This document shows positions 1 to 64,000 of a stretch of DNA of 64,000 nucleotides, piece by piece. The DNA lies in contig NZ_JABEMC010000002.1 in the NCBI RefSeq assembly GCF_013004595.1, positions 62,001-126,000 on the forward strand, read 5' to 3'. Position numbers and translations under genes: made by a program. Source of the DNA: Brevibacterium luteolum. GTDB lineage: Bacteria; Actinomycetota; Actinomycetes; Actinomycetales; Brevibacteriaceae. The notes beneath the pieces are model-generated. The model saw only the letters and a list, made by a program, of their open reading frames with translations. It was not told where the DNA came from and made no database searches. Every line of letters starts with the position of its first letter. The first letter of the stretch is position 1.

Positions 1-923
1 AGCGTCGGTTGCACGGTCTGCTGCGCGGTCTGCTGCGGTTTCTGCGGAGGCGAGCTGCGCGCCGAGCCATGCGCCTTGGGAGGCGGCTGCGGCTTCGGAT
101 TCCTGGGCACCCCAGGCTGCCATCGGACCGGTGGCGGGGTGGGCAAGATCACCGATCGCCCAGACGTTCGGGACGGTGGTGCCGCCGGCGCACACGTGCA
201 GGCCGGCGTCGACGCGGAGCCGGCCGGCGCCGTCGCGGTCCCAGTCGGCGGGCAGCTCGGGCAGCACGGGGGCGGCGCCGATGGCGGCGATCCACAGTGC
301 GTGGGCGGCGTAGTCGCTCGGGTCGGCATCGAGGACGAACCGCACGCCGGCGGCGGCGTGGCGGTCCATGAGCGCTCGGCTGATCGCCGGATGGTGGGCT
401 GCGGCCAGCGGCTGGTCCCCGCGCAGGTAGACGGTGACCTGGTGTCCGGCGTCGGCGGCGCTGCGGGCGGCTTCGAGGGCGAGGTAGCCGGAGCCGAGGA
501 TGCCGATGTCGGTGTTCGTCTTGGCTGCTTGCCGGATCGCTGCGGCGTCGGCGGCGGTGCGGATGGTGTGGACGGGTCCGCCGGGCAGTGGGGTCTGGGG
601 CCGGCGTGCGCGCAGGCCGGTGGCGATGACGATGCGGCTGGCGTCGATCCGGCGGTGCTGCTGCTCGCTGCCGCCGGCGAGGGTGATGTGCCCGGGCGCG
701 ATGTGCGTCGCACCAGTGCTCATGAGGGTGGCTTCGGGGGTGGGCAGCGGGGTGTGGCTGAGCTCGCGGGCGAAGAGGGTCTTCGACAGCGGCGGCAGTT
801 CGCAGCGCTCGGGCCGCGGGTCGATGAGGATGAGGTCGGCGGTGCCGCCGGAGTCCCGGTAGCTGCGGGTGCATTCGGTGCCGGCGAGGCCGGCGCCGAT
901 GATGGCGATGGTGTCCATAGGGC

Positions 924-927
<4 letters not shown>
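1..927 (-). CDS. FAD/NAD(P)H-dependent oxidoreductase, ferredoxin-reductase-like (3' end outside window)
   Basis: The minus-strand frame starts with MSPMDTIAIIGAGLAG and stays open to the window edge (309 codons), so the C-terminus is missing. A FAD-binding GxGxxG lies near residues 11-16, a second dinucleotide-binding glycine motif (GSGYLALEA) near 145-153, and the second FAD contact motif (VWAIGD) near 255-260. This is the layout of rubredoxin/ferredoxin-NAD(P)+ reductases. Its ATG overlaps the gltD stop by four bases (ATGA), so it is probably the last gene of the gltBD operon. The electron partner cannot be told from the sequence. The family is well supported; the substrate is unknown. Confidence 0.82.
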
Positions 928-2337
<1,410 letters not shown>

Positions 2338-2345
<8 letters not shown>

Positions 2346-5300
2346 GCTGTGCCTCCAGGATCTGCTGCCAGGCGGTGTCGCCGTCGGGGTCGAGGCCGTG
2401 GCTGCGGCAGTTGTGCCGGATGGTCTCGACCGTGCGGTACTGCCGTGGGGTGACGGCGGTGAAGCGGGCGAGGGTGTCGTGGCCGCGGGCCATGCGGGCG
2501 AGCAGTTCGGCGGCCAGCGGTGAGCCGGTCAGGTGGACGTGGTCTCTCAGCAGTGCGGTGACGGTGGCGGCGTCGTCGCGGCTGAGCCGGCCGATGCTGA
2601 GGGAGTCGGCGCTGCGTTCGGCGGTGTTGAGCTTGTCTGCGGTGAAGTCGAGCAGGTAGGCGGTGCCGCCGGACATGCCGGCGGCGAAGTTCCGGCCGAC
2701 GGGCCCGAGGATGAGGGCGGTGCCGCCGGTCATGTACTCCAGGCCGTGGTCGCCGATGCCTTCGACGACGGCGGTGGCCCCGGAGTTGCGGACGAGGAAC
2801 CGTTCGCCGACCTGGCCGCTGATGTGGAGCCGGCCGCTGGTGGCGCCGTAGCCGATGACGTTTCCGGCGATGACGTTGTCCTCCGGCCGGCCGGCAGTGC
2901 TGGCTGCCGGCTGCAGGGAGATGATGCCGCCGGAGAGTCCTTTGCCGACGTAGTCGTTGGCCTCGCCGTGCATCCGCAGGGTGATGCCGGCGGGCAGGAA
3001 GGCGCCGAGGGACTGTCCGGCGGTGCCGGTGAGGCTGACATCGATGGTGTGGTCGGGCAGTGTGTCGGTGAGGAAGGTGCGGGTGACGGTGTGGCCGAGG
3101 AGTGTTCCGACGGAGCGGTCGACGTTGGTGATGCGGGCATGCAGGGTGACCGGCTGCCGGGAGGTCAGGGCCGCCTCGGCGCCGGTGATGAGCTGGGTGT
3201 CGATGCGGGCTGTGGGCACCTGCGGGCCGGTGCGGGTGCAGTGCCGTTCGCTGCCTGGAACGGCGACGGTGAGGATGTCGCTGACGTTGAGGCCGGCGGC
3301 CTTCCACTGCTGTTCGGCGGTGCGGGTATCGAGCCGGTCGACGCGCCCGATGGCCTCGTCGAGGCTGCGGAAGCCGAGGGCGGCGAGGTGCTCGCGGACT
3401 TCTGCGGCGAGGAACTGGAAGAACCGCACGACGTGTTCGACCTGGCCGGTGTAGCGGGAGCGCAGCTCCGGGTTCTGGGTGGCGATGCCGACCGGGCAGG
3501 TGTCCTTGTGGCAGACGCGCATCATGATGCAGCCGGTGACGACGAGCGGGGCGGTGGCGAAGCCGAACTCCTCGGCTCCGAGCAGAGCGGCGATGATGAC
3601 GTCGCGGCCGGTTTTGAGCTGCCCGTCGACTTGGACGGCGACGCGGCCGCGCAGCCCGTTGAGGGCGAGGGTCTGCTGGGTTTCGGCCAGGCCGAGCTCC
3701 CATGGGGTGCCGGCATGTTTGAGGGAGTTGAGCGGGCTGGCGCCGGTGCCGCCGTCGTGGCCGGAGATGAGGATGACGTCAGCGCCTGCTTTGGCGACTC
3801 CGGCGGCGACGGTGCCCACACCGCTGGAGGAGACGAGTTTGACGTGGATGCGCGCCTGCGGGTTGGCGAGTTTGAGGTCGTGGATGAGCTGGGCGAGGTC
3901 TTCGATGGAGTAGATGTCGTGGTGCGGCGGCGGGGAGATGAGGCCGACGCCCGGGGTGGAGTGCCGGGTGGCGGCGATCCACGGGTAGACCTTGCCTGGG
4001 GGCAGCTGGCCGCCTTCGCCGGGTTTGGCGCCTTGGGCCATTTTGATCTGAATGTCGTCAGCGCAGGTGAGGTAGAGGCTGGTAACGCCGAAGCGGCCGC
4101 TGGCGACCTGTTTGACGGCGGAGCGGCGCAGCGGGTCGAGGAGACGGTCGGTGTCCTCGCCGCCTTCGCCGGTGTTGGATCTGCCGCCGAGGCGGTTCAT
4201 CGCGATGGCGAGGGTTTCGTGGGCTTCCTGGGAGATGGAGCCGTAGCTCATCGCGCCGGTGGCGAAGCGGCGGATGATCGCACTGGCCGGTTCGACCTCG
4301 TCGAGTGGGATGGGTCCGTCGGGGCCGGGCTTCAGGTCGAAGAGCCCGCGCAGGGTCTGCAGGCCGGTGGCCTGTTCGTCGACACGGCGCGTGTAGCGGC
4401 GGAAGTGGGTTTCGTCGCCGGTGCGGGTGGCGTGCTGGAGGGTGAAGATCGTCTCCGGGTCGAACAGGTGGGGTGGGCCTTCGCGCCGAAACTGGTATTC
4501 GCCGCCGATCGGCAGCGGCCGGTGTGCCTGCGGTGGGTGGTCTGCGGGGTAGGCGGCCTGGTGGCGGGCTTCGACTTCGGCGGCGATGCCGTCGATGCCG
4601 ATGCCTTCGAGCCGGGCGGTCGTGCCAGAGAAGTACTTGTCGACAAAGGATCCCTTGAGCCCGGCGGCTTCGAAGGTCTGGGCGCCGCAGTAGGACTGGA
4701 TGGTGGAGATACCCATCTTCGACATGATCTTCAGCAGGCCCCGGCCGAGGGCGCGGAGGATGTTGCGCACGGCGGTCTGTTCGTCGATGCCGGTGATGCG
4801 GCCGGAGCGGACCATCGCCTCGGCGGTCTCCATCGCCAGGTAGGGGTTGACGGCAGAGGCGCCGAAGCCCATGAGCACGGCGACGTGGTGGACTTCGCGG
4901 ACGTCGCCGGCTTCGGCGATGAGGCTCACGGAGGTGCGCTGTCGCTCGCGGATGAGGTGATGGTGAACGGCCGAGATCATGAGCAGGGATGGGATCGGGG
5001 CGAGTTCGGCGGTGGAGTGGCGGTCGGAGAGGATAAGGAACCGGGCACCGGCGGCGACGGCTGCGCTGGCTTCGGTGCACAGCTGCTCGAGGCGCTTGGC
5101 GAGGTGGGTGCCGCGGCCACCGGGGGTGTAGAGACCGCTGAGCACGACGGTGGCGGGGTGGCCGTCGACGCCGCGGGTGTCGGGCAGGCGGAGGAGCTTG
5201 GCGAGTTCATCGTTGTTGATGACAGGGTGGGGCAGCAGCACCTGGTGAGCGTTGGCGGGGCCGTCGTCGAGGAGGTTGCCCTCTCCCCCGGCTCCCATCG

Positions 5301-6975
5301 ACAGGCTCGTGACGAGGTGTTCGCGGATGGCGTCGAGGGGCGGGTTCGTCACCTGCGCGAAGTTCTGGCTGAAGTAGTCGAACAGCAGGCGCGGACGTTC
5401 GGCGTAGGCGGCGATCGGGGTGTCGGTGCCCATCGCGCCGATCGGCTCGCTGGCGGTTTCGGCCATCGGGCCGATGAGGACGCGAAGCTCCTCTTCGGTG
5501 TAGCCGAAGGCGCGCTGTCGGCGGACGACGGAGGCCTGCGGGTGGATGATGTGCTCGCGGTCGGGGAGGTCTTCGAGCCGGACGGTGTGGGCGGCCAGCC
5601 AGTCGGCGTAGGGGTGGCCAGCGGCGAGTTCGGCTTTGATCTCGGTGTCGGAGACGATGCGTTCGGCGACGGTGTCGACGAGGAACATGCGCCCGGGGGC
5701 GAGCCGGCCGCGTTCGATGACGGTGGAGGGGTCGATGTCGATGACGCCGGTTTCGCTGGCAAGCACGACGAGGTCGTCGGTGACGGTGTAACGGGCAGGG
5801 CGCAGGCCGTTGCGGTCGAGCACGGCTCCGGCGCAGCGGCCGTCGGTGAAGGCGACGCAGGCCGGGCCGTCCCATGGCTCCATGATGAGGGAGTGGTACT
5901 CGTAGAAGGCGCGGCGCTGCGGGCTCATGTGGGGGTCGTTCTGCCAGGCTTCGGGGATCATCATCATGACCGCGTGGGGCAGGGACCGGCCAGCCATGAC
6001 GAGGAGTTCGAGGACTTCGTCGAAAGAGGCGGAGTCGCTGGAGGCGTCGGTGACGATCGGGCAGAGCCGGGAGACGTCACGGGTGGAGCCATCGGACCAT
6101 GGTGAGGCGAGCCGGTCGGAGGCCAGCCGCGATTCGCGGGCGCGCATCCAGTTGCGGTTGCCGCGCACAGTGTTGATCTCGCCGTTGTGGGCGATCATGC
6201 GGAACGGCTGCGCCAGAGACCATGACGGGAAGGTGTTCGTCGAGAACCGCGAGTGCACGAGTGCGATGCGGGAGGTGAAGCGCTCGTCCTGCAGATCGGG
6301 GTAGAACGGCGCGAGCTGGGCGGTGGTGAGCATGCCCTTGTAGGTGAGGGTGCGTGATGAGAGCGATGGGAAGTAGATCCCGGCGTGTTCGCAGCGCTTG
6401 CGCACGGCGAAGGCGCGGCGTTCGATCTCGGTCTCGTCGATGCTGCCGGTGGACTCGAGCGCGGTCGGCAGTTCGGGACTGAGGGCGAGGATCACCTGCT
6501 CGAAACGGGGCATGACCTCGCGGGCGGAGGCGCCTGCGGCCTCGGCGTCGACCGGGAGCACGCGCCAGCCGAGCACGGTCATGCCCTCCTCAGCTGCCAC
6601 CTCGGCGACGGTGCGGCGGCCGGTTTCCGGGTGCTGCGGGTCGAGGAACGCGGTGCCGATGGCGTAGCTGCCGGCAGGCGGCAGCGGCGTGTCGATGACG
6701 CCGCGGAGGAAGGCGTCGGGGATCTGCACGGTGATGCCGGCACCGTCACCGGAGCCGGAGTCGCCGCCGACGGCTCCGCGGTGCTCCATGTTCCGCAGCG
6801 CGTCGAGCGCCTGTTCGACGATGGTGTGATCGGCTGCGCCGCGGTAGCGCACGAGCATCGCCAGACCGCAGGCGTCGTGTTCGGCAGCGGGATCGTAGAG
6901 GCCTTGGGCAGGCGGGACCGCACTGTATTGCGTGTGTGCAGTCATAGGGCGTGGCGTCTGTGAGCCGTGCTGCAT
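2338..6975 (-). CDS. gltB: Glutamate synthase (NADPH) large subunit
   Basis: GltB (1545 residues from the chosen start) hydrolyses glutamine and transfers the ammonia to 2-oxoglutarate. The class II glutamine amidotransferase domain begins at Cys36 (EHDACGLAM), which becomes the N-terminal nucleophile after propeptide removal. The central domain, the FMN-binding synthase domain with its 3Fe-4S cysteines (CIMMRVCHKDTCPVG) and a C-terminal GxGxG beta-helix follow in normal order. The open frame extends 65 codons further upstream, but the ATG at 6975 has AGGAGG six bases upstream, while the distal start has none and encodes unconserved residues. gltD follows with an 8-base overlap. Several long open frames on the opposite strand are codon shadows. 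Confidence 0.96.
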
Positions 6976-7309
6976 GCGAGCCTCCTGTCCTCGGGCGTTG
7001 CTGTCGTGAACACCAGGAGGGCGTGCTGACGCGACTGCCTCGACATGGGACGCCACCAGCAGCTCGGAGGATGCACGGTGTGACTCTCTGTGCGAGACGT
7101 CTGCGCTGGCGCCTCCTAAGCGGGGGTTCAGACTAGCGGCAGGTCGGATCTGTCCCGTGATCCGTTTCACATTCTGGTCATCGGTTCGGGCGACCAGGGG
7201 GACGGCAGATGGCGCTTATGCGGCGGGCCGTACGCTATTCAGTTATCAAAGAGCGATCTGACACTGCCGTGCGGCAGGCAGAGGTTCGGGGGCATTGATC
7301 GGATCGGAG
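6976..7309. other. Intergenic region upstream of gltB
   Basis: About 330 bases separate the gltB start from the end of the DUF222/HNH gene on the same strand. It should hold the gltBD promoter and the HNH terminator. I see no convincing -35/-10 pair, riboswitch or hairpin. The part at 7225-7265 is somewhat AT-richer and is the best place to look for the promoter. Confidence 0.4.
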
Positions 7310-8890
7310 TCACGGAGCGGGCTGTGCGGTAGAGACGGCGAGCAGCTGCTGGGCGTGGCGCTGCCCGATCGGCGCTGATGGCGGATGTGACGGCAGGGTG
7401 GTGCCTCCGGGCAGGGTCCAGGTCAGCATTCCGGTGTCAGGATTGCGTGAGACGCGGAGTCTGCCTTCGGTTTTCATCTGATGGTGTTCCCGGCAAAGCG
7501 GGTGGAGGTTCGTCATCGCTGTCGGCCCTCCCCCGCCGGGGTCTTCGTGCTTGAACGGCTCGATGTGGTCGAGTTCGGCCTTGACTGCCGAGCGGTCACA
7601 ACCGGGAAGTGTGCAGAACTGCCATTTCTCGACGAGCGCGACGCGCATGCGTTCGGGAATCGTGTAGCTTTCGGCCGCATGGTCGAGGACGGCGCCGCTT
7701 GCCGGGTCTGTCAACAGCCGGTAGACCGTGGAGTGACCGGAGCCGACGAGGTGGCGCGCAAGGGCGGGAGCGATCGGGCTGCCATCGACCGTGCCGGGAA
7801 CGCTGGCGCCCTCACGCTCGTCGAGGAGGGTGAGTGCGGGCACGGTGATGGTGACGCGGGCCTGGCGTTTGAGCCATTCGCCGTCGACGGGGCATTCGAT
7901 ACCCACGTCGTCGAAGAGTTCACTGATGCGCTCGGCCGTAGCCTCCATGTCGACGCGTGCAGGGTTTGCCGCTTCCACGGTGGCGGCATCGAGGTCTTCG
8001 GCACTGGCGGTGCCGATGGTGCCGGCGGGACGCGACCCGACAAGGAAGTCGAACATCAGCTCATTCAGGGTGCGGTCGTCGCTGATGGCCCGACCTTCTG
8101 GTATGCCGAAGGCCGAGGTCAGACCCCGGATGGCGCTGCGGGCCATCCCGGCGAGTCGGGCGCCGAGGAGCGCGATGTCGTGGGCGGGGCCGCGGGCGAT
8201 GAGCGTGCCCTGTCCGTGTGCATCGAAGTGGGTTTCGACGGTGCGCCGGTCCCGGATCTCGCGGGTGCGCTGTTCCCGGGTGGTGATGGCGGCGATGAGC
8301 TGGGTGACTGCTCGCTTGAATGCGGTCATGTCGGAGACGCGGATGCGGATGAGCCCGGCATCGAATTCTGCCAGCTGCTGCGATTCGAGGGACCGGGACC
8401 GTTCCGCGGCGTAGAGGTAACGGTCGAAGCCGACAAGCCCAACGCGCGCTTGGGCGGTGAACGCCGGCAGTCCGATCAGACCGCACGCTGCCGTATGGAT
8501 GCGCAGGCGGACCTGCCGGACGGTGGTGTCGAGAGCGTCAGCCAGGTGCATAAGCGAGGTGGCCGAGAGTCGTTCGAGAAGCCAAACACAGGCCTGGTGC
8601 CGCCGTTCAGCCTCGTTGCAGAGGTCTGTGACGTCACGGTCGGCGAGCCCGAGCGCGCGCGGATCGGCGGCAAGCCAGCGGATGGCGGCGATCTGCTCGG
8701 CGAAGTCTTCGCGCGCATCAGCCGAGGTGCGGGCGAGGAAGGCGTCGAAGAGATGTCCGAGCTCCGTCATACGCTGGGAGTCGATGGCGCGGGCGGCGGA
8801 GGTGAGGCGGTAGAGGCAGTCACTGAAGTCCGCGACACCGAGCAGAGCATCGTCACCCTCTCGGGCCATCGGCTGCTGCGTTACGGACAT
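7310..8890 (-). CDS. DUF222 / HNH endonuclease domain protein (13E12 repeat family)
   Basis: This 526-residue protein has a long DUF222-type helical N-terminal part and a C-terminal HNH nuclease motif (CTLPGCDRSAVKAELDHI followed by NLHPLCREHH). It belongs to the 13E12/REP family, multicopy in many actinobacteria, usually attributed to mobile or selfish DNA and of unknown biological role. I chose the ATG at 8890 because GAGGTG lies six bases upstream; the first in-frame ATG at 8911 has no such site. A good promoter sits about 45 bases upstream. It stands alone between unrelated metabolic genes. Family assignment is firm; in vivo function is open. Confidence 0.88.
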   Translation of the reverse strand: MSVTQQPMAREGDDALLGVADFSDCLYRLTSAARAIDSQRMTELGHLFDAFLARTSADAREDFAEQIAAIRWLAADPRALGLADRDVTDLCNEAERRHQACVWLLERLSATSLMHLADALDTTVRQVRLRIHTAACGLIGLPAFTAQARVGLVGFDRYLYAAERSRSLESQQLAEFDAGLIRIRVSDMTAFKRAVTQLIAAITTREQRTREIRDRRTVETHFDAHGQGTLIARGPAHDIALLGARLAGMARSAIRGLTSAFGIPEGRAISDDRTLNELMFDFLVGSRPAGTIGTASAEDLDAATVEAANPARVDMEATAERISELFDDVGIECPVDGEWLKRQARVTITVPALTLLDEREGASVPGTVDGSPIAPALARHLVGSGHSTVYRLLTDPASGAVLDHAAESYTIPERMRVALVEKWQFCTLPGCDRSAVKAELDHIEPFKHEDPGGGGPTAMTNLHPLCREHHQMKTEGRLRVSRNPDTGMLTWTLPGGTTLPSHPPSAPIGQRHAQQLLAVSTAQPAP

Positions 8891-8936
8891 CTTCGTCACC
8901 TCATCTCGCACATCAACTGCGCGCTCTGTACGCTCA

Positions 8937-8964
8937 ATTATACATCAGTACGAATCCATTTCAC
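8937..8964 (-). promoter_or_regulatory. Probable sigma-70 promoter of the DUF222/HNH gene
   Basis: On the minus strand a perfect TATAAT (8942-8937) is preceded, after 16 bases, by GTGAAA (8964-8959; four of six match TTGACA). This predicts a 5' UTR of roughly 40 bases before the ATG at 8890 with its GAGGTG site. Seen by eye, not scored. Confidence 0.6.
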
Positions 8965-9413
8965 ATCAGATTCGATTACTCTCAGGCAGCTCACATATTC
9001 GAACGCACAGTCGAGTATCGGCGGAGGGGCGCTGTTCGAGGGAGCGGAACCACCGCTCCCGGACACGGCAGACTCCCCTCCGCCATGGCAGCCGCTGCCT
9101 CCCGAGGCAGAGATCCCGGCAACGGAAACCACGACTTGAGGAATGGAGACTACGACCTCGGCAGCGGGGACCACGACCTCGGCGACGGGGACCCGGGCCA
9201 CGCGATGGGCGACTGCAACGGGGCCATACGCGGAAGCGAAGGAGGCGCACGGAAGCGCGCACAAGCAGCGGGAGGGTGCGGTTATCCGCGCCCTCCCTGA
9301 GCTATCCGCGGCGGGCCTTACGACGGCCGGCCAGCCCTGCCCCAGCCAGCCTCAACGCCAGCCAGCCTCGCCCCAGCCGGCCGCGCGCACCCGCGCTCGA
9401 CGCGCACCCTCCC
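8965..9413. other. Intergenic region with imperfect tandem repeats and no gene
   Basis: No credible gene is seen here. Open frames on both strands are low-complexity readings of repeats. Around 9125-9200 a unit of about 21 bases (GGGGACCACGACCTCGGC and variants) occurs roughly three and a half times. Around 9335-9400 CCAGCC-rich short repeats occur. A strong hairpin lies at 9270-9297. Confidence 0.55.
9270..9297 (-). terminator. Probable terminator downstream of the peptide ABC transporter operon
   Basis: GGGAGGGTGCGG and CCGCGCCCTCCC form a 12-bp stem with one mismatch around a TTAT loop. It lies about 120 bases beyond the stop of the ABC ATPase gene. No U-tract follows, which is common for actinobacterial terminators. 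Confidence 0.5.
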
Positions 9414-11300
9414 CTACACGCGGGCGCGGATCTCGCGGGCGAGTTCGCGGCGCTTGGCCTGCTCGACGGGGTCGGGCACGGGCAGCGAGGCGATGAGTTT
9501 GCGGGTGTAGTCGTGCTGCGGGCTGCCGAGCACCTGCGCGCCGGTGCCCTCTTCGAGCAGGCGGCCGTGGAAGAGCACGCCGATGCGGTCGGAGAGCATG
9601 TCGACGACGGCGAGGTCGTGGCTGATGAACAGCGCGGCGTAGTGGAACCGCTCCTGCAGCTCAGCGAAGAGCTCGAGCACGCGCGCCTGGACGGACACGT
9701 CTAGGGCACTGGTGGGCTCGTCGGCGATGAGCAACTCGGGATTGAGCGCGATGCCACGGGCGAGCGAGGCGCGCTGGCGCTGACCGCCGGAGAGCTCGTG
9801 CGGGTAGCGCTGGGCGTAGGCCTCGGGCAGCTGAACGGCTTCGAGCAGCTCGCGGGTGCGCTGGCGGCGGTCGTGAGCGGACATGTCCGGCTGGTGCACG
9901 GCGATCGGCTCAGCGACGCACTCGCCGATGCTCAAGTGCGGGTTGAAAGACGCCGCCGGGTCCTGGAAGACGAATCCGATGCGCTTGCGCAGCGGCTTGA
10001 ACTTCCGCTCCTTGAACCCGACCATCTCGTGGCCGAACACGGTGAGCGAGCCGCCGGTGGCCTTCGTCAGGCCGGCGATCGCACGCCCGATGGTCGTCTT
10101 GCCGGAGCCGGACTCGCCGACCATACCGAACACCTCACCAGGCCGGATCTCGAAGCTGACCCCGTCGACGGCGGTGAAGTCGGGCTTGCCGATCCCGCCG
10201 GGGTAGACGATCTCCAGGTCTCGGGCCACGACGATCGGGGCGGCGTCCGGGCCGGTGCGCCCCGCCTCGGCGCCGGTGGCCGTTCCCGAGGCGCCGGCGG
10301 CCTCTCCCGAGGTGGTGGCCGCCCCAGCAGACCCCGCTCCCGAGGCGCCGGTCGCCTCACCAGCCCCAGCCTCGGCTCCCAGCCCGCCGGCCTCGCGCTC
10401 GGACACCGAGGTCAGGCGCGGCACGGCGGCGAGCAGGCTGCGGGTGTACTCTTCGCGCGGATCGGCGAACAGCGTCTGCACATCGGCGGTCTCGACGAGG
10501 TCGCCGCGGTACATGACGGCCACGCGGTCGGCGAGGTCGGCGACAACGCCCATGTTGTGGGTGATGAGCACGATCGCGGTGTCCATCTCGTCGCGCAGGT
10601 CGCGCAGCAGGTCGAGGATCTCGGCCTGCACGGTGACGTCGAGGGCGGTGGTGGGCTCGTCGGCGATAATGAGCTTCGCTCCGAGCGCGAGCGCCATCGC
10701 GATGACGATGCGCTGCTTCTGTCCGCCGGAGAACTGGTGCGGGTAGTAGTCGCAGCGTTCGGACGCGTTGGGAATGCCGACCTTCTCCATCGCCTCGACG
10801 ACGCGGGCGCGCAGCTCTTTGCGGCCCATCTTGGGATTGTGCACGCGCAGGCCCTCGGCGATCTGCCAGCCGACGGTGAACACCGGGTTGAGGGCGGTCG
10901 AGGGCTCCTGGAACACCATCGAGGCGGATCTGCCGCGCAGTTCGCGCAGCTGTTCGCGGCTGGCGGTCACGACGTTGTCGCCGGAGACGATGATCGCCCC
11001 GCCGACGGTCGCGGTCTCGGGCAGCAGGCGCAGGATCGACTTGGCGGTCACGGTCTTGCCGGAGCCGGATTCGCCGACGATCGCAAGCACTTCGCCTGGC
11101 GCGACGGCAAGCGAGAGGTCGTTGACGGCGTGCACGTCACCGCCGTCGGTGGCGAAGGTGATGTCGAGGTCCTCGATGCTCAGCAGCGGCTCGCGCCCCG
11201 CGCCCGAGGCGGTGCTCGCCTGTCCTGCCTCCGCTCCCGAGGCGGTGGCCTCGTGGCCGCCGCCGGCACCTGTGGCTGGGGTGTGGCTGTCGTCTGTCAT
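9414..11300 (-). CDS. Peptide/nickel-type ABC transporter, fused double ATP-binding protein (DppD-DppF fusion)
   Basis: This 628-residue protein fuses two oligopeptide-family ATPase domains. Domain 1 has Walker A GESGSGKT, signature SGGQKQR and Walker B LIIADEPTTALD. Domain 2 repeats the set (GESGSGKT, LSGGQRQR, LLIADEPTSALD). A disordered Ala/Gly/Ser/Thr-rich linker of about 60 residues joins them, and a similar low-complexity stretch precedes domain 1. The true start is the ATG at 11300, overlapping the upstream permease stop (ATGA); the longer open frame only reads the permease gene out of frame. It powers the permeases encoded just upstream. The linkers carry several copies of the dispersed CCTCGGG motif reported below. 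Confidence 0.92.
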   Translation of the reverse strand: MTDDSHTPATGAGGGHEATASGAEAGQASTASGAGREPLLSIEDLDITFATDGGDVHAVNDLSLAVAPGEVLAIVGESGSGKTVTAKSILRLLPETATVGGAIIVSGDNVVTASREQLRELRGRSASMVFQEPSTALNPVFTVGWQIAEGLRVHNPKMGRKELRARVVEAMEKVGIPNASERCDYYPHQFSGGQKQRIVIAMALALGAKLIIADEPTTALDVTVQAEILDLLRDLRDEMDTAIVLITHNMGVVADLADRVAVMYRGDLVETADVQTLFADPREEYTRSLLAAVPRLTSVSEREAGGLGAEAGAGEATGASGAGSAGAATTSGEAAGASGTATGAEAGRTGPDAAPIVVARDLEIVYPGGIGKPDFTAVDGVSFEIRPGEVFGMVGESGSGKTTIGRAIAGLTKATGGSLTVFGHEMVGFKERKFKPLRKRIGFVFQDPAASFNPHLSIGECVAEPIAVHQPDMSAHDRRQRTRELLEAVQLPEAYAQRYPHELSGGQRQRASLARGIALNPELLIADEPTSALDVSVQARVLELFAELQERFHYAALFISHDLAVVDMLSDRIGVLFHGRLLEEGTGAQVLGSPQHDYTRKLIASLPVPDPVEQAKRRELAREIRARV

Positions 11301-12304
11301 GCGTTCTCCACCTTCTTTGCGCGGGCCTTCTTCCTGCGCACGCGCAGCCGGGGGTCGTTGAGGTCGTTGATGGACTCGCCGACGAGCGTGATGCCCAGCA
11401 CCGTCATGACGATGGCGGTGCCGGGGAACACGGAGGTCCACCAGATGCCGGAGGTGACGTCGGCCAGTGCCTTGTTCAGGTCGTATCCCCACTCGGAGGC
11501 CGAGGTCGGCTCGATGCCGAAGCCGAGGAAGCCAAGGGCTGCCAGGGTGAGGATCGCCTCGGAGGCGTTGAGCGTGAAGATGAGCGGCAGGTTGCGGGTG
11601 GCGTTGCGGTAGATGTGGCGGGCCACGATCCGCGTCTTCGACACGCCGATGACCTGGGCAGCCTCGACGAAGGGCTCGGCCTTCAGCCGCACGGTCTCAG
11701 CGCGTACCACCCGGAAGTACTGCGGGATGAACACGACGGTGATCGAGATCGCTGCGGCGAACACGCCGCCGATGACGTTGGACTGCCCGCCGGAGATGAC
11801 GATCGTCATGACAATCGCCAGCAGCAGAGTCGGGAAAGCGTAGATGGCATCGGCGACGACGACGAGGATCCTATCGAGCCAGCCGCCGATGTAGCCGGAG
11901 ACGAGCCCGAGGATGACGCCGAGGAAGATCGACATGAGCACGGCGACGACGATGACGAACACAGCGGTACGCGCGCCCCAGATGACGCGGGAGAGCACGT
12001 CGAATCCGCCGACGGTGGTGCCCCACGGGTGCTTGGAGCTCGGCGGCTGCTGGGCGCCGAAGCGCCCGGCCTCGTCGGCGAGCTGATTGAACCCGTAGGG
12101 GGCCAGCAGCGGGGCGAGCAGGGCGGTCAGCAGCACGATCGCGCACATGACGAGGCCTGCGATGAGCATGCCGCGCTGCAGCCCGACGGACTGCTTGAGG
12201 TGGCTGATGACCGGCACCCGCGAAGTCCAATGCCGCTTCGAGGCGCCGGTGGCGGCGTGTGCGCTGCCGGTGCTGTCGTTCGTGCGATCGGTTGGCTGGG
12301 TCAT
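11297..12304 (-). CDS. Peptide/nickel-type ABC transporter permease (DppC-like)
   Basis: This 335-residue membrane subunit has a polar N-terminus (residues 1-35), a first hydrophobic segment near 47-68, and a BPD transmembrane domain with the DppC features GARTAVFVIVVAV and the coupling-loop region VRAETVRLKAEPFVEAAQ. Its start shares one base with the stop of the DppB-like gene (TGATG). Its stop overlaps the ATPase start (ATGA). This coupling supports balanced synthesis of the complex. Substrate is unknown; small peptides are the usual choice for such four-gene cassettes. Confidence 0.92.
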   Translation of the reverse strand: MTQPTDRTNDSTGSAHAATGASKRHWTSRVPVISHLKQSVGLQRGMLIAGLVMCAIVLLTALLAPLLAPYGFNQLADEAGRFGAQQPPSSKHPWGTTVGGFDVLSRVIWGARTAVFVIVVAVLMSIFLGVILGLVSGYIGGWLDRILVVVADAIYAFPTLLLAIVMTIVISGGQSNVIGGVFAAAISITVVFIPQYFRVVRAETVRLKAEPFVEAAQVIGVSKTRIVARHIYRNATRNLPLIFTLNASEAILTLAALGFLGFGIEPTSASEWGYDLNKALADVTSGIWWTSVFPGTAIVMTVLGITLVGESINDLNDPRLRVRRKKARAKKVENA

Positions 12305-13395
12305 CAGTACCTCACTCGCGGGTCGATGAGGGCGGCGATGATGTCGACGATGAAGTTCGTCACCGCGACGATGACGGCGAGCATGACGACGATGCCCTGC
12401 ACGGCGACGAAGTCGCGGGCGGTCAGGTAGTGGGCGAGCTGGAAGCCCAGCCCCTTCCACTCGAACGTCGTCTCCGTCAGCACCGCGCCTGCGAGCATGA
12501 GGGCGATCTGCATGCCCATGACGGTGATGATCGGGATGAGTGCTGGCCGGTAGGCGTGGCGAGTCACGAGCCTGAACTCGGACACACCTCGGGAGCGGCC
12601 GGATTCGATGTACTGCTGACCGAGCGTGCCGATGAGGTTGGTGCGCACGAGGCGGAGGAACGTTCCGCCGGTGAGCAGGCCGAGTGCGATCGCCGGCAGC
12701 ACGGCGTGGCTCATGACGTCGGTGAAAGCGGCCATGTCGCCGATCCGCAGTGCATCGATGAAGTAGATGCGGGTGGGTGCGACCACCCCGCCCATGACGA
12801 GTTCGGTCGAGGAGCTTGCACGGCCGGCGATCGGCAGGATCGGGAAGAGCACGCCGAAGATGAGCTTGAGGATGAGGCCGGCGAAGAACACCGGGGTGGC
12901 GTAGCCGAGGATCGCGAGCACGCGCAGGGTGGCGTCGGGCCAGGTGTCGCGGAAGCGGGCGGCGATCATGCCCAGCGGGATGCCGAGCAGCAGCGCGACG
13001 ATGAGCGCGAAGAACACGAGCTCCAGCGTCGCGGCCCCGTAGGTCATGAGGATCGAGGTGACCGGGCGGTTGTCCGACAGGGTGGTGCCGAAGTCGCCGC
13101 GCAGCATGTTTCCGAGGTATTCGAAGTACTGCACGAGGATCGGCCGGTCGTAACCGGCCGCGGCGACGCGCTCGGCCAGCTGCGCTTGGGTCAGGCGCCC
13201 GCCGAGGGCGGCGGTGATCGGGTCGCCGGTGATGCGCATGAGGAAGAAGACGAGGGTGGTGAGGATCCACACGGTCGGGATGATGAGCAGGAACCGGATG
13301 AGGATGTATCTCCCCAGGCCGGATCCGGAGCTGCGTTTGGCCGTCTTCGCTGCTGGATCCTCAGCGAGATCGGGCACCTGGACGCTTGCGGTCAT
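12304..13395 (-). CDS. Peptide/nickel-type ABC transporter permease (DppB-like)
   Basis: At 363 residues this is the first permease gene of the cassette. A charged N-terminus is followed by the classic DppB opening (YILIRFLLIIPTVWILTTLVFFLMRITGDP) and six predicted membrane segments, with the conserved block TNLIGTLGQQYIESGRSRG near the coupling helix. It probably pairs with the DppC-like subunit in the cytoplasmic membrane. A 140-base spacer with a strong hairpin separates it from the binding-protein gene, so it is likely expressed at a lower level than the binding protein. The shine-dalgarno is weak. Confidence 0.92.
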   Translation of the reverse strand: MTASVQVPDLAEDPAAKTAKRSSGSGLGRYILIRFLLIIPTVWILTTLVFFLMRITGDPITAALGGRLTQAQLAERVAAAGYDRPILVQYFEYLGNMLRGDFGTTLSDNRPVTSILMTYGAATLELVFFALIVALLLGIPLGMIAARFRDTWPDATLRVLAILGYATPVFFAGLILKLIFGVLFPILPIAGRASSSTELVMGGVVAPTRIYFIDALRIGDMAAFTDVMSHAVLPAIALGLLTGGTFLRLVRTNLIGTLGQQYIESGRSRGVSEFRLVTRHAYRPALIPIITVMGMQIALMLAGAVLTETTFEWKGLGFQLAHYLTARDFVAVQGIVVMLAVIVAVTNFIVDIIAALIDPRVRY

Positions 13396-13474
13396 GGGCT
13401 CACATTTCGTGGGTTGGGATCTGGGTGGTTCTGGTCTCCGCCGCCGAGGCGTCTCTCGCCTCCCGGCAGACCGG

Positions 13475-13512
13475 AGCCGAGGCGGGGGTCTGGTGGGATC
13501 CCCGCCTCGGCT
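13475..13512 (-). terminator. Intra-operon hairpin between binding-protein and permease genes
   Basis: AGCCGAGGCGGGG (13475-13487) and its exact complement (13500-13512) form a 13-bp perfect stem with a 12-base loop. It lies in the gap after the substrate-binding-protein stop. Hairpins here in binding-protein operons usually cause partial termination or protect the upstream mRNA, raising the binding protein over the permeases. Confidence 0.55.
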
Positions 13513-13535
13513 GCGGTGCGCGGTTCAGTCGGGCG

Positions 13536-15173
13536 TCACTTCTCCAGCAGCGCCAGGCGGAACTGGAAGGACGGGTCGAGGGTCTCGTCGACGCCCTTGA
13601 CGTCCTTGCCGGCGACGGCGATCTGGTTGCCCTGCAGCAGCGGCAGGGTCGGCAGATCTTCGCCGATGATGTCCTGCGCCTTGCCGAGCTCCTCAGCGCG
13701 CTTGCCCTCGTCGGCCTCGGAGCCCTGCTCCTTGAGCAGCGTGTTGAGCTCGTCGTTGGTGTAGTGGTTGGCGAGGAACGACGGGTTCTCCTCGGTGTTG
13801 TAGAAGAACGGCACGAGGTAGTTGTCGCCGTCGGCGTAGTCGGGGAACCAGCCGAGCTGGTACAGCGGGTAGACGTCGGCGGTGCGGTCCTCGGCGTACT
13901 TGACCCATTCGGTGGACTGCAGGTCGACGGTGAACAGGTCGGTCGACTCCAGCTGGTCCTTGATGAGCGCGTACTCGTCACCGGAGGACGGGCCGTAGTG
14001 GTCGGGGTTGTACTGCAGCTTCAGCTCGACCGGGGTCTCAACACCGGCGTCCTCGAGGCGCTTCTTGGCCTTCTCAGCATCGGCGCCGCCGTTGCCGTCG
14101 CCGTACATCTCCTTGAGCGATTCCTTGGCTGCCGGCAGTTCGGTGGGCATGTGCGAGTACAGCGGGGTGTAGGTGCCCTTGTAGACCTGGTCGGCCACGG
14201 CCTCACGGTCGATCGAGTCGGCCATCGCCTGGCGGACGGCCAGTGCCTTGTCCTCGTCGGCCTCATCGGTCTTGGCACCGTAGGGCATGGTGTCGAGGTT
14301 GAAGACGATGTAGCGGATCTCACCGCCGGGGCCCTGGTGGACCTCGACGCTGTCGCTGCCTTCGAGGTCTTCGATGTCGGTGGCCGACAGCGAACGCCAG
14401 GCCACATCGATCTGACCCTTCTCGACGTCGAGCTTCATGTTGTTGGCGTCGGAGTAGTAGCGCATCTGCACGTTGGACGTCTTGGCCTCGCCGAGCGCGC
14501 CCTGGTATTCGGGGTTGGCTTCGTAGGCGACGAGCTCGTTGAACTGGTACGAGCCGATCTTGTACGGGCCGCCGAAGGCGTCGCCGGAGACGATGTCGTC
14601 ATCGGGGGTGATCTCGTCGGCGGAGAAGGTGTCCTCATCGACGATCGGGCCGGCCGGCCCGGCGAGCACCTGCGGGAAGATCTGGTCGTTCTCCTTGTTC
14701 AGCTTGAACTGGACCGTCAGGTCATCCGGGGTCTCAACGGATTCGAGGCTGCCGAGCAGGGAGGACGGGCCGTTGGGGTCGGCGATGCCCAGCTGGCGGT
14801 CGAAGGAGAACTTCACATCGGAGGACGTCAGCTCGTTGCCGTTGGAGAACGTCAGGCCCTCCTTGAGCTTGACCTCGAAGGTCTTCGGGTCGGTGAAGTC
14901 GGCCGATTCGGCGATGTCGTTCTCGATGTCGGCGGTGCCGGGCTTGTAGCTCAGCAGGAAGGGGAACACCTGCTTCATGACGAAGAAGGAGCCGTTGTCG
15001 TACGAGCCGGCCGGGTCGAGGACGGTCACCTTGTCGGTGGTGCCGATGGTGAGCGCATCACCGGACTCTCCTTCGCCACCGCCGCCGGTGGTCGAGGTGG
15101 AGCAGGCCGACAGCACCATCGCTGCCGCGCCGAGCGCTGCGCCGGTGGCCAGCAGCTTGCGTGATCGGAACAT
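13536..15173 (-). CDS. Extracellular solute-binding lipoprotein, family 5 (peptide/nickel type)
   Basis: This 545-residue lipoprotein is the substrate-capturing subunit of the ABC importer. A signal peptide ends in lipobox LSAC (Cys24), followed by a Gly/Ser-rich tether and a family-5 binding domain with recognizable blocks (DPKTFEVKLKEGLTFSNG, WRSLSATDIEDLEG, AVRQAMADSIDREAVADQVYKG). I start at 15173, which has AAAGG seven bases upstream, not the ATG six codons earlier. It is first in the operon and divergent from the AGCS symporter. The ligand cannot be deduced from sequence. Confidence 0.93.
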   Translation of the reverse strand: MFRSRKLLATGAALGAAAMVLSACSTSTTGGGGEGESGDALTIGTTDKVTVLDPAGSYDNGSFFVMKQVFPFLLSYKPGTADIENDIAESADFTDPKTFEVKLKEGLTFSNGNELTSSDVKFSFDRQLGIADPNGPSSLLGSLESVETPDDLTVQFKLNKENDQIFPQVLAGPAGPIVDEDTFSADEITPDDDIVSGDAFGGPYKIGSYQFNELVAYEANPEYQGALGEAKTSNVQMRYYSDANNMKLDVEKGQIDVAWRSLSATDIEDLEGSDSVEVHQGPGGEIRYIVFNLDTMPYGAKTDEADEDKALAVRQAMADSIDREAVADQVYKGTYTPLYSHMPTELPAAKESLKEMYGDGNGGADAEKAKKRLEDAGVETPVELKLQYNPDHYGPSSGDEYALIKDQLESTDLFTVDLQSTEWVKYAEDRTADVYPLYQLGWFPDYADGDNYLVPFFYNTEENPSFLANHYTNDELNTLLKEQGSEADEGKRAEELGKAQDIIGEDLPTLPLLQGNQIAVAGKDVKGVDETLDPSFQFRLALLEK

Positions 15174-15547
15174 GAACGCGCCTTTCGTCATTCAGGAGTG
15201 GAGCAGACGTCATCCTAGTGCTGCGGTGTCACGAGGCGACGGCTTGAGCCATGTATATCCCAGATCGCAACCGAAGTGTGACCGTGGGCACGGGACTCCC
15301 CCGCACCTGCGGACGTTCGACAGCGTGCGACCCGAATACCAGGACGTTCGTCACGCCGCTAGGGGGATGCGGCGATTCACAGTGAATTGACACACACCAC
15401 TGAATGTGGCTGAATCACCTCTTGTGATGCCGCGCACAAGGATCGTGCGCGTGCCGCTGTTCCCCCTCCCCTCCCGCATCCGGGACCGGAGGATGCTGCC
15501 GCCTTACCCGAGGCGGTGGCTGGGCTGATTTCCTAAGGAGTCCTTTC
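15174..15547. other. Divergent intergenic region with promoter elements and structured leader
   Basis: The gap separates the minus-strand binding-protein gene from the plus-strand symporter. It holds a perfect inverted repeat ATTCAC-A-GTGAAT (15375-15387), a TTGACA box (15387-15392) and, downstream, three short hairpins at about 15431-15523 before the symporter's ribosome-binding site. I see no gene; an open frame on the minus strand over 15415-15675 is not convincing. Confidence 0.5.
15375..15415 (+). promoter_or_regulatory. Candidate promoter and operator of the AGCS symporter gene
   Basis: A perfect TTGACA (15387-15392) is followed after 17 bases by CTGAAT (15410-15415), a weak -10. The 13-base inverted repeat ATTCACAGTGAAT (15375-15387) touches the -35 box, where a repressor or activator could act. 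The -10 is poor, so the promoter is only a candidate. Confidence 0.4.
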
Positions 15548-17110
15548 ATGTCAGACATCATCAGTCTGCTCAACGACCTCGTCTGGTCGCCGGTGCTCGT
15601 GTACCTGTGCCTGGGCGTGGGCGTGTTCTTCACGATCCGCACGAAGGCGATCCAGATCCGCCGGATCGGCGACATCTTCGTCTACATGTTCACCGGCAAG
15701 GGCTCCTCCTCGGGGGTCTCGTCCTTCCAGTCCCTGGCGGTCTCGCTGTCCGGCCGCGTAGGCACCGGCAACATCGCCGGTGTCGCCACCGCGATCGCGC
15801 TCGGCGGCCCGGGTGCGGTGTTCTGGATGTGGACGGTCGCCCTGCTCGGCGCCTCCACCTCGTTCGTCGAGTCGACGCTGGGCCAGATCTACAAGGAGCG
15901 CGACCGCGACACCGGTGAGTACCGCGGCGGCCCGGCCTACTACCTGGCCAAGGCCTATGCGCACACGAAGGCCAAGGGCCTGTTCCAGCTCTACGGCGCG
16001 ATCTTCGCCTGTGTCACGATCTTCGCCATGAGCTCGCTGCTGCCCGGCGTGCAGGCCAACGGCATCTCCTCGGCGATGGCCAATGCGTGGGGCCTGGAGC
16101 CGTGGATCCCGGCTGTGGGCATCGTCATCGTGCTCGGCTTCATCATCATCGGCGGCATCAAGCGCATCGCGAACTTCGCTTCGATCGTCGTGCCGTTCAT
16201 GGCTGTCATCTACATCATCGGTGCGCTCGTCGTCGTCATCATCAATGCCGGCGCCATCCCTGAGGTCATCTCGCTCATCTTCTCCTCGGCCTTCGGCGTC
16301 AACGCCGCTTTCGGTGCCGTCATCGGCGAGGCTGTGGCCTGGGGCGTCAAGCGCGGCATCTACTCCAATGAGGCCGGCCAGGGCACCGGCCCGCACGCCG
16401 CAGCCGCCTCGGAGGTCTCCCACCCGGCCAAGCAGGGCCTGGTGCAGGCCGGCGCGGTCTACATCGACACGCTGCTCGTGTGCTCGGCCACGGCGTTCAT
16501 GATCCTCTCGACCGGCATGTACCGCGTGTATGAGGGTGAGGACGGCGGCCCGCTCGTCGGCGAGGGCGGACGTCTGCCCGAGGGCGTCGAGGCAGGCCCC
16601 GGCTATGTGCAGAACAGCTTCGACACGATCGTGCCGGGCCTGGGTGCGAGCTTCATCGCGGTCTCGCTGGCGTTCTTCGCCTTCACGACGATCGTGGCCT
16701 ACTACTACATGGCAGAGACGAACCTCTCCTACCTGCTGCGCAACTCGCGCAACACGCTGCTGCGCAGCGTCCTCATGCGCCTGCTGCAGCTGGCGATCCT
16801 CGTGGCCGTCGTCATCGGTGCGGTCGGCGGTGCCGGCGACGCCTGGACGCTCGGCGACATCGGTGTGGGTCTCATGGCGTGGCTCAACATCATCGGCATC
16901 CTGCTCATCCAGGGTCCGGCGTTCAAGATCCTCAAGGACTTCGAGGCCCAGCGCAAGGCCGGCAAGGATCCGGTCTACATCCCGGAGAAGTGCCCGATCC
17001 CGGGTGCTGAGCACTGGGAGTCGGGTCTGCACATCGAGGCGCACGAGGAGGCCACCGGTCAGAAGATCGACCGCCGCACCGGCGATCTCCTCGACCTCCC
17101 GCGCCCCTGA
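15548..17110 (+). CDS. Sodium/alanine (or glycine) symporter, AGCS family
   Basis: This 520-residue protein is an alanine/glycine:cation symporter importing a small amino acid with sodium. The family signature occurs early (LSGRVGTGNIAGVATAIALGGPGAVFWMW), followed by about ten hydrophobic segments and the conserved GVKRGIYSNEAGQGTGPHAAA. Length is normal. AAGGAG sits seven bases upstream of the ATG. The leader is over 100 bases long and rich in hairpins, so post-transcriptional control is possible. It is convergent with the GH79-like gene, with a strong shared terminator between them. Exact substrate is not visible. Confidence 0.93.
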   Translation: MSDIISLLNDLVWSPVLVYLCLGVGVFFTIRTKAIQIRRIGDIFVYMFTGKGSSSGVSSFQSLAVSLSGRVGTGNIAGVATAIALGGPGAVFWMWTVALLGASTSFVESTLGQIYKERDRDTGEYRGGPAYYLAKAYAHTKAKGLFQLYGAIFACVTIFAMSSLLPGVQANGISSAMANAWGLEPWIPAVGIVIVLGFIIIGGIKRIANFASIVVPFMAVIYIIGALVVVIINAGAIPEVISLIFSSAFGVNAAFGAVIGEAVAWGVKRGIYSNEAGQGTGPHAAAASEVSHPAKQGLVQAGAVYIDTLLVCSATAFMILSTGMYRVYEGEDGGPLVGEGGRLPEGVEAGPGYVQNSFDTIVPGLGASFIAVSLAFFAFTTIVAYYYMAETNLSYLLRNSRNTLLRSVLMRLLQLAILVAVVIGAVGGAGDAWTLGDIGVGLMAWLNIIGILLIQGPAFKILKDFEAQRKAGKDPVYIPEKCPIPGAEHWESGLHIEAHEEATGQKIDRRTGDLLDLPRP

Positions 17111-17118
17111 TCTGCTGG

Positions 17119-17170
17119 CCTGACCGGCAGGGCACCTGACCGGCGGGTCACCTGACCGGCAGGTCACGTG
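17119..17170. repeat. Short tandem repeat, 17-base unit, three copies
   Basis: The unit CACCTGACCGGCGGGT occurs as three consecutive near-identical copies between the symporter stop and the terminator hairpin. Copies differ at one to three positions and the last degrades into CACGTGACTG. No coding capacity. Confidence 0.7.
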
Positions 17171-17176
17171 ACTGAA

Positions 17177-17215
17177 CCGGCCCTGGCCGATGGAGATCCC
17201 ATCGGCCAGGGCCGG
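17177..17215. terminator. Bidirectional terminator between AGCS symporter and GH79-like gene
   Basis: A perfect 17-bp stem (CCGGCCCTGGCCGATGG and its complement) with a five-base loop lies between two convergent genes. Position and symmetry suit termination in both directions. Confidence 0.8.
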
Positions 17216-17234
17216 TCTCATGTCTGCGAAGCCC

Positions 17235-18803
17235 TCACCCGTGCACGAACTCGATCGTCGTCGCCGTGCTCGGGGCGATGTCCATGACGAGCCGCCCGTC
17301 CTCGGCGGTCTTCACGCCGCTGCCGGAGTCGGCGAATTCGGCGAGCTCCCGGTATCCGGTCTGGCTCTGCGCGGCATTCGAGGGCGCATGGATCTGCGCG
17401 GCGCGTTCGGCGGTGAACCCCTCCGGGACACTCACGGTCACCTCGCGGCTGCCGTACTGGGCGGCGTCGGCGTTGTTGACGATGGTGACGATGTAGGAGC
17501 CCTCGGTGCGCACGGCGTAGGCGTAGGCGTCGCTGCCGCTGACGGCGACGTCGTGGAAGGTTCCGCCCACGCCGATCTCGGACAGCCGCAGGCCCTGGAA
17601 GTTCGGCTGCGTGAGCACCTCACCGTCGCCGTCCTCGCCAGTGCCCTCGGCGGAGCAGACGACCGACATCGGCGCTCCGCCCTTGCAGGCGCCGAGCATC
17701 GAGTGCATGTTCATCCGCTCGACGCCCATCTCGGCGGCATGCAGCACGTAGTCGACGGTCCACAGCGCCGAGGCGTGGGTGCGGGAGGTGTCGTTGGTTC
17801 CCGGGCAACTGGTCGGCCCGGTCTCCTCGACCCATAAGGGGATGTCGGCGGCTGTGGCCTTGTCCAGCCCGATCGACAGGAGGCGTTCGGCGCTGTCGTG
17901 GGCCAGTGGGTTGACGAGGTTCTCCCATTCGGGCCCGCGCCCGGGGACTACGTCCGAGGTGCATTCGTAGGTGGCATACCAGTGCTGGCTCAAGGCTACG
18001 GTCTCGTCGAATCCGGCATCGAGGAACGCGGTCATCCATGAGCCTTCGGCCACGCCTGGCCCGACGAGGCTGACGTCGTCGCCGACGCGCTGCTCGATCG
18101 CCGACCTGTACGCTTCGACTTGCTTGAGGTAGGCGTCCTCATCCCACTCCCCGGCCTCGCGGATCTTGAGCCCCTCGCGGTGATCGGCGGTGAACCCGTT
18201 GGGTTCATTGCCGATCGACACCGCCAGCAGGTGGGATCCGAAGGCCTGCTGCGCATGGGCGACCATGTCTGCGCCGCGCTCCGGATCGTAGTCACCCAGT
18301 GGGATGCCGAGAGTCACACTCGCGTCGACCTTTTCGACCGTACGCGCGACGCGGTTGAGATCCTCTGGAGTCACGGCGACTCTGCCAGCTGGCGGCTGTT
18401 CCCCCGACGAGGTCCAGAACATGCCCCGGTCGAGCTGGTTGCCCCCGAACCGCAAGCCCGGGCTGCCGAGTTCGGCCAGCACGTCGTCGAGGTTCCCGGC
18501 GTCAGGGTCCCAGCGCGGATCAGCCAGGTCCGTGGCCTCGAAGGAGATGCCGATGTTGTCAGCTGACAGCGCAGTACTCGCGGGGTCCGTGCTGACGCCT
18601 ACGTCCACTGGATCGGGGTTGGGCGCATCAGAGCCGAGTTTCTGCACAAAGGGCACGACTGCGTCGCCAGCCTCACCCCGACCAGATGTGTCGTCTGAGC
18701 GGTCGCGCTCTTTCCCGTTGGTGCAGCCCGTGACGAGGACGGTGATGGCAAGCACTGACGCCACGCCGGCCGTAACGAGCCGGTGCCGAGCTGAGGTTGT
18801 CAC
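17235..18803 (-). CDS. Secreted lipoprotein with GH79-like glycoside hydrolase fold
   Basis: This 522-residue protein has a signal peptide with lipobox LVTGC (Cys27), a charged tether, and a barrel-type domain resembling GH79 (heparanase/beta-glucuronidase) enzymes. The motif SIGNEPNG places a candidate acid/base Glu at residue 200, and LWVEETG a candidate nucleophile at 326-327. A beta-rich C-terminal part follows, typical of the GH-A clan. The GTG start overlaps the LCP gene stop (GTGA), so both are co-transcribed. With the neighbouring LCP ligase and UDP-sugar dehydrogenase remnant this suggests trimming or remodelling of an acidic surface polysaccharide. Fold assignment is moderate; substrate is inferred. 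Confidence 0.72.
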   Translation of the reverse strand: MTTSARHRLVTAGVASVLAITVLVTGCTNGKERDRSDDTSGRGEAGDAVVPFVQKLGSDAPNPDPVDVGVSTDPASTALSADNIGISFEATDLADPRWDPDAGNLDDVLAELGSPGLRFGGNQLDRGMFWTSSGEQPPAGRVAVTPEDLNRVARTVEKVDASVTLGIPLGDYDPERGADMVAHAQQAFGSHLLAVSIGNEPNGFTADHREGLKIREAGEWDEDAYLKQVEAYRSAIEQRVGDDVSLVGPGVAEGSWMTAFLDAGFDETVALSQHWYATYECTSDVVPGRGPEWENLVNPLAHDSAERLLSIGLDKATAADIPLWVEETGPTSCPGTNDTSRTHASALWTVDYVLHAAEMGVERMNMHSMLGACKGGAPMSVVCSAEGTGEDGDGEVLTQPNFQGLRLSEIGVGGTFHDVAVSGSDAYAYAVRTEGSYIVTIVNNADAAQYGSREVTVSVPEGFTAERAAQIHAPSNAAQSQTGYRELAEFADSGSGVKTAEDGRLVMDIAPSTATTIEFVHG

Positions 18804-19843
18804 AGGTGCTGCTGGTCGGCGTTTGCCGCGTAGTCCTTCACGGTGTCGTCCTTGAAGGCCTTGCGGACGTTCTCGAGTTCTTTCTCGTCGACCTTGACGT
18901 ATGACTGGCCATCGGATGATCGGCCGACACCCGCGATGGGAGCGGTGAAGAAGTCGATATCGTCGCTGCGGATATCGCGCATCGCCAGCGCATACCGGGA
19001 GATCGCTGAGGAATGCAGTCCCGAGTCCAGGTACATGTACGGCGAGAAGTCCCGGACCATGCCGGTGACCTTGTTCGGGTTGGACAAGGTATCAGCGTCG
19101 ACGATCTTGCCGAACAGAGAGGACATGAACTCCTGCTGGTTGCGGGCACGCTGTAGGTCTCCGTCGGCGAACTGCTTTCGTGCGCGAACGAAAGCCAGCG
19201 CTGCTTCACCGTCGAGGTGGTTTGTTCCCTCCGTGAAGCTGTGACCGCCGCTCGAGAACGCCTGCGAGGATTCGACATCGACACCGCCCACCGAGTCGGT
19301 GAGCAGCTGGAAGCCCTCGAAGTCGATCATCGCCACGTGGTTGATCGGCGCGCCGATGAAGTCCTCAACAGTGCTGACGGCGAGCGGCAAGCCTCCATAC
19401 GACAAGGCCGCGTTGATCTTCGCCTTGCCGTGACCTTCGATCTCGACCCAGGAGTCACGCGGGATCGACATGAACTGGATGCTCGAACGATCCTCTGGGA
19501 CGTGGGCAACCATGATGGTGTCAGAGCGGAGTCCGCGCGAGTTCGAGAAGTCCACCTGATCCATGGGCTCATCTGCGCCGAGCACAAGGATGTTCATCGC
19601 TCCGCCATCGACCGGCGGCGGCGTCTTGTCACCGAAGACCTGCTCGTCAGGGATCGTGTTCGAGTTCTTGTCAAAGGTCCGGCCGAGGTACCACGCATAT
19701 CCGCCGACCGTTGCAACGAGTACAAGAACAAGGATGAGGAATCCGAAAAGAATCTTCCTGCCAGTTCGGCGAGGCTTGCGCCGCGGTCTCTGGCGACGCT
19801 CCGAGGCATCCTCAAATATGTCGTCGGGCATTACATGCGTCAT
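18800..19843 (-). CDS. LytR-CpsA-Psr (LCP) family cell-wall glycopolymer ligase
   Basis: This 347-residue protein has an Arg-rich cytoplasmic tail, one membrane anchor (about residues 31-50) and an extracellular LCP domain with its diagnostic blocks (MNILVLGADEP, RSDTIMVAHV, SIPRDSWVEIEGHGKAKINAA, and the late FVRARKQFADGDLQRARNQQEFM). LCP enzymes attach glycopolymers from lipid carriers to peptidoglycan. I start at the ATG at 19843; the frame extends to 19951 but gives basic, unconserved residues. The IS3 element begins 118 bases upstream and may have replaced the original promoter. The GH79-like gene follows with a GTGA overlap. Confidence 0.9.
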   Translation of the reverse strand: MTHVMPDDIFEDASERRQRPRRKPRRTGRKILFGFLILVLVLVATVGGYAWYLGRTFDKNSNTIPDEQVFGDKTPPPVDGGAMNILVLGADEPMDQVDFSNSRGLRSDTIMVAHVPEDRSSIQFMSIPRDSWVEIEGHGKAKINAALSYGGLPLAVSTVEDFIGAPINHVAMIDFEGFQLLTDSVGGVDVESSQAFSSGGHSFTEGTNHLDGEAALAFVRARKQFADGDLQRARNQQEFMSSLFGKIVDADTLSNPNKVTGMVRDFSPYMYLDSGLHSSAISRYALAMRDIRSDDIDFFTAPIAGVGRSSDGQSYVKVDEKELENVRKAFKDDTVKDYAANADQQHL

Positions 19844-20020
19844 TGGTTGTCCTACTCGTTCCACAGGTATCGGGAGCTGCTGACCCCTGAGGCGTCGATG
19901 GCGGTCGCCTGACTTCTGACGGCATACAGTCTTCAGAGTCTTTCCGCACAATGATAGAGCGGGACTGCTGAAGGTTTGGTTGACTTCACGACTGGATAGA
20001 TTCCAGGAAGGTGAGAGGTC

Positions 20021-20323
20021 ATGCCGAAGATCTACACCGATGAGTTCAAGCAGTCAGCGCTCGAGCTCGTGGGCGACGGAATGTCCCAGAAGCAGGTGTG
20101 CGCTGATCTTGGGATCTCGAAGTCAGCCCTGCGGGCCTGGGTCCGTGACTCCCGCCTGCGCGAGCACGGCCTCGAGCCCGTGCGCGATCCCGAGGGGTCA
20201 CGCGCCCAGGCGGCAGCACTCAAACGCATCCGCGAGCTAGAACGAGAGAACAAGATCCTGCGTGAAGCAGCAGCGTATCTCTCGCAGGCGAACTTGAAGC
20301 TCGGCGGTCAGCACCCAAAATGA
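20021..20323 (+). CDS. IS3-family transposase OrfA
   Basis: The 100-residue protein has an N-terminal helix-turn-helix (MPKIYTDEFKQSALELVGDG ... SQKQVCADLGISKSALRAWV) that binds the IS ends, and a C-terminal leucine-zipper-like helix (RIRELERENKILREAAAYL) used for OrfA/OrfAB dimers. It ends at a TGA immediately after the heptamer CCCAAAA, a canonical -1 slippery site, so some ribosomes should continue into orfB. Confidence 0.92.
   Translation: MPKIYTDEFKQSALELVGDGMSQKQVCADLGISKSALRAWVRDSRLREHGLEPVRDPEGSRAQAAALKRIRELERENKILREAAAYLSQANLKLGGQHPK
20314..20320 (+). promoter_or_regulatory. Candidate programmed -1 frameshift site CCCAAAA
   Basis: The last two sense codons of orfA (CCA AAA) with the preceding C form the X XXY YYZ heptamer C CCA AAA directly before the orfA TGA. 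Slipping back one base places ribosomes in the orfB frame (CCC AAA ATG ATG). The orfB ATG overlaps the same site, so coupled re-initiation is also possible. Confidence 0.65.
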
Positions 20324-21204
20324 TGTACCCGCTGGTCCGTGATCTTGCTGCCACCGGCGTGCCGGTGGCAGTGACCTGTCGGGTGCTCGGCTTTACCACG
20401 CAGGGGTTCTACAAATGGTGTGCGAATCCGGTCTCAGCCCGGGACTGGGAGGAGGCGCACCTGCTCAATGCCGCCTACGACATCCATGCAGATGACCCGG
20501 AGTTCGGATATCGCTTCATCGCTGATGAACTCGCTGCTGCCGGCTACTGCACTTCTGAGCGTCGTGTGTGGCGATTGTGTTCGCGGCAGGGATTGTTCTC
20601 TCACACGGTCAAACGGGCCCGGAAACGTGGTCAGAAGCCCGGCCCGCCGGTGTGTGATGACCTCGTCGAACGTGACTTCACAGCTCAGGCAGTCAACGAG
20701 TTGTGGCTGACCGATATCACCGAGCATCACACCGGTGAGGGCAAGCTGTATATGTGCGCGGTCAAGGACGTGTTCAGCAATAGAATCGTCGGCTATGCCA
20801 TCGATTCGCGCATGAAATCGCGGCTGGCTGTGGCGGCGATTGAGGACGCTGTCACCCGTCGCGGCCGGTCACACGCTGTAGCCGGCTGCGTGGTGCACTC
20901 CGACCGAGGTTCACAATTCAGGTCGCGAAAATTTCAGCAGACGCTGAAACGTCTCGGACTGATCGCCTCGATGGGCCGAGTCGGTGCCGCTGGAGACAAT
21001 GCGGCGATGGAATCGTTCTTCGCTGTGTTGCAAAAGAACGTCCTCAACCGGCGCCGGTGGGCCACCCGCGCACAGCTTCGCATAGCAATCGTCCACTGGG
21101 TCGAGCGGACCTATCACCAGAAGCGTCGGCAGCGCCGTCTGGGTAAACTGACCCCGGTTGAATACGAACTGGTTCACCACACAGCCGCCGTCCTGGCGGC
21201 ATAA
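20320..21204 (+). CDS. IS3-family transposase OrfB (DDE catalytic domain)
   Basis: OrfB (294 residues from its ATG) carries the HTH_21-like N-terminal part and an rve integrase core. The acidic triad fits: Asp in LWLTDITEH, Asp in VVHSDRGSQF, and Glu in GDNAAMESFF, 34 residues after the second Asp as in DD(35)E transposases, with the basic residues that normally follow. It probably works as the OrfAB fusion made by -1 frameshifting at 20314-20320. The frame is intact, so the element may be active. Confidence 0.93.
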   Translation: MMYPLVRDLAATGVPVAVTCRVLGFTTQGFYKWCANPVSARDWEEAHLLNAAYDIHADDPEFGYRFIADELAAAGYCTSERRVWRLCSRQGLFSHTVKRARKRGQKPGPPVCDDLVERDFTAQAVNELWLTDITEHHTGEGKLYMCAVKDVFSNRIVGYAIDSRMKSRLAVAAIEDAVTRRGRSHAVAGCVVHSDRGSQFRSRKFQQTLKRLGLIASMGRVGAAGDNAAMESFFAVLQKNVLNRRRWATRAQLRIAIVHWVERTYHQKRRQRRLGKLTPVEYELVHHTAAVLAA

Positions 21205-21236
21205 ACGCCAGATTCAACCAAACCTTCAGCAGTCCC

Positions 21237-21956
21237 CTCAACGGCGATGCCGGCGAACGTGCCCGCGATCTCTACCGTCTGTTCTGCGACGGCGAGTTCC
21301 ACATCACCGACGCCCGCACGGCCGAGATGGCCAAACTTGTCGAGAATGCCTACCGCGACGTCAACATCGCCTTCTCCAACGAGCTCTCCGTCGTCGCCTC
21401 GAAGCTCAACGTCGACGTGTGGGAGCTCATCGACCTGGCAAACCACCATCCGCGCGTCAACATCCTTCAGCCTGGACCTGGTGTCGGCGGACACTGCATC
21501 GCCGTCGATCCGTGGTTCCTCGTCTCGGCAGCACCTGAGGAGAGCCAGCTCATCCGCACCGCCCGCGAGGTGAACGACAACAAGCCCGAGTTCGTCCTGA
21601 ACCACGTGGTGCCCAAAGCCCAGCGATTCAAGGAACCCCGGGTGGCCGTTCTCGGGCTGGCGTTCAAGCCGGACATCGACGACCTGCGCGAAAGCCCGGC
21701 CATGTACATCGCCGAAACCCTTGCCGATCGTCTTCCTGAGGGCACAATCCTCGCTGTCGAGCCGAACATCGACGAGCTCCCTGCCTCGCTGGCCGATAAG
21801 GGAAATGTCGAACTCACCGAGCTCGAAGACGCCGTCCAGACAGCCGACATCGTGCTGCTGCTGGTCGACCACTCGGAGTTCAAGAACTACGACCAGCGCC
21901 GCCTGCAGAGCACTATCGTCTACGACACCCGCGGCACCTGGCGCACCCTGCTCTGA
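21237..21956 (+). pseudogene. UDP-N-acetyl-D-mannosamine dehydrogenase-like gene, 5' part lost at the IS boundary
   Basis: The frame is open from the IS end and encodes about 239 residues of the central and C-terminal domains of a WecC/UDP-glucose dehydrogenase family protein: TDARTAEMAKLVENAYRDVNIAF, the substrate-binding block GPGVGGHCIAVDPWFLV with the catalytic Cys, and the C-terminal Rossmann domain (VAVLGLAFKPDIDDLRESP). The N-terminal NAD-binding half (about 190 residues) is absent, and the IS3 right end lies immediately upstream. No start codon with a ribosome-binding site precedes the conserved part. It can hardly make an active enzyme. It marks the site as a former polysaccharide synthesis locus together with the LCP gene. 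Confidence 0.88.
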
Positions 21957-21969
21957 TCGATTCCTCGTC

Positions 21970-22004
21970 GTGACCGGTGAACCCTCCGTGGGTTCACCGG
22001 TCAC
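21970..22004 (+). terminator. Terminator after the truncated dehydrogenase gene
   Basis: GTGACCGGTGAACCC and its exact complement form a 15-bp stem around a five-base loop, 13 bases after the stop codon. Confidence 0.75.
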
Positions 22005-22049
22005 GTCTGTCTGAGTCCGACTCCCAGGCTGCAGACCTACCGTGGGCGC

Positions 22050-22949
22050 ATGCCGTCTTCCCGCCGCCCGGACTTCACCCGTGTCGAAGCCGCCATAGAC
22101 TCGTGGGCAAACCAACGACTGGCAGCCGGAAATCTTGATCGCAGTGGGCGGTTGGGCCACATCATCACCGAGTTCACCGTCTTCGTCCTCAAACAGGCGT
22201 GGGCGTGCCTGTTCGGCGCGGCAATGCTGGCAGCGCTCGTCCTCACACACGTCTTCTACCCGGCCGAAGCCGGGCTGTCCCGCAGCGATGCACTCGTGCT
22301 CATCGCCATCGGCATCCAAGTGGTCATGGTGATCGGCCGACTCGAGACCGGCCGCGAGCTGTGGGTCATCGTCATCTTCCATGTCGTGGGCACTGGGATG
22401 GAGCTGTTCAAGACCTCCGTCGGCTCGTGGAGCTACGGAGGTGACGGCCTGCTATTCATCGGCTCAGTCCCGCTGTACACCGGGTTCATGTACGCTGCCG
22501 TCGGCTCCTACCTCGTGCGCGTCTTCAAGCTCTTCCACCTGCGCTTCAGCCACTATCCGCCGATCTGGCTGACGGCCCTCATCGCCGCAGCGATCTACGC
22601 GAACTTCTTCACCCACCACTACCTGCCCGACATCCGCTGGCTGCTCGTCGCCGCGGTCCTCCTCGTGTGGGGACGGTGCATGATGCACTTCCGCAACCAC
22701 CGCGATCAGCCGTACCGCCGGATGCCGGTGCTCGTCTCATTCATCGGGGTGGCCTTCTTCATCTGGATCGCCGAGAACATCGGCACCTACACCGGCTCGT
22801 GGATCTATCCGCACCAGAACGACGGCTGGGAGCTCGTCTCGATCTCCAAGCTGGTCGCCTGGTTCCTGCTCATGATCATCTCCGTCGTCCTCGTCACCCT
22901 CGTCTACCGGCCCCAGCCACCAACGCCGGATACCGGCACCCGGACGTGA
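22050..22949 (+). CDS. DUF817 family integral membrane protein
   Basis: The 299-residue protein has a short soluble N-terminus (residues 1-45) and about eight hydrophobic segments. The blocks FVLKQAWACLFGAAML, ELFKTSVGSWSYG, IGSVPLYTGFMYAAVGSYL and ENIGTYTGSWIYPHQNDGWELVSISKL match the DUF817 family, for which no biochemical role is established. The start at 22050 lies 46 bases after the upstream terminator and lacks a strong ribosome-binding site, so a slightly different start is possible. It is a single gene, convergent with the aldolase. Confidence 0.82.
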   Translation: MPSSRRPDFTRVEAAIDSWANQRLAAGNLDRSGRLGHIITEFTVFVLKQAWACLFGAAMLAALVLTHVFYPAEAGLSRSDALVLIAIGIQVVMVIGRLETGRELWVIVIFHVVGTGMELFKTSVGSWSYGGDGLLFIGSVPLYTGFMYAAVGSYLVRVFKLFHLRFSHYPPIWLTALIAAAIYANFFTHHYLPDIRWLLVAAVLLVWGRCMMHFRNHRDQPYRRMPVLVSFIGVAFFIWIAENIGTYTGSWIYPHQNDGWELVSISKLVAWFLLMIISVVLVTLVYRPQPPTPDTGTRT

Positions 22950-22952
22950 CAA

Positions 22953-23003
22953 CGGCGGCCCCACCTCGGGAACGGGAAGATGCCGTCTGAGGTGGAGCCG
23001 CCG
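22953..23003. terminator. Bidirectional hairpin between DUF817 gene and aldolase gene
   Basis: CGGCGGCCCCACCTC (22953-22967) pairs with 22989-23003 with one mismatch across a 21-base loop. It lies between two convergent genes. One arm contains the CCACCTCGGGAACGGG variant of the dispersed motif. Confidence 0.55.
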
Positions 23004-23017
23004 GTGCTGTGGTCAGG

Positions 23018-24040
<1,023 letters not shown>

Positions 24041-24166
24041 GGGCTTCTCCTTCGACGAGCAGGGATGGACGCATGGTCGGTCGTACTCCCGATCTTGTCA
24101 CCTCAGGGTCCGTATTGCCACATGTGCATCGGCTGCAGGCGGGCGGTTCCGGGCTAAAGTCGAACC

Positions 24167-25561
24167 ATGACCTCTTCTCCCCCGCCCTCCGGCGGCCCGG
24201 CCCCGGAGCAGACCGCCGCAGCACAGATGCAGGCCGGCACCGCAGCCGGCCCGACCCCGCGCGGGGGCTCGCGCACGGCGATCGCCGCGTGGGCGCTGTG
24301 GGATTGGGGTTCGGCTGCGTTCAACGCCGTCATCATCACCTTCGTCTTCGCCCCGTATCTCACGAAGGCCGTCGCCTCGACCGAGGAGGCCGGCTCGAGT
24401 GCGCTCGGCTGGTCGATGGCCGGCGCAGGCCTCATCATCGCCCTCATCGCGCCGGCAGCCGGCACCCGCGCTGATGCCGGCGGGCGGCACAAGATGTGGC
24501 TGGGCATCCACACGCTCATCGTCATCGCGAGCATGGCCGGCATGTTCTGGGTCAAGGACACCCCCGACCACCTCGCCCTCGGGCTCATCCTGCTGGCCGT
24601 CGGCAGCATCTTCTTCGAGTTCGCCGAGGTCTCCTACAACGGGCTCATGATCCGCATCACGACACCGGCGAACATCGGCAAGGTCTCCGGATTCGGCTGG
24701 GGCATGGGCTATGTCGGCGGGCTCGTACTCCTCGTCATCCTGCTCTTCACCGTCATCCAGCCCGAGGTCGGGATCTTCGGCGCCACGGATGCCGAGGGCC
24801 TGCGCTACCGGATCGTCGCGGTGATCTCCGCGGTGTGGTTCCTGCTGTTTGCGATCCCCGTCTTCCTCTTCGCACCCGGTGCCGCCGACACGGCAGCCAT
24901 GCGCGAACAGGGCAATCCGGTCGTCGCCTTCGCCCGTGACTACAAGGCACTGGTCATCCGGCTGGTGACGATGTGGCGCGATGAGCGCCGGACGCTGAAG
25001 TTCTTCATCGCCTCGGCCGTGTTCCGCGACGGGCTGGCGGCCATCTTCGCCTTCGCAGGCGTCCTGGCAGCTGGCTCCTACGGGTTCTCCCCCGCTGATG
25101 TCATCATCCTCGGCGTCGCAGCCAACATCGTCGCCGGCATCGGGTCGGTCCTCGCCGGGTTCCTCGATGACCGGTTCGGGCCCAAGAGCGTCATCATCGG
25201 CGGGCTCATCGTCCTCATCGTCGCCGGCACCCCGATCGTCTTCACCGACAGCGTCACCGTGTTCTGGGTGTGCGCCATGGTGCTGAGCTTCTGCGTGGGG
25301 CCGGTGCAGGCGGCCAGCCGCTCCTTCCTCGCCCGCATCACCCCGCCGGAGAAGGCCGGAGAGAACTTCGGCCTCTACGCCACCACCGGCCGGGCCGTCA
25401 GCTTCTTAGGCCCGGCGATGTTCGCCGTGTCCATCGCGATCTTCGGCTTCCAGCGCGCCGGAGTCATCGGCATCATCGCCGTGCTGGCCCTCGGGCTCAT
25501 CCTCGTCATCCCCGTCCCCGAAGGCTCCGCCAAGGCGGCGACCGGACGCCGGGACACCTGA
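24167..25561 (+). CDS. MFS transporter, UMF1 / Atg22-like family
   Basis: This 464-residue membrane protein has a 37-residue Pro/Ala-rich N-terminus and about twelve hydrophobic segments. WALWDWGSAAFNAVIITFVFAPY at the first helix and FEFAEVSYNGLM between helices are hallmarks of the UMF1 family, related to yeast Atg22 vacuolar amino acid effluxers. Bacterial members are usually uncharacterized, so amino acid or small-metabolite export is only a guess. The gene is monocistronic. The dispersed 13-mer CCACCGCCTCGGG begins one base after its stop codon. Confidence 0.85.
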   Translation: MTSSPPPSGGPAPEQTAAAQMQAGTAAGPTPRGGSRTAIAAWALWDWGSAAFNAVIITFVFAPYLTKAVASTEEAGSSALGWSMAGAGLIIALIAPAAGTRADAGGRHKMWLGIHTLIVIASMAGMFWVKDTPDHLALGLILLAVGSIFFEFAEVSYNGLMIRITTPANIGKVSGFGWGMGYVGGLVLLVILLFTVIQPEVGIFGATDAEGLRYRIVAVISAVWFLLFAIPVFLFAPGAADTAAMREQGNPVVAFARDYKALVIRLVTMWRDERRTLKFFIASAVFRDGLAAIFAFAGVLAAGSYGFSPADVIILGVAANIVAGIGSVLAGFLDDRFGPKSVIIGGLIVLIVAGTPIVFTDSVTVFWVCAMVLSFCVGPVQAASRSFLARITPPEKAGENFGLYATTGRAVSFLGPAMFAVSIAIFGFQRAGVIGIIAVLALGLILVIPVPEGSAKAATGRRDT

Positions 25562-25688
25562 CCACCGCCTCGGGCGCGGCCACAAGCCGAGACCAGCCCT
25601 CCTGCCGCCAGCCGATCGAGTTGTGAGACCTCAGCCACAGGCTTAGACTGAACGCACGCTCACTTATCGAACGATCGAGGTAGTTCTT

Positions 25689-26882
25689 ATGGATCATCTG
25701 CTCAGCCCGGAAGAGCTCGATTTCGCCCATCAGATGCGCGAGTTCTTCCGCACCGAAATCCCGGAGGAAATCCGCTACCGCCAGGCCATCGGCCAGGAGC
25801 TTTCCAAAGAGGACATCGTCACCAGCCAGCGCATCCTCAACAAGCACGGCTACGCGGTGCCGAACTGGCCGGTCGAATGGGGTGGCCAGGACTGGACGCC
25901 CGTGCAGCGCCACATCTGGCTTGAGGAGATGCAGCTGGCCTCCGTGCCGACTCCGCTGCCGTTCAACACCGCGATGGTCGGCCCGGTGATCGCGACGTTC
26001 GGCTCCCGGGAGCTCAAGGAGCGCTTCCTGCCGGCCACAGCCAACATCGACATCTGGTGGTCCCAGGGCTTCTCCGAGCCCAACGCCGGCTCCGACCTCG
26101 CCTCGGTCAAGACCTCGGCCGTGCGCAAGGGCGATGTCTACATCGTCAACGGCCAGAAGACCTGGACGACGCTCGGCCAGTACGGCGACTGGATCTTCAA
26201 CCTCGTGCGCACCGACCCGGATGCCAAGAAGCAGGCCGGCATCTCGTTCCTGCTCATCGACATGAAGTCCCCCGGTGTCACCGTCCGCCCGATCGAGCTC
26301 ATCGACGGCGGCCACGAGGTCAACGAAGTGTTCTTCGACAACGTCGAGGTCCCCGTCGAGAATCTCGTCGGCGAAGAGAACAAGGGCTGGACGTACGCGA
26401 AGTTCCTGCTCGGCAACGAGCGCACCGGCATCGCCCGGATCGGCGACTCGAAGGTCGCACTGGCCCGCGTCAAGGCCTACGCCGCGGCCACCAAGACCTC
26501 CCGCGGCACGCTGCTCGACGACCCGCTGTTCGCCGCCCGCCTGACGAAGGTCGAAGCCGAACTCACCGCGCTCGAGTTCACCCAGCTGCGGATCCTCTCG
26601 ACCCAGGTCGCAGGCGATGACAAGCCGGATCCGCGCTCCTCGGTGCTCAAGCTGCGCGGCTCGATGATCCAGCAGGACATCTCCGAGCTCATGATGGACG
26701 TGCTCGGCCCGCAGGGCATCGACTTCGTCGACAGCCGCGAGGTGCCCACCGGCTTCACGACCCTGCCTCCGGGTGCTGTCGATGCCGGCCCGCACTACTA
26801 CAACTACCGCAAGGTCACCATCTACGGCGGCTCCTCGGAAGTCCAGCGCTCGATCATCTCGAAGGCTCTGCTCGGACTCTGA
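25689..26882 (+). CDS. Acyl-CoA dehydrogenase, large subunit of a heteromeric pair (PimC-like)
   Basis: This 397-residue flavoprotein has the standard acyl-CoA dehydrogenase fold: N-terminal helices, the FAD-contact block WWSQGFSEPNAGSDLAS, the beta domain (KTWTTLGQYGDWIF), GNERTGIARIG, and the C-terminal IYGGSSEVQRSIISKALLGL. The divergent second gene next door is typical of actinobacterial alpha2beta2 dehydrogenases acting on bulky or dicarboxylic acyl-CoAs; this one resembles pimeloyl-CoA dehydrogenase large subunits. GAGGT lies seven bases before the ATG. The next gene begins 37 bases on and is surely co-transcribed. Substrate is inferred only. Confidence 0.88.
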   Translation: MDHLLSPEELDFAHQMREFFRTEIPEEIRYRQAIGQELSKEDIVTSQRILNKHGYAVPNWPVEWGGQDWTPVQRHIWLEEMQLASVPTPLPFNTAMVGPVIATFGSRELKERFLPATANIDIWWSQGFSEPNAGSDLASVKTSAVRKGDVYIVNGQKTWTTLGQYGDWIFNLVRTDPDAKKQAGISFLLIDMKSPGVTVRPIELIDGGHEVNEVFFDNVEVPVENLVGEENKGWTYAKFLLGNERTGIARIGDSKVALARVKAYAAATKTSRGTLLDDPLFAARLTKVEAELTALEFTQLRILSTQVAGDDKPDPRSSVLKLRGSMIQQDISELMMDVLGPQGIDFVDSREVPTGFTTLPPGAVDAGPHYYNYRKVTIYGGSSEVQRSIISKALLGL

Positions 26883-26919
26883 TCCGCAGGCTCGACTCTT
26901 TCACCACTAGGAGAACTCA

Positions 26920-28062
26920 ATGGATCTCGAACTCACAGACGTCCAGCAGGAGCTTGCCTCGACCGTCGGCCGCCTGCTTTCCACCAAATACGACGCCGCC
27001 GCCCGCGACGAGGTGCTCGCCTCCGAAGCCGGCTACAGCGCGGACATGTGGAACCAGTTCGCTGAGATCGGCCTGCTCGGCCTGCCGATCGACGAAGACT
27101 ACGACGGCGCCGACATGGGATTTGCCGAAGTCGCCGTCGTCATGGAGCAGTTCGGCCGCGCACTGACCTTGGAGCCGTACCTGGCCACCGTCGTGCTCGG
27201 TGCCGGGCTCATCACCGCCGTCGGCACCGACGAGCAGAAGTCGGAGCTGCTGCCCGGCGTGGCCGCCGGTGAGACGAAGCTGGCGTTCGCCGCCTACGAA
27301 CCGGCCGGACGCTACGATCTCACGCAGCCGGGCACCACCGCCTCGGTCTCGGAGTCCGGCGGAACGCTGACCGGCGAGAAGTCCGGGGTGCTCGGACTCG
27401 GAGCCGCTGACCGGCTCATCGTCTCCGCTGCCGTCGACGGCGGGGTGGGCCTGTTCCTCGTCGACCCGGCTGCCGAGGGTGTGACGATCGACGTGCGTAC
27501 GCAGGCCGATGGCCACAAGGCCGGCTCGGTGCTCTTCGACAGCGCCCCGGCCACCCGCCTGGGCGAAGGCGATGCTTCAGAAGCAATCGCTGCCGTCATC
27601 GACACCGCCAACGCCGCCCTGTGCGCCGAGGCCGTTGGCGCGATGGAGGCCTCGCTGAAGATGACCGCGGAGTACCTGCACACCCGCGAGCAGTTCGGCT
27701 TCCCGATCGGCCGCAACCAGGTCCTGCAGCACCGGGCAGCCGACCTGTACGCCACGCTCGAGTACGCCAAGAGCATGGCCCTGTACGCCAAGCTCGCCGT
27801 CATCGAGAACAACCCGCAGACCCGCCACCGGGACGTCATCGCAGCCAAGCTCGTCATCGACGACGCCTGCCGGCACATCAGCCAGGAGGCGATCCAGATG
27901 CACGGCGGCATCGGCATGACGATGGAGTACCCGATCGGCCACTACGCCAAGCGGCTGACGGTCATTCCGCGCACCTTCGACGAAGCCGACGCCTTGAGCG
28001 CCGAGCTTGCCGAGATGGGCGGGCTCATCGAAGCCCGCGCAGCCGACCTGCAGGCCGGCTGA
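26920..28062 (+). CDS. Acyl-CoA dehydrogenase, small subunit of a heteromeric pair (PimD-like)
   Basis: The 380-residue protein keeps the acyl-CoA dehydrogenase architecture but with a degenerate central domain: the usual flavin-contact block is reduced to FAAYEPAGRYDL, and several loops are shorter. The C-terminal helical domain is well kept (YLHTREQFGFPIGRNQVLQHRAADLY and QEAIQMHGGIGMTMEYPIGHYAKRL). In the PimC/PimD and FadE pairs one subunit supplies the base and the other mainly structure, which fits this asymmetry. AGGAG lies seven bases before the ATG. A strong hairpin terminator follows 50 bases after the stop. Confidence 0.86.
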   Translation: MDLELTDVQQELASTVGRLLSTKYDAAARDEVLASEAGYSADMWNQFAEIGLLGLPIDEDYDGADMGFAEVAVVMEQFGRALTLEPYLATVVLGAGLITAVGTDEQKSELLPGVAAGETKLAFAAYEPAGRYDLTQPGTTASVSESGGTLTGEKSGVLGLGAADRLIVSAAVDGGVGLFLVDPAAEGVTIDVRTQADGHKAGSVLFDSAPATRLGEGDASEAIAAVIDTANAALCAEAVGAMEASLKMTAEYLHTREQFGFPIGRNQVLQHRAADLYATLEYAKSMALYAKLAVIENNPQTRHRDVIAAKLVIDDACRHISQEAIQMHGGIGMTMEYPIGHYAKRLTVIPRTFDEADALSAELAEMGGLIEARAADLQAG

Positions 28063-28112
28063 GACCGCGGGCGGCAGACCGAGACTCCCTGCCTGACCCG
28101 CGCGCTCCCCTG

Positions 28113-28152
28113 AACCGACCCCGAGGTGGTGAGAACCGCCTCGGGGTCGGTT
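28113..28152 (+). terminator. Terminator of the acyl-CoA dehydrogenase operon
   Basis: An 18-bp stem (AACCGACCCCGAGGTGGT against its complement, one G-T position) closes with a GAGA tetraloop. Each arm contains a copy of the dispersed CCTCGGG-type motif, so the motif here is part of a hairpin. Confidence 0.82.
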
Positions 28153-28252
28153 GCTGCGCAGACGATGGGCACGGTGGCTGCCGGCGGTGAGTTCGGTTAG
28201 GTTGAGGAGTGCACTGCGCTGCCGCCAGTGATGACCCACTGAAGGAACCGCG

Positions 28253-29473
28253 ATGACCCTGCCCCGGATTTCTGCGACCCGCCACCTGGCAGTCGTCGTC
28301 CTGCTCGTCCTCACCGTCCTGCTCACCGGCTGCATGAAGATCAACGGCGACCTCGCCATCAGCAGGGACCTGATGGTCTCCGGCACCGTCGACGCACTCA
28401 TCGAGCGCACTGCCGTTGAAGACCTCAGCGCATTCGACTCCAGCACCTACGGCTCAGGCACCGGCGACGCTGACACCCTGATCGATGAGTCGATCGAAAG
28501 GGCACGGCAGACCCTGCCTGCAGGTGTCACGGTGGAGAAGATCGCCGATGAGCAGTACATCGGGGCGCGCTACACCTACGATGCGGTCGACCCCAGCCAT
28601 ACCGCGGTGGAGGACTTCGGCCTCAGCGGACTGCACCTCAGTGACCAGGACGACGAGATCACCCTGCGCATGCCCAACTTCCTCCTCATCGATGACGTCG
28701 GCCCCAGCTATGGGTCCGCCGGCTGGAGTCATGCTCCCGGCCGGTTCATGTTCGATCAGGCGAAGATGACGTTCACGTTCCCCGGTCGTGTCGTCAGCGC
28801 ACCCGGCGGCGAGGTCAAGGGGAAGACGGTGACGTTCGACCTGCGGCAATTCTCAGGCGACACCGTCACGGTGACGGCGAAGGCCTCGTCGTTTCCCTGG
28901 TGGGTCCTGTTCGTCGTCGGCGGGGTGCTCGTGCTGCTCATCGTGGCCGGAGTCATCATCGCCGTCATCGCGCGCAAGAAGCGTCAGCGGCAGGCGATGC
29001 CGCCTGCGCCTGGTTACGGTGGGCCCGGTTACGGTGGGCCCGGTTATGGAGCAGGTCCCTGGATGCCAGGGCCGGGAGGACCCGGATACGGCGGGCAAGG
29101 GTACGGTTCAGCAGGACCGGGGCCTGCAGGTCCCGGGTATCCCGGGCCGGTGGGTGCTGCAGGTCCGCCGCCAGCTGGGCCCGGTGCGGGCCCGCCGCAG
29201 AATCAGCCGATGCCCCCGCACGCTCAGCCGGGGACCTATGGTCAGCCCACCCCATATACGTCTGGTCCTGCGCACCAGCCGGGCCAGCCTCATTCGGGAG
29301 CTGCGCATCCGGGGCCGGCACAGCCGGGGCAGCCAGGTATGCCGCACCCAGGGCCTGCGCAGCCGGGACCGGGGCAGCCGGGCCCAGGGCCTGAGTCGGC
29401 TGCGCCGAATGACCACCGTCGTTTTGCCCCACCCGAATCGCGCACGCACATGAAACGGTCGGGCGCAGACTGA
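28253..29473 (+). CDS. LppM-like membrane-anchored lipoprotein with Pro/Gly-rich cytoplasmic tail (paralogue 1)
   Basis: This 406-residue protein has a signal peptide with lipobox LLTGC (Cys24) leading into MKINGDLAISRDLMVSGTVDA, the start of an LppM-type domain of about 180 residues. A single membrane segment (WWVLFVVGGVLVLLIVAGVI, near residues 217-240) and a basic stop-transfer (ARKKRQRQ) follow. The last 150 residues are Pro/Gly/Gln/Ala-rich and probably disordered. LppM proteins of mycobacteria bind lipids and affect envelope lipoglycans; a similar role is an inference. A convergent paralogue lies at 31004-32116, with a toxin-antitoxin pair between. Confidence 0.8.
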   Translation: MTLPRISATRHLAVVVLLVLTVLLTGCMKINGDLAISRDLMVSGTVDALIERTAVEDLSAFDSSTYGSGTGDADTLIDESIERARQTLPAGVTVEKIADEQYIGARYTYDAVDPSHTAVEDFGLSGLHLSDQDDEITLRMPNFLLIDDVGPSYGSAGWSHAPGRFMFDQAKMTFTFPGRVVSAPGGEVKGKTVTFDLRQFSGDTVTVTAKASSFPWWVLFVVGGVLVLLIVAGVIIAVIARKKRQRQAMPPAPGYGGPGYGGPGYGAGPWMPGPGGPGYGGQGYGSAGPGPAGPGYPGPVGAAGPPPAGPGAGPPQNQPMPPHAQPGTYGQPTPYTSGPAHQPGQPHSGAAHPGPAQPGQPGMPHPGPAQPGPGQPGPGPESAAPNDHRRFAPPESRTHMKRSGAD

Positions 29474-29496
29474 TACCTCCTGCAACGATGCACCAC

Positions 29497-29534
29497 ATGT
29501 AGCTCATGGTCTTATCAAGCTACATCGCTACAAT
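29497..29534 (+). promoter_or_regulatory. Promoter and operator palindrome of the RES/Xre toxin-antitoxin operon
   Basis: ATGTAGCT (29497-29504) and AGCTACAT (29518-29525) form a perfect 8-base inverted repeat with a 13-base spacer. It ends just upstream of a -10 box TACAAT (29529-29534), with the antitoxin ATG at 29554. This layout fits autoregulation by the antitoxin. The -35 box is not clear. Confidence 0.6.
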
Positions 29535-29553
29535 AGCGTGGAGGAGGGCCGCC

Positions 29554-30177
29554 ATGACCATCAGCAGTTCAGACCAGTTTCACGTCAGCGATGTCAACGA
29601 CCACCTCGAGGTCGTAGGAGCCAGCAAGGAAGAATTGGAGCAAGCTTTCGCTCTGATCCGGGCCAGTCGGCACAAGAAAGTCGAAGCTCGGGCTGCTTTC
29701 GCGTCCTACGTCCGCCAGACGATGTTCGACGAGAGCGCAGCGCTCATTTCGCTTGCATCGCAGAAGCAGGTCCAACGAAGCGCGGGCCTCCGGCAGCACC
29801 TCATGGACGTCGAGGGCTTCGAAACCTATGCTTCTCTGGCAGAAACACGCAACTCTCTGGAGAGCTCTGTTCGCACGTGGGTTTCGCGGAAGCGGAAGCG
29901 CAATGAGCTGTTCACCATCGAGCTCAATGGGGCCACCATGATTCCCACGGTTCAGCTCACGAGCTCAGGTGATGAGGACCCTCGCATTGTCGAACTCATG
30001 CGCCCCCTCCTCGACGCCGGCCTCGACGGCTGGTCACTCTGGGCATGGCTCACACAGCCGAACGGGCTGCTCAGTGGAGAAGTTCCAGCCGAAGTGGTGA
30101 AGACCAACACTCGACGAGCGGTACGAGCCGCGGACCGCTACGCGGCTGAGATCCGGCGCGCGACGGAAAGCGCATGA
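29554..30177 (+). CDS. Antitoxin of RES-type pair, with Xre/MbcA/ParS-like toxin-binding end
   Basis: This 207-residue protein is encoded directly before a RES-domain toxin, whose gene starts inside its last codons (4-base overlap). The C-terminal part (MRPLLDAGLDGWSLWAWLTQPNGLLSGEVPAEVV) matches the Xre-MbcA-ParS toxin-binding segment, whose pattern is a tryptophan-containing helix followed by PN and a GxxPxE turn. The N-terminal 120 residues are helical and basic near the middle (RTWVSRKRKRNE) and may bind the palindrome upstream. I start at 29554 because a GGAGGAGGG run lies five bases upstream; the frame is open from 29506. Antitoxin assignment rests mostly on position and the C-terminal match. 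Confidence 0.72.
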   Translation: MTISSSDQFHVSDVNDHLEVVGASKEELEQAFALIRASRHKKVEARAAFASYVRQTMFDESAALISLASQKQVQRSAGLRQHLMDVEGFETYASLAETRNSLESSVRTWVSRKRKRNELFTIELNGATMIPTVQLTSSGDEDPRIVELMRPLLDAGLDGWSLWAWLTQPNGLLSGEVPAEVVKTNTRRAVRAADRYAAEIRRATESA

Positions 30178-30908
30178 CCCGCATCTTCCCTCCCCAAGAC
30201 CTACAATGTCCTGACCCGAAGAGATGCACGGTAGCCGCTATTGAACTCAGTGGTCTAGCAGAAGCTGGCGACCTGCCTATCGTCACTATCCCGAAAACGC
30301 GGCACTGGTATTGGGTCTACGACACGCAGGACGGGTACAGCCACCCAAACCCTGGTTTCGGAGACACGAGGTTCGCACCATTCGATGCACTCGACACACA
30401 GGAGCGTGTTCCGACGCTCTACCTCGCTGAATCACTTTCTGCAGCACTACTCGAAACCAGCTTCCATGACGTTCATACGCAGACACCGCGAGTCGTGTCG
30501 GAACTATCGCTGCACGACAAACTGCACGCTCGGCTCATTCCGCCCTGTGATGTGGAGCTGACCGATCTTCGGGACTCCCAGCTGAGCCGACTCGGCTACA
30601 CGCGACCTCAGCTTGCGAGCAGCTCACCCGAGCACTATCCGTGCACGCGCCGGGTGGCCCGGGCAGTTCACGCAGCTCCACAGAACTGTGCAGGAATCAT
30701 CTGGCATTCGCGCCAGGCGGAGCTCAGCAGCGCAGGTCCTGCTGAGGTGGCCGTTGTCTTCGCAGACCGCGTCGCGCATACACGCGGAGCCTGGAAGCTC
30801 GGCCCCTACCGAGACGCTTACGGTTCCCTTCTCGAAGGGACTGGCCGTCTCATCCTCGATGAGGTCGCTGAGACCCTCAACGTCACCATCTCGCAGATCG
30901 ATCTCTGA
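30174..30908 (+). CDS. RES-domain toxin
   Basis: The 244-residue protein carries the RES domain: HPNPGFGDTRFAPFD with the conserved Arg, then TLYLAESLSAALLETSFHD with the conserved Glu, with the rest of the ADP-ribosyltransferase-like fold behind. Known RES toxins (MbcT, ParT and relatives) degrade NAD+ or modify targets and are neutralized by Xre-type partners. The ATG overlaps the antitoxin stop (ATGA). The pair sits between two convergent LppM-like genes. The frame is intact and all visible key residues are present, so it is probably functional. Confidence 0.82.
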   Translation: MTRIFPPQDLQCPDPKRCTVAAIELSGLAEAGDLPIVTIPKTRHWYWVYDTQDGYSHPNPGFGDTRFAPFDALDTQERVPTLYLAESLSAALLETSFHDVHTQTPRVVSELSLHDKLHARLIPPCDVELTDLRDSQLSRLGYTRPQLASSSPEHYPCTRRVARAVHAAPQNCAGIIWHSRQAELSSAGPAEVAVVFADRVAHTRGAWKLGPYRDAYGSLLEGTGRLILDEVAETLNVTISQIDL

Positions 30909-30940
30909 CCGCCTGCCGGCGCGGTCTCCCTGCACACGGC

Positions 30941-30972
30941 TGAGGGGCCCAGACGGCTGTCTGGACCCCTCA
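30941..30972. terminator. Bidirectional terminator after the RES toxin gene
   Basis: TGAGGGGCCCAGAC pairs with GTCTGGACCCCTCA (one mismatch) around a GGCT loop, between the toxin gene and the convergent LppM-like paralogue. Confidence 0.75.
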
Positions 30973-31003
30973 ATGCTCAGCGCATGTCATGCGCGCTCAG
31001 CTC

Positions 31004-32116
31004 TCACTGTCGTGGTGGCTGCGGACCTGAACCATATCCGGGATTGCCGTAGCCCGGCTGTCCCGGGCCCTGCTGGGGCGGCTGTCCGAACTGCTGACCG
31101 GGCTGCCCCTGTCCCCACTGCGGTTGCGAACCACCCTGCTGCCCGTAGGACCCTGGTGCCGAACCGGGTGCCTGCGGTGGCTGCACGCGGCCGGGTCCAC
31201 CGGGCTGCCCCTGCTGAGGCGGCTGACCATACGGGCCAGGCTGGCTCTGCGGTCCGGGGTGTCCGTACTGGCCGGGAGCCGAAGGGCCGGCGCTGGGCTG
31301 TCCGTACTGGCTCTGATGACCGTACTGGCCGGGTACGCCGTAGGAGGCGGCAGCGGCGGGACCGCCCTGGTGCTGCTGTTGCTTCTTCTTCCGCGAGAGC
31401 AGGACGGCGAGCAGAATGCCGCCGCCGATGAGCAGCAGCAGAAGGATGCCGCCGATGACGAAGAGGACCCACCACGGGAAAGACGAGCTCTTCGCCTTGA
31501 CGGTGATGGTGTCGCCGTCGAAGCTCTTCAGGTCGTAGGTGACGACATTGTCCTCGATCTGACCACCGGGGGCGTCGATGATCTTGCCGGGGAACGTGAG
31601 CTTGACGGTGGCCTCGGTGAACAGACTGGCGGGATCGCCACCAGCGGTCTCGTATTCGCCGACACCGGATCCCAGATCGGAGGAGCGGATGAAGTTCGGC
31701 ATCGAGAACGAGATCTCGCCGTTCTCCTTGCTGATCGACAGGCCATCAAGACCAGTCTCAGTGCCGCCGGTCAGCGCATTCGGGTCGACCTTGTCGAGAA
31801 TGAGCTTCATGCCGAGGTCGGTGTCCGTGGAGATCTTCTCCACCGTCATCCCTTCAGGCGCCTCAGCCTCTGCTTCCCGGATGGACTCGTCGACATCGCC
31901 TTCATAGTCAGTCGACGTTCCGTAGCTGCCGTACTGGGAGGACTGGTCTTCGAGCATCTGCCGGTCGAACGTGTACTGCATGGTGCCGCTGAGCTTGAGG
32001 TCCTTGTCGATCTCCATGTCGAAGCTGACGGCCATGCATCCGGTGAGGACGAACCCCAGCAGAAGCATCAGGCCCACAGCCAGCGGCTTCGTCACACGGT
32101 CTGTCAGCGTCTTCAT
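31004..32116 (-). CDS. LppM-like membrane-anchored lipoprotein with Gln/Gly/Pro-rich tail (paralogue 2)
   Basis: The 371-residue protein mirrors paralogue 1: signal peptide with lipobox VLTGC, the LppM-type domain (DMEIDKDLKLSGTMQYTFD ... NGEISFSMPNFI ... KLTFPGKIIDAPGG), the same WWVLFVIGG membrane segment, a Lys/Arg stop-transfer, then about 130 residues rich in Gln, Gly, Pro and Tyr. Start at 32116 has GAGAGGTG five bases upstream; the frame is open to 32146. Sequence similarity to paralogue 1 is clear across the lipoprotein domain, so the two arose by duplication. The tails differ in composition and may be low-complexity interaction regions. Confidence 0.8.
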   Translation of the reverse strand: MKTLTDRVTKPLAVGLMLLLGFVLTGCMAVSFDMEIDKDLKLSGTMQYTFDRQMLEDQSSQYGSYGTSTDYEGDVDESIREAEAEAPEGMTVEKISTDTDLGMKLILDKVDPNALTGGTETGLDGLSISKENGEISFSMPNFIRSSDLGSGVGEYETAGGDPASLFTEATVKLTFPGKIIDAPGGQIEDNVVTYDLKSFDGDTITVKAKSSSFPWWVLFVIGGILLLLLIGGGILLAVLLSRKKKQQQHQGGPAAAASYGVPGQYGHQSQYGQPSAGPSAPGQYGHPGPQSQPGPYGQPPQQGQPGGPGRVQPPQAPGSAPGSYGQQGGSQPQWGQGQPGQQFGQPPQQGPGQPGYGNPGYGSGPQPPRQ

Positions 32117-32241
32117 GGGGCACCTCTCACGCATCGTCACCGCCACAGCTTCGCAGCGCTGGTCTCAACCTATCAGGACACATGCGGGCTCGCCATGCAT
32201 CGCTGTTCCAGTTTCGACACTCGGCATCGTTGCCGGCGACC

Positions 32242-33477
32242 TCAGCCGGTGAGCTTCCCGTTGCGGGCGATGAGCCGGCCTGCCTTGAACACGAACCGCT
32301 CATCCGGGCAGTCCATGATCGCAGCGGTCACGGTGTCGGCCTTGGCCAGCAGCAGGTCGGCTGGGGCACCGACGGCCAATCCCGCCTCGGCGTCGGAGGT
32401 CACGTCACCGGCAGGGGCGTGCGGGACACCGTCGAGGATGTGGCGGCCGCCGCGGGAGGCGACGTCGAGGCAGTGCTCGATGTCGGCATCGGCGCGGAAG
32501 CCGTTGGTGAAGGCCAGCTGCCACACCCGGCGCAGCACATCACCGTCACCGTAGGGGCTCCAGTAGTCGCGCTGGCCGTCCTCACCGAGGCCCACCCGCA
32601 CGCCGGTCTCGGCGAGCATCCCCAGCGGCAGCACGGTGCCGGCCGGGGCGACAGTGGTGACGGCGATCTGGTTCGCCGCCAGCATCTCGGCCAGCCTGCG
32701 CTGTTCGCGCTCGGCGACGCTGCCGAGGACGAAGCAGTGTGAGACGGTCACCTTGCCCTGCATGCCCGCTGCCTGCGTGCGGGCGATGATCTCTTCGAGG
32801 CTGAACACGCCGACGGTGCCGCGTTCGTGGAGATGGATGTCGATGCCGAGGCCGTACTTCTCGGCCCAGCCGAAGACCATGTCGAGGTGCGTCTTCGGGT
32901 CCCGGTCATACGTCGTCGGGTCGAGCCCGCCGATGAGGTCAGCTCCGGCGGCCAGCCCCTGTTCGACGTAGCGCGGGGCGTCGGCATCGCGCAGCAGCCC
33001 GGCCTGCGGGAAGGCGACGATCTCCATGTCGACGATCCCGGCCAGGGTCTCCTTGGCGGCGTGGAGGGCTTCGAAGCGCTCGAGCTGGCAGTCGGAGTCG
33101 ATCTGGGCGTGCGTGCGGATGCGGGTGGCGCCGGAGGCGACCATCCGGCTGGCGGCGTAAACGGCCTGGTCGTAGGCGCTGCGCTCACCGTGGCGCCAGT
33201 TGGCGCGGTCGTTCATGATGAGCTCGTGCAGGCTGGATCCGGCGGTGTGCGGCCTAAACGTCTGGCCCAGCCGGTTCGAGTCGAGGTGGGCGTGGACATC
33301 CCCCAGGCTCGGCATGACGACGTAACCGGTCGCGTCGATGACGTCCGCGGTCGAGGCGGGGGCCGCCTCGGCGGCGGGAGCGATGGCTGCGATGGTGCCG
33401 TCATCGAGGGTGATGTCGACGGGGTCTGCGTCAGGGGCGCGGTTGAACAGGCGGGCGCCGGTGAGGATGGTAGGCAT
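32242..33477 (-). CDS. Amidohydrolase, cytosine deaminase-like
   Basis: This 411-residue protein is a metal-dependent amidohydrolase. Metal ligands are visible in order: HAHLDS near residue 61, the HLHERG segment near 195, SHC near 225, and an acidic EDGQRDYWSPYG near 299 in place of the cytosine deaminase GHDxxxDPW block. Order and spacing resemble cytosine deaminase and related cyclic-amide deaminases, but the last block differs, so the substrate may not be cytosine. The start codon at 33477 is near the left edge of a short gap after the SpoU methyltransferase gene. Family is firm; substrate is not. Confidence 0.82.
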   Translation of the reverse strand: MPTILTGARLFNRAPDADPVDITLDDGTIAAIAPAAEAAPASTADVIDATGYVVMPSLGDVHAHLDSNRLGQTFRPHTAGSSLHELIMNDRANWRHGERSAYDQAVYAASRMVASGATRIRTHAQIDSDCQLERFEALHAAKETLAGIVDMEIVAFPQAGLLRDADAPRYVEQGLAAGADLIGGLDPTTYDRDPKTHLDMVFGWAEKYGLGIDIHLHERGTVGVFSLEEIIARTQAAGMQGKVTVSHCFVLGSVAEREQRRLAEMLAANQIAVTTVAPAGTVLPLGMLAETGVRVGLGEDGQRDYWSPYGDGDVLRRVWQLAFTNGFRADADIEHCLDVASRGGRHILDGVPHAPAGDVTSDAEAGLAVGAPADLLLAKADTVTAAIMDCPDERFVFKAGRLIARNGKLTG

Positions 33478-33530
33478 GATCTGAGTCTATGCCCGCTGGC
33501 GCATGGCTGGAGGTGTACGGCAGGTGGGGC

Positions 33531-34199
33531 TCAGCTGACCGGCTGGCCGAAGGCGTGCCGGCGGATCCAGGCGTGCATGGCGATCGCGGCGGCGGCTGCG
33601 GCGTTCATCGACCGGGTCGAGCCGTACTGCTGGATCGAGAGCACCGCCTCACAGGCGGTGTGGGCGGCGTCGGTGAGGCCGGGGCCCTCCTGGCCGAAGA
33701 GGAACACGCACTTCTCCGGCAGCTCGTAGGTCTCCAGGGGCACGGAGTCGGGGAAGTTGTCGACGCCGATGAGCGGGAGGCTCCGCTCGGCACACCAGGC
33801 GGCCAGCGCCTCGGCGTCGGGGTGGTGGTGCAGGTGCTGGTAGCGGTCGGTGACCATCGCCCCGCGGCGGTTCCAGCGGCGCCGACCGACGATGTGGACG
33901 GCGGCGGCGTTGAAGGCGTTGGCGGTGCGCACGACCGAGCCGATGTTGAGGTCGTGCTGCCAGTTCTCGACGGCGACGTGGAAGCCGTGGCGGGTGCGGT
34001 CGAGGTCGGCGACGATCGCCTCGAGCTTCCAGTACCGGTACTTGTCGACGACGTTGCGGCGGTCGCCTTCGGCGAGCAGTTCCGGGTCGTAGTGCTCGCC
34101 GGTTGGCCACTCACCGGCCCAGGAGCCGACGCCGACGGTGGTGTCGGCATCGGCCCCTGGTGCAGGTGCTGGGTGCTCAGCACCCGGTGGCTGGGTCAC
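33531..34199 (-). CDS. TrmH/SpoU-family RNA methyltransferase
   Basis: The 222-residue protein has the three SPOUT knot motifs: NIGSVVRTANAFNAAAV, FLFGQEGPGLTDA and LSIQQYGSTRSMNAAAAAAIAMHAW. These methylate the 2'-O-ribose of tRNA or rRNA using S-adenosylmethionine; the exact target cannot be read from sequence. The first 30 residues are Pro/Ala/Gly-rich and unconserved. The GTG start overlaps the upstream permease stop (GTGA), so it is probably co-transcribed with the ABC-2 genes. Confidence 0.9.
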   Translation of the reverse strand: MTQPPGAEHPAPAPGADADTTVGVGSWAGEWPTGEHYDPELLAEGDRRNVVDKYRYWKLEAIVADLDRTRHGFHVAVENWQHDLNIGSVVRTANAFNAAAVHIVGRRRWNRRGAMVTDRYQHLHHHPDAEALAAWCAERSLPLIGVDNFPDSVPLETYELPEKCVFLFGQEGPGLTDAAHTACEAVLSIQQYGSTRSMNAAAAAAIAMHAWIRRHAFGQPVS

Positions 34200-35839
34200 G
34201 GCTTCTTCTTGGAGCCGGACTTCTTGGCGGCAGGCTTCTTCGCCGCAGGCTTCGACTTCGTGGCGGTCTTCGCAGCCGTCGACCCGCTGGAGGACTCGTC
34301 AGCGTCGTCGACGTCGTCAGTCTCGTCCGCCTCGGCGCCGGCATCGTCTGCATCTGCGGAGTCGTCGGCGGCAGCGGACTTCTTGTCCGCCTCGGCACCG
34401 GCGCCCTTCTTGCGCAGCTTGACGGTGCGTCCGCCGTGTCCGGCGCCGCGCAGCAGGTTCTTCTCATAGGCGCCTGAAGAGAGGCCGAAGGCCATGAGCG
34501 CAAGGACGAGCGCGATGCCGGCGGCCAGCAGGCCCTCCCACCACTCGGCCTGGCCGGCGAAGTAGCGCATCGGCATGGCGACCGGGGCGGTGAACGGGAT
34601 GAAGGACAGGATCCGCAGGATGTCGGCCTTGAGCGCGAAGACCATCGGCACGAAGGCGCCGGCGGCGGCGAGCAGCACGATGAGGCCGTAGCCGATCTGG
34701 CGGGCGCGGCGCCCGGCTGGGGTGGCGGCCCACAGGAACAGCGACATGTACAGCAGCACAACGATGAGGAAGATCGCCGAGAACCAGCCGATGCCCGGGA
34801 GTGCGGCCATCGCCAGGGAGTTGAACGAGGCGATCGACAGGCCGAGCATGAGCACGCCGACGGTGATGACGAGGTAGACGAGTGCGAGCACCGTCAGCCC
34901 GTAGACCCGGCCCCAGGCAGCGGCCCTGGGCGGGATGGTGGCGGCGATGACCTCGGCGAGGCGGTTGCGCTTCTCGACCCGGGCGTTGGCGTACAGGGCA
35001 GCACCGAGGGTGAGCACGGAGGCGAGCAGCAGCAGGGCCATGCCCCAGACGAACACCGAGCTAGCCGCGGCCGGCACGGGTGGTTCCTCCAGGTAGGTCA
35101 CCGGCATCTCCGGCTGCAGCTTGTTCATGATCTCCGTCGGCTTGGAGTTCAGCGCCACCAGCTGCTGCTGGCCCATGCCCGAGGGGTCGACGAGGAGTGC
35201 GGCATCGGCTTCGCCGGTGCGCACGAGCTCCTGGGCCTTCTCCACGGAGTCGACGTCCTTGATTTTCAGGCCCAGCTGCTGTTCGGCAGCTGCGGCCTGT
35301 TCGCCGAGGCCGACGGTGGCCAGAGTCGAGTCGCCGGTGGAGCCTTCCGGGCTGGCGTTCTGCGCGCCGATGATGATCGCGGCGATGACGGCCAGGCCGA
35401 GGATCAGGCTGGTGACGTAGAACAGCGGCGAGCGGGACACGGACACGGTCTCGCGGTTGGACACGAGCCAGGCGGCCTGCCGGCCGGTGAGGTCGCGGAA
35501 CTCAGACACGAGCCCGGTCTTGGGTTCGCTGCCGGGATCCGGGCGGTCTTCGCGCAGCTCATAGGGCACATCGGCATCGGTGAGCAGATCGTCATCGGAG
35601 TCGATCGTCTCGACCGGGATCTCGTCCTCGGAATCGACGTCTGTCTCAGCGTCAGCCTCAGCGTCTGCGTCCTCGGCGAGGGCATCGGCTTCGCCGGGTT
35701 CGGTGTCCTCATCGAGGATGACGAGGTCGTCATCGGCGCCGGGAGCCGTCGGGTCGGCCGGGTCGACCGGGGCGCTGGCCTCAGCTGGGTCAGTGGGGTC
35801 GACCGGGTCGGTGAGGTCCTTCTTGTTCTTGTCGTTCAC
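34196..35839 (-). CDS. ABC-2 type transporter permease with acidic N-terminus and basic C-terminal tail
   Basis: This 547-residue protein has an unusual first 110 residues dominated by Asp, Glu, Pro and Ala, then a NatB-like ABC-2 permease: one membrane helix near residue 145, an extracellular domain, and a cluster of helices with conserved PFTAPVAMPMRY. The last 70 residues are charged, ending in a Lys/Ala-rich tail (TKSKPAAKKPAAKK). The GTG start directly follows the stop of the ATPase gene. Such exporters move sodium, drugs or peptides; substrate unknown. Opposite charge of the two cytoplasmic ends is discussed as a finding. Confidence 0.85.
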   Translation of the reverse strand: MNDKNKKDLTDPVDPTDPAEASAPVDPADPTAPGADDDLVILDEDTEPGEADALAEDADAEADAETDVDSEDEIPVETIDSDDDLLTDADVPYELREDRPDPGSEPKTGLVSEFRDLTGRQAAWLVSNRETVSVSRSPLFYVTSLILGLAVIAAIIIGAQNASPEGSTGDSTLATVGLGEQAAAAEQQLGLKIKDVDSVEKAQELVRTGEADAALLVDPSGMGQQQLVALNSKPTEIMNKLQPEMPVTYLEEPPVPAAASSVFVWGMALLLLASVLTLGAALYANARVEKRNRLAEVIAATIPPRAAAWGRVYGLTVLALVYLVITVGVLMLGLSIASFNSLAMAALPGIGWFSAIFLIVVLLYMSLFLWAATPAGRRARQIGYGLIVLLAAAGAFVPMVFALKADILRILSFIPFTAPVAMPMRYFAGQAEWWEGLLAAGIALVLALMAFGLSSGAYEKNLLRGAGHGGRTVKLRKKGAGAEADKKSAAADDSADADDAGAEADETDDVDDADESSSGSTAAKTATKSKPAAKKPAAKKSGSKKKP

Positions 35840-36742
35840 TCAGATCCTCTCCTTCAGCAGCTCGGCCAGGCTCGCGTTGTGCGCACCATATTCTGTCACG
35901 CCGCTCGTCTCAGCCACGGCAGCGAAGGCCCCCTGCGGATCGGATGCGGAGAAGACCACCAGCTCGCGGTCAGCTGCGCCGGTCTCCTCATCGTCTGCGA
36001 CATCGATGCCAGGGTGAGCGGCCAGGCTGGTGCGTCCCGCCTCGGCGGCGGCAGCGCTCTCGTAGCGGACGGCGTACTGGTTCGCGTCCCGGCGCAGCGT
36101 GGCCAGTGCACCCTTCCCGACGACTGTGCCGCGGTCGAGGGCGATGACGTCATCAGCGACCGATTCGGTCAGCTCATAGGAATCGGAGGTGAAGATGACC
36201 GGGACGCCGGAGTCGGCGTGGTCGCGCAGCAGGCTGAAGACCTTCTCGGTGCTCGCGGCATCGAGACCGTCAAACGGGTCGTCGAGCACGACGACGTCCG
36301 GGTCGGCAGCGAGCACGGCGGCGATCTCAGCACGGGCGACCTCGGTGCCCGACAGGTGCGACAGCGGCGCGTAGGCGCGGTCGGACAGGTCGAGGCGCGA
36401 GAGCAGAATGACGGCGTTGCGCTCGGCTGCCCCCATCGTCATGCCGTGCAGGCGGGCGAGGTAGACGATCTGCTCGAGGACCTTCATCCCCGGGTAGCCG
36501 CCGCGTTCGGCGGGCAGATAGCCGAAGTTCTGCCGGTCGCCGAAGCCCAGTTCGTGGCCTTCGAGTTCGACGGTGCCATCATCGGGGGTGATGAGGCCCA
36601 TGATGACGCGGACGAGTTCGGTCTTGCCGGAGCCGCGCTGGCCGACGATGCCGGTCAGGCGGCGCGGGCGGGCGGTCAGCGATACGTCCTTCAGCCACGT
36701 CTTGCGGCCGGACTTGAGCGTGATGCCGGTGAGTTCGAGCAC
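35840..36742 (-). CDS. ABC transporter ATP-binding protein (NatA-like)
   Basis: The 300-residue protein is the ATPase partner of the ABC-2 permease just downstream. Walker A is GQRGSGKTEL and Walker B VVVLDDPFDGLD. The ABC signature reads LSHLSGTEVAR rather than LSGGxxRR, so it is degenerate at the second Gly. Walker B is followed by Asp where most ABC ATPases have the catalytic Glu (DDP instead of DEP). The C-terminal 80 residues are a NatA-type accessory domain. GTG start with AAGGA about seven bases upstream. Role is export; substrate unknown. Confidence 0.88.
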   Translation of the reverse strand: MLELTGITLKSGRKTWLKDVSLTARPRRLTGIVGQRGSGKTELVRVIMGLITPDDGTVELEGHELGFGDRQNFGYLPAERGGYPGMKVLEQIVYLARLHGMTMGAAERNAVILLSRLDLSDRAYAPLSHLSGTEVARAEIAAVLAADPDVVVLDDPFDGLDAASTEKVFSLLRDHADSGVPVIFTSDSYELTESVADDVIALDRGTVVGKGALATLRRDANQYAVRYESAAAAEAGRTSLAAHPGIDVADDEETGAADRELVVFSASDPQGAFAAVAETSGVTEYGAHNASLAELLKERI

Positions 36743-36825
36743 GGGTGGTCCTTCGATTGACGGGGGTGCGCGCCGCGTGCGGCGCCGGGTCTAGTGTTGC
36801 GTGCGGTGTCAGCTGCCGTCCAATC

Positions 36826-36872
36826 CCAGCGGTGGCGGCACCGGGCCCGAGGTGCCGGTCCGGTTGGGATCG
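36826..36872 (-). terminator. Probable terminator downstream of pyrE
   Basis: Just after the pyrE stop, CGGCACC pairs with GGTGCCG across a short loop, enclosed by ATCCCA/TGGGAT. Coordinates are approximate. One strand contains a copy of the dispersed CCTCGGG motif. Confidence 0.4.
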
Positions 36873-36878
36873 TGACGC

Positions 36879-37439
36879 TCAGTCGAGACCGAGGTCGCTG
36901 GTGCTCAGCGCGATGAGGTACGGCAGGCCTGCGGCCTCGACGCGCTCCTTGGCACCGGTGTTGCGGTCCATCACGACGGCGACGGCGATGACCTCAGCAC
37001 CGGCTTCGCGCAGCGCCTCGACAGCGGTGAGCACGGAGCCGCCGGTCGTCGAGGTGTCCTCGACGGCGATGACCTTGCGGCCGGCCACATCGGGACCTTC
37101 GACGCGGCGGCCCATGCCGTGTTCCTTGGCGGCCTTGCGCACGACGAAGGTGTCCTTGGGGGTGCCGCGGACGACGGAGCGGTGCATGATCGCGGTGCCG
37201 ACCGGGTCGGCGCCCATCGTCAGGCCGCCGATCGCCTCGACCTCGTCGAGGTAGCCGGTGGATTCCAGCAGGTCGAGCATGACGTCGCCGATGAGCGGGG
37301 CGCTGCGGTGGTCGAGGGTGACCCGGCGCAGGTCGAGGTAGTAGTCGGCCTCCTTGCCGGAGGACAGCGTGACCTTTCCGCGCACGACGGCGAGTTCGTC
37401 GATGAGCTGCAGCAGCTGGGATTTCGCAGTTTCTGACAT
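36879..37439 (-). CDS. pyrE: Orotate phosphoribosyltransferase
   Basis: PyrE (186 residues) joins orotate to PRPP, giving orotidine 5'-phosphate in pyrimidine synthesis. SGKEADYYLDLRR near the N-terminus and the PRPP loop VIAVEDTSTTGGSVLTAVEAL (Asp-rich) are diagnostic, with the hinge segment KDTFVVRKAAKEHGMG containing catalytic lysines. It lies apart from other pyr genes. A hairpin 60 bases upstream and a possible -10 (TAGACT) six bases before the ATG suggest either an attenuated leader or a leaderless transcript. Confidence 0.95.
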   Translation of the reverse strand: MSETAKSQLLQLIDELAVVRGKVTLSSGKEADYYLDLRRVTLDHRSAPLIGDVMLDLLESTGYLDEVEAIGGLTMGADPVGTAIMHRSVVRGTPKDTFVVRKAAKEHGMGRRVEGPDVAGRKVIAVEDTSTTGGSVLTAVEALREAGAEVIAVAVVMDRNTGAKERVEAAGLPYLIALSTSDLGLD

Positions 37440-37445
37440 GCGCTC

Positions 37446-37473
37446 AGTCTACGTGGACGAAGCCGAGTGCCAG
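37446..37473 (-). promoter_or_regulatory. Candidate leaderless promoter of pyrE
   Basis: On the minus strand CTGGCA (37473-37468) and TAGACT (37451-37446), four of six matches each, are 16 bases apart, and the pyrE ATG begins six bases after the -10. Transcription would begin at or near the ATG. A plausible but unproven reading. Confidence 0.4.
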
Positions 37474-37499
37474 CTGAAGAGGTCCTGCCTGGAGAAACA

Positions 37500-37541
37500 C
37501 AAAGACCCCGGGGCGCGTCACGCGTCTTCCCGGGGCCTTTG
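37500..37541 (-). terminator. Intrinsic terminator-like hairpin between SDR gene and pyrE
   Basis: CAAAGACCCCGGG pairs with CCCGGGGCCTTTG (one mismatch) across a 16-base loop. On the minus strand the stem runs into TCTTTGTGTTTC, a U-rich tail rare in this GC-rich window. It may end the SDR transcript or act as a pyrE attenuator. Confidence 0.65.
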
Positions 37542-37861
37542 CAGCACTCCCCTCGAGTACCCGGACGCATCCCCATACGTCCGTCATTCGCCCGATCCCC
37601 ACCGGGTCGAATTATCACCATTTAACCATGGATTAGTTGATTTGTGAACTTGTCCTGCGAAGAAAATCTCACCGGTCACACGCGCCACCCGAGTCCGGAA
37701 ATCGGCCTCTTACCTGCGTTTATATTGCATGTTTGGCTTTGCATATGCGAAGCGGCTGATAGGCGGAAGGGGCTGCTCGTGGCGAGGCGTGCCGCTCGCT
37801 GTGCCCGGCTGCCGATTCCCCAAAGGCACCTTGTCTTCACTGCGCGGGCGGCCTCGGGAGT

Positions 37862-38701
37862 TCAGCGGCGTGGCTGCCGGGTGAAGCGGAAGCCGTTGCT
37901 GGCGAACCGGATGAGGGGTCTGGGCAGCACCTGGGCTGCGGCGTAGGCGAGCTTGTACTGCAGGCCGGGCACGGAGACGACCCTGCCTGCGCGGGCATCG
38001 CGCAGCCCCTGCCGGGCGACGGTCGAGGCGTCGACCCAGGCTGCGGCCGGCAGATGCGACATGTCGACGTCCATGCGGTCGTGGAACTCGGTGCGCACGA
38101 ACCCGGGCAGCACCGCGGTGGCGGTCACGCCGGTGCCGGCGAGTGCGGCGGCGAGGCTTTCGGTGAAGATGAGCACATGCGACTTCGCTCCGGCGTAGGT
38201 GCCCATCGTCGTGACCGCGGCCATCGAGGCGATGTTGACGATGCCACCGCGGCCGCGGGCGCGCATCGCATGGGCTGCATGCCAGGAGATGTCCTCAACG
38301 GCGCGGATGAGCACGGTGTCGAGCTTCGCGAGCTCCGCCGGGTCGGTTCTCAGCACCGAAGAGCGCAGTCCGTAGCCGGCGCTGTTGACGACGACGTCGA
38401 CGCGGCGGGAGTCGATGAGGTCGGTGACCTGCCGGATCCCGCCGATCGTCCCGTCGCCCTCAGTCCGGCTGAGATCGCAGCTGAGCACCTCGCAGACGAT
38501 CCGGTAGCGGTGCATGAGCCTGACGGCTGTGGCGTCGAGGCGCTCGAGGTCGCGGGCGACGAGGATGAGCCGGTAGCCGTCGGCGGCGAGCTCATGGGCG
38601 ATCGCCAGCCCGATGCCGCTGGTGGCACCCGTGATGAGGGCGACCGGCGCCTCGGGCGCGGGGGCAGCGGGCACGGAACTCAGGCTGGGTGTCGATGCCA
38701 T
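37862..38701 (-). CDS. Short-chain dehydrogenase/reductase
   Basis: This 279-residue classical SDR binds NAD(P)H through TGATSGIG near residue 26, with VVNSAGYG further on. Its catalytic residues are the Ser in IASMAA and the YxxxK pair in TYAGAKSHV. The C-terminal region (QVLPRPLIRF) is typical of SDRs acting on lipid-like or unknown carbonyls. I use the ATG at 38701; a GTG at 38722 is possible and neither has a good ribosome-binding site. The N-terminal Pro/Ala stretch contains one copy of the dispersed motif. Substrate unknown. Confidence 0.85.
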   Translation of the reverse strand: MASTPSLSSVPAAPAPEAPVALITGATSGIGLAIAHELAADGYRLILVARDLERLDATAVRLMHRYRIVCEVLSCDLSRTEGDGTIGGIRQVTDLIDSRRVDVVVNSAGYGLRSSVLRTDPAELAKLDTVLIRAVEDISWHAAHAMRARGRGGIVNIASMAAVTTMGTYAGAKSHVLIFTESLAAALAGTGVTATAVLPGFVRTEFHDRMDVDMSHLPAAAWVDASTVARQGLRDARAGRVVSVPGLQYKLAYAAAQVLPRPLIRFASNGFRFTRQPRR

Positions 38702-38725
38702 GGCCACAGCATAAGCGCACACGGC

Positions 38726-38758
38726 TGATCCCGCCCTGTCATCTGCAGGGCGGGATCA
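38726..38758 (-). terminator. Terminator of glcB
   Basis: TGATCCCGCCCTG and its exact complement form a 13-bp stem with a seven-base loop, ending 13 bases after the glcB stop. Confidence 0.8.
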
Positions 38759-38770
38759 GACGGCTGCCGC

Positions 38771-40969
38771 TCAGGCGCGCTGCTCGGCCTTCTTGGCCCG
38801 GCGGGCGCGGTGCAGGATCGGCTCGGTGTAGCCGCTGGGCTGGCTGGCGCCGTCGACGATGAGCGAGCGGGCGGCTTCGAAGGCGATGCCGCTGCCCTTG
38901 CCGTCGGTGACGAGCGGCTCGTAGTTCGGATCGCCGGCGTTCTGCTCATCGACCACGGCGGCTAGGCGGTTGAGGCTCTCGTCAACCTGGTCGAGGCTGA
39001 TGACGTCATGGGCGAGCCAGTTGGCCAGCAGCTGGCTGGAGATGCGCAGGGTGGCGCGGTCCTCCATGAGAGCGACGTCGTGGATGTCGGGCACCTTCGA
39101 GCAGCCGACACCCTGGTCGACCCAGCGCACCACGTAGCCGAGGATCGACTGGACGTTCTCATCGACCTCGGTCTGGCGCTCCTCGTCGCTCAGCGAGGCC
39201 GGGTCGCCCAGCGGCAGCACGAGCAGCGGGTCGAGCCCGGCGGGTTCACGGGTGGCGATCTCGCTCTGGATCTCGAAGGCGTCTGCCTGGTGGTAGTGCA
39301 GCGCGTGCAGGGTGGCGGCGGTCGGCGAGGGCACCCAGGCGGCGGTCGCGCCGGCCTTCACGTGGCCGATCTTCTGCTTAAGCATGTCGTGCATGAGGTC
39401 GGGCATCGCCCACATGCCCTTGCCGATCTGGGCGTGGCCGCGGAAGCCGGCGGCCAGGCCGATATCGACATTGGCATCCTCGTAGGCCTTGAGGAAGCTC
39501 TGGGACTTCATCTCGGCCTTGCGCACGACCGGCCCGGCCTGCATCGAGGTGTGGATCTCATCGCCGGTGCGGTCGAGGAAGCCGGTGTTGATGAATACGA
39601 CGCGGTCGGCTGCCTGGGCGATCGCGGCGGCGAGGTTGGCGCTCGTGCGGCGCTCCTCGTCCATGATGCCGATCTTGAGCGTGCGCGCAGGCAGGTCAAG
39701 GAGCTGCTCGACGCGGGCGAAGAGCTCGACGGCGAAGGCGACTTCGTCGGGCCCGTGCATCTTCGGCTTGACGATGTACATCGAGCCAGCACGCGAGTTG
39801 CCGGTTCCTGCTCGCAGGGCCGGTGCGGCGGCGAGCGCGGTCATGATGGCGTCGAGGATGCCCTCGGGGACCTCCTTGCCGTCGGCGCCGAGCACGGCGT
39901 CGGTGGTCATGAGGTGGCCGACGTTGCGCACGAACAGCACCGACCGGCCCGGCAGGGAGATCTCGCCGCTGCCATTGGGGGCGACATAGGTGCGGTCGGG
40001 GTTGAGCGAGCGGGTGAAGGTGCGGCCGTTCTTCGTCACCTCTTGGGACAGGGTGCCGGTGGCCAGGCCGCGCCAGTTGCGGTAGCAGTGCGTCTTGTCC
40101 TCGGCATCGACGGCGGCGACGGAGTCTTCGAGGTCGATGATGGTGGTGACGGCGGATTCGACGACGATGTCTTCGATGCCGGCGGCGTCGGTCTTTCCGA
40201 TCGTGCCGGTGGGGTCGAAGACGATGTCGATGTGCAGGCCGTTGTGCAGCAGCAGGACGTTCGTCGGCGAGTCCGGGTCACCAGCGAAGCCGGCGAACAC
40301 CTCGGGCTTGGCGAGCGTGGCCTCACTGCCGCCGTTGAGTGTCACGTGCAGCTGGCCATCGGCGATCCGGTAGCCGGTGGCGTCGGCGTGCGAGCCCTCG
40401 GTGAGTGCTGCGGCCTGGTCGAGCAGTTCGCGGCCCTTGGCGATGACGGCGGCGCCGCGGGTCGGGTTGTAGCCGCTGCCCGGTGCCAGCTCACCGCTCT
40501 GGTCGATGGCGTCGGTGCCGTAGTAGGCGTCGTAGAGCGAACCCCAGCGGGCATTGGCGGCGTTGATGGCGAAGCGGGCGTTGGAGACCGGCACGACGAG
40601 CTGCGGGCCGGCCTGGTCGGTGATCTCCGGGTCGACGTTCTCGGTGGTGACCGTGACGTTCTCCGGTGCGGGGACGAGGTAGCCGATCTCCTCGAGGAAC
40701 GCCCGGTACTCCTTGGCATCCGGGGCGCCGGGGTTTTTGCGGTGGTAGTCGTCGATCTTGTGCTGCAGCTGCTCGCGGATGTCCAGCAGCTCGCGGTTGC
40801 GCGGGGTGAGGTCGGCCAGCAGCTCAGCGACTCCGCTCCAGAACGCGTCGGCCTTGATGCCGGCCGCCGGCAGCGCCTCGCGTTCGGTGAAGTCAGCCAG
40901 CTCAGCGGCGACCTGCAGACCAGCGCGGGTCACTGTGTTCGATGCGGTCGTCTGATTATTGTCAGTCAT
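38771..40969 (-). CDS. glcB: Malate synthase G
   Basis: At 732 residues this is the monomeric malate synthase G that condenses glyoxylate with acetyl-CoA to malate. Diagnostic blocks include [17 protein letters not shown], the active-site region [35 protein letters not shown] with [11 protein letters not shown], and the late catalytic [33 protein letters not shown]. The frame reaches 41017, but the ATG at 40969 has GGAGGA six bases upstream and sits two codons after an ATG abutting the same site. It would support growth on acetate or fatty acids. Isocitrate lyase is not in this window. Confidence 0.95.
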
Positions 40970-41342
40970 CGTCATTCCTCCATGCCGGGGATGCAGGGGG
41001 ATGCTGCGAGCGGGCATACCTGCACTATAGATTCCATTACGTGGAATAGTGTATCTATATTGCGGATGCTTGTGAAGCAGCTCTCAACGACCGGGTTCGT
41101 CGGGCATTGAGAGCACCAGATTCGGCCATGACAATGCGGGTGATGGGATCGGCTCCGATCTTCTTCATCCGGTTGAGGGAGACGGCAATGCCCCGCTCGA
41201 CTGCCGCGCAGCCGCCGGAACGTCCTGTTCCAGCTCCGCAGGGGTCGGCCGTCGTCTGCATTGCGGGCGCTCACCTCGGTCCGCTGACGAGGTGCGGGCC
41301 CGGGGAGGCGGCAGCGGCTGTGTCCTCGGTTAGAGTGGGGGC
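40970..41342. other. Divergent intergenic region between glcB and xthA
   Basis: The gap holds an AT-rich inverted repeat near glcB (41031-41047). Most of the remainder (41055-41261) is open on the minus strand but matches no protein I recognise; it could be a decayed regulator fragment. No RNA gene is seen. Confidence 0.45.
41031..41047 (-). promoter_or_regulatory. Probable operator upstream of glcB
   Basis: ATTCCA-TTACG-TGGAAT is a perfect 6-base inverted repeat with a five-base centre. Its near edge is 62 bases before the glcB ATG, inside an AT-rich stretch (CTATAGATTCC ... GTGTATCTATAT) that likely contains the promoter. Its TGGAAT/ATTCCA arms recall IclR-type sites, which often regulate glyoxylate genes, but the regulator is unknown. 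Confidence 0.5.
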
Positions 41343-42134
41343 GTGCGAATCGCTACGTGGAACGTGAACTCTGTCAGGGCCCGCGCCGAACGCATCGGTG
41401 CATGGCTGGAGCGCTCGGATGCCGATGTGCTCGCCATCCAGGAACTCAAGTGCAAGGACGCGCAGATGCCTGTCGCGGTCTTCGAGGAGCGCGGGTACGA
41501 AGTCGCCTATCACGGGCTGAACCAGTGGAACGGGGTGGCGATCGCCTCCCGGGTGGGGCTTGCCGATGTGCAGCTCGGCTTCGAGAACGTGCCCGGCTTC
41601 GGCGATGACGACGCCGTGGAGGCCCGCGCCATCAACGCCGACTGCGGCGGGGTGCGCGTGCATTCGCTGTATGTGCCCAACGGCCGCGAGCTCGATCACC
41701 CGCACTATGACTACAAGCTGCGGTGGCTGTCGGCGCTGCGCCAGGACGTCTCCGCGCAGCTAGCCGAAGACCCTAAGGCCAAGCTCGTGCTCTGCGGTGA
41801 CTTCAATGTCGCCCCGCACGATGAGGACGTGTGGGACATGGAGGCCTTCGCCGGCTGCACGCACGTCTCCCAGCCTGAGCGCGACGCCTTTCAGGCACTC
41901 CTCGACGCCGGCCTGACCGATGTCGCCCGCCCGTTCACTCCCGGCCCCGGTGTGTACACGTACTGGGACTACCAGAAGCTGCGCTTCCCCAAGAAGGAGG
42001 GCATGCGCATCGACTTCCAGCTCGCCTCCGCGACCCTCGCCGAGGCAGCGACCGGTGCGTTCATCGATCGCGAGGAGCGCAAGGGCAAGGGAGCATCCGA
42101 CCACGCCCCGGTCGTCGTCGACTACGCGCTCTGA
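41343..42134 (+). CDS. xthA: Exodeoxyribonuclease III (AP endonuclease family)
   Basis: The 263-residue protein is an exonuclease III homologue acting in base-excision repair at abasic sites and 3' blocked ends. Active-site motifs appear in order: WNVNSVRAR, QELKCKD with the metal-binding Glu, SLYVPNGRELDHPHYDYKLRWL, LCGDFNVAPHDEDVWD, and YTYWDYQ followed by GMRIDFQLAS and SDHAPVVVDY. GTG start. A small membrane protein gene follows 86 bases later, and the pair converges on clpB. Confidence 0.94.
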   Translation: MRIATWNVNSVRARAERIGAWLERSDADVLAIQELKCKDAQMPVAVFEERGYEVAYHGLNQWNGVAIASRVGLADVQLGFENVPGFGDDDAVEARAINADCGGVRVHSLYVPNGRELDHPHYDYKLRWLSALRQDVSAQLAEDPKAKLVLCGDFNVAPHDEDVWDMEAFAGCTHVSQPERDAFQALLDAGLTDVARPFTPGPGVYTYWDYQKLRFPKKEGMRIDFQLASATLAEAATGAFIDREERKGKGASDHAPVVVDYAL

Positions 42135-42176
42135 GCTGACCCTCAGCCGGCCTCGCTAGCCTGACGGGAAACCGCG

Positions 42177-42197
42177 CACCGGCCGCTGCGGCCGGTG
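42177..42197 (+). terminator. Hairpin after xthA
   Basis: CACCGGCCG and its exact complement form a 9-bp stem with a CTG loop between xthA and the next gene. It is short and could also be a simple GC-rich palindrome. Confidence 0.45.
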
Positions 42198-42220
42198 ACC
42201 GATCCCCGAAAGGCTCCCGC

Positions 42221-42454
42221 ATGCACACGCAGTCGCACCGTCTCCTCCCCTGGTCCAGTGCCGGTCTCGCCGCCCTCGGCGTGGGCCTGCTCATCACCTG
42301 GGCCGTCAGCATGTACAACTACGGCGTCTACGTCGATGAGCACGCACTCGGCGGGGACATCCGGCCGATCGAAATCATCCTCTTCCTCTCCGGGGTTGGG
42401 GCCGTCATCGCAGCGATGGTTCTCTTCGTCATCTGGCAGCGGCGCAGCGCCTAG
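42221..42454 (+). CDS. Small two-helix membrane protein of unknown function
   Basis: The 77-residue protein has two hydrophobic segments (about residues 13-31 and 50-70) separated by a polar loop (MYNYGVYVDEHALGGDIRPIE), with positive ends, so both termini are probably cytoplasmic. AAAGG lies eight bases before the ATG. A proper ribosome-binding site and a terminator directly after the stop support a real gene. I do not recognise the family. Confidence 0.65.
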   Translation: MHTQSHRLLPWSSAGLAALGVGLLITWAVSMYNYGVYVDEHALGGDIRPIEIILFLSGVGAVIAAMVLFVIWQRRSA

Positions 42455-42466
42455 ACACAGACGAAG

Positions 42467-42500
42467 AAGCGGCGGGCTGGTTCTCACCAGCCCGCCGCTT
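42467..42500. terminator. Bidirectional terminator between the small membrane protein gene and clpB
   Basis: AAGCGGCGGGCTGGT and its complement make a perfect 15-bp stem with a TCTC loop, between two convergent genes. Confidence 0.82.
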
Positions 42501-42513
42501 GCTCTGCCGAGGG

Positions 42514-45180
42514 TCAGTCGATGACCTCGCCATCGATGATCTCGGGATCATCCCCGTCATCGTCAGCCTCGCCTCCCGTGACAGAGGTGAGGGTCAGACC
42601 CTCCCCAGCGCCCGCCTCGGCGCTGGTGTCCGGGCGATCGACGCGCACGGTGTCGCCGTCGCGCACAGCACCGGCGAGGATCTCGCGGGCCAGCCGGTCG
42701 CCGATCTCGCGCTGCACGAGCCGGCGCAGCGGGCGAGCGCCGTAGGCCGGGTCGTAACCCTCCCGGGCGAGCCACTCGGCGGCCGCCGGAGTGATCTCCA
42801 GGTTGATCCGGCGCTCGGTGAGCCGGGCCTGCATGGCAGCGATCTGCAGGTCGACGATCCGGGCGAGCTCGTCCTGGCTGAGGGCATCGAAGATGACGAT
42901 GTCATCGAGCCGGTTGAGGAACTCGGGCTTGAACGCCGAATGCACCACACCCATCACCTGTTTGTGCTGCTGTTCGACGTCGAGCGTCTGGTCGACCAGG
43001 AACTGCGAGCCCAGGTTCGAGGTGAGGATGAGGATCGTGTTGCGGAAGTCCACGGTCCGGCCCTGGCCGTCGGTCAGGCGACCGTCGTCGAGGACCTGGA
43101 GCAGGATGTCGAAGACATCCGCGTGGGCCTTCTCCACCTCATCAAGCAGCACCACCGAATACGGGCGGCGGCGCACCGCCTCGGTCAGCTGACCACCAGA
43201 TTCGTAACCGACGTATCCGGGAGGCGCACCGACGAGACGGGAGACCGAGTGCTTCTCGCCGTACTCACTCATATCGATGCGCACGAGCGCGCGCTCGTCA
43301 TCGAAGAGGAAGTCGGCAAGCGCCTTCGCCAGCTCGGTCTTGCCCACACCGGTCGGACCGAGGAACAGGAACGAACCGGTCGGGCGGTTCGGGTCCGAGA
43401 CCCCGGCGCGCGAACGGCGGATCGCATCGGCGACCGAGCGCACGGCAGACTGCTGGCCGATGAGCCGGCGGCCGATGTACTCCTCAGCATGCAGGAGCTT
43501 CTCGCGCTCGCCTTCGAGTAGCCGGCCGGCGGGAATGCCGGTCCAGGCTGCGACGACCTCGGCGATGTCGTTCTCAGTGACCTGGTCGCCGACCATCGTC
43601 TGCGCACCGGCCCTGGACTCAGCCGCCTCGGCTTCGGCGATCTGCTTCTCCACGGCCGGGATCTCGCCGTAGAGCAGGCGCGAGGCCTTCTCCAGGTCGA
43701 CGTCGCGGCGGGCAATCTCGGCCTGCGAGCGCAGCTCGTCGAGCTTCTCGCGCAGCTCGCCGACGCGGTTGATGTCCGCGCGCTGTTTCTCCCATGCGGC
43801 GTTGAGACCGGCGAGCTCCTCCTGCTTGTCAGCCAGGTCCTCGCGCAGGGCGGCCAGCCGCTCGACCGAGGCCGGATCGGATTCCTTGGCCAGGGCCATC
43901 TCCTCCATCTTCAGCCGGTCGACGGCGCGGGAGAGCTCGTCGATCTCGACGGGAGCGGAGTCGATCTCCATGCGCAGCCGGCTGGCGGCCTCATCGACGA
44001 GGTCGATGGCCTTGTCCGGCAGCTGACGGTCGGCGATGTAGCGGTTCGACAGGCTGGCCGCGGCCACGAGTGCGGAGTCGGCGATCGTGACCTTGTGGTG
44101 GGCTTCGTAGCGCTCCTTGAGCCCGCGCAGGATCGCGATGGTGTCCTCGACACTCGGCTCGCCGACGAACACCTGCTGGAAGCGGCGTTCGAGCGCGGGA
44201 TCCTTTTCGATGTTCTCGCGGTACTCATCAAGCGTGGTGGCACCGACCATGCGCAGCTCACCGCGGGCGAGCATCGGTTTGAGCATGTTGCCGGCGTCCA
44301 TCGAGGAGTCACCGGAGGCACCGGCACCCACAAGCGTGTGCAGCTCGTCGATGAAGGTGATGACCTGGCCGTCGGAGGACTTGATCTCCTCGAGCACGGC
44401 CTTGAGGCGCTCCTCGAACTCACCGCGGTACTTCGCGCCTGCGACCATCGCGGAGAGGTCGAGGCTGATGAGGCTCTTGTTGCGCAGCGATTCGGGCACG
44501 TCACCGGCGACGATGCGCTGGGCGAGGCCTTCGACGACGGCGGTCTTGCCGACGCCGGGTTCGCCGATGAGCACCGGGTTGTTCTTTGTGCGGCGCGAGA
44601 GCACCTGCACGACCCGGCGGATCTCCGAGTCACGGCCGATGACCGGATCGAGTTTGCCCTCGCGAGCCTGGGCGGTGAGGTCGACGCCGAACTTCTCCAG
44701 GGACTGGAAGGTGTCCTCGGGGTTCTCGCTGGTGACCTTTCTGCCGCCGCGCACCTCGGGCAGGGCGGCGAGCAGGCCGTCGCGCGTGACGGACTGGCTG
44801 GTCAGCAGCCGGCCGACCTCGCCGGTGTCAGCGGCTGCGGCGATGAGCAGGTGCTCAGTGGAGACGAATTGATCGCCGAGGGCCTGCATCTCCTGTTCGG
44901 CGTTGTTGATGAGCTGCAGTGCCTGACGGGACAGCTGGGGCTGGGAGACCGACGAGCCCGAGGCCGACGGCAGACCGGCGACGGTCCGCTCAGCCTCTGC
45001 CCGAATGGCGGCCGGGTCGGCGCCCATGTGCTCGAGCAAGGCGGCGGCGATGCTCTCAGGCTGGCTGAGCAGTGCCGTAAGCAGGTGAGCCGGCTCGACC
45101 TGCGAGTTGCCGCGGGTGACGGCATCCTTGACCGCTGCGGAGAGCACCTCCTGCGATTTGGTGGTGAACTTGGCTTCCAT
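42514..45180 (-). CDS. clpB: ATP-dependent chaperone ClpB
   Basis: ClpB (888 residues) is a Hsp100 disaggregase that works with DnaK. It shows the Clp_N repeats ([13 protein letters not shown]..), a first AAA+ domain (Walker A GEPGVGKT), a coiled-coil middle region (about residues 405-525), a second AAA+ domain (GPTGVGKT, with [15 protein letters not shown] following) and the C-terminal D2-small domain. The ATG at 45180 has AAGGA six bases upstream; the open frame extends 22 codons further without support. A HAIR element 79 bases upstream indicates HspR control. The last 30 residues are acidic, as usual in actinobacteria. Confidence 0.96.
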
Positions 45181-45473
45181 AGGAGTTCCTTTCGGCGCCG
45201 GCATACCGACGCGGATCAGCATGAATGTGAATCTTCTGATCAGCACAACACCGTCAAACTTGAGTCTATTCCACTCAACCCTGGTTTTCGAGAGGTTTGA
45301 TGCGCATACGCCACCCGTGAGGAAGGCTGCGAAAGTCCCATCTCAACGCCGGTGGTCGCACGAGTGAGGCGCTCGCCAAAGGCCCGATCAGCTCAACGGG
45401 CACCGCCCTTCAGGCCACAGCAGATCGGTTTCCGACGGGCCCACATGCGCAAAATGTCGGGACCATCGGACAG
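45181..45473. other. Intergenic region between clpB and PIN toxin gene 1
   Basis: It contains the clpB promoter with the HAIR operator (45259-45279). Between 45285 and 45473 I see no gene, repeat or terminator-like structure. Confidence 0.5.
45259..45279 (-). promoter_or_regulatory. HAIR operator (HspR binding site) upstream of clpB
   Basis: CTTGAGT-CTATTCC-ACTCAAC matches the HspR consensus CTTGAGT-N7-ACTCAAG at 13 of 14 positions. HspR represses dnaK and clpB operons in actinobacteria. Its position about 80 bases before the clpB start fits direct control. The hspR gene is not in this window. Confidence 0.88.
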
Positions 45474-46058
45474 TCAGTCGGAGTTGGTCTGACCCGCCAG
45501 CACATCTGACACAGCACGGGCAAAACGGGGCGCACCACTTCGCGACAGCTTCGCGAGCAAGGTCTCCACGGTGACCGGCGGCCGCCTCATTGCAGCCGCT
45601 TGGTCTTTCACGACTCGGCAGATCGCACCCGGACTCAGGTCAAGTTGGTCCAGCAAGAAGTCATCGAGCCGAGTCGCTTCCAACCCGAGAGGTTCTAGAA
45701 CCCTTTCAGGGAAGTCCTTGGTGTTCTCGGTGATGATTGCATCAGCGCGACCGCGGAGGGCAGCCGCGACTACGTGCCGGTCATCAGGGTCGGGTAACTC
45801 GACAGCTCGCTCAATGGGCTCCCATCCTTCGACGAGGGCGTCCTTGAACGCATAGTCCATCGAACGAAATCGGCTGAGGAATCTACTCTCGTCCACCTCT
45901 GGGTGAGTTCGCGCTAACGCCTTTAGCGCCTCGTCGACAACCTTGGCCGACCACAAGGGACGAAAGGTCCCCGCATCAGCGATACGCAGCAAGGTGTCAC
46001 ACGGCGCAATCGGCACCAACACGCATGCGTCAAGGACGACTGTGAAGCGCGACGTCAG
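45474..46058 (-). CDS. PIN-domain toxin (pair 1), conserved N-terminus lacks a standard start codon
   Basis: The frame after the antitoxin stop reads LTSRFTVVLDACVLVPIAPCD, matching the N-terminus of PIN toxin 2 at 55574 (AVVLDACTLVPI) with the first catalytic Asp. No ATG, GTG or TTG lies before that Asp; only a CTG directly behind the antitoxin TGA. The first usable GTG at 46022 falls two codons after the Asp, so a product from there lacks strand 1 and Asp. The rest is intact: acidic residues at EALKAL and DPDDRHVVAAAL, TENTKDFP, and the helical C-terminus. I give the frame from the CTG; a decayed start is the other reading. PIN toxins cut RNA. Confidence 0.68.
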   Translation of the reverse strand: MTSRFTVVLDACVLVPIAPCDTLLRIADAGTFRPLWSAKVVDEALKALARTHPEVDESRFLSRFRSMDYAFKDALVEGWEPIERAVELPDPDDRHVVAAALRGRADAIITENTKDFPERVLEPLGLEATRLDDFLLDQLDLSPGAICRVVKDQAAAMRRPPVTVETLLAKLSRSGAPRFARAVSDVLAGQTNSD

Positions 46059-46565
46059 TCACGACTTCCGTGCCTCAGCCAGCGCCTCCCGATAGGCCGC
46101 GGGCTCGACATCGTATAGACCGTCCTCTTCGGCTTGCCGAGTCAGCTCGTCCAGCCGGCTGCGGCGTTCCGCGCGCTTGCGTTCCCGATACGCCAGAACA
46201 TCGTGCAACCGAAGCCTACGGTGCCGCGACTGTCCGAATCGCTCGAACGGCAACTCATGCTCTTCCAGTAGACGAACCAAGGTATTCCGGCTTACGCCTA
46301 GCAGATCGGCGGCCTGCTGTGTTGTCAGCTGCTTGTCGATCGGCTCAATACTGACGGATGCTCCTCGTTCCATCGCGCTCACGACCCTGCGGAGCACCTC
46401 GTACGCAGGGAGTGGCAACGGGATCTGTTCACCGTCCGGACCCAGAAGCACAGCTGGAGCAGGCTGATTCTCCAGGAAGCGCGCCAATTCGAGCATGTCG
46501 TGGAGATCCTCAGGAGGTTCGACGACATGCTCGTCTCGCGCACCCCGGTTCTTGGTATTGCTCAT
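46059..46565 (-). CDS. Excisionase-type HTH antitoxin (pair 1)
   Basis: This 168-residue protein has an acidic N-terminal helix, a linker, and a MerR/excisionase-like helix-turn-helix (LTTQQAADLLGVSRNTLVRLLEEHELPFERFGQSRHRRLRLHDVLAYRE) with a charged C-terminal helix. It is homologous to the antitoxin at 55176, and the next gene is a PIN toxin, so it is the DNA-binding antitoxin of a type II pair. I start at 46565, six bases after GATAAT, which implies a leaderless transcript; frames further upstream would run over the motif shared with pair 2. It is divergent from a crotonase-family gene. Confidence 0.78.
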   Translation of the reverse strand: MSNTKNRGARDEHVVEPPEDLHDMLELARFLENQPAPAVLLGPDGEQIPLPLPAYEVLRRVVSAMERGASVSIEPIDKQLTTQQAADLLGVSRNTLVRLLEEHELPFERFGQSRHRRLRLHDVLAYRERKRAERRSRLDELTRQAEEDGLYDVEPAAYREALAEARKS

Positions 46566-46576
46566 GCCTATATTAT

Positions 46577-46590
46577 CGCCCAAAACGGTC
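46577..46590 (-). promoter_or_regulatory. Candidate operator of toxin-antitoxin pair 1
   Basis: On the minus strand GACCGTTTTGGGCG, 11 bases before the antitoxin ATG, matches GAGCGTTTTGAGCG upstream of pair 2 at 12 of 14 positions. The following GATAAT likely is the -10 box, so binding here would block transcription. Confidence 0.5.
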
Positions 46591-46694
46591 AAATCAGCCA
46601 TATCGACCATACCTTCGGATGCAGAACCGCATCTTTGACCAGACGCCAGAGCGCCACAAGCGCAGGCGTCCGTGGCGGGTGTCACACTGGTGCC

Positions 46695-47522
46695 ATGACG
46701 AACGAATCTGCCACCACCGCCTCGGGACCGGCCACCACTGATGCACCTGTCACTGTCACCGTCGAGGGCGCGGTCGCCCTCGTCATGATCGATGCCGCCC
46801 AGACCCGCAACGCCCTGTCGATGCCGGTCATGAGTGCGCTCATCGACGCGCTCACCGAGATCGGCGAGCGCACCGATGTGCACGCTGTTGTGCTCTCGAC
46901 TGCCGGGCACGTGTTCTGCTCCGGCCACGATCTCAAGGAGATCCGCGGGGCCGACCATGCCCGGCAGCAGGAGATCTTCGAGCGCTGCTCGCAGCTCATG
47001 CTGCTCATCCAGTCGATCCCGCAGCCGGTCATCGCCGCTGTCCAGGGTGTTGCCACGGCGGCCGGCTGCCAGCTGGTGGCCACCTGCGATCTCGCAGTCG
47101 CTGCCGAATCAGCCCGGTTCGGCACCCCGGGTGTGCGCATCGGGCTGTTCTGCTCGACGCCGATGGTTGCGCTCTCGCGTGCGGTGCCGCGCAAGACGGC
47201 GATGCGGATGCTCATGACCGGTGACCTGCTCACCTCCGAGGAGGCGATGGGGTTCGGGCTCGTCTCCCATGTCGTGGCTGATGACGAGCTCGCCGCTGCC
47301 GCCTCGGAAGTGGCGCAGAAGGTCGCCGAGGCCTCGGCTGCGACCGTGGCGATCGGCAAGGAGGCGTTCTACCAGCAGATTCACCTCGATACGCCGGGCG
47401 CGTACGCGCAGATGTCAGAGACGATGGCCGCCAATGCCGTCATGCCCGATGCGCAGGAGGGCATCGATGCATTCCTGACGAAGCGCCAGCCGCAGTGGCA
47501 GCACCGCACGGACGGCACCTGA
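46695..47522 (+). CDS. Crotonase-family protein (ECHDC3-like), catalytic Glu residues missing
   Basis: The 275-residue protein has the crotonase fold: the oxyanion-hole blocks AGHVFCSGHDLKE and QPVIAAVQGVATAAGCQLVATCDLAVA, then FGTPGVRIGLFCS and a C-terminal trimerisation region. Where enoyl-CoA hydratase carries its two glutamates (GCEL and PEI patterns), this protein has GCQL and PGV, so classical hydration is unlikely. It is closest in layout to ECHDC3-type relatives. The start at 46695 precedes an unconserved Ala/Thr/Ser-rich N-terminus containing one dispersed motif copy. The frame extends upstream into the divergent promoter region, without support. Confidence 0.82.
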   Translation: MTNESATTASGPATTDAPVTVTVEGAVALVMIDAAQTRNALSMPVMSALIDALTEIGERTDVHAVVLSTAGHVFCSGHDLKEIRGADHARQQEIFERCSQLMLLIQSIPQPVIAAVQGVATAAGCQLVATCDLAVAAESARFGTPGVRIGLFCSTPMVALSRAVPRKTAMRMLMTGDLLTSEEAMGFGLVSHVVADDELAAAASEVAQKVAEASAATVAIGKEAFYQQIHLDTPGAYAQMSETMAANAVMPDAQEGIDAFLTKRQPQWQHRTDGT

Positions 47523-47565
47523 TCCAGGTCGCGGGACGGACTGCTGAGCTTGGTCGCGAACCGGG

Positions 47566-49059
47566 TCAGCCGGCGGTGGCGTCGAAGCGGTCGAGGAACC
47601 GCTTCGCCCAGCCGGTGGGCTTCGGGTCGACTCCGTGCAGGGACATGCGGGCACCTCTGGCCTTCCCGCGCTCGGTCGCGGTGAAGGTGGGGTGACCGCC
47701 GGTCGACAGAGTGATGAGCGCCCTGCCGTCCCAGCCGGTGTCACGCAGCACCTCGATGAGCCCATCCTGGCTGACCGCACTCGTGAGGTCCTGGCTGTCG
47801 GTCTGGTGGAGATCGATCCGGAAGTCAGCGCCCGTGCCGCCGACGTAGTTCGACATGCGCACTGAGGTGAAACCGGCATCCCACAGGGCGGTCAGCAGGT
47901 CGGCATGGGCCGGCCACTCTGCGGCCGGAAACCTCGAGCTGTCGTCCGGGTAGGCGGTGTTGCTGACGCTGAGCTCCACGTCGCCGGGCAGCGGCCACGT
48001 GCTGCCGCTGAGCAGGTCGGCAAGCTCGCGCAGCTCGGTGCTGGAGCGGGTCACGACGTCCATCGACTGCCGGTTGAGGGCGATGTGCTCGACGGTGATG
48101 CCGCGCTCGGCCAGCAGGTCCCGGGCCTGGAAGTAGGCGTCAGCGTCCGCCCGCCCGTCGCCGAACTCCACGCGCAGCCCCTCAGCAGATCCCGCCGTGA
48201 GGTCAGAGAGCTCACCGGCCCCGTATTCGGCGGCGAAGACGTCGAGGACGTCTGGGATGTCGGCATCGTGTTCGACGAGCACAGTCGCATCGGGACGTTC
48301 GAGGGAGTGCGTCCACTGGACGGTGAAGGGCAGGCTGCCGGCCTGCTCTGCGGTGTCGTAGAACCGGGTGATGGCGTCCTGGACGCCTGGTTCGGACATG
48401 TCGACACGGGCGGTGACGCTCGGCTCCCAGTCGTCTCCGTCCCCGCCGGAGGTGCCTGGGCCGTGTTCGACGAGCTCGACCTCGTCTGCTGCCGCGGCTC
48501 GGCGCACGCCGAGGAGGAGCTGGCGCTCACCGGCGGCAGCGTCGGTGAGCCAGCTGCGCATATCGGTTCCGAAGGCGAGCGTGACGCTGGCGTTCATGTT
48601 CTCGCCGATCTCCCCGCCCGTGACATCGGGCAGGCTGGTGAGGAACGGCAGCTGGGAGAGGTTGAGCGGTCCCGGCTGCGGAATGCTGGTGGTGACATCG
48701 TGGACGACGTGCCCGACGGTGCCGGTGAACCGGCCGGACTCCACGCTCACCTCCGGTGGTCCCTGCGGGTAGCGGTAGTCGTTGACGCGTGCGAGGAGGG
48801 CTTTCGCGGTGTCGTCGAGGGCATCGGGATCGGTGTCTGCGTCGACGGTGACGGTGACGTCGGTGCCCGAACGCGTCACCGCGGTGACGCCGGCCAGACC
48901 CTCGATCTCCGTGACGAGCTCGTCGTAGGTCGATTCCGGCAGTGGTTTCGCCGGCTGCGTGCACGCGCTCAGCGCACCGCCGGTGAGCAGCAGGCAGAGC
49001 AGCGCCGCAACGATCCGGAGTCGAAGTGGCCGGAGATCAAGGTGCGGTGTGCTGCTCAT
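47566..49059 (-). CDS. Secreted lipoprotein of unknown function
   Basis: This 497-residue protein has a signal peptide ending in lipobox ALSAC (about residue 32) and a repeated alpha/beta mature part without recognisable motifs. Two segments resemble each other loosely (ELVTEIEGLAGVTAVTRSGTDVTVTVDAD near the start and ERGITVEHIALNRQSMDVVTRSSTELRELAD later), which may mean duplicated small domains. There is no membrane segment beyond the anchor. It is a single gene between the crotonase and the epimerase. Function cannot be assigned. Confidence 0.75.
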   Translation of the reverse strand: MSSTPHLDLRPLRLRIVAALLCLLLTGGALSACTQPAKPLPESTYDELVTEIEGLAGVTAVTRSGTDVTVTVDADTDPDALDDTAKALLARVNDYRYPQGPPEVSVESGRFTGTVGHVVHDVTTSIPQPGPLNLSQLPFLTSLPDVTGGEIGENMNASVTLAFGTDMRSWLTDAAAGERQLLLGVRRAAAADEVELVEHGPGTSGGDGDDWEPSVTARVDMSEPGVQDAITRFYDTAEQAGSLPFTVQWTHSLERPDATVLVEHDADIPDVLDVFAAEYGAGELSDLTAGSAEGLRVEFGDGRADADAYFQARDLLAERGITVEHIALNRQSMDVVTRSSTELRELADLLSGSTWPLPGDVELSVSNTAYPDDSSRFPAAEWPAHADLLTALWDAGFTSVRMSNYVGGTGADFRIDLHQTDSQDLTSAVSQDGLIEVLRDTGWDGRALITLSTGGHPTFTATERGKARGARMSLHGVDPKPTGWAKRFLDRFDATAG

Positions 49060-49137
49060 GCCTCCAGGCTATGGACGGGCACCGGCCGTGCGGTCACAGC
49101 GATGTGCCGGTTCGGGCACACCGTCTGCAAGCGGCGA

Positions 49138-49176
49138 CCACCGCCTCGGGAACGGGAGAACCACCTCGGGAACGGG
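49138..49176. repeat. Direct repeat of the dispersed CCTCGGGAACGGG motif, two copies
   Basis: CCACCGCCTCGGGAACGGG and CCACCTCGGGAACGGG lie 20 bases apart in the intergenic DNA before the epimerase gene. They are the clearest pair of the dispersed family. Confidence 0.75.
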
Positions 49177-49267
49177 GTGCTCAGGGGAGTCACAGCAGAC
49201 ACGGCGCGGGCAATGACGGCAGGCCGCGGGCGGGCGCATTAGCCTGATCGCAAGGAGAGGAGTCGAA

Positions 49268-50224
49268 GTGAGAGTCGTCGTCACGGGTGCTGCCGGTTAC
49301 GTCGGTCAAGCGATCGCCCGCAGGCTGGCCGAATCCGGTCGCAGGGTCACGAGCGTCGGGCTGGCCGACCCGCAGATCAGCGGGGTCGAGCACCACGAGT
49401 GGGACATCCGCGAGGAGATTCCCCAGCAGCTGCGGGGCCGGCTGCGCTTCACCGATGCCGTCGTCCACGCTGCGGTCATCGACGACGACTGGGCGCGCGA
49501 GGACGAGCTGCAGGCCGTCAACGTCACCGGCACCCGCCATGTGCTCGACGCGTTCCCCAAGCCGCGGATGATCTGCCTGTCCAGCACGGCCGTCTACGCG
49601 CCGGCCGATGCGCACCGCTACCTGTACGAGGAGGGCGGGCCGGTCGACCCGGACCGGTACCTGTGCGCCTATGAGCGCATCCTCGCCGAGGCCGAACGGG
49701 TCATCGCCCGGGTGCGGCCCGAAGCGCTCGTGCTGCGCCCGAACGCCGTGTACGGGCCAGACGATACGACGCTGTGGCCGATCCTGGAGCGGATGGCCGA
49801 CGGCGGTGTGCTCAAGCTGCCGGCAGGCGGGCGGCACACGATGACGATGACGCACATCGACACGCTCACCGCAGCCGTCGATGCCGCGCTGACGAAGCCG
49901 GAGGCCTACGGGCCGATGAACATCGGCGACCCGCAGCCCTATGTCGTGCACGAAGCGCTCAACACCTACCTCGGGCGGTTCGGCCACCCCTCGCTCGAAC
50001 TCGACACGATCGCCGCCGACCTTGCGCTTGTCAAGGCGTGGTTCGCGGAGCGCAAGGCGCGCCGGAAGAAGCGCCGCCCGCCGTACACCCGGCATGCGAT
50101 GCGGAATCTGGCTCGGGAGCGGACGTACAGTCTGTCGCGGATGCACCGGATGCTCGGGATCGAGGGTGTGCAGGGGCTGCGCCGCTCGGGTGCGGCTGCC
50201 GGGCGGGTGCCGCGACGCGACTGA
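49268..50224 (+). CDS. NAD-dependent epimerase/dehydratase-like protein with altered active site
   Basis: This 318-residue extended SDR starts with a nucleotide-binding TGAAGYVGQAI and contains LSSTAVY and the substrate-region block RPNAVYGPDD. At the active-site YxxxK the sequence is YERIL (within LCAYERILAEAERV), so Leu stands at the catalytic Lys. The C-terminal 70 residues are very basic (KARRKKRRPP) with a terminal extension. The GTG start has GAGGAG five bases upstream. It may be a non-catalytic or divergent homologue; the substrate is unknown. A terminator follows directly. Confidence 0.78.
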   Translation: MRVVVTGAAGYVGQAIARRLAESGRRVTSVGLADPQISGVEHHEWDIREEIPQQLRGRLRFTDAVVHAAVIDDDWAREDELQAVNVTGTRHVLDAFPKPRMICLSSTAVYAPADAHRYLYEEGGPVDPDRYLCAYERILAEAERVIARVRPEALVLRPNAVYGPDDTTLWPILERMADGGVLKLPAGGRHTMTMTHIDTLTAAVDAALTKPEAYGPMNIGDPQPYVVHEALNTYLGRFGHPSLELDTIAADLALVKAWFAERKARRKKRRPPYTRHAMRNLARERTYSLSRMHRMLGIEGVQGLRRSGAAAGRVPRRD

Positions 50225-50254
50225 GGGGCCCGCCCAGGTGGGCAGACCCCTCAG
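50221..50254. terminator. Bidirectional terminator between epimerase and DUF6458 genes
   Basis: CTGAGGGG and CCCCTCAG close an inner GCCCA/TGGGC stem with a small loop. It overlaps the epimerase stop and lies 25 bases from the end of the convergent DUF6458 gene. Confidence 0.65.
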
Positions 50255-50278
50255 TGTCTGTGGTGCTGGTGACGCGGC

Positions 50279-50455
50279 CTAGAGCTGGCGGCGCCGGTTG
50301 GCCATGGTGATGAAGGCCAGCAGCAGCGCGAGAACTCCGACGCCGATGCAGATGTAGCCGACCATCGTCAGGTCCATGACGCTCCAGGCGTCTCGGACGG
50401 CGAAGGCCAGGATCGCGCCGATGAGGATGAGGAAGACTCCGACTCCGAATCCCAT
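50279..50455 (-). CDS. DUF6458 family small membrane protein
   Basis: The 58-residue protein reads MGFGVGVFLILIGAILAFAV, a short polar turn (RDAWSVMDLTMVG), a second helix (YICIGVGVLALLLAFI) and a basic end (NRRRQL). This is the exact layout of DUF6458, a two-helix family common in actinobacteria with no known function. GGAG lies about eight bases before the ATG. It is short and easily overlooked; size and pattern make it convincing. It is convergent with the epimerase gene. Confidence 0.85.
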   Translation of the reverse strand: MGFGVGVFLILIGAILAFAVRDAWSVMDLTMVGYICIGVGVLALLLAFITMANRRRQL

Positions 50456-50639
50456 GGGTTGCTCCGTTTCTGTCGCGCCGGAGCGCTGATCGCGCCCGAC
50501 TCGGTCAGTTTCAGTATTGACGAAGTGCCCGCCTGAGACAACGACCCGGCGGAGTTTGGTGATGACAGGTGTGCAGGCACCGGTGATCTGAGTCGTTTCG
50601 GATGCATCTGCGGTGCCCGAGGTGCCGGTCGCGGGGATC

Positions 50640-51893
50640 TCAGACGGCGGGCTGGGAGTGTCGGTACTGGTCAGGGGGGTCGCGGAAGATCGGGCAGCTC
50701 ATGCAGCGCGGCCCGCCGCGGCCGCGGCCGAGTTCGGTGCCGGCGATCGGGATGACATCGATGCCGTGCTCGGCCAGCAGCGTGTTGGCACCGGTGTTGC
50801 GGGCGTAGGCGATGACCGCACCAGGAGCGACGGCAAGCACATTGAGGCCGTCGTGCCACTGCTCGCGTTCAGCAGCGTAGGGGTCCTGGTCGGGGACGAG
50901 GACGCGCATCCTCTCGCGGCCGAGCGCCTCGGCCATCGCTGAGTGCATCTGCGCGGCCGGATAGTCGGTGATCGACAGCTCGCCTGACTGGCTGCCGGGG
51001 GTGATGAGGTAGGACGGCAGCGGGTCGAGGCCGCCGTAGCAGAGGAAGGTCCGCTCATCGACCATAGTCATGACGGTGTCAAGGTGCATGAACGACCGCC
51101 GCTCAGGCATCCGCAGCGCCAGCACCCGTTCAGCCGCTCCTGCGGTCATGAGGGTGCGGGTGAGCCGTTCGACCCCGGCTGGGGTGGTGCGCTCGCTCAT
51201 CCCGATCATGACCGCGCCGTTGCCGAGGACGAAGATGTCGCCGCCTTCGGTGGTTGCGATCCCGGATTCGCCGCCGGCACTCCAGTGGGCGAAGCCGGCG
51301 GCTGCGAAGCGGGGATGCCAGCGGTAGACGGCCTCGTAGCTGATGGTCTCGCGTTTGCGGGCGCGCTTGCGCATCGAGTTGATCGCCACCCCACCGTAGA
51401 TCCAGGCAGAGGCGTCGCGGCTGTAGAGGTGGTTGGGCAGCGGCGGCAGCACGAAGTCACCGTCATCCAGGTCGGCCAGCCACAGCGAGCCGGGCACTGC
51501 AACGCGGTCGACCACCTCGCGTTTGGTGATCCCGCCGATGAGCACCGCGGTGAGCCCGGTGGCATCCATGGCCGCGAGCATCTAAGAAAGCGGTGCGGCC
51601 GCGACTGGGCCGCAGGCACGCTCGTCGACGACCGCCTCAAGCACGGCGGTCTTCGCCTCGGGCACTGTGAGGGTTTCGGCGAGCAGGTCGCTGAAGAGGT
51701 GGACGGTGACTCCGGCCTCGCGCAGGGCTGTGATGAAGCCGTCGTGTTCGCTGCGGGCTACTTCGGCGAAGGGCACGTCGTCGAAGAGCAGTTCGCCCAT
51801 ATTGCTCGGGGTCAGCCGCTCCAGCTCGATGCCGGGCCGGTGCACGATGACCTCCCGCAGCCGCCCGGTCTCGGAGCCGACCCCCAGCGTCAT
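50640..51893 (-). pseudogene. arcA: Arginine deiminase gene interrupted by an in-frame TAG
   Basis: The 418-codon frame covers a whole arginine deiminase, which turns arginine into citrulline and ammonia. All expected blocks are present: TGRLREVIVHRPG, DDVPFAEVARSEHDGF, the His/Glu block [37 protein letters not shown], and the catalytic Cys in CMSCPIFRD. But codon 104 (51584-51582) is TAG, between PVAAAPLS and [17 protein letters not shown], and the frame continues without shift. A single G to T change in GAG would create it. The downstream part could restart at the ATG just after the TAG but would lack the N-terminal active-site segment. It follows pheA by one base, so it would be co-expressed. 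Confidence 0.9.
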
Positions 51894-51894
51894 C

Positions 51895-52824
51895 TCAGCC
51901 CCGGATCGCCGCAAGCCACTCGTGGGCGGCGGTGAAGGCCTGGGCGGTCATATCCGGGTCGACGACGACCTTCTCCCCATCAGCCGAGGGGTAGGAGCCG
52001 AGGAACTGCAGACGGCGGGCGATCCGGTGCACGCCGGCCAGCGCCTCGGCCATCCGCGGTTCGGCCACATGCCCCTGCGCGTCGATGGAGAACTGGTAGA
52101 GGCCCAGCCCGTCGCCGGTGGGCCGGGATTCAATGCGTGAGAGGTTGACCCCGCGGGTGGAGAACTGCTCCAGCAGCTCCAGCAGCGCACCGGCCCGGTC
52201 CGAGGCGAGCGCGGCGACGAGCGTCGTCTTATCCGCCCCGGTGGGTTCGGGCAGTTCGCGTTTGGTGGAGACGAGCACGAACCGGGTGTCGGCGTCCTTG
52301 CGGTCGCCGATGTCGTCGGCGAGCGCCGTGAGACCGTAGCGTTCGGCGGCCAGGGCCGGGCAGATCGCGACCTGGTAGTCGACGTCCGACTCTGCGAGGT
52401 CGCGGGCGGCGGCCGCGGTTGAGGCGGCGGGGATGTAGTGGGCGGCCGCCAGGTTCTCAGACAGCCAGGCCCTCGTCTGCGCTTCGGCGTGCGGGTGGGT
52501 GGAGAACGCGGTGACGTCGGCAAGCTCGGTGCCGGGTTTGACGGCGAGGACGAAGCGCACGCGCACGACGGTTTCGGCCACGATCTGCAGCTCGTCGTGC
52601 TGGGTGAGCGCGTCGAGGGTTGCCGGCACGCCGCCTTCGAGTGAGTTCTCGATCGGCACGACCGCGCCGGTCAGCTCGCCTGCGGCCACGGCGGCCAGGG
52701 CGGCGTCGGCGCTGCGCATGGGCGTGCGGACAGCGTCCATCCGGTCGTGGGCGGTGAGCAGCTGGATGAGTGCGGCCTCGGTGAAGGTCGCCTCGGGTCC
52801 GAGGTAGCCGAAGGACAGGGTCAC
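51895..52824 (-). CDS. pheA: Prephenate dehydratase
   Basis: The 309-residue protein converts prephenate to phenylpyruvate in phenylalanine synthesis. The catalytic domain has GYLGPEATFTEAA, VVPIENSLEGGVPATLD, and the TRF motif (DTRFVLVS). An ACT regulatory domain follows, with GVNLSRIESRP, where phenylalanine binds. GTG start with AAAGGAG nine bases upstream. The stop lies one base before the arcA start. A glycosyltransferase gene precedes it on the same strand. Confidence 0.95.
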   Translation of the reverse strand: MTLSFGYLGPEATFTEAALIQLLTAHDRMDAVRTPMRSADAALAAVAAGELTGAVVPIENSLEGGVPATLDALTQHDELQIVAETVVRVRFVLAVKPGTELADVTAFSTHPHAEAQTRAWLSENLAAAHYIPAASTAAAARDLAESDVDYQVAICPALAAERYGLTALADDIGDRKDADTRFVLVSTKRELPEPTGADKTTLVAALASDRAGALLELLEQFSTRGVNLSRIESRPTGDGLGLYQFSIDAQGHVAEPRMAEALAGVHRIARRLQFLGSYPSADGEKVVVDPDMTAQAFTAAHEWLAAIRG

Positions 52825-52849
52825 AGTTGTGGTCTCCTTTCGGGGCGGG

Positions 52850-53605
52850 TCAGCGGGTGCCGCGCCCGAGGCGGTGACGGGCTCGGCGGGCCCGGCGCAC
52901 CGTGAGTGCTCGGAGCACGTCGCGGTACTGGGCGGCCCGGTGCAGCTGGGCCTTGAGGTCCTTGCCGGTCACCCGGTGGTGGAGGTCGCATTCGACCTCT
53001 TCGACGCGCAGCCCGGCGTCGAGGACGTCGATGGTCATGGCGGTCTCGACTCCCCAGCCGGCGGCGAACGGCAGGGCGGCTTCGAAGGCCTCACGGCTCA
53101 GACACCGCATGCCCGATAACGGCTGGGTGGCCTCGAAGCCGGTGAGCTCGGCGATGCCCTTCTTCGCCAGGCCGACGACGAACCCGAATCCGCCGCCGGA
53201 GCGCTTCTGCGGCGGCAGGATCGCAATCGTCATATCGGCCTCGCCGGCGAGCACCGGTGCGGTCAGAGGTGCGGTGGCGACGGCGGAGTCCTCCAAGTCG
53301 GCGTCGATGAACAGCAGCGCCCGGTGCTCTGGCTGCTGGCCGGTGGGCGCTTCAGTGATCTCGCGGTTGCGCACGGCGAACGCGCCCGTCATCATCGCTG
53401 CGGCCTTGCCGCGGTTCTTCCGGTGCACGAGCACCTGCGCCCCGGCCTGGCGGGCCAGGTTCGCGGTGTCGTCGGAGGAGCCGTCGTCGACGACGATGAC
53501 GAGGTCGACACCGGGGATCTGCCGGGTGGCGGCCACGGTCGCGGCGATCCGCTCGGCTTCATCCTTGGCCGGGATAATCGCGGCGACAGCTGTGGGTGCA
53601 GACAT
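52850..53605 (-). CDS. Family 2 glycosyltransferase
   Basis: This 251-residue GT-A enzyme has IIPAKDEAERIAATV, the nucleotide-binding VVDDGSSDDT and the metal-binding DADLED, with the acceptor part containing LSGMRCLSREAF. There are no membrane helices, and length resembles small glycosyltransferases including glucosyl-3-phosphoglycerate synthase-like proteins, but the exact donor and acceptor are not clear. AGGAGG lies nine bases before the ATG. It is followed 25 bases later by pheA. The basic C-terminus (RRARRARHRLGRGTR) includes a near-copy of the dispersed motif. Confidence 0.85.
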   Translation of the reverse strand: MSAPTAVAAIIPAKDEAERIAATVAATRQIPGVDLVIVVDDGSSDDTANLARQAGAQVLVHRKNRGKAAAMMTGAFAVRNREITEAPTGQQPEHRALLFIDADLEDSAVATAPLTAPVLAGEADMTIAILPPQKRSGGGFGFVVGLAKKGIAELTGFEATQPLSGMRCLSREAFEAALPFAAGWGVETAMTIDVLDAGLRVEEVECDLHHRVTGKDLKAQLHRAAQYRDVLRALTVRRARRARHRLGRGTR

Positions 53606-53640
53606 CGGATCCTGCCTCCTGAGGTGCAGCGGGCGGTGGG

Positions 53641-54522
53641 TCAGCGGATGGTGAGCTGGCGGGAGACGACGCCGGCCTTGGCGCGGCGTTCGTCGTAGTC
53701 GAGACTGCCGGACTCGTTCATCGCGGCATCGAGCTTCTTGGCGAACTCGCCCAGCGGCTCTTCGACCGCGTCGGGCTGGGTGCCGTCGGGCAGCTCCCAG
53801 ACGGGGATGACGATGCCGTGGGCGCGGAAGCAGCCGAGGTAGCGGCCGAGCCCGGAGACGGTGTTCTCGCCGCGGGCGTGCAGGCGGGCCAGGCCGTTCA
53901 TGACGGTGTCCTCGTCCTGCTTCTGCGCCCAGCGCAGGTAGATGTGCCCGCCCATCTCGGTCCAGTATGCGGAGTCGGCGGAGACGAGCTTCTCCGTCGG
54001 GCTGATCGACTCGTTGGCCTGTTCGAGCGCACCGGCGAGGTCCTCATCGCGGTGCTCGGGGTCATCGGCGAGCCAGTAGTCGAAGGTCTCCTGCACGCTG
54101 ACGGTGAAGGGAGCAGAGGTGTCGAGGATGTCCTGCAGTCGCGGGCCGGAACCGGGGTTGGCGTTGGCCTCAGCGTAGGTGCCGGGCTCGGCGTCCTTGA
54201 CCTTGAGGATCGCTGCGGCGATGTCGCGGGAGGGATCCGGGGAGGCGACCGGGACCTGCATGCCGGCCATGATGACGCCGTCCTGGCGGTGCAGTGCCTG
54301 CCAGGCCGCCGGCAGCAGCGAGGCGATGACGATCTCGCCGCCGCCGTGCTCCTCGTTCAGCTTCGCAGTCGCGGTCGCGGCGGGCACGAGTTCGCGCAGG
54401 CACACGAGGTCGGCTTCGAATGGCAGGCCCTCGAAGGGGCGCTTGACGAAGCCGGCGGCCTGCTGTTTGGCCAGGCGCTTGGCGATGAGCTCTTCCTTGG
54501 ACTTCTTGGACTTCTTTCCCAT
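53641..54522 (-). CDS. DUF5926 family protein
   Basis: This 293-residue protein starts MGKKSKKSKEELIAKRLAKQQ, a very basic opening, followed by PFEGLPFEADLVCLRELVPAATAT, the characteristic DUF5926 block. It is conserved in actinobacteria, probably soluble, and of unknown function. The Lys-rich N-terminus may bind nucleic acid, but that is a guess. The frame is open for 16 more codons, which overlap the divergent GNAT promoter region and give unconserved residues. Divergent from the acetyltransferase gene with only about 46 bases between starts. Confidence 0.88.
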   Translation of the reverse strand: MGKKSKKSKEELIAKRLAKQQAAGFVKRPFEGLPFEADLVCLRELVPAATATAKLNEEHGGGEIVIASLLPAAWQALHRQDGVIMAGMQVPVASPDPSRDIAAAILKVKDAEPGTYAEANANPGSGPRLQDILDTSAPFTVSVQETFDYWLADDPEHRDEDLAGALEQANESISPTEKLVSADSAYWTEMGGHIYLRWAQKQDEDTVMNGLARLHARGENTVSGLGRYLGCFRAHGIVIPVWELPDGTQPDAVEEPLGEFAKKLDAAMNESGSLDYDERRAKAGVVSRQLTIR

Positions 54523-54568
54523 GCCGGTCAGTGTATCGCCCGCACCCGGTGCCGATATCGTGGGTCTC

Positions 54569-55126
54569 ATGGCTCTCCTCCACTCCGGACTCCACGATTC
54601 CGCCGTCGCCCAGCGCCATCTGCGCTACGCCCAGCGGCTCGTCGACGCCGGCTACAGCTTCGACCTGCTCACTGCCGATGACCACGGCCCCGCTGCCGAG
54701 GTGCTGCGGGCTGCCGAGGCGACCGGAGCCTCGGGCGCGGACTTCGCGTTCCTTCCGCAGGACTCCGGGCTCATCGCCCGGTCCGCCGATGGGCAGATCG
54801 CCGCCGTGCTCGCCGTCACCGCGGTGAGCTTCGACAACGGCCAGGCGCTGCTCATCCGGGCGCTGGCCACCGCCGAGGAGTTCCGCTCGCAGGGGCTTGC
54901 CACGGTGCTGGCGGGCATGGCCCCGCAGGTGCTCTCGGCTGCCGGGCTGCCGACCCGCTGCCTGCTCGTGGCCTCCGCTTCCGAGGCGCGGGCCACGTTC
55001 GCACACCGGGCCGGGTTCCGCGTACTCACCCCAGGCTCGGAGCTGCCGATCGACCTCGGCGGCATCGAGACCGACGTCTTCGGTGAGATCGGCGACCGGT
55101 GCTGGTGCCTCAAAGAAGTGAAGTAG
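54569..55126 (+). CDS. GNAT-like N-acetyltransferase
   Basis: The 185-residue protein shows a GNAT acetyl-CoA site (LATAEEFRSQGLATVLAGMAPQVL) near residues 90-110, followed by strand and helix elements (LLVASASEARATFAHRAGF) typical of the fold. The N-terminal part (HSGLHDSAVAQRHLRYAQRLVDAGYSF) is family-specific. The frame extends far upstream, but only because it runs antisense to the DUF5926 gene; the ATG at 54569 gives a compact protein. Substrate unknown. Confidence 0.72.
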   Translation: MALLHSGLHDSAVAQRHLRYAQRLVDAGYSFDLLTADDHGPAAEVLRAAEATGASGADFAFLPQDSGLIARSADGQIAAVLAVTAVSFDNGQALLIRALATAEEFRSQGLATVLAGMAPQVLSAAGLPTRCLLVASASEARATFAHRAGFRVLTPGSELPIDLGGIETDVFGEIGDRCWCLKEVK

Positions 55127-55139
55127 AGCGCAGAGGGCC

Positions 55140-55157
55140 TGAGCGTTTTGAGCGTTT
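55140..55157 (+). promoter_or_regulatory. Tandem 9-base repeat, candidate operator of toxin-antitoxin pair 2
   Basis: TGAGCGTTT is repeated exactly twice, 19 bases before the antitoxin ATG. Its core GAGCGTTTTGAGCG resembles the site upstream of pair 1. A -10 box TAGAAT (55164-55169) follows and the ATG starts six bases after it, so the transcript may be leaderless. Confidence 0.6.
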
Positions 55158-55175
55158 CTCGAGTAGAATGAGGAT

Positions 55176-55577
55176 ATGGCTGGAGCAACGAAACACGAGC
55201 GATCCTCAGAGCTGCGCGACGTCGTCGACGAAGCTTTGGACACGATGCCGAATCTCACTGACAATGTCCGGGCAGCATTCGGCAGGCTCATCGACGTGCT
55301 CGAATCCAGCGGCGACGCCGTCGTGTTTCCCGCCGAGGCGTCGCTCTCCACGACTCAAGCAGCCGACCTTCTCGGTGTCAGCCGAATGACAGTCGTGCGA
55401 CTCATCGACCGCGGCGAACTCCACGCAGACACCAGCTCGGTGCACCGCCGTATTCCGGTGTCGGAGCTGAAGCGCTACCAGACCGAATTCCGCCGCCGAC
55501 AGCGCACGGCAATGAGTGAGCTTGCCGAGGACATCACCGCGACCACGCCCGCCGACCGGGTGATCGAAACCCGGTGA
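55176..55577 (+). CDS. Excisionase-type HTH antitoxin (pair 2)
   Basis: This 133-residue protein has helical N-terminal segments and an excisionase-like helix-turn-helix (LSTTQAADLLGVSRMTVVRLIDRGELHADTSSVHRRIPVSELKRY), strongly similar to the antitoxin at 46059. Its stop overlaps the GTG of the PIN gene (GTGA), a typical toxin-antitoxin coupling. The charged C-terminus (EFRRRQRTAMSELAEDI) likely wraps the toxin. It lies behind two tandem 9-base repeats which may be its binding site. Confidence 0.85.
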   Translation: MAGATKHERSSELRDVVDEALDTMPNLTDNVRAAFGRLIDVLESSGDAVVFPAEASLSTTQAADLLGVSRMTVVRLIDRGELHADTSSVHRRIPVSELKRYQTEFRRRQRTAMSELAEDITATTPADRVIETR

Positions 55578-56146
55578 GTGCAACGAAATCAGGCAGCGCT
55601 CCTGCGGTCGTCCTCGATGCTTGCACATTGGTGCCCATCAGACTCGCGACGACCTTACTTTGGCTGGCAGAAGCCGGAATCTTCGAGCTGCTCTGGTCCG
55701 AGCAGATCCTCGGCGAGGTGCAGCGCACGCTCCCCAAACTCGGCCTCAGCCCTGAACGAGCTGAGCGGCGCGTTGGCTCCATGCGGTACGCGTTCGGGGA
55801 AGCGGCACTTGTCGACGACTTTGACCACCTTATTCCTGCTCTGACATGCGATCCAAAGGACCGACATGTGCTAGCCGCAGCCGTGCGCGCAGAGGCTGAT
55901 CTCATCGTGGCGTTCAACCTCAAGGACTTCCCTGCCGAAGCTGTGTCCGGCCGAGAAATCGATGTCGTACATCCGGATACGTTTCTGACCGCTCTGGTCA
56001 CAGAGAATCCTGTCGTTGTCATCAAGGCAGTTGAACGCGGTTGCGCCGAGCTGAAGGATCCGCCACAGACCGCCTTGCAGTTCCTAGCGTCGCTCGCCTC
56101 GACTGTTCCGGCTTTCGCCGATACGGCTGCCGGTGAAATCAGATGA
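55574..56146 (+). CDS. PIN-domain toxin (pair 2)
   Basis: At 190 residues this toxin has the PIN strand-1 Asp in VVLDACTLVPI (Asp15), an acidic EQILGEVQRTL helix, and the central DPKDRHVLAAAVRAEADLIVAFNLKDFP, where Asp residues complete the metal site. The C-terminal helical half (FLASLASTVPAFADTA) corresponds to that of toxin 1. Its GTG overlaps the antitoxin stop. PIN toxins cleave tRNA or mRNA. All visible catalytic acids are present, unlike toxin 1 whose N-terminus lacks a start codon. Confidence 0.87.
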   Translation: MSATKSGSAPAVVLDACTLVPIRLATTLLWLAEAGIFELLWSEQILGEVQRTLPKLGLSPERAERRVGSMRYAFGEAALVDDFDHLIPALTCDPKDRHVLAAAVRAEADLIVAFNLKDFPAEAVSGREIDVVHPDTFLTALVTENPVVVIKAVERGCAELKDPPQTALQFLASLASTVPAFADTAAGEIR

Positions 56147-56304
56147 GAAATCGAGTTCTGTGTTTCCACACGTCTTATCTCGCCCCCCCATCATCGAGAT
56201 GTCTTGGCCTGTAAGCAGATGTGACCCCTACTGCCAGGAATTGAAACAGTCACGGGTGACGGCGGGTTGATCCTGATTTCGGAGTCAGCCCGGGCAATAC
56301 AAAA

Positions 56305-56342
56305 GCCCCGGGCGCATGCTGAGGCAGAGGCAACACCGGGGC
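56305..56342 (-). terminator. Terminator of MFS gene 56367-57542
   Basis: GCCCCGG (56305-56311) pairs with CCGGGGC (56336-56342) over a 24-base loop. On the minus strand the stem is followed by TTTTGTATTG, a U-rich tail, 25 bases after the MFS stop. Confidence 0.6.
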
Positions 56343-56366
56343 GTTCGCTTCTATTGTAATGCGAGC

Positions 56367-57542
56367 TCATTCGGTTCGGCCCTTCCAGTTGCGCAGCGCA
56401 ATGGCGCCGACTGCGACGGCGGCGATTGCGGCAATCACCACCCCGATGACAAGTGCTGATTGGGCTGGAACTCTCTTGACAGCTACTGCGGGTGCCGCAG
56501 CGCTCAACCCGTACCCGAGGCCGCTGAGTGAGTACAGCAGAGAGAAGCCCACGACGTGCAGATCGGGTCTCAGCTGCTGACGCAGCGTCAGATTGCGCGC
56601 GACGATACACACCGACTGAGCGACTCCTACGACGCACAGCAGGACGGGAAATGCTGGTGTCGACACGCTCAGGCCCGCTGCTCCTGCAGCGACCGTCATC
56701 ACTGTCAGGGCCAACCAGCTGTGCGCGGCAGGTGCGCCTGGGATCCTCAGCCAGCCGTACAACAGCACCCCGCCGATGCTGGCGATGGCCATCGCTGAAA
56801 GCAGAACACCGGCACGCGCTGGGTTCTCTCCGCTGTCGACGAGCATGGCCGACAGCAGCAGCTCCACGAAGGACACGATGCTCATCGCGAGACCTGCGCT
56901 GATGAAGATCGGCCAGAGGACTGAAAGCGATGCCCACCGCGTTGTTCCCGGTGCTTCACGCACAGGCTTCTGGACCGCCGTGGCTTCGGGCATGACCCGA
57001 ACGGAGACGGCACCAGCAAGCAGCAGCAGTCCGCACACGGCGAATACCGCCCGCGGTGACAGTGAGAAGCTGAGCGCGGCGACGAGTGCGGGCGCGACGG
57101 CCCAACATGCCATCGTCACACCGACTTCGAGGCTGAACGACCGGTGCATCTGGTCGCCGTGCACGATATTTCCCACCCCTGTCCGCAGCACTCCGGGAAC
57201 TGCCGCCGCTCCACCGCCGGCCAACACGGCGATCAGCCAGGCCGCTGGTTGCACTGCGCCGCCCAGGATCGCGACCGTTGAGTAGGCGCCTGCGCTGAGG
57301 AGCAGACCGACAGTCGCTTCTCGTCGGAAGTACGCGGGACTCAGCCGCACTCCGAGCAGCGGAGCACAGCAGGCTTCAGCCACAGCGAAAAGTCCGGCCA
57401 ACACGAGTCCGTGAGCGTACGAGTCGAGGAGCTGGCTTCCGAGGAAGGCCATCGCAAGAGGTGTCATCGCCACCGGCAGTCGCGTCGCGGCGATGCTCAC
57501 CAGCCAGATGACGTACTCGAGTCGTGCTGAACGTTGCGTCAT
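56367..57542 (-). CDS. MFS transporter, unassigned subfamily
   Basis: This 391-residue protein has about twelve hydrophobic segments and no long soluble part. The loop between helices 2 and 3 (GVRLSPAYFRREATVGLLL) replaces the usual MFS motif A with a variant. The second half carries SGENPARAGVLLSAMAIASIGGVLLYGWL, in the place of the internal-repeat motif A. The start has only a weak ribosome-binding site. No neighbours hint at a substrate; it is separated from the small regulator gene by 55 bases on the same strand, so they could share a transcript with the regulator first. Confidence 0.8.
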   Translation of the reverse strand: MTQRSARLEYVIWLVSIAATRLPVAMTPLAMAFLGSQLLDSYAHGLVLAGLFAVAEACCAPLLGVRLSPAYFRREATVGLLLSAGAYSTVAILGGAVQPAAWLIAVLAGGGAAAVPGVLRTGVGNIVHGDQMHRSFSLEVGVTMACWAVAPALVAALSFSLSPRAVFAVCGLLLLAGAVSVRVMPEATAVQKPVREAPGTTRWASLSVLWPIFISAGLAMSIVSFVELLLSAMLVDSGENPARAGVLLSAMAIASIGGVLLYGWLRIPGAPAAHSWLALTVMTVAAGAAGLSVSTPAFPVLLCVVGVAQSVCIVARNLTLRQQLRPDLHVVGFSLLYSLSGLGYGLSAAAPAVAVKRVPAQSALVIGVVIAAIAAVAVGAIALRNWKGRTE

Positions 57543-57597
57543 TGCACCGTCAGCACAGCCGCACTCACTCCGCGATCACCTGCACCGAGTCGCTGTC

Positions 57598-57891
57598 TCA
57601 GCTGCGCTCACCGCTGAGGATTGCCTCACGTGCTGACTCCATGAGCGCTGCTGGCTTCCCCGCCCGATCTCGGCTGAGCTGGCGATGGGCCGCAGGAAGG
57701 TCTTGCATCAACCGCGACACCGTCGACTTCGGAATCTGTGTCATGCGGGCGATCTCCCGGACGCCGACACCGGCATCAGCAAGCCTACCGATCGCCTCAA
57801 GTTCTATCTCCTTAGCTGCGACTGTGACAGCCTCGTGATAGACCCGAGCGCGCTGGCACGCACTCACGAGCGGCTCCCATTCCTCCACCAC
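57598..57891 (-). CDS. Small helix-turn-helix regulator (stand-alone)
   Basis: The 97-residue protein has an N-terminal helical part and a helix-turn-helix (LADAGVGVREIARMTQIPKSTVSRLMQDLP) of the resolvase/homeodomain-like type, then a short basic tail. No ligand domain is visible. I start at the GTG at 57891, which has GGAGGG five bases upstream; longer frames read over operator DNA. Two TGTCCC/GGGACA palindromes lie 23-66 bases upstream of the start, between it and the divergent MFS gene, so autoregulation and control of the exporter are likely. No family name can be given with confidence. Confidence 0.72.
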   Translation of the reverse strand: MVEEWEPLVSACQRARVYHEAVTVAAKEIELEAIGRLADAGVGVREIARMTQIPKSTVSRLMQDLPAAHRQLSRDRAGKPAALMESAREAILSGERS

Positions 57892-57913
57892 GCTGACCCT
57901 CCATCTCCTCAAC

Positions 57914-57957
57914 TGTCCCACGCGGGACACTGCTACATTACTGTCCCACGTGGGACA
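57914..57957. promoter_or_regulatory. Two 16-base operator palindromes in the regulator-MFS divergent region
   Basis: TGTCCCACGCGGGACA (57914-57929) and the perfect palindrome TGTCCCACGTGGGACA (57942-57957) lie 28 bases centre to centre. The AT-richer bases between them (CTGCTACATTAC) contain a -10-like element on either strand. Paired near-identical palindromes suit cooperative binding of dimers. Confidence 0.8.
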
Positions 57958-58104
57958 GCGGCCGTCAAGAGCCCTAATCCAGCGAGGGGTGCCGGACGCG
58001 TGCGTGACCGTCTTCACGCCCGCACCATCGGCGAATCGGGAATAGGCTTTCAGGTGTGCTGGTTGGCGCAGAGTCCACCGCACCACCACCGGCAAGGAGC
58101 CCAT

Positions 58105-59328
58105 ATGCCTGCAGCAGCGCCGCCCGCACGCGCAGCGGTCAGCCCGCTGGAGGCCAAGCTCGCCGTGTTCGCCCTGGCGATCGGCGCCTTCGGCATCGGC
58201 ACCGCCGAGTTCGCCACGATGGGCCTGCTGCCGCAGATCGCCGAGGGCCTTAACGCCTCAATCACCCAGGCCGGTCATGCGGTGTCGCTGTATGCGCTCG
58301 GCGTCGTCATCGGCGCACCGGTCATCACTGCGTTGGCGGCCAAGATAGACCGCCGCTGGCTGCTGCTGAGCCTCATGGTCGTCTTCATCGTCGGCAGCGT
58401 CGGATCGACCCTGGCCCCGACGATGCACCTCATGCTCGTCTCCCGATTCATCACCGGCCTCCCGCACGGTGCGTTCCTCGGCGTCGGCGCCGTCGTCGCC
58501 GCAACCCTGGCACCAGCGCACCGCAAGGGCACCGCAATGGCCCGGGTGATGCTGGGTCTGACGATCGCGAACATCATCGGTGTCCCCGCCGCTGCCGCAC
58601 TCGGCACGGAGTTCGGCTGGCGGGTCGCCTATGCGCTCGTCGCGTTCATCGGCCTGCTGACCCTGGTGGCCGTGTTCTTCCTCGTCCCACAGACCGCGCC
58701 GGCTGCAGCACCGTCGATCCGCGGTGAGCTGCGCACCATGAAGCGCCCACAGGTGATCCTCACCCTCATCGCCGGATCGGTGGGTTTCGGCGGCATGTTC
58801 GCTCTCTACACCTACATCGCACCGACCCTGACCGAGCTCACCGGGCTGCCCGCCTCGGTGATCCCATGGGTGCTCGTGTGCTTCGGGGTCGGCATGACCG
58901 TCGGCACCTTCGTCGCAGGCCCGCTCGTCGATCGGTCGATCGAGCGCTCGGCTGTCATCGGGCTCGTCGGCCTGGGCATCGTGCTGCTGACCTTCGGGCT
59001 GTTCGCCCACGTGCCGGCGTTGGCGATCGGCTGCGTGTCGGTCATCGGCATCTTCAGCTCACTGTTCGTCACTGCCCTGCAGGCCAGGCTCATGCGCGAA
59101 TCCCACGACGCGCCCTCGTTGACTGCGGCGATGAACCATGCGGCATTCAACTTCGCCAACGCGCTCGGCGCGTTCGCCGGCGGCATCGTCATCGACGCCG
59201 GACTCGGCTTCCGCGCACCAGCGCTCACCGGTGTCGGGCTGACCGTCGTCGGGCTGGTCGTCACGACGATCGCGATCACCACCTACCGCCAGTCACGCGC
59301 CCGTCAGGTCATCGACGTCGAAGGGTGA
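58105..59328 (+). CDS. MFS drug/metabolite exporter, DHA1 family
   Basis: This 407-residue twelve-helix protein belongs to the DHA1 exporter group (AraJ/CmlR-like). AIGAFGIGTAEFATMGLLPQIA at helix 1, the motif-A-like AAKIDRRWLLL loop, the RFITGLPHGAFLGVG block and GVPAAAALGTEFGWRVAY (motif C-like, with Gly-rich kinks of proton antiporters) support this. The ATG at 58105 has AGGAG seven bases upstream; a longer frame reads the operator region and is discounted. Divergent from the small HTH gene, with shared operators. Export of a drug or arabinose-like sugar is inferred only. Confidence 0.88.
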   Translation: MPAAAPPARAAVSPLEAKLAVFALAIGAFGIGTAEFATMGLLPQIAEGLNASITQAGHAVSLYALGVVIGAPVITALAAKIDRRWLLLSLMVVFIVGSVGSTLAPTMHLMLVSRFITGLPHGAFLGVGAVVAATLAPAHRKGTAMARVMLGLTIANIIGVPAAAALGTEFGWRVAYALVAFIGLLTLVAVFFLVPQTAPAAAPSIRGELRTMKRPQVILTLIAGSVGFGGMFALYTYIAPTLTELTGLPASVIPWVLVCFGVGMTVGTFVAGPLVDRSIERSAVIGLVGLGIVLLTFGLFAHVPALAIGCVSVIGIFSSLFVTALQARLMRESHDAPSLTAAMNHAAFNFANALGAFAGGIVIDAGLGFRAPALTGVGLTVVGLVVTTIAITTYRQSRARQVIDVEG

Positions 59329-60159
59329 GTGGTCTGCGGCGCTCAACCGTGCGCACTCGTCCATCAGCTGCCGCACCCCGACAGCGAAAGCACGTTCAGC
59401 TTCTGTATGAAATCCCGTTTGAGCGATCACGTTGTCAGCCGCGCGAATCAGTTCGGCTTGCATCTGACCATCGGGTAGCGTGACGGCAGCCAGGCACACC
59501 TGCTCGACGTCTTCGACAAGCTCTTCAACATCTATGGCCAGATCATATTCTGGATCGGCCCGATGCCGACTGTGATCGATTGGCAGCAAGCGGAAGTTCG
59601 GGCAGTGTTCGCAGAGGAGTTCTTCTGCTCGCTCACGCAGTTTCACGACTTCTTCGTCAAGCACTGATCCGTCTGGAGCGACTGCGAGAATCAGCGTTCT
59701 GTCCGAAAAGTGTCCTCCGCCCAACGCTCGCGACACACCTGCTGTGGCGATCGTTCCAGCCAGCACACATACACCGAAGACCGGCAGCCAGAAAACCGCA
59801 ATCTCCGAGGGCCGGTCAGCGACGCCTTCGCTGGTGAGCATGTGGAGCCACGGCGCTGAATGCACCGGAGACACCAGCAAGACCACTCCCACGGCTCCGA
59901 GCCCGGTCAGCGGCAGCGTACCTCGTACCGTTGAGAAGGAAGCTGCACCGGCGAACAGACCACATCCGAACCCGGAAAGCATCATCCAAGCGAAGAAAGT
60001 GATGAACCCACCGACGATTGGCTCGACTTCGAGCGCAACTGTCAGCGGGTCGGGTGCGGTCACGATTGACACAGCGACACTGCTGAGACCATAACCGGTT
60101 GCAGTGACGACAAACAACGGCGACCATGACGGGATCAGCCACCGCTTCATCAACCGCAT
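59293..60159 (-). CDS. Membrane protein with C-terminal cytoplasmic domain, unknown function
   Basis: The 288-residue protein has four hydrophobic segments in its first 150 residues (near 12-32, 48-68, 80-100 and 122-145), then a soluble 140-residue part with acidic helices (VEELVEDVEQVCLAAVTLPDGQMQAELIRAADNVI). I recognise no family. GAGG lies eight bases before the ATG. Its 3' end overlaps that of the convergent MFS gene by 36 bases. Codon pattern and length support a real gene. Confidence 0.7.
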   Translation of the reverse strand: MRLMKRWLIPSWSPLFVVTATGYGLSSVAVSIVTAPDPLTVALEVEPIVGGFITFFAWMMLSGFGCGLFAGAASFSTVRGTLPLTGLGAVGVVLLVSPVHSAPWLHMLTSEGVADRPSEIAVFWLPVFGVCVLAGTIATAGVSRALGGGHFSDRTLILAVAPDGSVLDEEVVKLRERAEELLCEHCPNFRLLPIDHSRHRADPEYDLAIDVEELVEDVEQVCLAAVTLPDGQMQAELIRAADNVIAQTGFHTEAERAFAVGVRQLMDECARLSAADHSPFDVDDLTGA

Positions 60160-60287
60160 AGGCCAATCCTCACAATGTCAGACGTCAGTGAGATCACTAT
60201 ACTCACGACGATCCGTAACTGGCCGCCGTTGAGGGCCCTCCATCGGTTGACCGCCAGCCGGGTGTCTCACCGCCGGCCGATACCACT

Positions 60288-61421
60288 TCACTTCCCGCCG
60301 GTGATCTCCGCGTACAGCGCTGCGAGCAGATCCTTGACCCGGGTGTCGACATCCTCTGACTGCATCTCATTGGTGAGGAACGAGAACGCGATCCCATGCT
60401 CGGGCCAGGCGCCGTGCAGTCCCCCGCCGGCCCCGGAGTGCCCGAAGGCCGCCTCGACCGGCCCGTAGGCGCCGATCGGGTCGGCGAGTTCGAACCCAAG
60501 GCCGAAGCGCAGCGGCCGGTCGTTGATCGCATCGATCCCCTCCGACCAGGTGCGGGTGAACACCTCACGCGTCTGCCGGGAGAGGATTGCGCCGTCTGCC
60601 AGCAGCAGCGCGTAGAACCGCGCCATCGACTCCGCTGTCGCGATGCCACCGCCGGCGGCCTGCTGGGCGGCATGGAAGGCGCGGGTGTTGAACGGGCTGT
60701 CCCCGGAAAGCAGCAGCCCGGCGTACATCCGGTCGACGATCGCCCGGCGCTCGGGGTCGTCATCGAGGAACGTCGAGACCCGATAGCCGGCCGCCTGGTG
60801 GATCGGCGCAACCCGGTCCTCCAGCTCCGCAGGCAGCCCGAGGTGGATGTCGAGGCCGTGCGGGCCGGCGATGCGTTCGGCGATGAGCTCGCCGACATCA
60901 GCGCCGGTGACCCGCCACACGAGCTCGGAGAGCAGATAGCCATAGGTGATCGCATGGTAGGCGACCTTGGTGCCTGGTGACCACAAAGGCTGCTGGGCTG
61001 CGAGCCGGCTGGCCATGAGCCGGTTGTCGTACTGCTCGCCGGGCCCGGCCGGATCCGGGTCGACATAGGGCAGCCCGACCGTGTGATTCAAAAGCTGGCA
61101 CACCGGCACTTCGTCCTTGCCGGCAGCCGCGAACTCCGGCCAGTACCGGGCGACGGGTGCCTCGACGTCGATGAGCCCGTCATCGACGAGCATCCCGACG
61201 ACGGCTGCGGCCAGGCCCTTCGTCCCGGAGAACAGCACAGCCATCGTCTCCGGCGTCCACACCTCGGGCGCAGCAGCCCCGCCACGGCAGGTGTGCCCGC
61301 CGGCCAGGCTGCAGATGAGCTCGCCGTCGCGGCACACGGCGAACGCCATGCCGCCGCCGCTTGCGCGCACGTGCCGGTCGAAGACCTCGGCGACAGAGCC
61401 GGACTCAGAGGCTGGGGACAT
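60288..61421 (-). CDS. Serine hydrolase, beta-lactamase/D-aminopeptidase/esterase family (class C-like)
   Basis: This 377-residue protein has the class C-like catalytic set: Ser-x-x-Lys in LFSGTKGL, a YxA-type motif in VAYHAITYGYLL, and FGHSGAGGGL (HxG-like) near the C-terminus. No signal peptide is seen, so it is likely cytoplasmic, where relatives are esterases or D-peptide amidases. The start overlaps the 3' end of the ABC ATPase gene by 17 bases, so it belongs to the transport operon and may process imported peptides or esters. Substrate is inferred. Confidence 0.85.
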   Translation of the reverse strand: MSPASESGSVAEVFDRHVRASGGGMAFAVCRDGELICSLAGGHTCRGGAAAPEVWTPETMAVLFSGTKGLAAAVVGMLVDDGLIDVEAPVARYWPEFAAAGKDEVPVCQLLNHTVGLPYVDPDPAGPGEQYDNRLMASRLAAQQPLWSPGTKVAYHAITYGYLLSELVWRVTGADVGELIAERIAGPHGLDIHLGLPAELEDRVAPIHQAAGYRVSTFLDDDPERRAIVDRMYAGLLLSGDSPFNTRAFHAAQQAAGGGIATAESMARFYALLLADGAILSRQTREVFTRTWSEGIDAINDRPLRFGLGFELADPIGAYGPVEAAFGHSGAGGGLHGAWPEHGIAFSFLTNEMQSEDVDTRVKDLLAALYAEITGGK

Positions 61422-63345
61422 TGGTCAGCAACTCCTGTGTGTACGTGTGCTGCGGGTTCTCCAGCACCATATCGACCGGGCCGTCATCGACGATCCGGCC
61501 GCCGTTGAGCACCGCCACGCGGGAGGCGATGTGGCGGGCAAGGGCGATGTTGTGGGTGACGAAGAGCATCGCCAGACCGCGTTCGTCCTGCAGGGTGCGC
61601 AGCAGCGAGATGATGCTGGCCTGCACGGACACATCGAGGGCAGAGGTGATCTCATCGCAGATGAGGACGCTGGGCATGTTCACCAGGGCGCGGGCGATCG
61701 CCGCACGCTGCCGCTCACCACCCGACAGGTCACCCGGGCGCCGGTCGTGGAACTGGCGGCCGAGCCGCACCGCATCGAGGGCGTCCTTGACCTGCTCGCG
61801 GCGTTGGGCGGCACTGAGCCCACCGGCCATCTCCAGGGGCACGGCCAGCGATTCGCCGATCGTGCGCCGGGGATTGAGTGAGGAGAACGGCGACTGGAAG
61901 ATGTACTGGATGTCGGTGCGCTGGCCGATGCTGCGCTGCCGCGTCGAACGCGCGATCGTCTCGCCACGGTAGATGACATCGCCGGTGTAGCCGTCGTTGA
62001 GGCCTGCGATCGAGCGCGCCAACGTCGTCTTGCCGGAACCGGATTCACCCAGCAGGAGGGTGCACTCCCCGGCCTGCAGGTCGAGGTCGATCGATTTGAG
62101 GATCGTCTTCGGCCCGTAGCTCAGGCCCAATCCGCGCACCTGCAGCACCGCATCGAGCGCCGGCGCCGTCGGCTGCGGCTCGCCCACCTGGTTTGCCGTC
62201 GTCGCCCCGCCCGTACCCGAGGTGCCTGTCGCTGGGCTCGCGGTACCGGCGGTGCCGGACTCTGGGCTCGCGGTGCCGGTTTCCGAGCCCGAGGCGGTGG
62301 CCGCCTCGGCGGCGGGGCTTGCGTGGGTGGCATCGGTGGTGAGCAGGTGGGTCTTCTGGCTCTTCTCAGCGTCCTTGGCTCTGGCTTCGGCGGCGGCCTT
62401 CTCGTGCTCTGGCACGTCAGCGCGTTCGAAGTCGCCGATCCGGTTGCGTCCGGCCAGATCCGGCACGGCAGCCAGCAGCGTCTTCGTGTAGTCGTGCTGG
62501 GGGCGTTCGAGCACATCGGCGCATGAGCCGTGTTCGACGATGCGCCCGCGCAGCATCACCGCGATTCGGTCGGCGATCTCTGCCACGACGGCGAGGTCGT
62601 GGGTGATGTAGAGGCCGGCCACCTTGTTGCGCACGGTCATCTCGCGGATGGTGTCCAGCACCTGCGCCTGGGTGGCGACGTCGAGGCCGGTGGTCGGTTC
62701 GTCGAGGACGAGCACATCGGGATACATCGCAAAGGCCATCGCAATCCCGATGCGCTGCTGCTGCCCGCCTGAGAGCTGGTGCGGCCAGCGCCGCTGGTAG
62801 GCCTCGTCATCGGGCAGGCCGACTTCGCGCAGCACCTGACGGACCCGCTCGGCGCGTTCCTCGGCGGAGGAGCCGAAGCCGTGGATGTCGAGGACCTCGC
62901 TGATCTGCTCGCCGACGCGCATGCCGGGGTTGAGTGAGAGCGCAGGATCCTGCGGAATGTAGGACACCCGCGCTCCGCGCAGCTGCCGCAGCGTGGCATC
63001 GGGCAGGGCGGTCATCTCCGCCGGTTCGTCGGCATCGGAGGGGTAGAGCCACACGGTGCCGCCGGCATGGGTGAGCCCGGTGCGGAAGTGGCCGAGCACC
63101 GCGAGCCCGACGGTCGTCTTGCCCGAGCCGGATTCGCCGACAAGCGCGAGGATCTCCGAGGGTTTGAGGTCGAGGTCGACGTCGGTGATGACGTCGGCTC
63201 CCGAGGCGGTGGCGGTGATGTGCAGATCGTCGATCTCGAGGACGTTGCCGCCCTCCTGTGCCCGCGCGTGCCAGGCTGAGGAGCGGCGCGCAGACGGGCT
63301 GACCGTGGCGATGCTGCCGGTGGAAGTCGTGTCGAAGCTGCTCAT
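61405..63345 (-). CDS. Peptide/nickel-type ABC transporter, fused double ATP-binding protein
   Basis: The 646-residue protein carries two oligopeptide-family ATPase domains: first with Walker A GESGSGKT, signature LSGGQQQR and Walker B VLVLDEPTTGLD; second with GESGSGKT, LSGGERQR and VLICDEITSALD, where Walker B ends in I-T after the Glu instead of P-T. A long Ala/Ser/Thr/Gly-rich linker (about 90 residues) joins them. Its ATG overlaps the permease stop (ATGA), and a serine hydrolase gene follows. It is paralogous to the protein at 9414 but with a different linker. Two dispersed motif copies lie in the linker and N-terminus. Confidence 0.91.
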   Translation of the reverse strand: MSSFDTTSTGSIATVSPSARRSSAWHARAQEGGNVLEIDDLHITATASGADVITDVDLDLKPSEILALVGESGSGKTTVGLAVLGHFRTGLTHAGGTVWLYPSDADEPAEMTALPDATLRQLRGARVSYIPQDPALSLNPGMRVGEQISEVLDIHGFGSSAEERAERVRQVLREVGLPDDEAYQRRWPHQLSGGQQQRIGIAMAFAMYPDVLVLDEPTTGLDVATQAQVLDTIREMTVRNKVAGLYITHDLAVVAEIADRIAVMLRGRIVEHGSCADVLERPQHDYTKTLLAAVPDLAGRNRIGDFERADVPEHEKAAAEARAKDAEKSQKTHLLTTDATHASPAAEAATASGSETGTASPESGTAGTASPATGTSGTGGATTANQVGEPQPTAPALDAVLQVRGLGLSYGPKTILKSIDLDLQAGECTLLLGESGSGKTTLARSIAGLNDGYTGDVIYRGETIARSTRQRSIGQRTDIQYIFQSPFSSLNPRRTIGESLAVPLEMAGGLSAAQRREQVKDALDAVRLGRQFHDRRPGDLSGGERQRAAIARALVNMPSVLICDEITSALDVSVQASIISLLRTLQDERGLAMLFVTHNIALARHIASRVAVLNGGRIVDDGPVDMVLENPQHTYTQELLTNVPSL

Positions 63346-64000
63346 TGCTCACCTACATTCGATGTGGCCGAGGCCCGTGCGATCGAGTCGGCGATGAGGT
63401 TCGTGCCGATGGTCAGCAGTGCGATCGCTGCCACCGGCAGAAGCACACCCCAGGGCTGGATGGACAGTGCGATGCGGTTCTCGTTGATCATCAGGCCCCA
63501 GTCGGCGGTCGGCGGCTGCATGCCCAAACCCAGGAAGGACAGCGAAGCGATCGCACCGATCGAATATGTCAGGCGCAGGCCGGCCTCAACGGCCATCGGG
63601 CCGGTGATGTTGGGCATGATCTCGCGGGTCAGCAGCCGCAGACGCGGCATCGCGTACATTTCGGCCGCCCGGATGTAGTCCTCGTTGATGACTCCGAGAG
63701 TGGCCGAGCGGGCCACGCGTGCGATGCGCGGGGCGTGGGTGATGCCGATGACGGTGATGAGCACCCAGCCCCGAGGCCCGAGCACGGTGATCGCCAGCAG
63801 CGCGAAGACGAGCTGCGGAATCGCCAGCAGTACATCGTTGCTGCGCATGATGAGCGAGTCGAGCCAGCCGCCGGTGTAGGCCGCGGTCATCCCGAAGAGC
63901 ACGCCGAGCACCAGGCCGATGAGGGTGGCGAGCAGCGCGTAGAGGAGGAGCGTCAGGCCGCCGCCGATGAACCGGGTGAAGACATCGCGTCCGAGGTTGT
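63342..64000 (-). CDS. Peptide/nickel-type ABC transporter permease, DppC-like (5' end outside window)
   Basis: The frame runs from the stop at 63342 through the window edge. It reads NLGRDVFTRFIGGGLTLLLYALL, the DppC entry block, then the membrane domain with ARIARVARSATLGVINEDYIRAAEMY (the EAA-like coupling region) and LGLGMQPPTADWGLMI. About 220 residues are visible; the N-terminal membrane helix and start lie beyond. It overlaps the ATPase gene by four bases. The matching DppB-like and binding-protein genes are presumably to the right. Confidence 0.9.
   Translation of the reverse strand, partial: NLGRDVFTRFIGGGLTLLLYALLATLIGLVLGVLFGMTAAYTGGWLDSLIMRSNDVLLAIPQLVFALLAITVLGPRGWVLITVIGITHAPRIARVARSATLGVINEDYIRAAEMYAMPRLRLLTREIMPNITGPMAVEAGLRLTYSIGAIASLSFLGLGMQPPTADWGLMINENRIALSIQPWGVLLPVAAIALLTIGTNLIADSIARASATSNVGEQ

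Follow-up and report, generated by a model that had tools for sequence, protein, structure and literature searches.

Regulators of the TetR, MarR, and PadR types are local autorepressors of efflux genes, while TrpR is an all-helical repressor of 107 amino acids that binds tryptophan. The stretch of DNA analyzed in this study (64,000 nucleotides from Brevibacterium luteolum, contig NZ_JABEMC010000002.1, positions 62,001 to 126,000; referred to as the window) contains a gene for a 97-residue HTH protein on the minus strand, and a pair of palindromes lies between this gene and a plus-strand MFS gene at 58105. We consider it probable that the regulator and a second MFS gene behind it form a two-gene exporter cassette that was acquired horizontally and is autorepressed, with the divergent MFS gene remaining outside the circuit. 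The relevant features are listed below in window coordinates, together with their counterparts in a close relative (genome G010; the genome of the window is G000, and L009 is an 8-kb stretch of G010).

56367 to 57542, minus strand: MFS transporter gene (391 amino acids), the putative second gene of the operon, linked to the regulator here and in G010
57598 to 57891 (stop codon included), minus strand: gene for the single-domain HTH regulator (97 amino acids), with a GTG start that agrees with the G010 relative
57898 to 57902, minus strand: GGAGG, the likely ribosome-binding site of the regulator, 6 bases ahead of the start codon
57914 to 57929, no strand assigned: putative operator 2, TGTCCCACGCGGGACA; its counterpart in G010 is L009 1421-1436
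57940 to 57945, minus strand: GACAGT, a likely weak -10 element (three of six bases match TATAAT)
57942 to 57957, no strand assigned: putative operator 1, TGTCCCACGTGGGACA; its counterpart in G010 is L009 1448-1463
57963 to 57968, minus strand: TTGACG, a likely -35 element absent from the consensus scan; its counterpart in G010 is TTGACC (L009 1470-1475)
58041 to 58048, plus strand: AATAGGCT box, which probably serves the divergent MFS gene as a promoter element and does not belong to the cassette
58105 to 59328, plus strand: divergent MFS gene, which is common across the genus and judged to be outside the control of the regulator

The two palindromes were found exactly where the sequence-only reading had placed them (57914-57929 and 57942-57957), with starts 28 bases apart, and operator 1 becomes a perfect 18-bp palindrome (57941-57958) if one flanking base per side is added. 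The exact motif TGTCCCNNNNGGGACA matched twice in the window (mean over shuffles, 0.01), and the genome-wide search that had been proposed as a check located it at these two sites only in 2,965,761 bases (2.97 Mb). Two exact sites were also present in G010, and none in each of four other members of the genus that were searched. On the other hand, a scan allowing three mismatches does not discriminate, since its four strand matches (shuffle mean of 1.36) were equalled by 12 of 100 shuffles. When 57892-58104 (213 bases) was shuffled 20000 times with dinucleotides preserved, a repeated perfect palindrome of the 6+4+6 form, which was picked after the sites had been seen, did not occur once. The gap between the operators was 12 bases in the window and 11 in G010, a difference of one base that argues against a strict cooperative geometry. 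As the corresponding spacings between centres (28 and 27 bases) do not correspond to whole helical turns, two independent dimers on the predicted operators appear more likely than one rigid complex. In the texts accessible to a full-text literature search, nothing was tied to the regulator or its operator.

The regulator had originally been assigned to 57598-58104; these coordinates belong to a frame of 168 residues that runs back through the operators. The most likely gene extends from the GTG at 57891 to the stop at 57598, because the G010 protein begins at the same residue and the GGAGG sequence is present at 57898-57902. A consensus promoter scan of 56100-58150 listed no promoter, including the one proposed here, and the assignment was, therefore, based on position and conservation: TTGAC directly precedes operator 1 in both species, GACAGT overlaps the end of that operator, and the distance between the two putative elements is 17 bases in the window and 18 in G010. 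The operators had been proposed to bracket the promoter. With the elements placed as above, operator 1 would instead overlay the -35/-10 spacer and four of the six bases of the -10 element, while operator 2 would lie just past the likely start site, spanning roughly +5 to +20 of the predicted transcript. Such a layout over the -10 region and the transcript start would be as for an autorepressor.

The AlphaFold2 model of the regulator, with an input alignment of two rows only, was all-helical, with five helices (residues 6-39, 44-51, 55-63, 65-76, and 81-93) and a mean pLDDT of 91.5; the second and third of these correspond to the HTH. No separate ligand domain was found in either the Pfam scan or this model, which consists of the five helices only. 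With Foldseek, neither the PDB nor the viral search gave a match at E ≤ 0.001, and VIA-align gave Z values of up to 5.4 (HetR, DeoR, sigma region 4, Tc3, and resolvases), which are too low for assigning the protein to a fold family.

Relatives of the regulator were rare. In the genus, 4 of 57 genomes including its own gave a match, which was full length only in the genome of the window and in G010; G001 and G026 matched over 59 and 55 residues, respectively, inside longer frames, and a search of the family (60 genomes) returned the same four. Among 396 genomes of the order, a full-length relative was again confined to G000 and G010, while the other 9 of the 11 matching genomes showed partial HTH matches, which were not counted, and all nine were without the operator pair. 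Matches in the phylum (6 of 396 genomes) and in the class (4 of 394) were, besides the window, only partial HTH matches in longer frames, and G010 was not among the matching genomes listed there. Since scoring was limited to 12 candidates per genome in the order search and to 11 in the phylum and class searches, weak relatives may be missed at these counts. Matches on contigs L003 and L004, obtained in a genome-contig scan with six exact peptide patterns that reaches close relatives only, looked like chance, lying by eye on frames of unrelated proteins.

The full-length relative in G010 shared 56% identity, and its recognition region was almost the same (IPKSTVSRL in the window and IPRSTVSRL in G010). 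The operator arms were likewise nearly unchanged: TGTCCCAGGTGGGACA (L009 1421-1436) and TGTCCCACGCGGGACA (L009 1448-1463) stand ahead of the regulator gene in G010. Relatives had been expected to carry similar palindromes, and the pair was present in the one full-length relative on which this was checked, so that the proposal was not refuted. When the order was scanned for two such palindromes separated by 8-16 bases, the pair was present in 2 of 396 genomes, G000 and G010, the same two that have a full-length relative, which supports the earlier description of a minimal local regulator with paired operators. In a BLASTN comparison of window positions 45001-64000 with L009, the single match was 20 bases over an operator, and this operator thus stands out from DNA that is otherwise unaligned at that sensitivity. 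Because just two members are known, the conservation of the regulator/operator pairing rests on one comparison.

Similar linkage was found for the downstream MFS gene at 56367. Matches to its product at E ≤ 1e-20 occurred in 2 of 57 genomes of the genus, G000 and G010, and in none of the other 55; in each of the two genomes with a full-length regulator, this relative adjoins it. The control of this gene by the regulator, which the sequence-only reading had regarded as possible, is backed by the linkage in both genomes, and the two genes may be co-transcribed, with some uncertainty because the gap between them is 55 bases in the window and 229 in G010. The protein scored 30.1 with MFS_1 in Pfam, below the cut-off of 33.4, had no match at E ≤ 1 among PDB sequences, and showed no significant similarity to the MFS protein of 58105 in BLASTP. 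In G010, the gene was split: the start of contig C1 encodes residues 11-240 and the end of C2 residues 230-377, and the tips (C1:1-73 and C2:96142-96191) do not match. This suggests that another element was inserted, and the gene may be non-functional there because it is split between two contig ends; no second copy of the C1 tip was found in the G010 assembly, so a repeated element is not shown. Distant relatives (32-34%) were present on four plasmid records, two of which were examined: the Streptomyces gene lies beside a PGM1-related peptide ligase gene, and that of Curtobacterium beside anthranilate synthase and isochorismatase genes. These biosynthesis-type neighbours weakly fit a role for the 56367 protein as a natural-product exporter.

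The cassette occupies different chromosomal places in the two close relatives. The flanks of the window aligned with the C22 locus of G010 in BLASTN at 92.8% (50932-55152) and 95.2% (58153-64000), and a patch at 56033-56160 at 82.8%; 56161-58152 gave no match to this locus, which carries the divergent MFS gene, and by eye ATCGGGAATAGGCT is common to the window and the G010 locus within this otherwise unmatched segment. Conversely, the genes beside the G010 cassette were found, 93% identical and without the cassette, on contig C18 of the genome of the window. The regulator (56%) was, therefore, far more diverged than the shared flanks, and, from this divergence and the different places in close relatives, we infer that the cassette was acquired horizontally; it is probably mobile, as a small self-contained regulatory unit.

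Several neighbouring features were also noted. The segment 55176-56146 of the window contains overlapping frames for HTH_17- and PIN_3-domain proteins, which probably form a toxin-antitoxin pair next to the cassette; at the G010 locus, the only match found was a stretch of 128 bases corresponding to the end of this segment. On C22 of G010, a MerR-type gene (L052 6635-7450, minus strand) takes the place of the window's toxin-antitoxin-like pair and cassette; this spot next to the conserved MFS gene is variable. Further along the window, 60288-61421 encodes a beta-lactamase-fold protein (PF00144, 231.6 bits), next to what by eye is the ATPase of a dipeptide-type ABC transporter (61405-63345).

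We compared this reading with three others. The regulator, lying between both divergent MFS genes, might control the two together, as had originally been suggested. The operators do occupy the shared intergenic region, 147 bases upstream of the ATG of 58105 and 83 bases upstream of the AATAGGCT box, and this box is not universal, being missing in 3 of 30 loci (L023, L024, and L025), which are those of the next nearest relatives after G010. However, the 58105 gene was matched at E ≤ 1e-60 in 52 of 57 genomes of the genus and the full-length regulator in only two; among the 30 upstream loci examined (the window's own included, from 75 listed matches to the 58105 gene), the pattern [AC][AC]TAGGCT was present in 27 and its reverse in none, whereas the palindrome was present in one, the window itself. 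In G010, the orthologue of 58105 (96% identical) is on contig C22, a different contig from the regulator, where its neighbour is a MerR-type regulator gene and neither the cassette nor the palindromes are present, and no MFS gene was seen across the operators in the ORF list or among the MFS matches. Control of the divergent gene is, therefore, not supported, and we regard the joint control of both genes as very unlikely.

A second alternative, that the protein activates the MFS operon, or represses only its own gene while the MFS gene has a separate promoter, would accommodate the variable gap between the two genes (55 and 229 bases). The linkage of regulator and MFS gene in both genomes speaks against it, as do the operators, which lie over the putative -10 element and start and not upstream of the -35 element, a repressor layout, and no separate MFS promoter was found in 56100-58150 by the scan, which also misses the promoter proposed here; we consider this alternative unlikely, although less so than the others. 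Slightly more doubtful is a third, in which the regulator and palindromes are a mobile-element relic (control of partition, replication, or transposition from a plasmid or phage), with the MFS gene as a passenger. In its favour, the HTH gives sub-cut-off scores with transposase and resolvase models, two close relatives have the unit at different places, and a viral contig bears an array of TGTCCCAASTGGGACA-like repeats; set against these, the regulator had no match in 72,556 plasmid records (E ≤ 1e-5), in 50,697 phage records (E ≤ 0.01), or in the IMG/VR scan, the MFS gene accompanies it in both genomes, and no recombinase or replication gene was seen between the junctions in the ORF list, in which only the MFS and HTH frames were family-searched. 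The array on that IMG/VR contig (L051 6840-7030) consists of TGTCCCAASTGGGACA and TGTCCCAACAGGGACA repeats just past the 3' end of a minus-strand gene, by eye a primase/helicase with an HTH-like C-terminus, and perhaps represents phage iterons or operators. It was rejected as a relative: the likeness is in the arms TGTCCCA only, and a search of that collection found no relative of the protein.

In the autorepressed cassette, our preferred reading, the 97-residue protein would, as a dimer, occupy the two TGTCCCNNNNGGGACA operators, which would overlap its own promoter and transcription start, so that the bound protein would block RNA polymerase. Repression would hold down the two-gene unit, namely, the regulator and the MFS exporter behind it, while the divergent MFS gene would use its own promoter outside the circuit. 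The two closely related species would have acquired the cassette separately, or from diverged donors. Repression would most likely be relieved by a hydrophobic substrate of the exporter binding in the small helical domain, as in TrpR; since TrpR senses within 107 residues, the lack of a separate ligand domain is compatible with sensing. Pure negative feedback with no inducer would be the second possibility. A bolder proposal, which we put forward tentatively and think rather improbable, is an unnamed class of single-domain, ligand-sensing repressors, in which five helices in 97 residues serve DNA binding, dimerisation, and drug sensing, and which travels with an MFS exporter and an operator pair.

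The locus is a clean case of a regulator-operator-exporter unit, the likely regulon of which is readable from the genome: each of the two species has two exact sites and one operon. Direct sensing of a drug by the small domain would make it a very compact sensor, of use in biosensors; with no sensing at all, it would be a minimal feedback limiter of a transporter. In either case, the general kind, a local autorepressor with an exporter, is already well known.

Among the known families, the HTH of the regulator exceeded the Pfam cut-off of IclR-type PF09339 (cut-off of 22 bits; 28.2 in the window and 26.6 in G010) and was the one HTH found; however, the match covers only 28 of the 52 positions of the model, all in the HTH, and the C-terminal effector-binding domain of the IclR family was not found in this protein of 97 amino acids. 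A similar HTH is present in resolvases, and serine recombinase/resolvase chains were among the weak fold matches (Z 3.9-4.6); with HTH_38, the G010 protein passed the cut-off (28.4 vs 27 bits), whereas that of the window did not (24). HTH_7 (16.1 vs 23.8) and HTH_23 were likewise below their cut-offs, and, unlike serine resolvases/invertases, no N-terminal catalytic domain was present in the Pfam scan. TrpR was similar in size and gave a weak fold match (6fal; Z 4.3, 2.8 Å over 50 residues), with a Z value in the range of common arrangements, and was absent from the three matches at E ≤ 1 of the regulator in the PDB sequence search. Differences from TetR, PadR, and MarR were also evident in sequence: no TetR or PadR model was listed at E ≤ 1, MarR_2 was below its cut-off (22.6 vs 27), and a separate ligand domain was lacking. 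The local autorepressor of an exporter operon is a way of working and not a sequence family. Conserved palindromes over the regulator's own putative promoter were found, in two members only, and the exporter was linked in two of two genomes, with the G010 copy split at contig ends. The present locus resembles the TetR-, MarR-, and PadR-type autorepressors in that a small HTH regulator adjoins an exporter-like gene, palindromic operators lie over its own likely promoter, and the exact sites are confined to the local operon.
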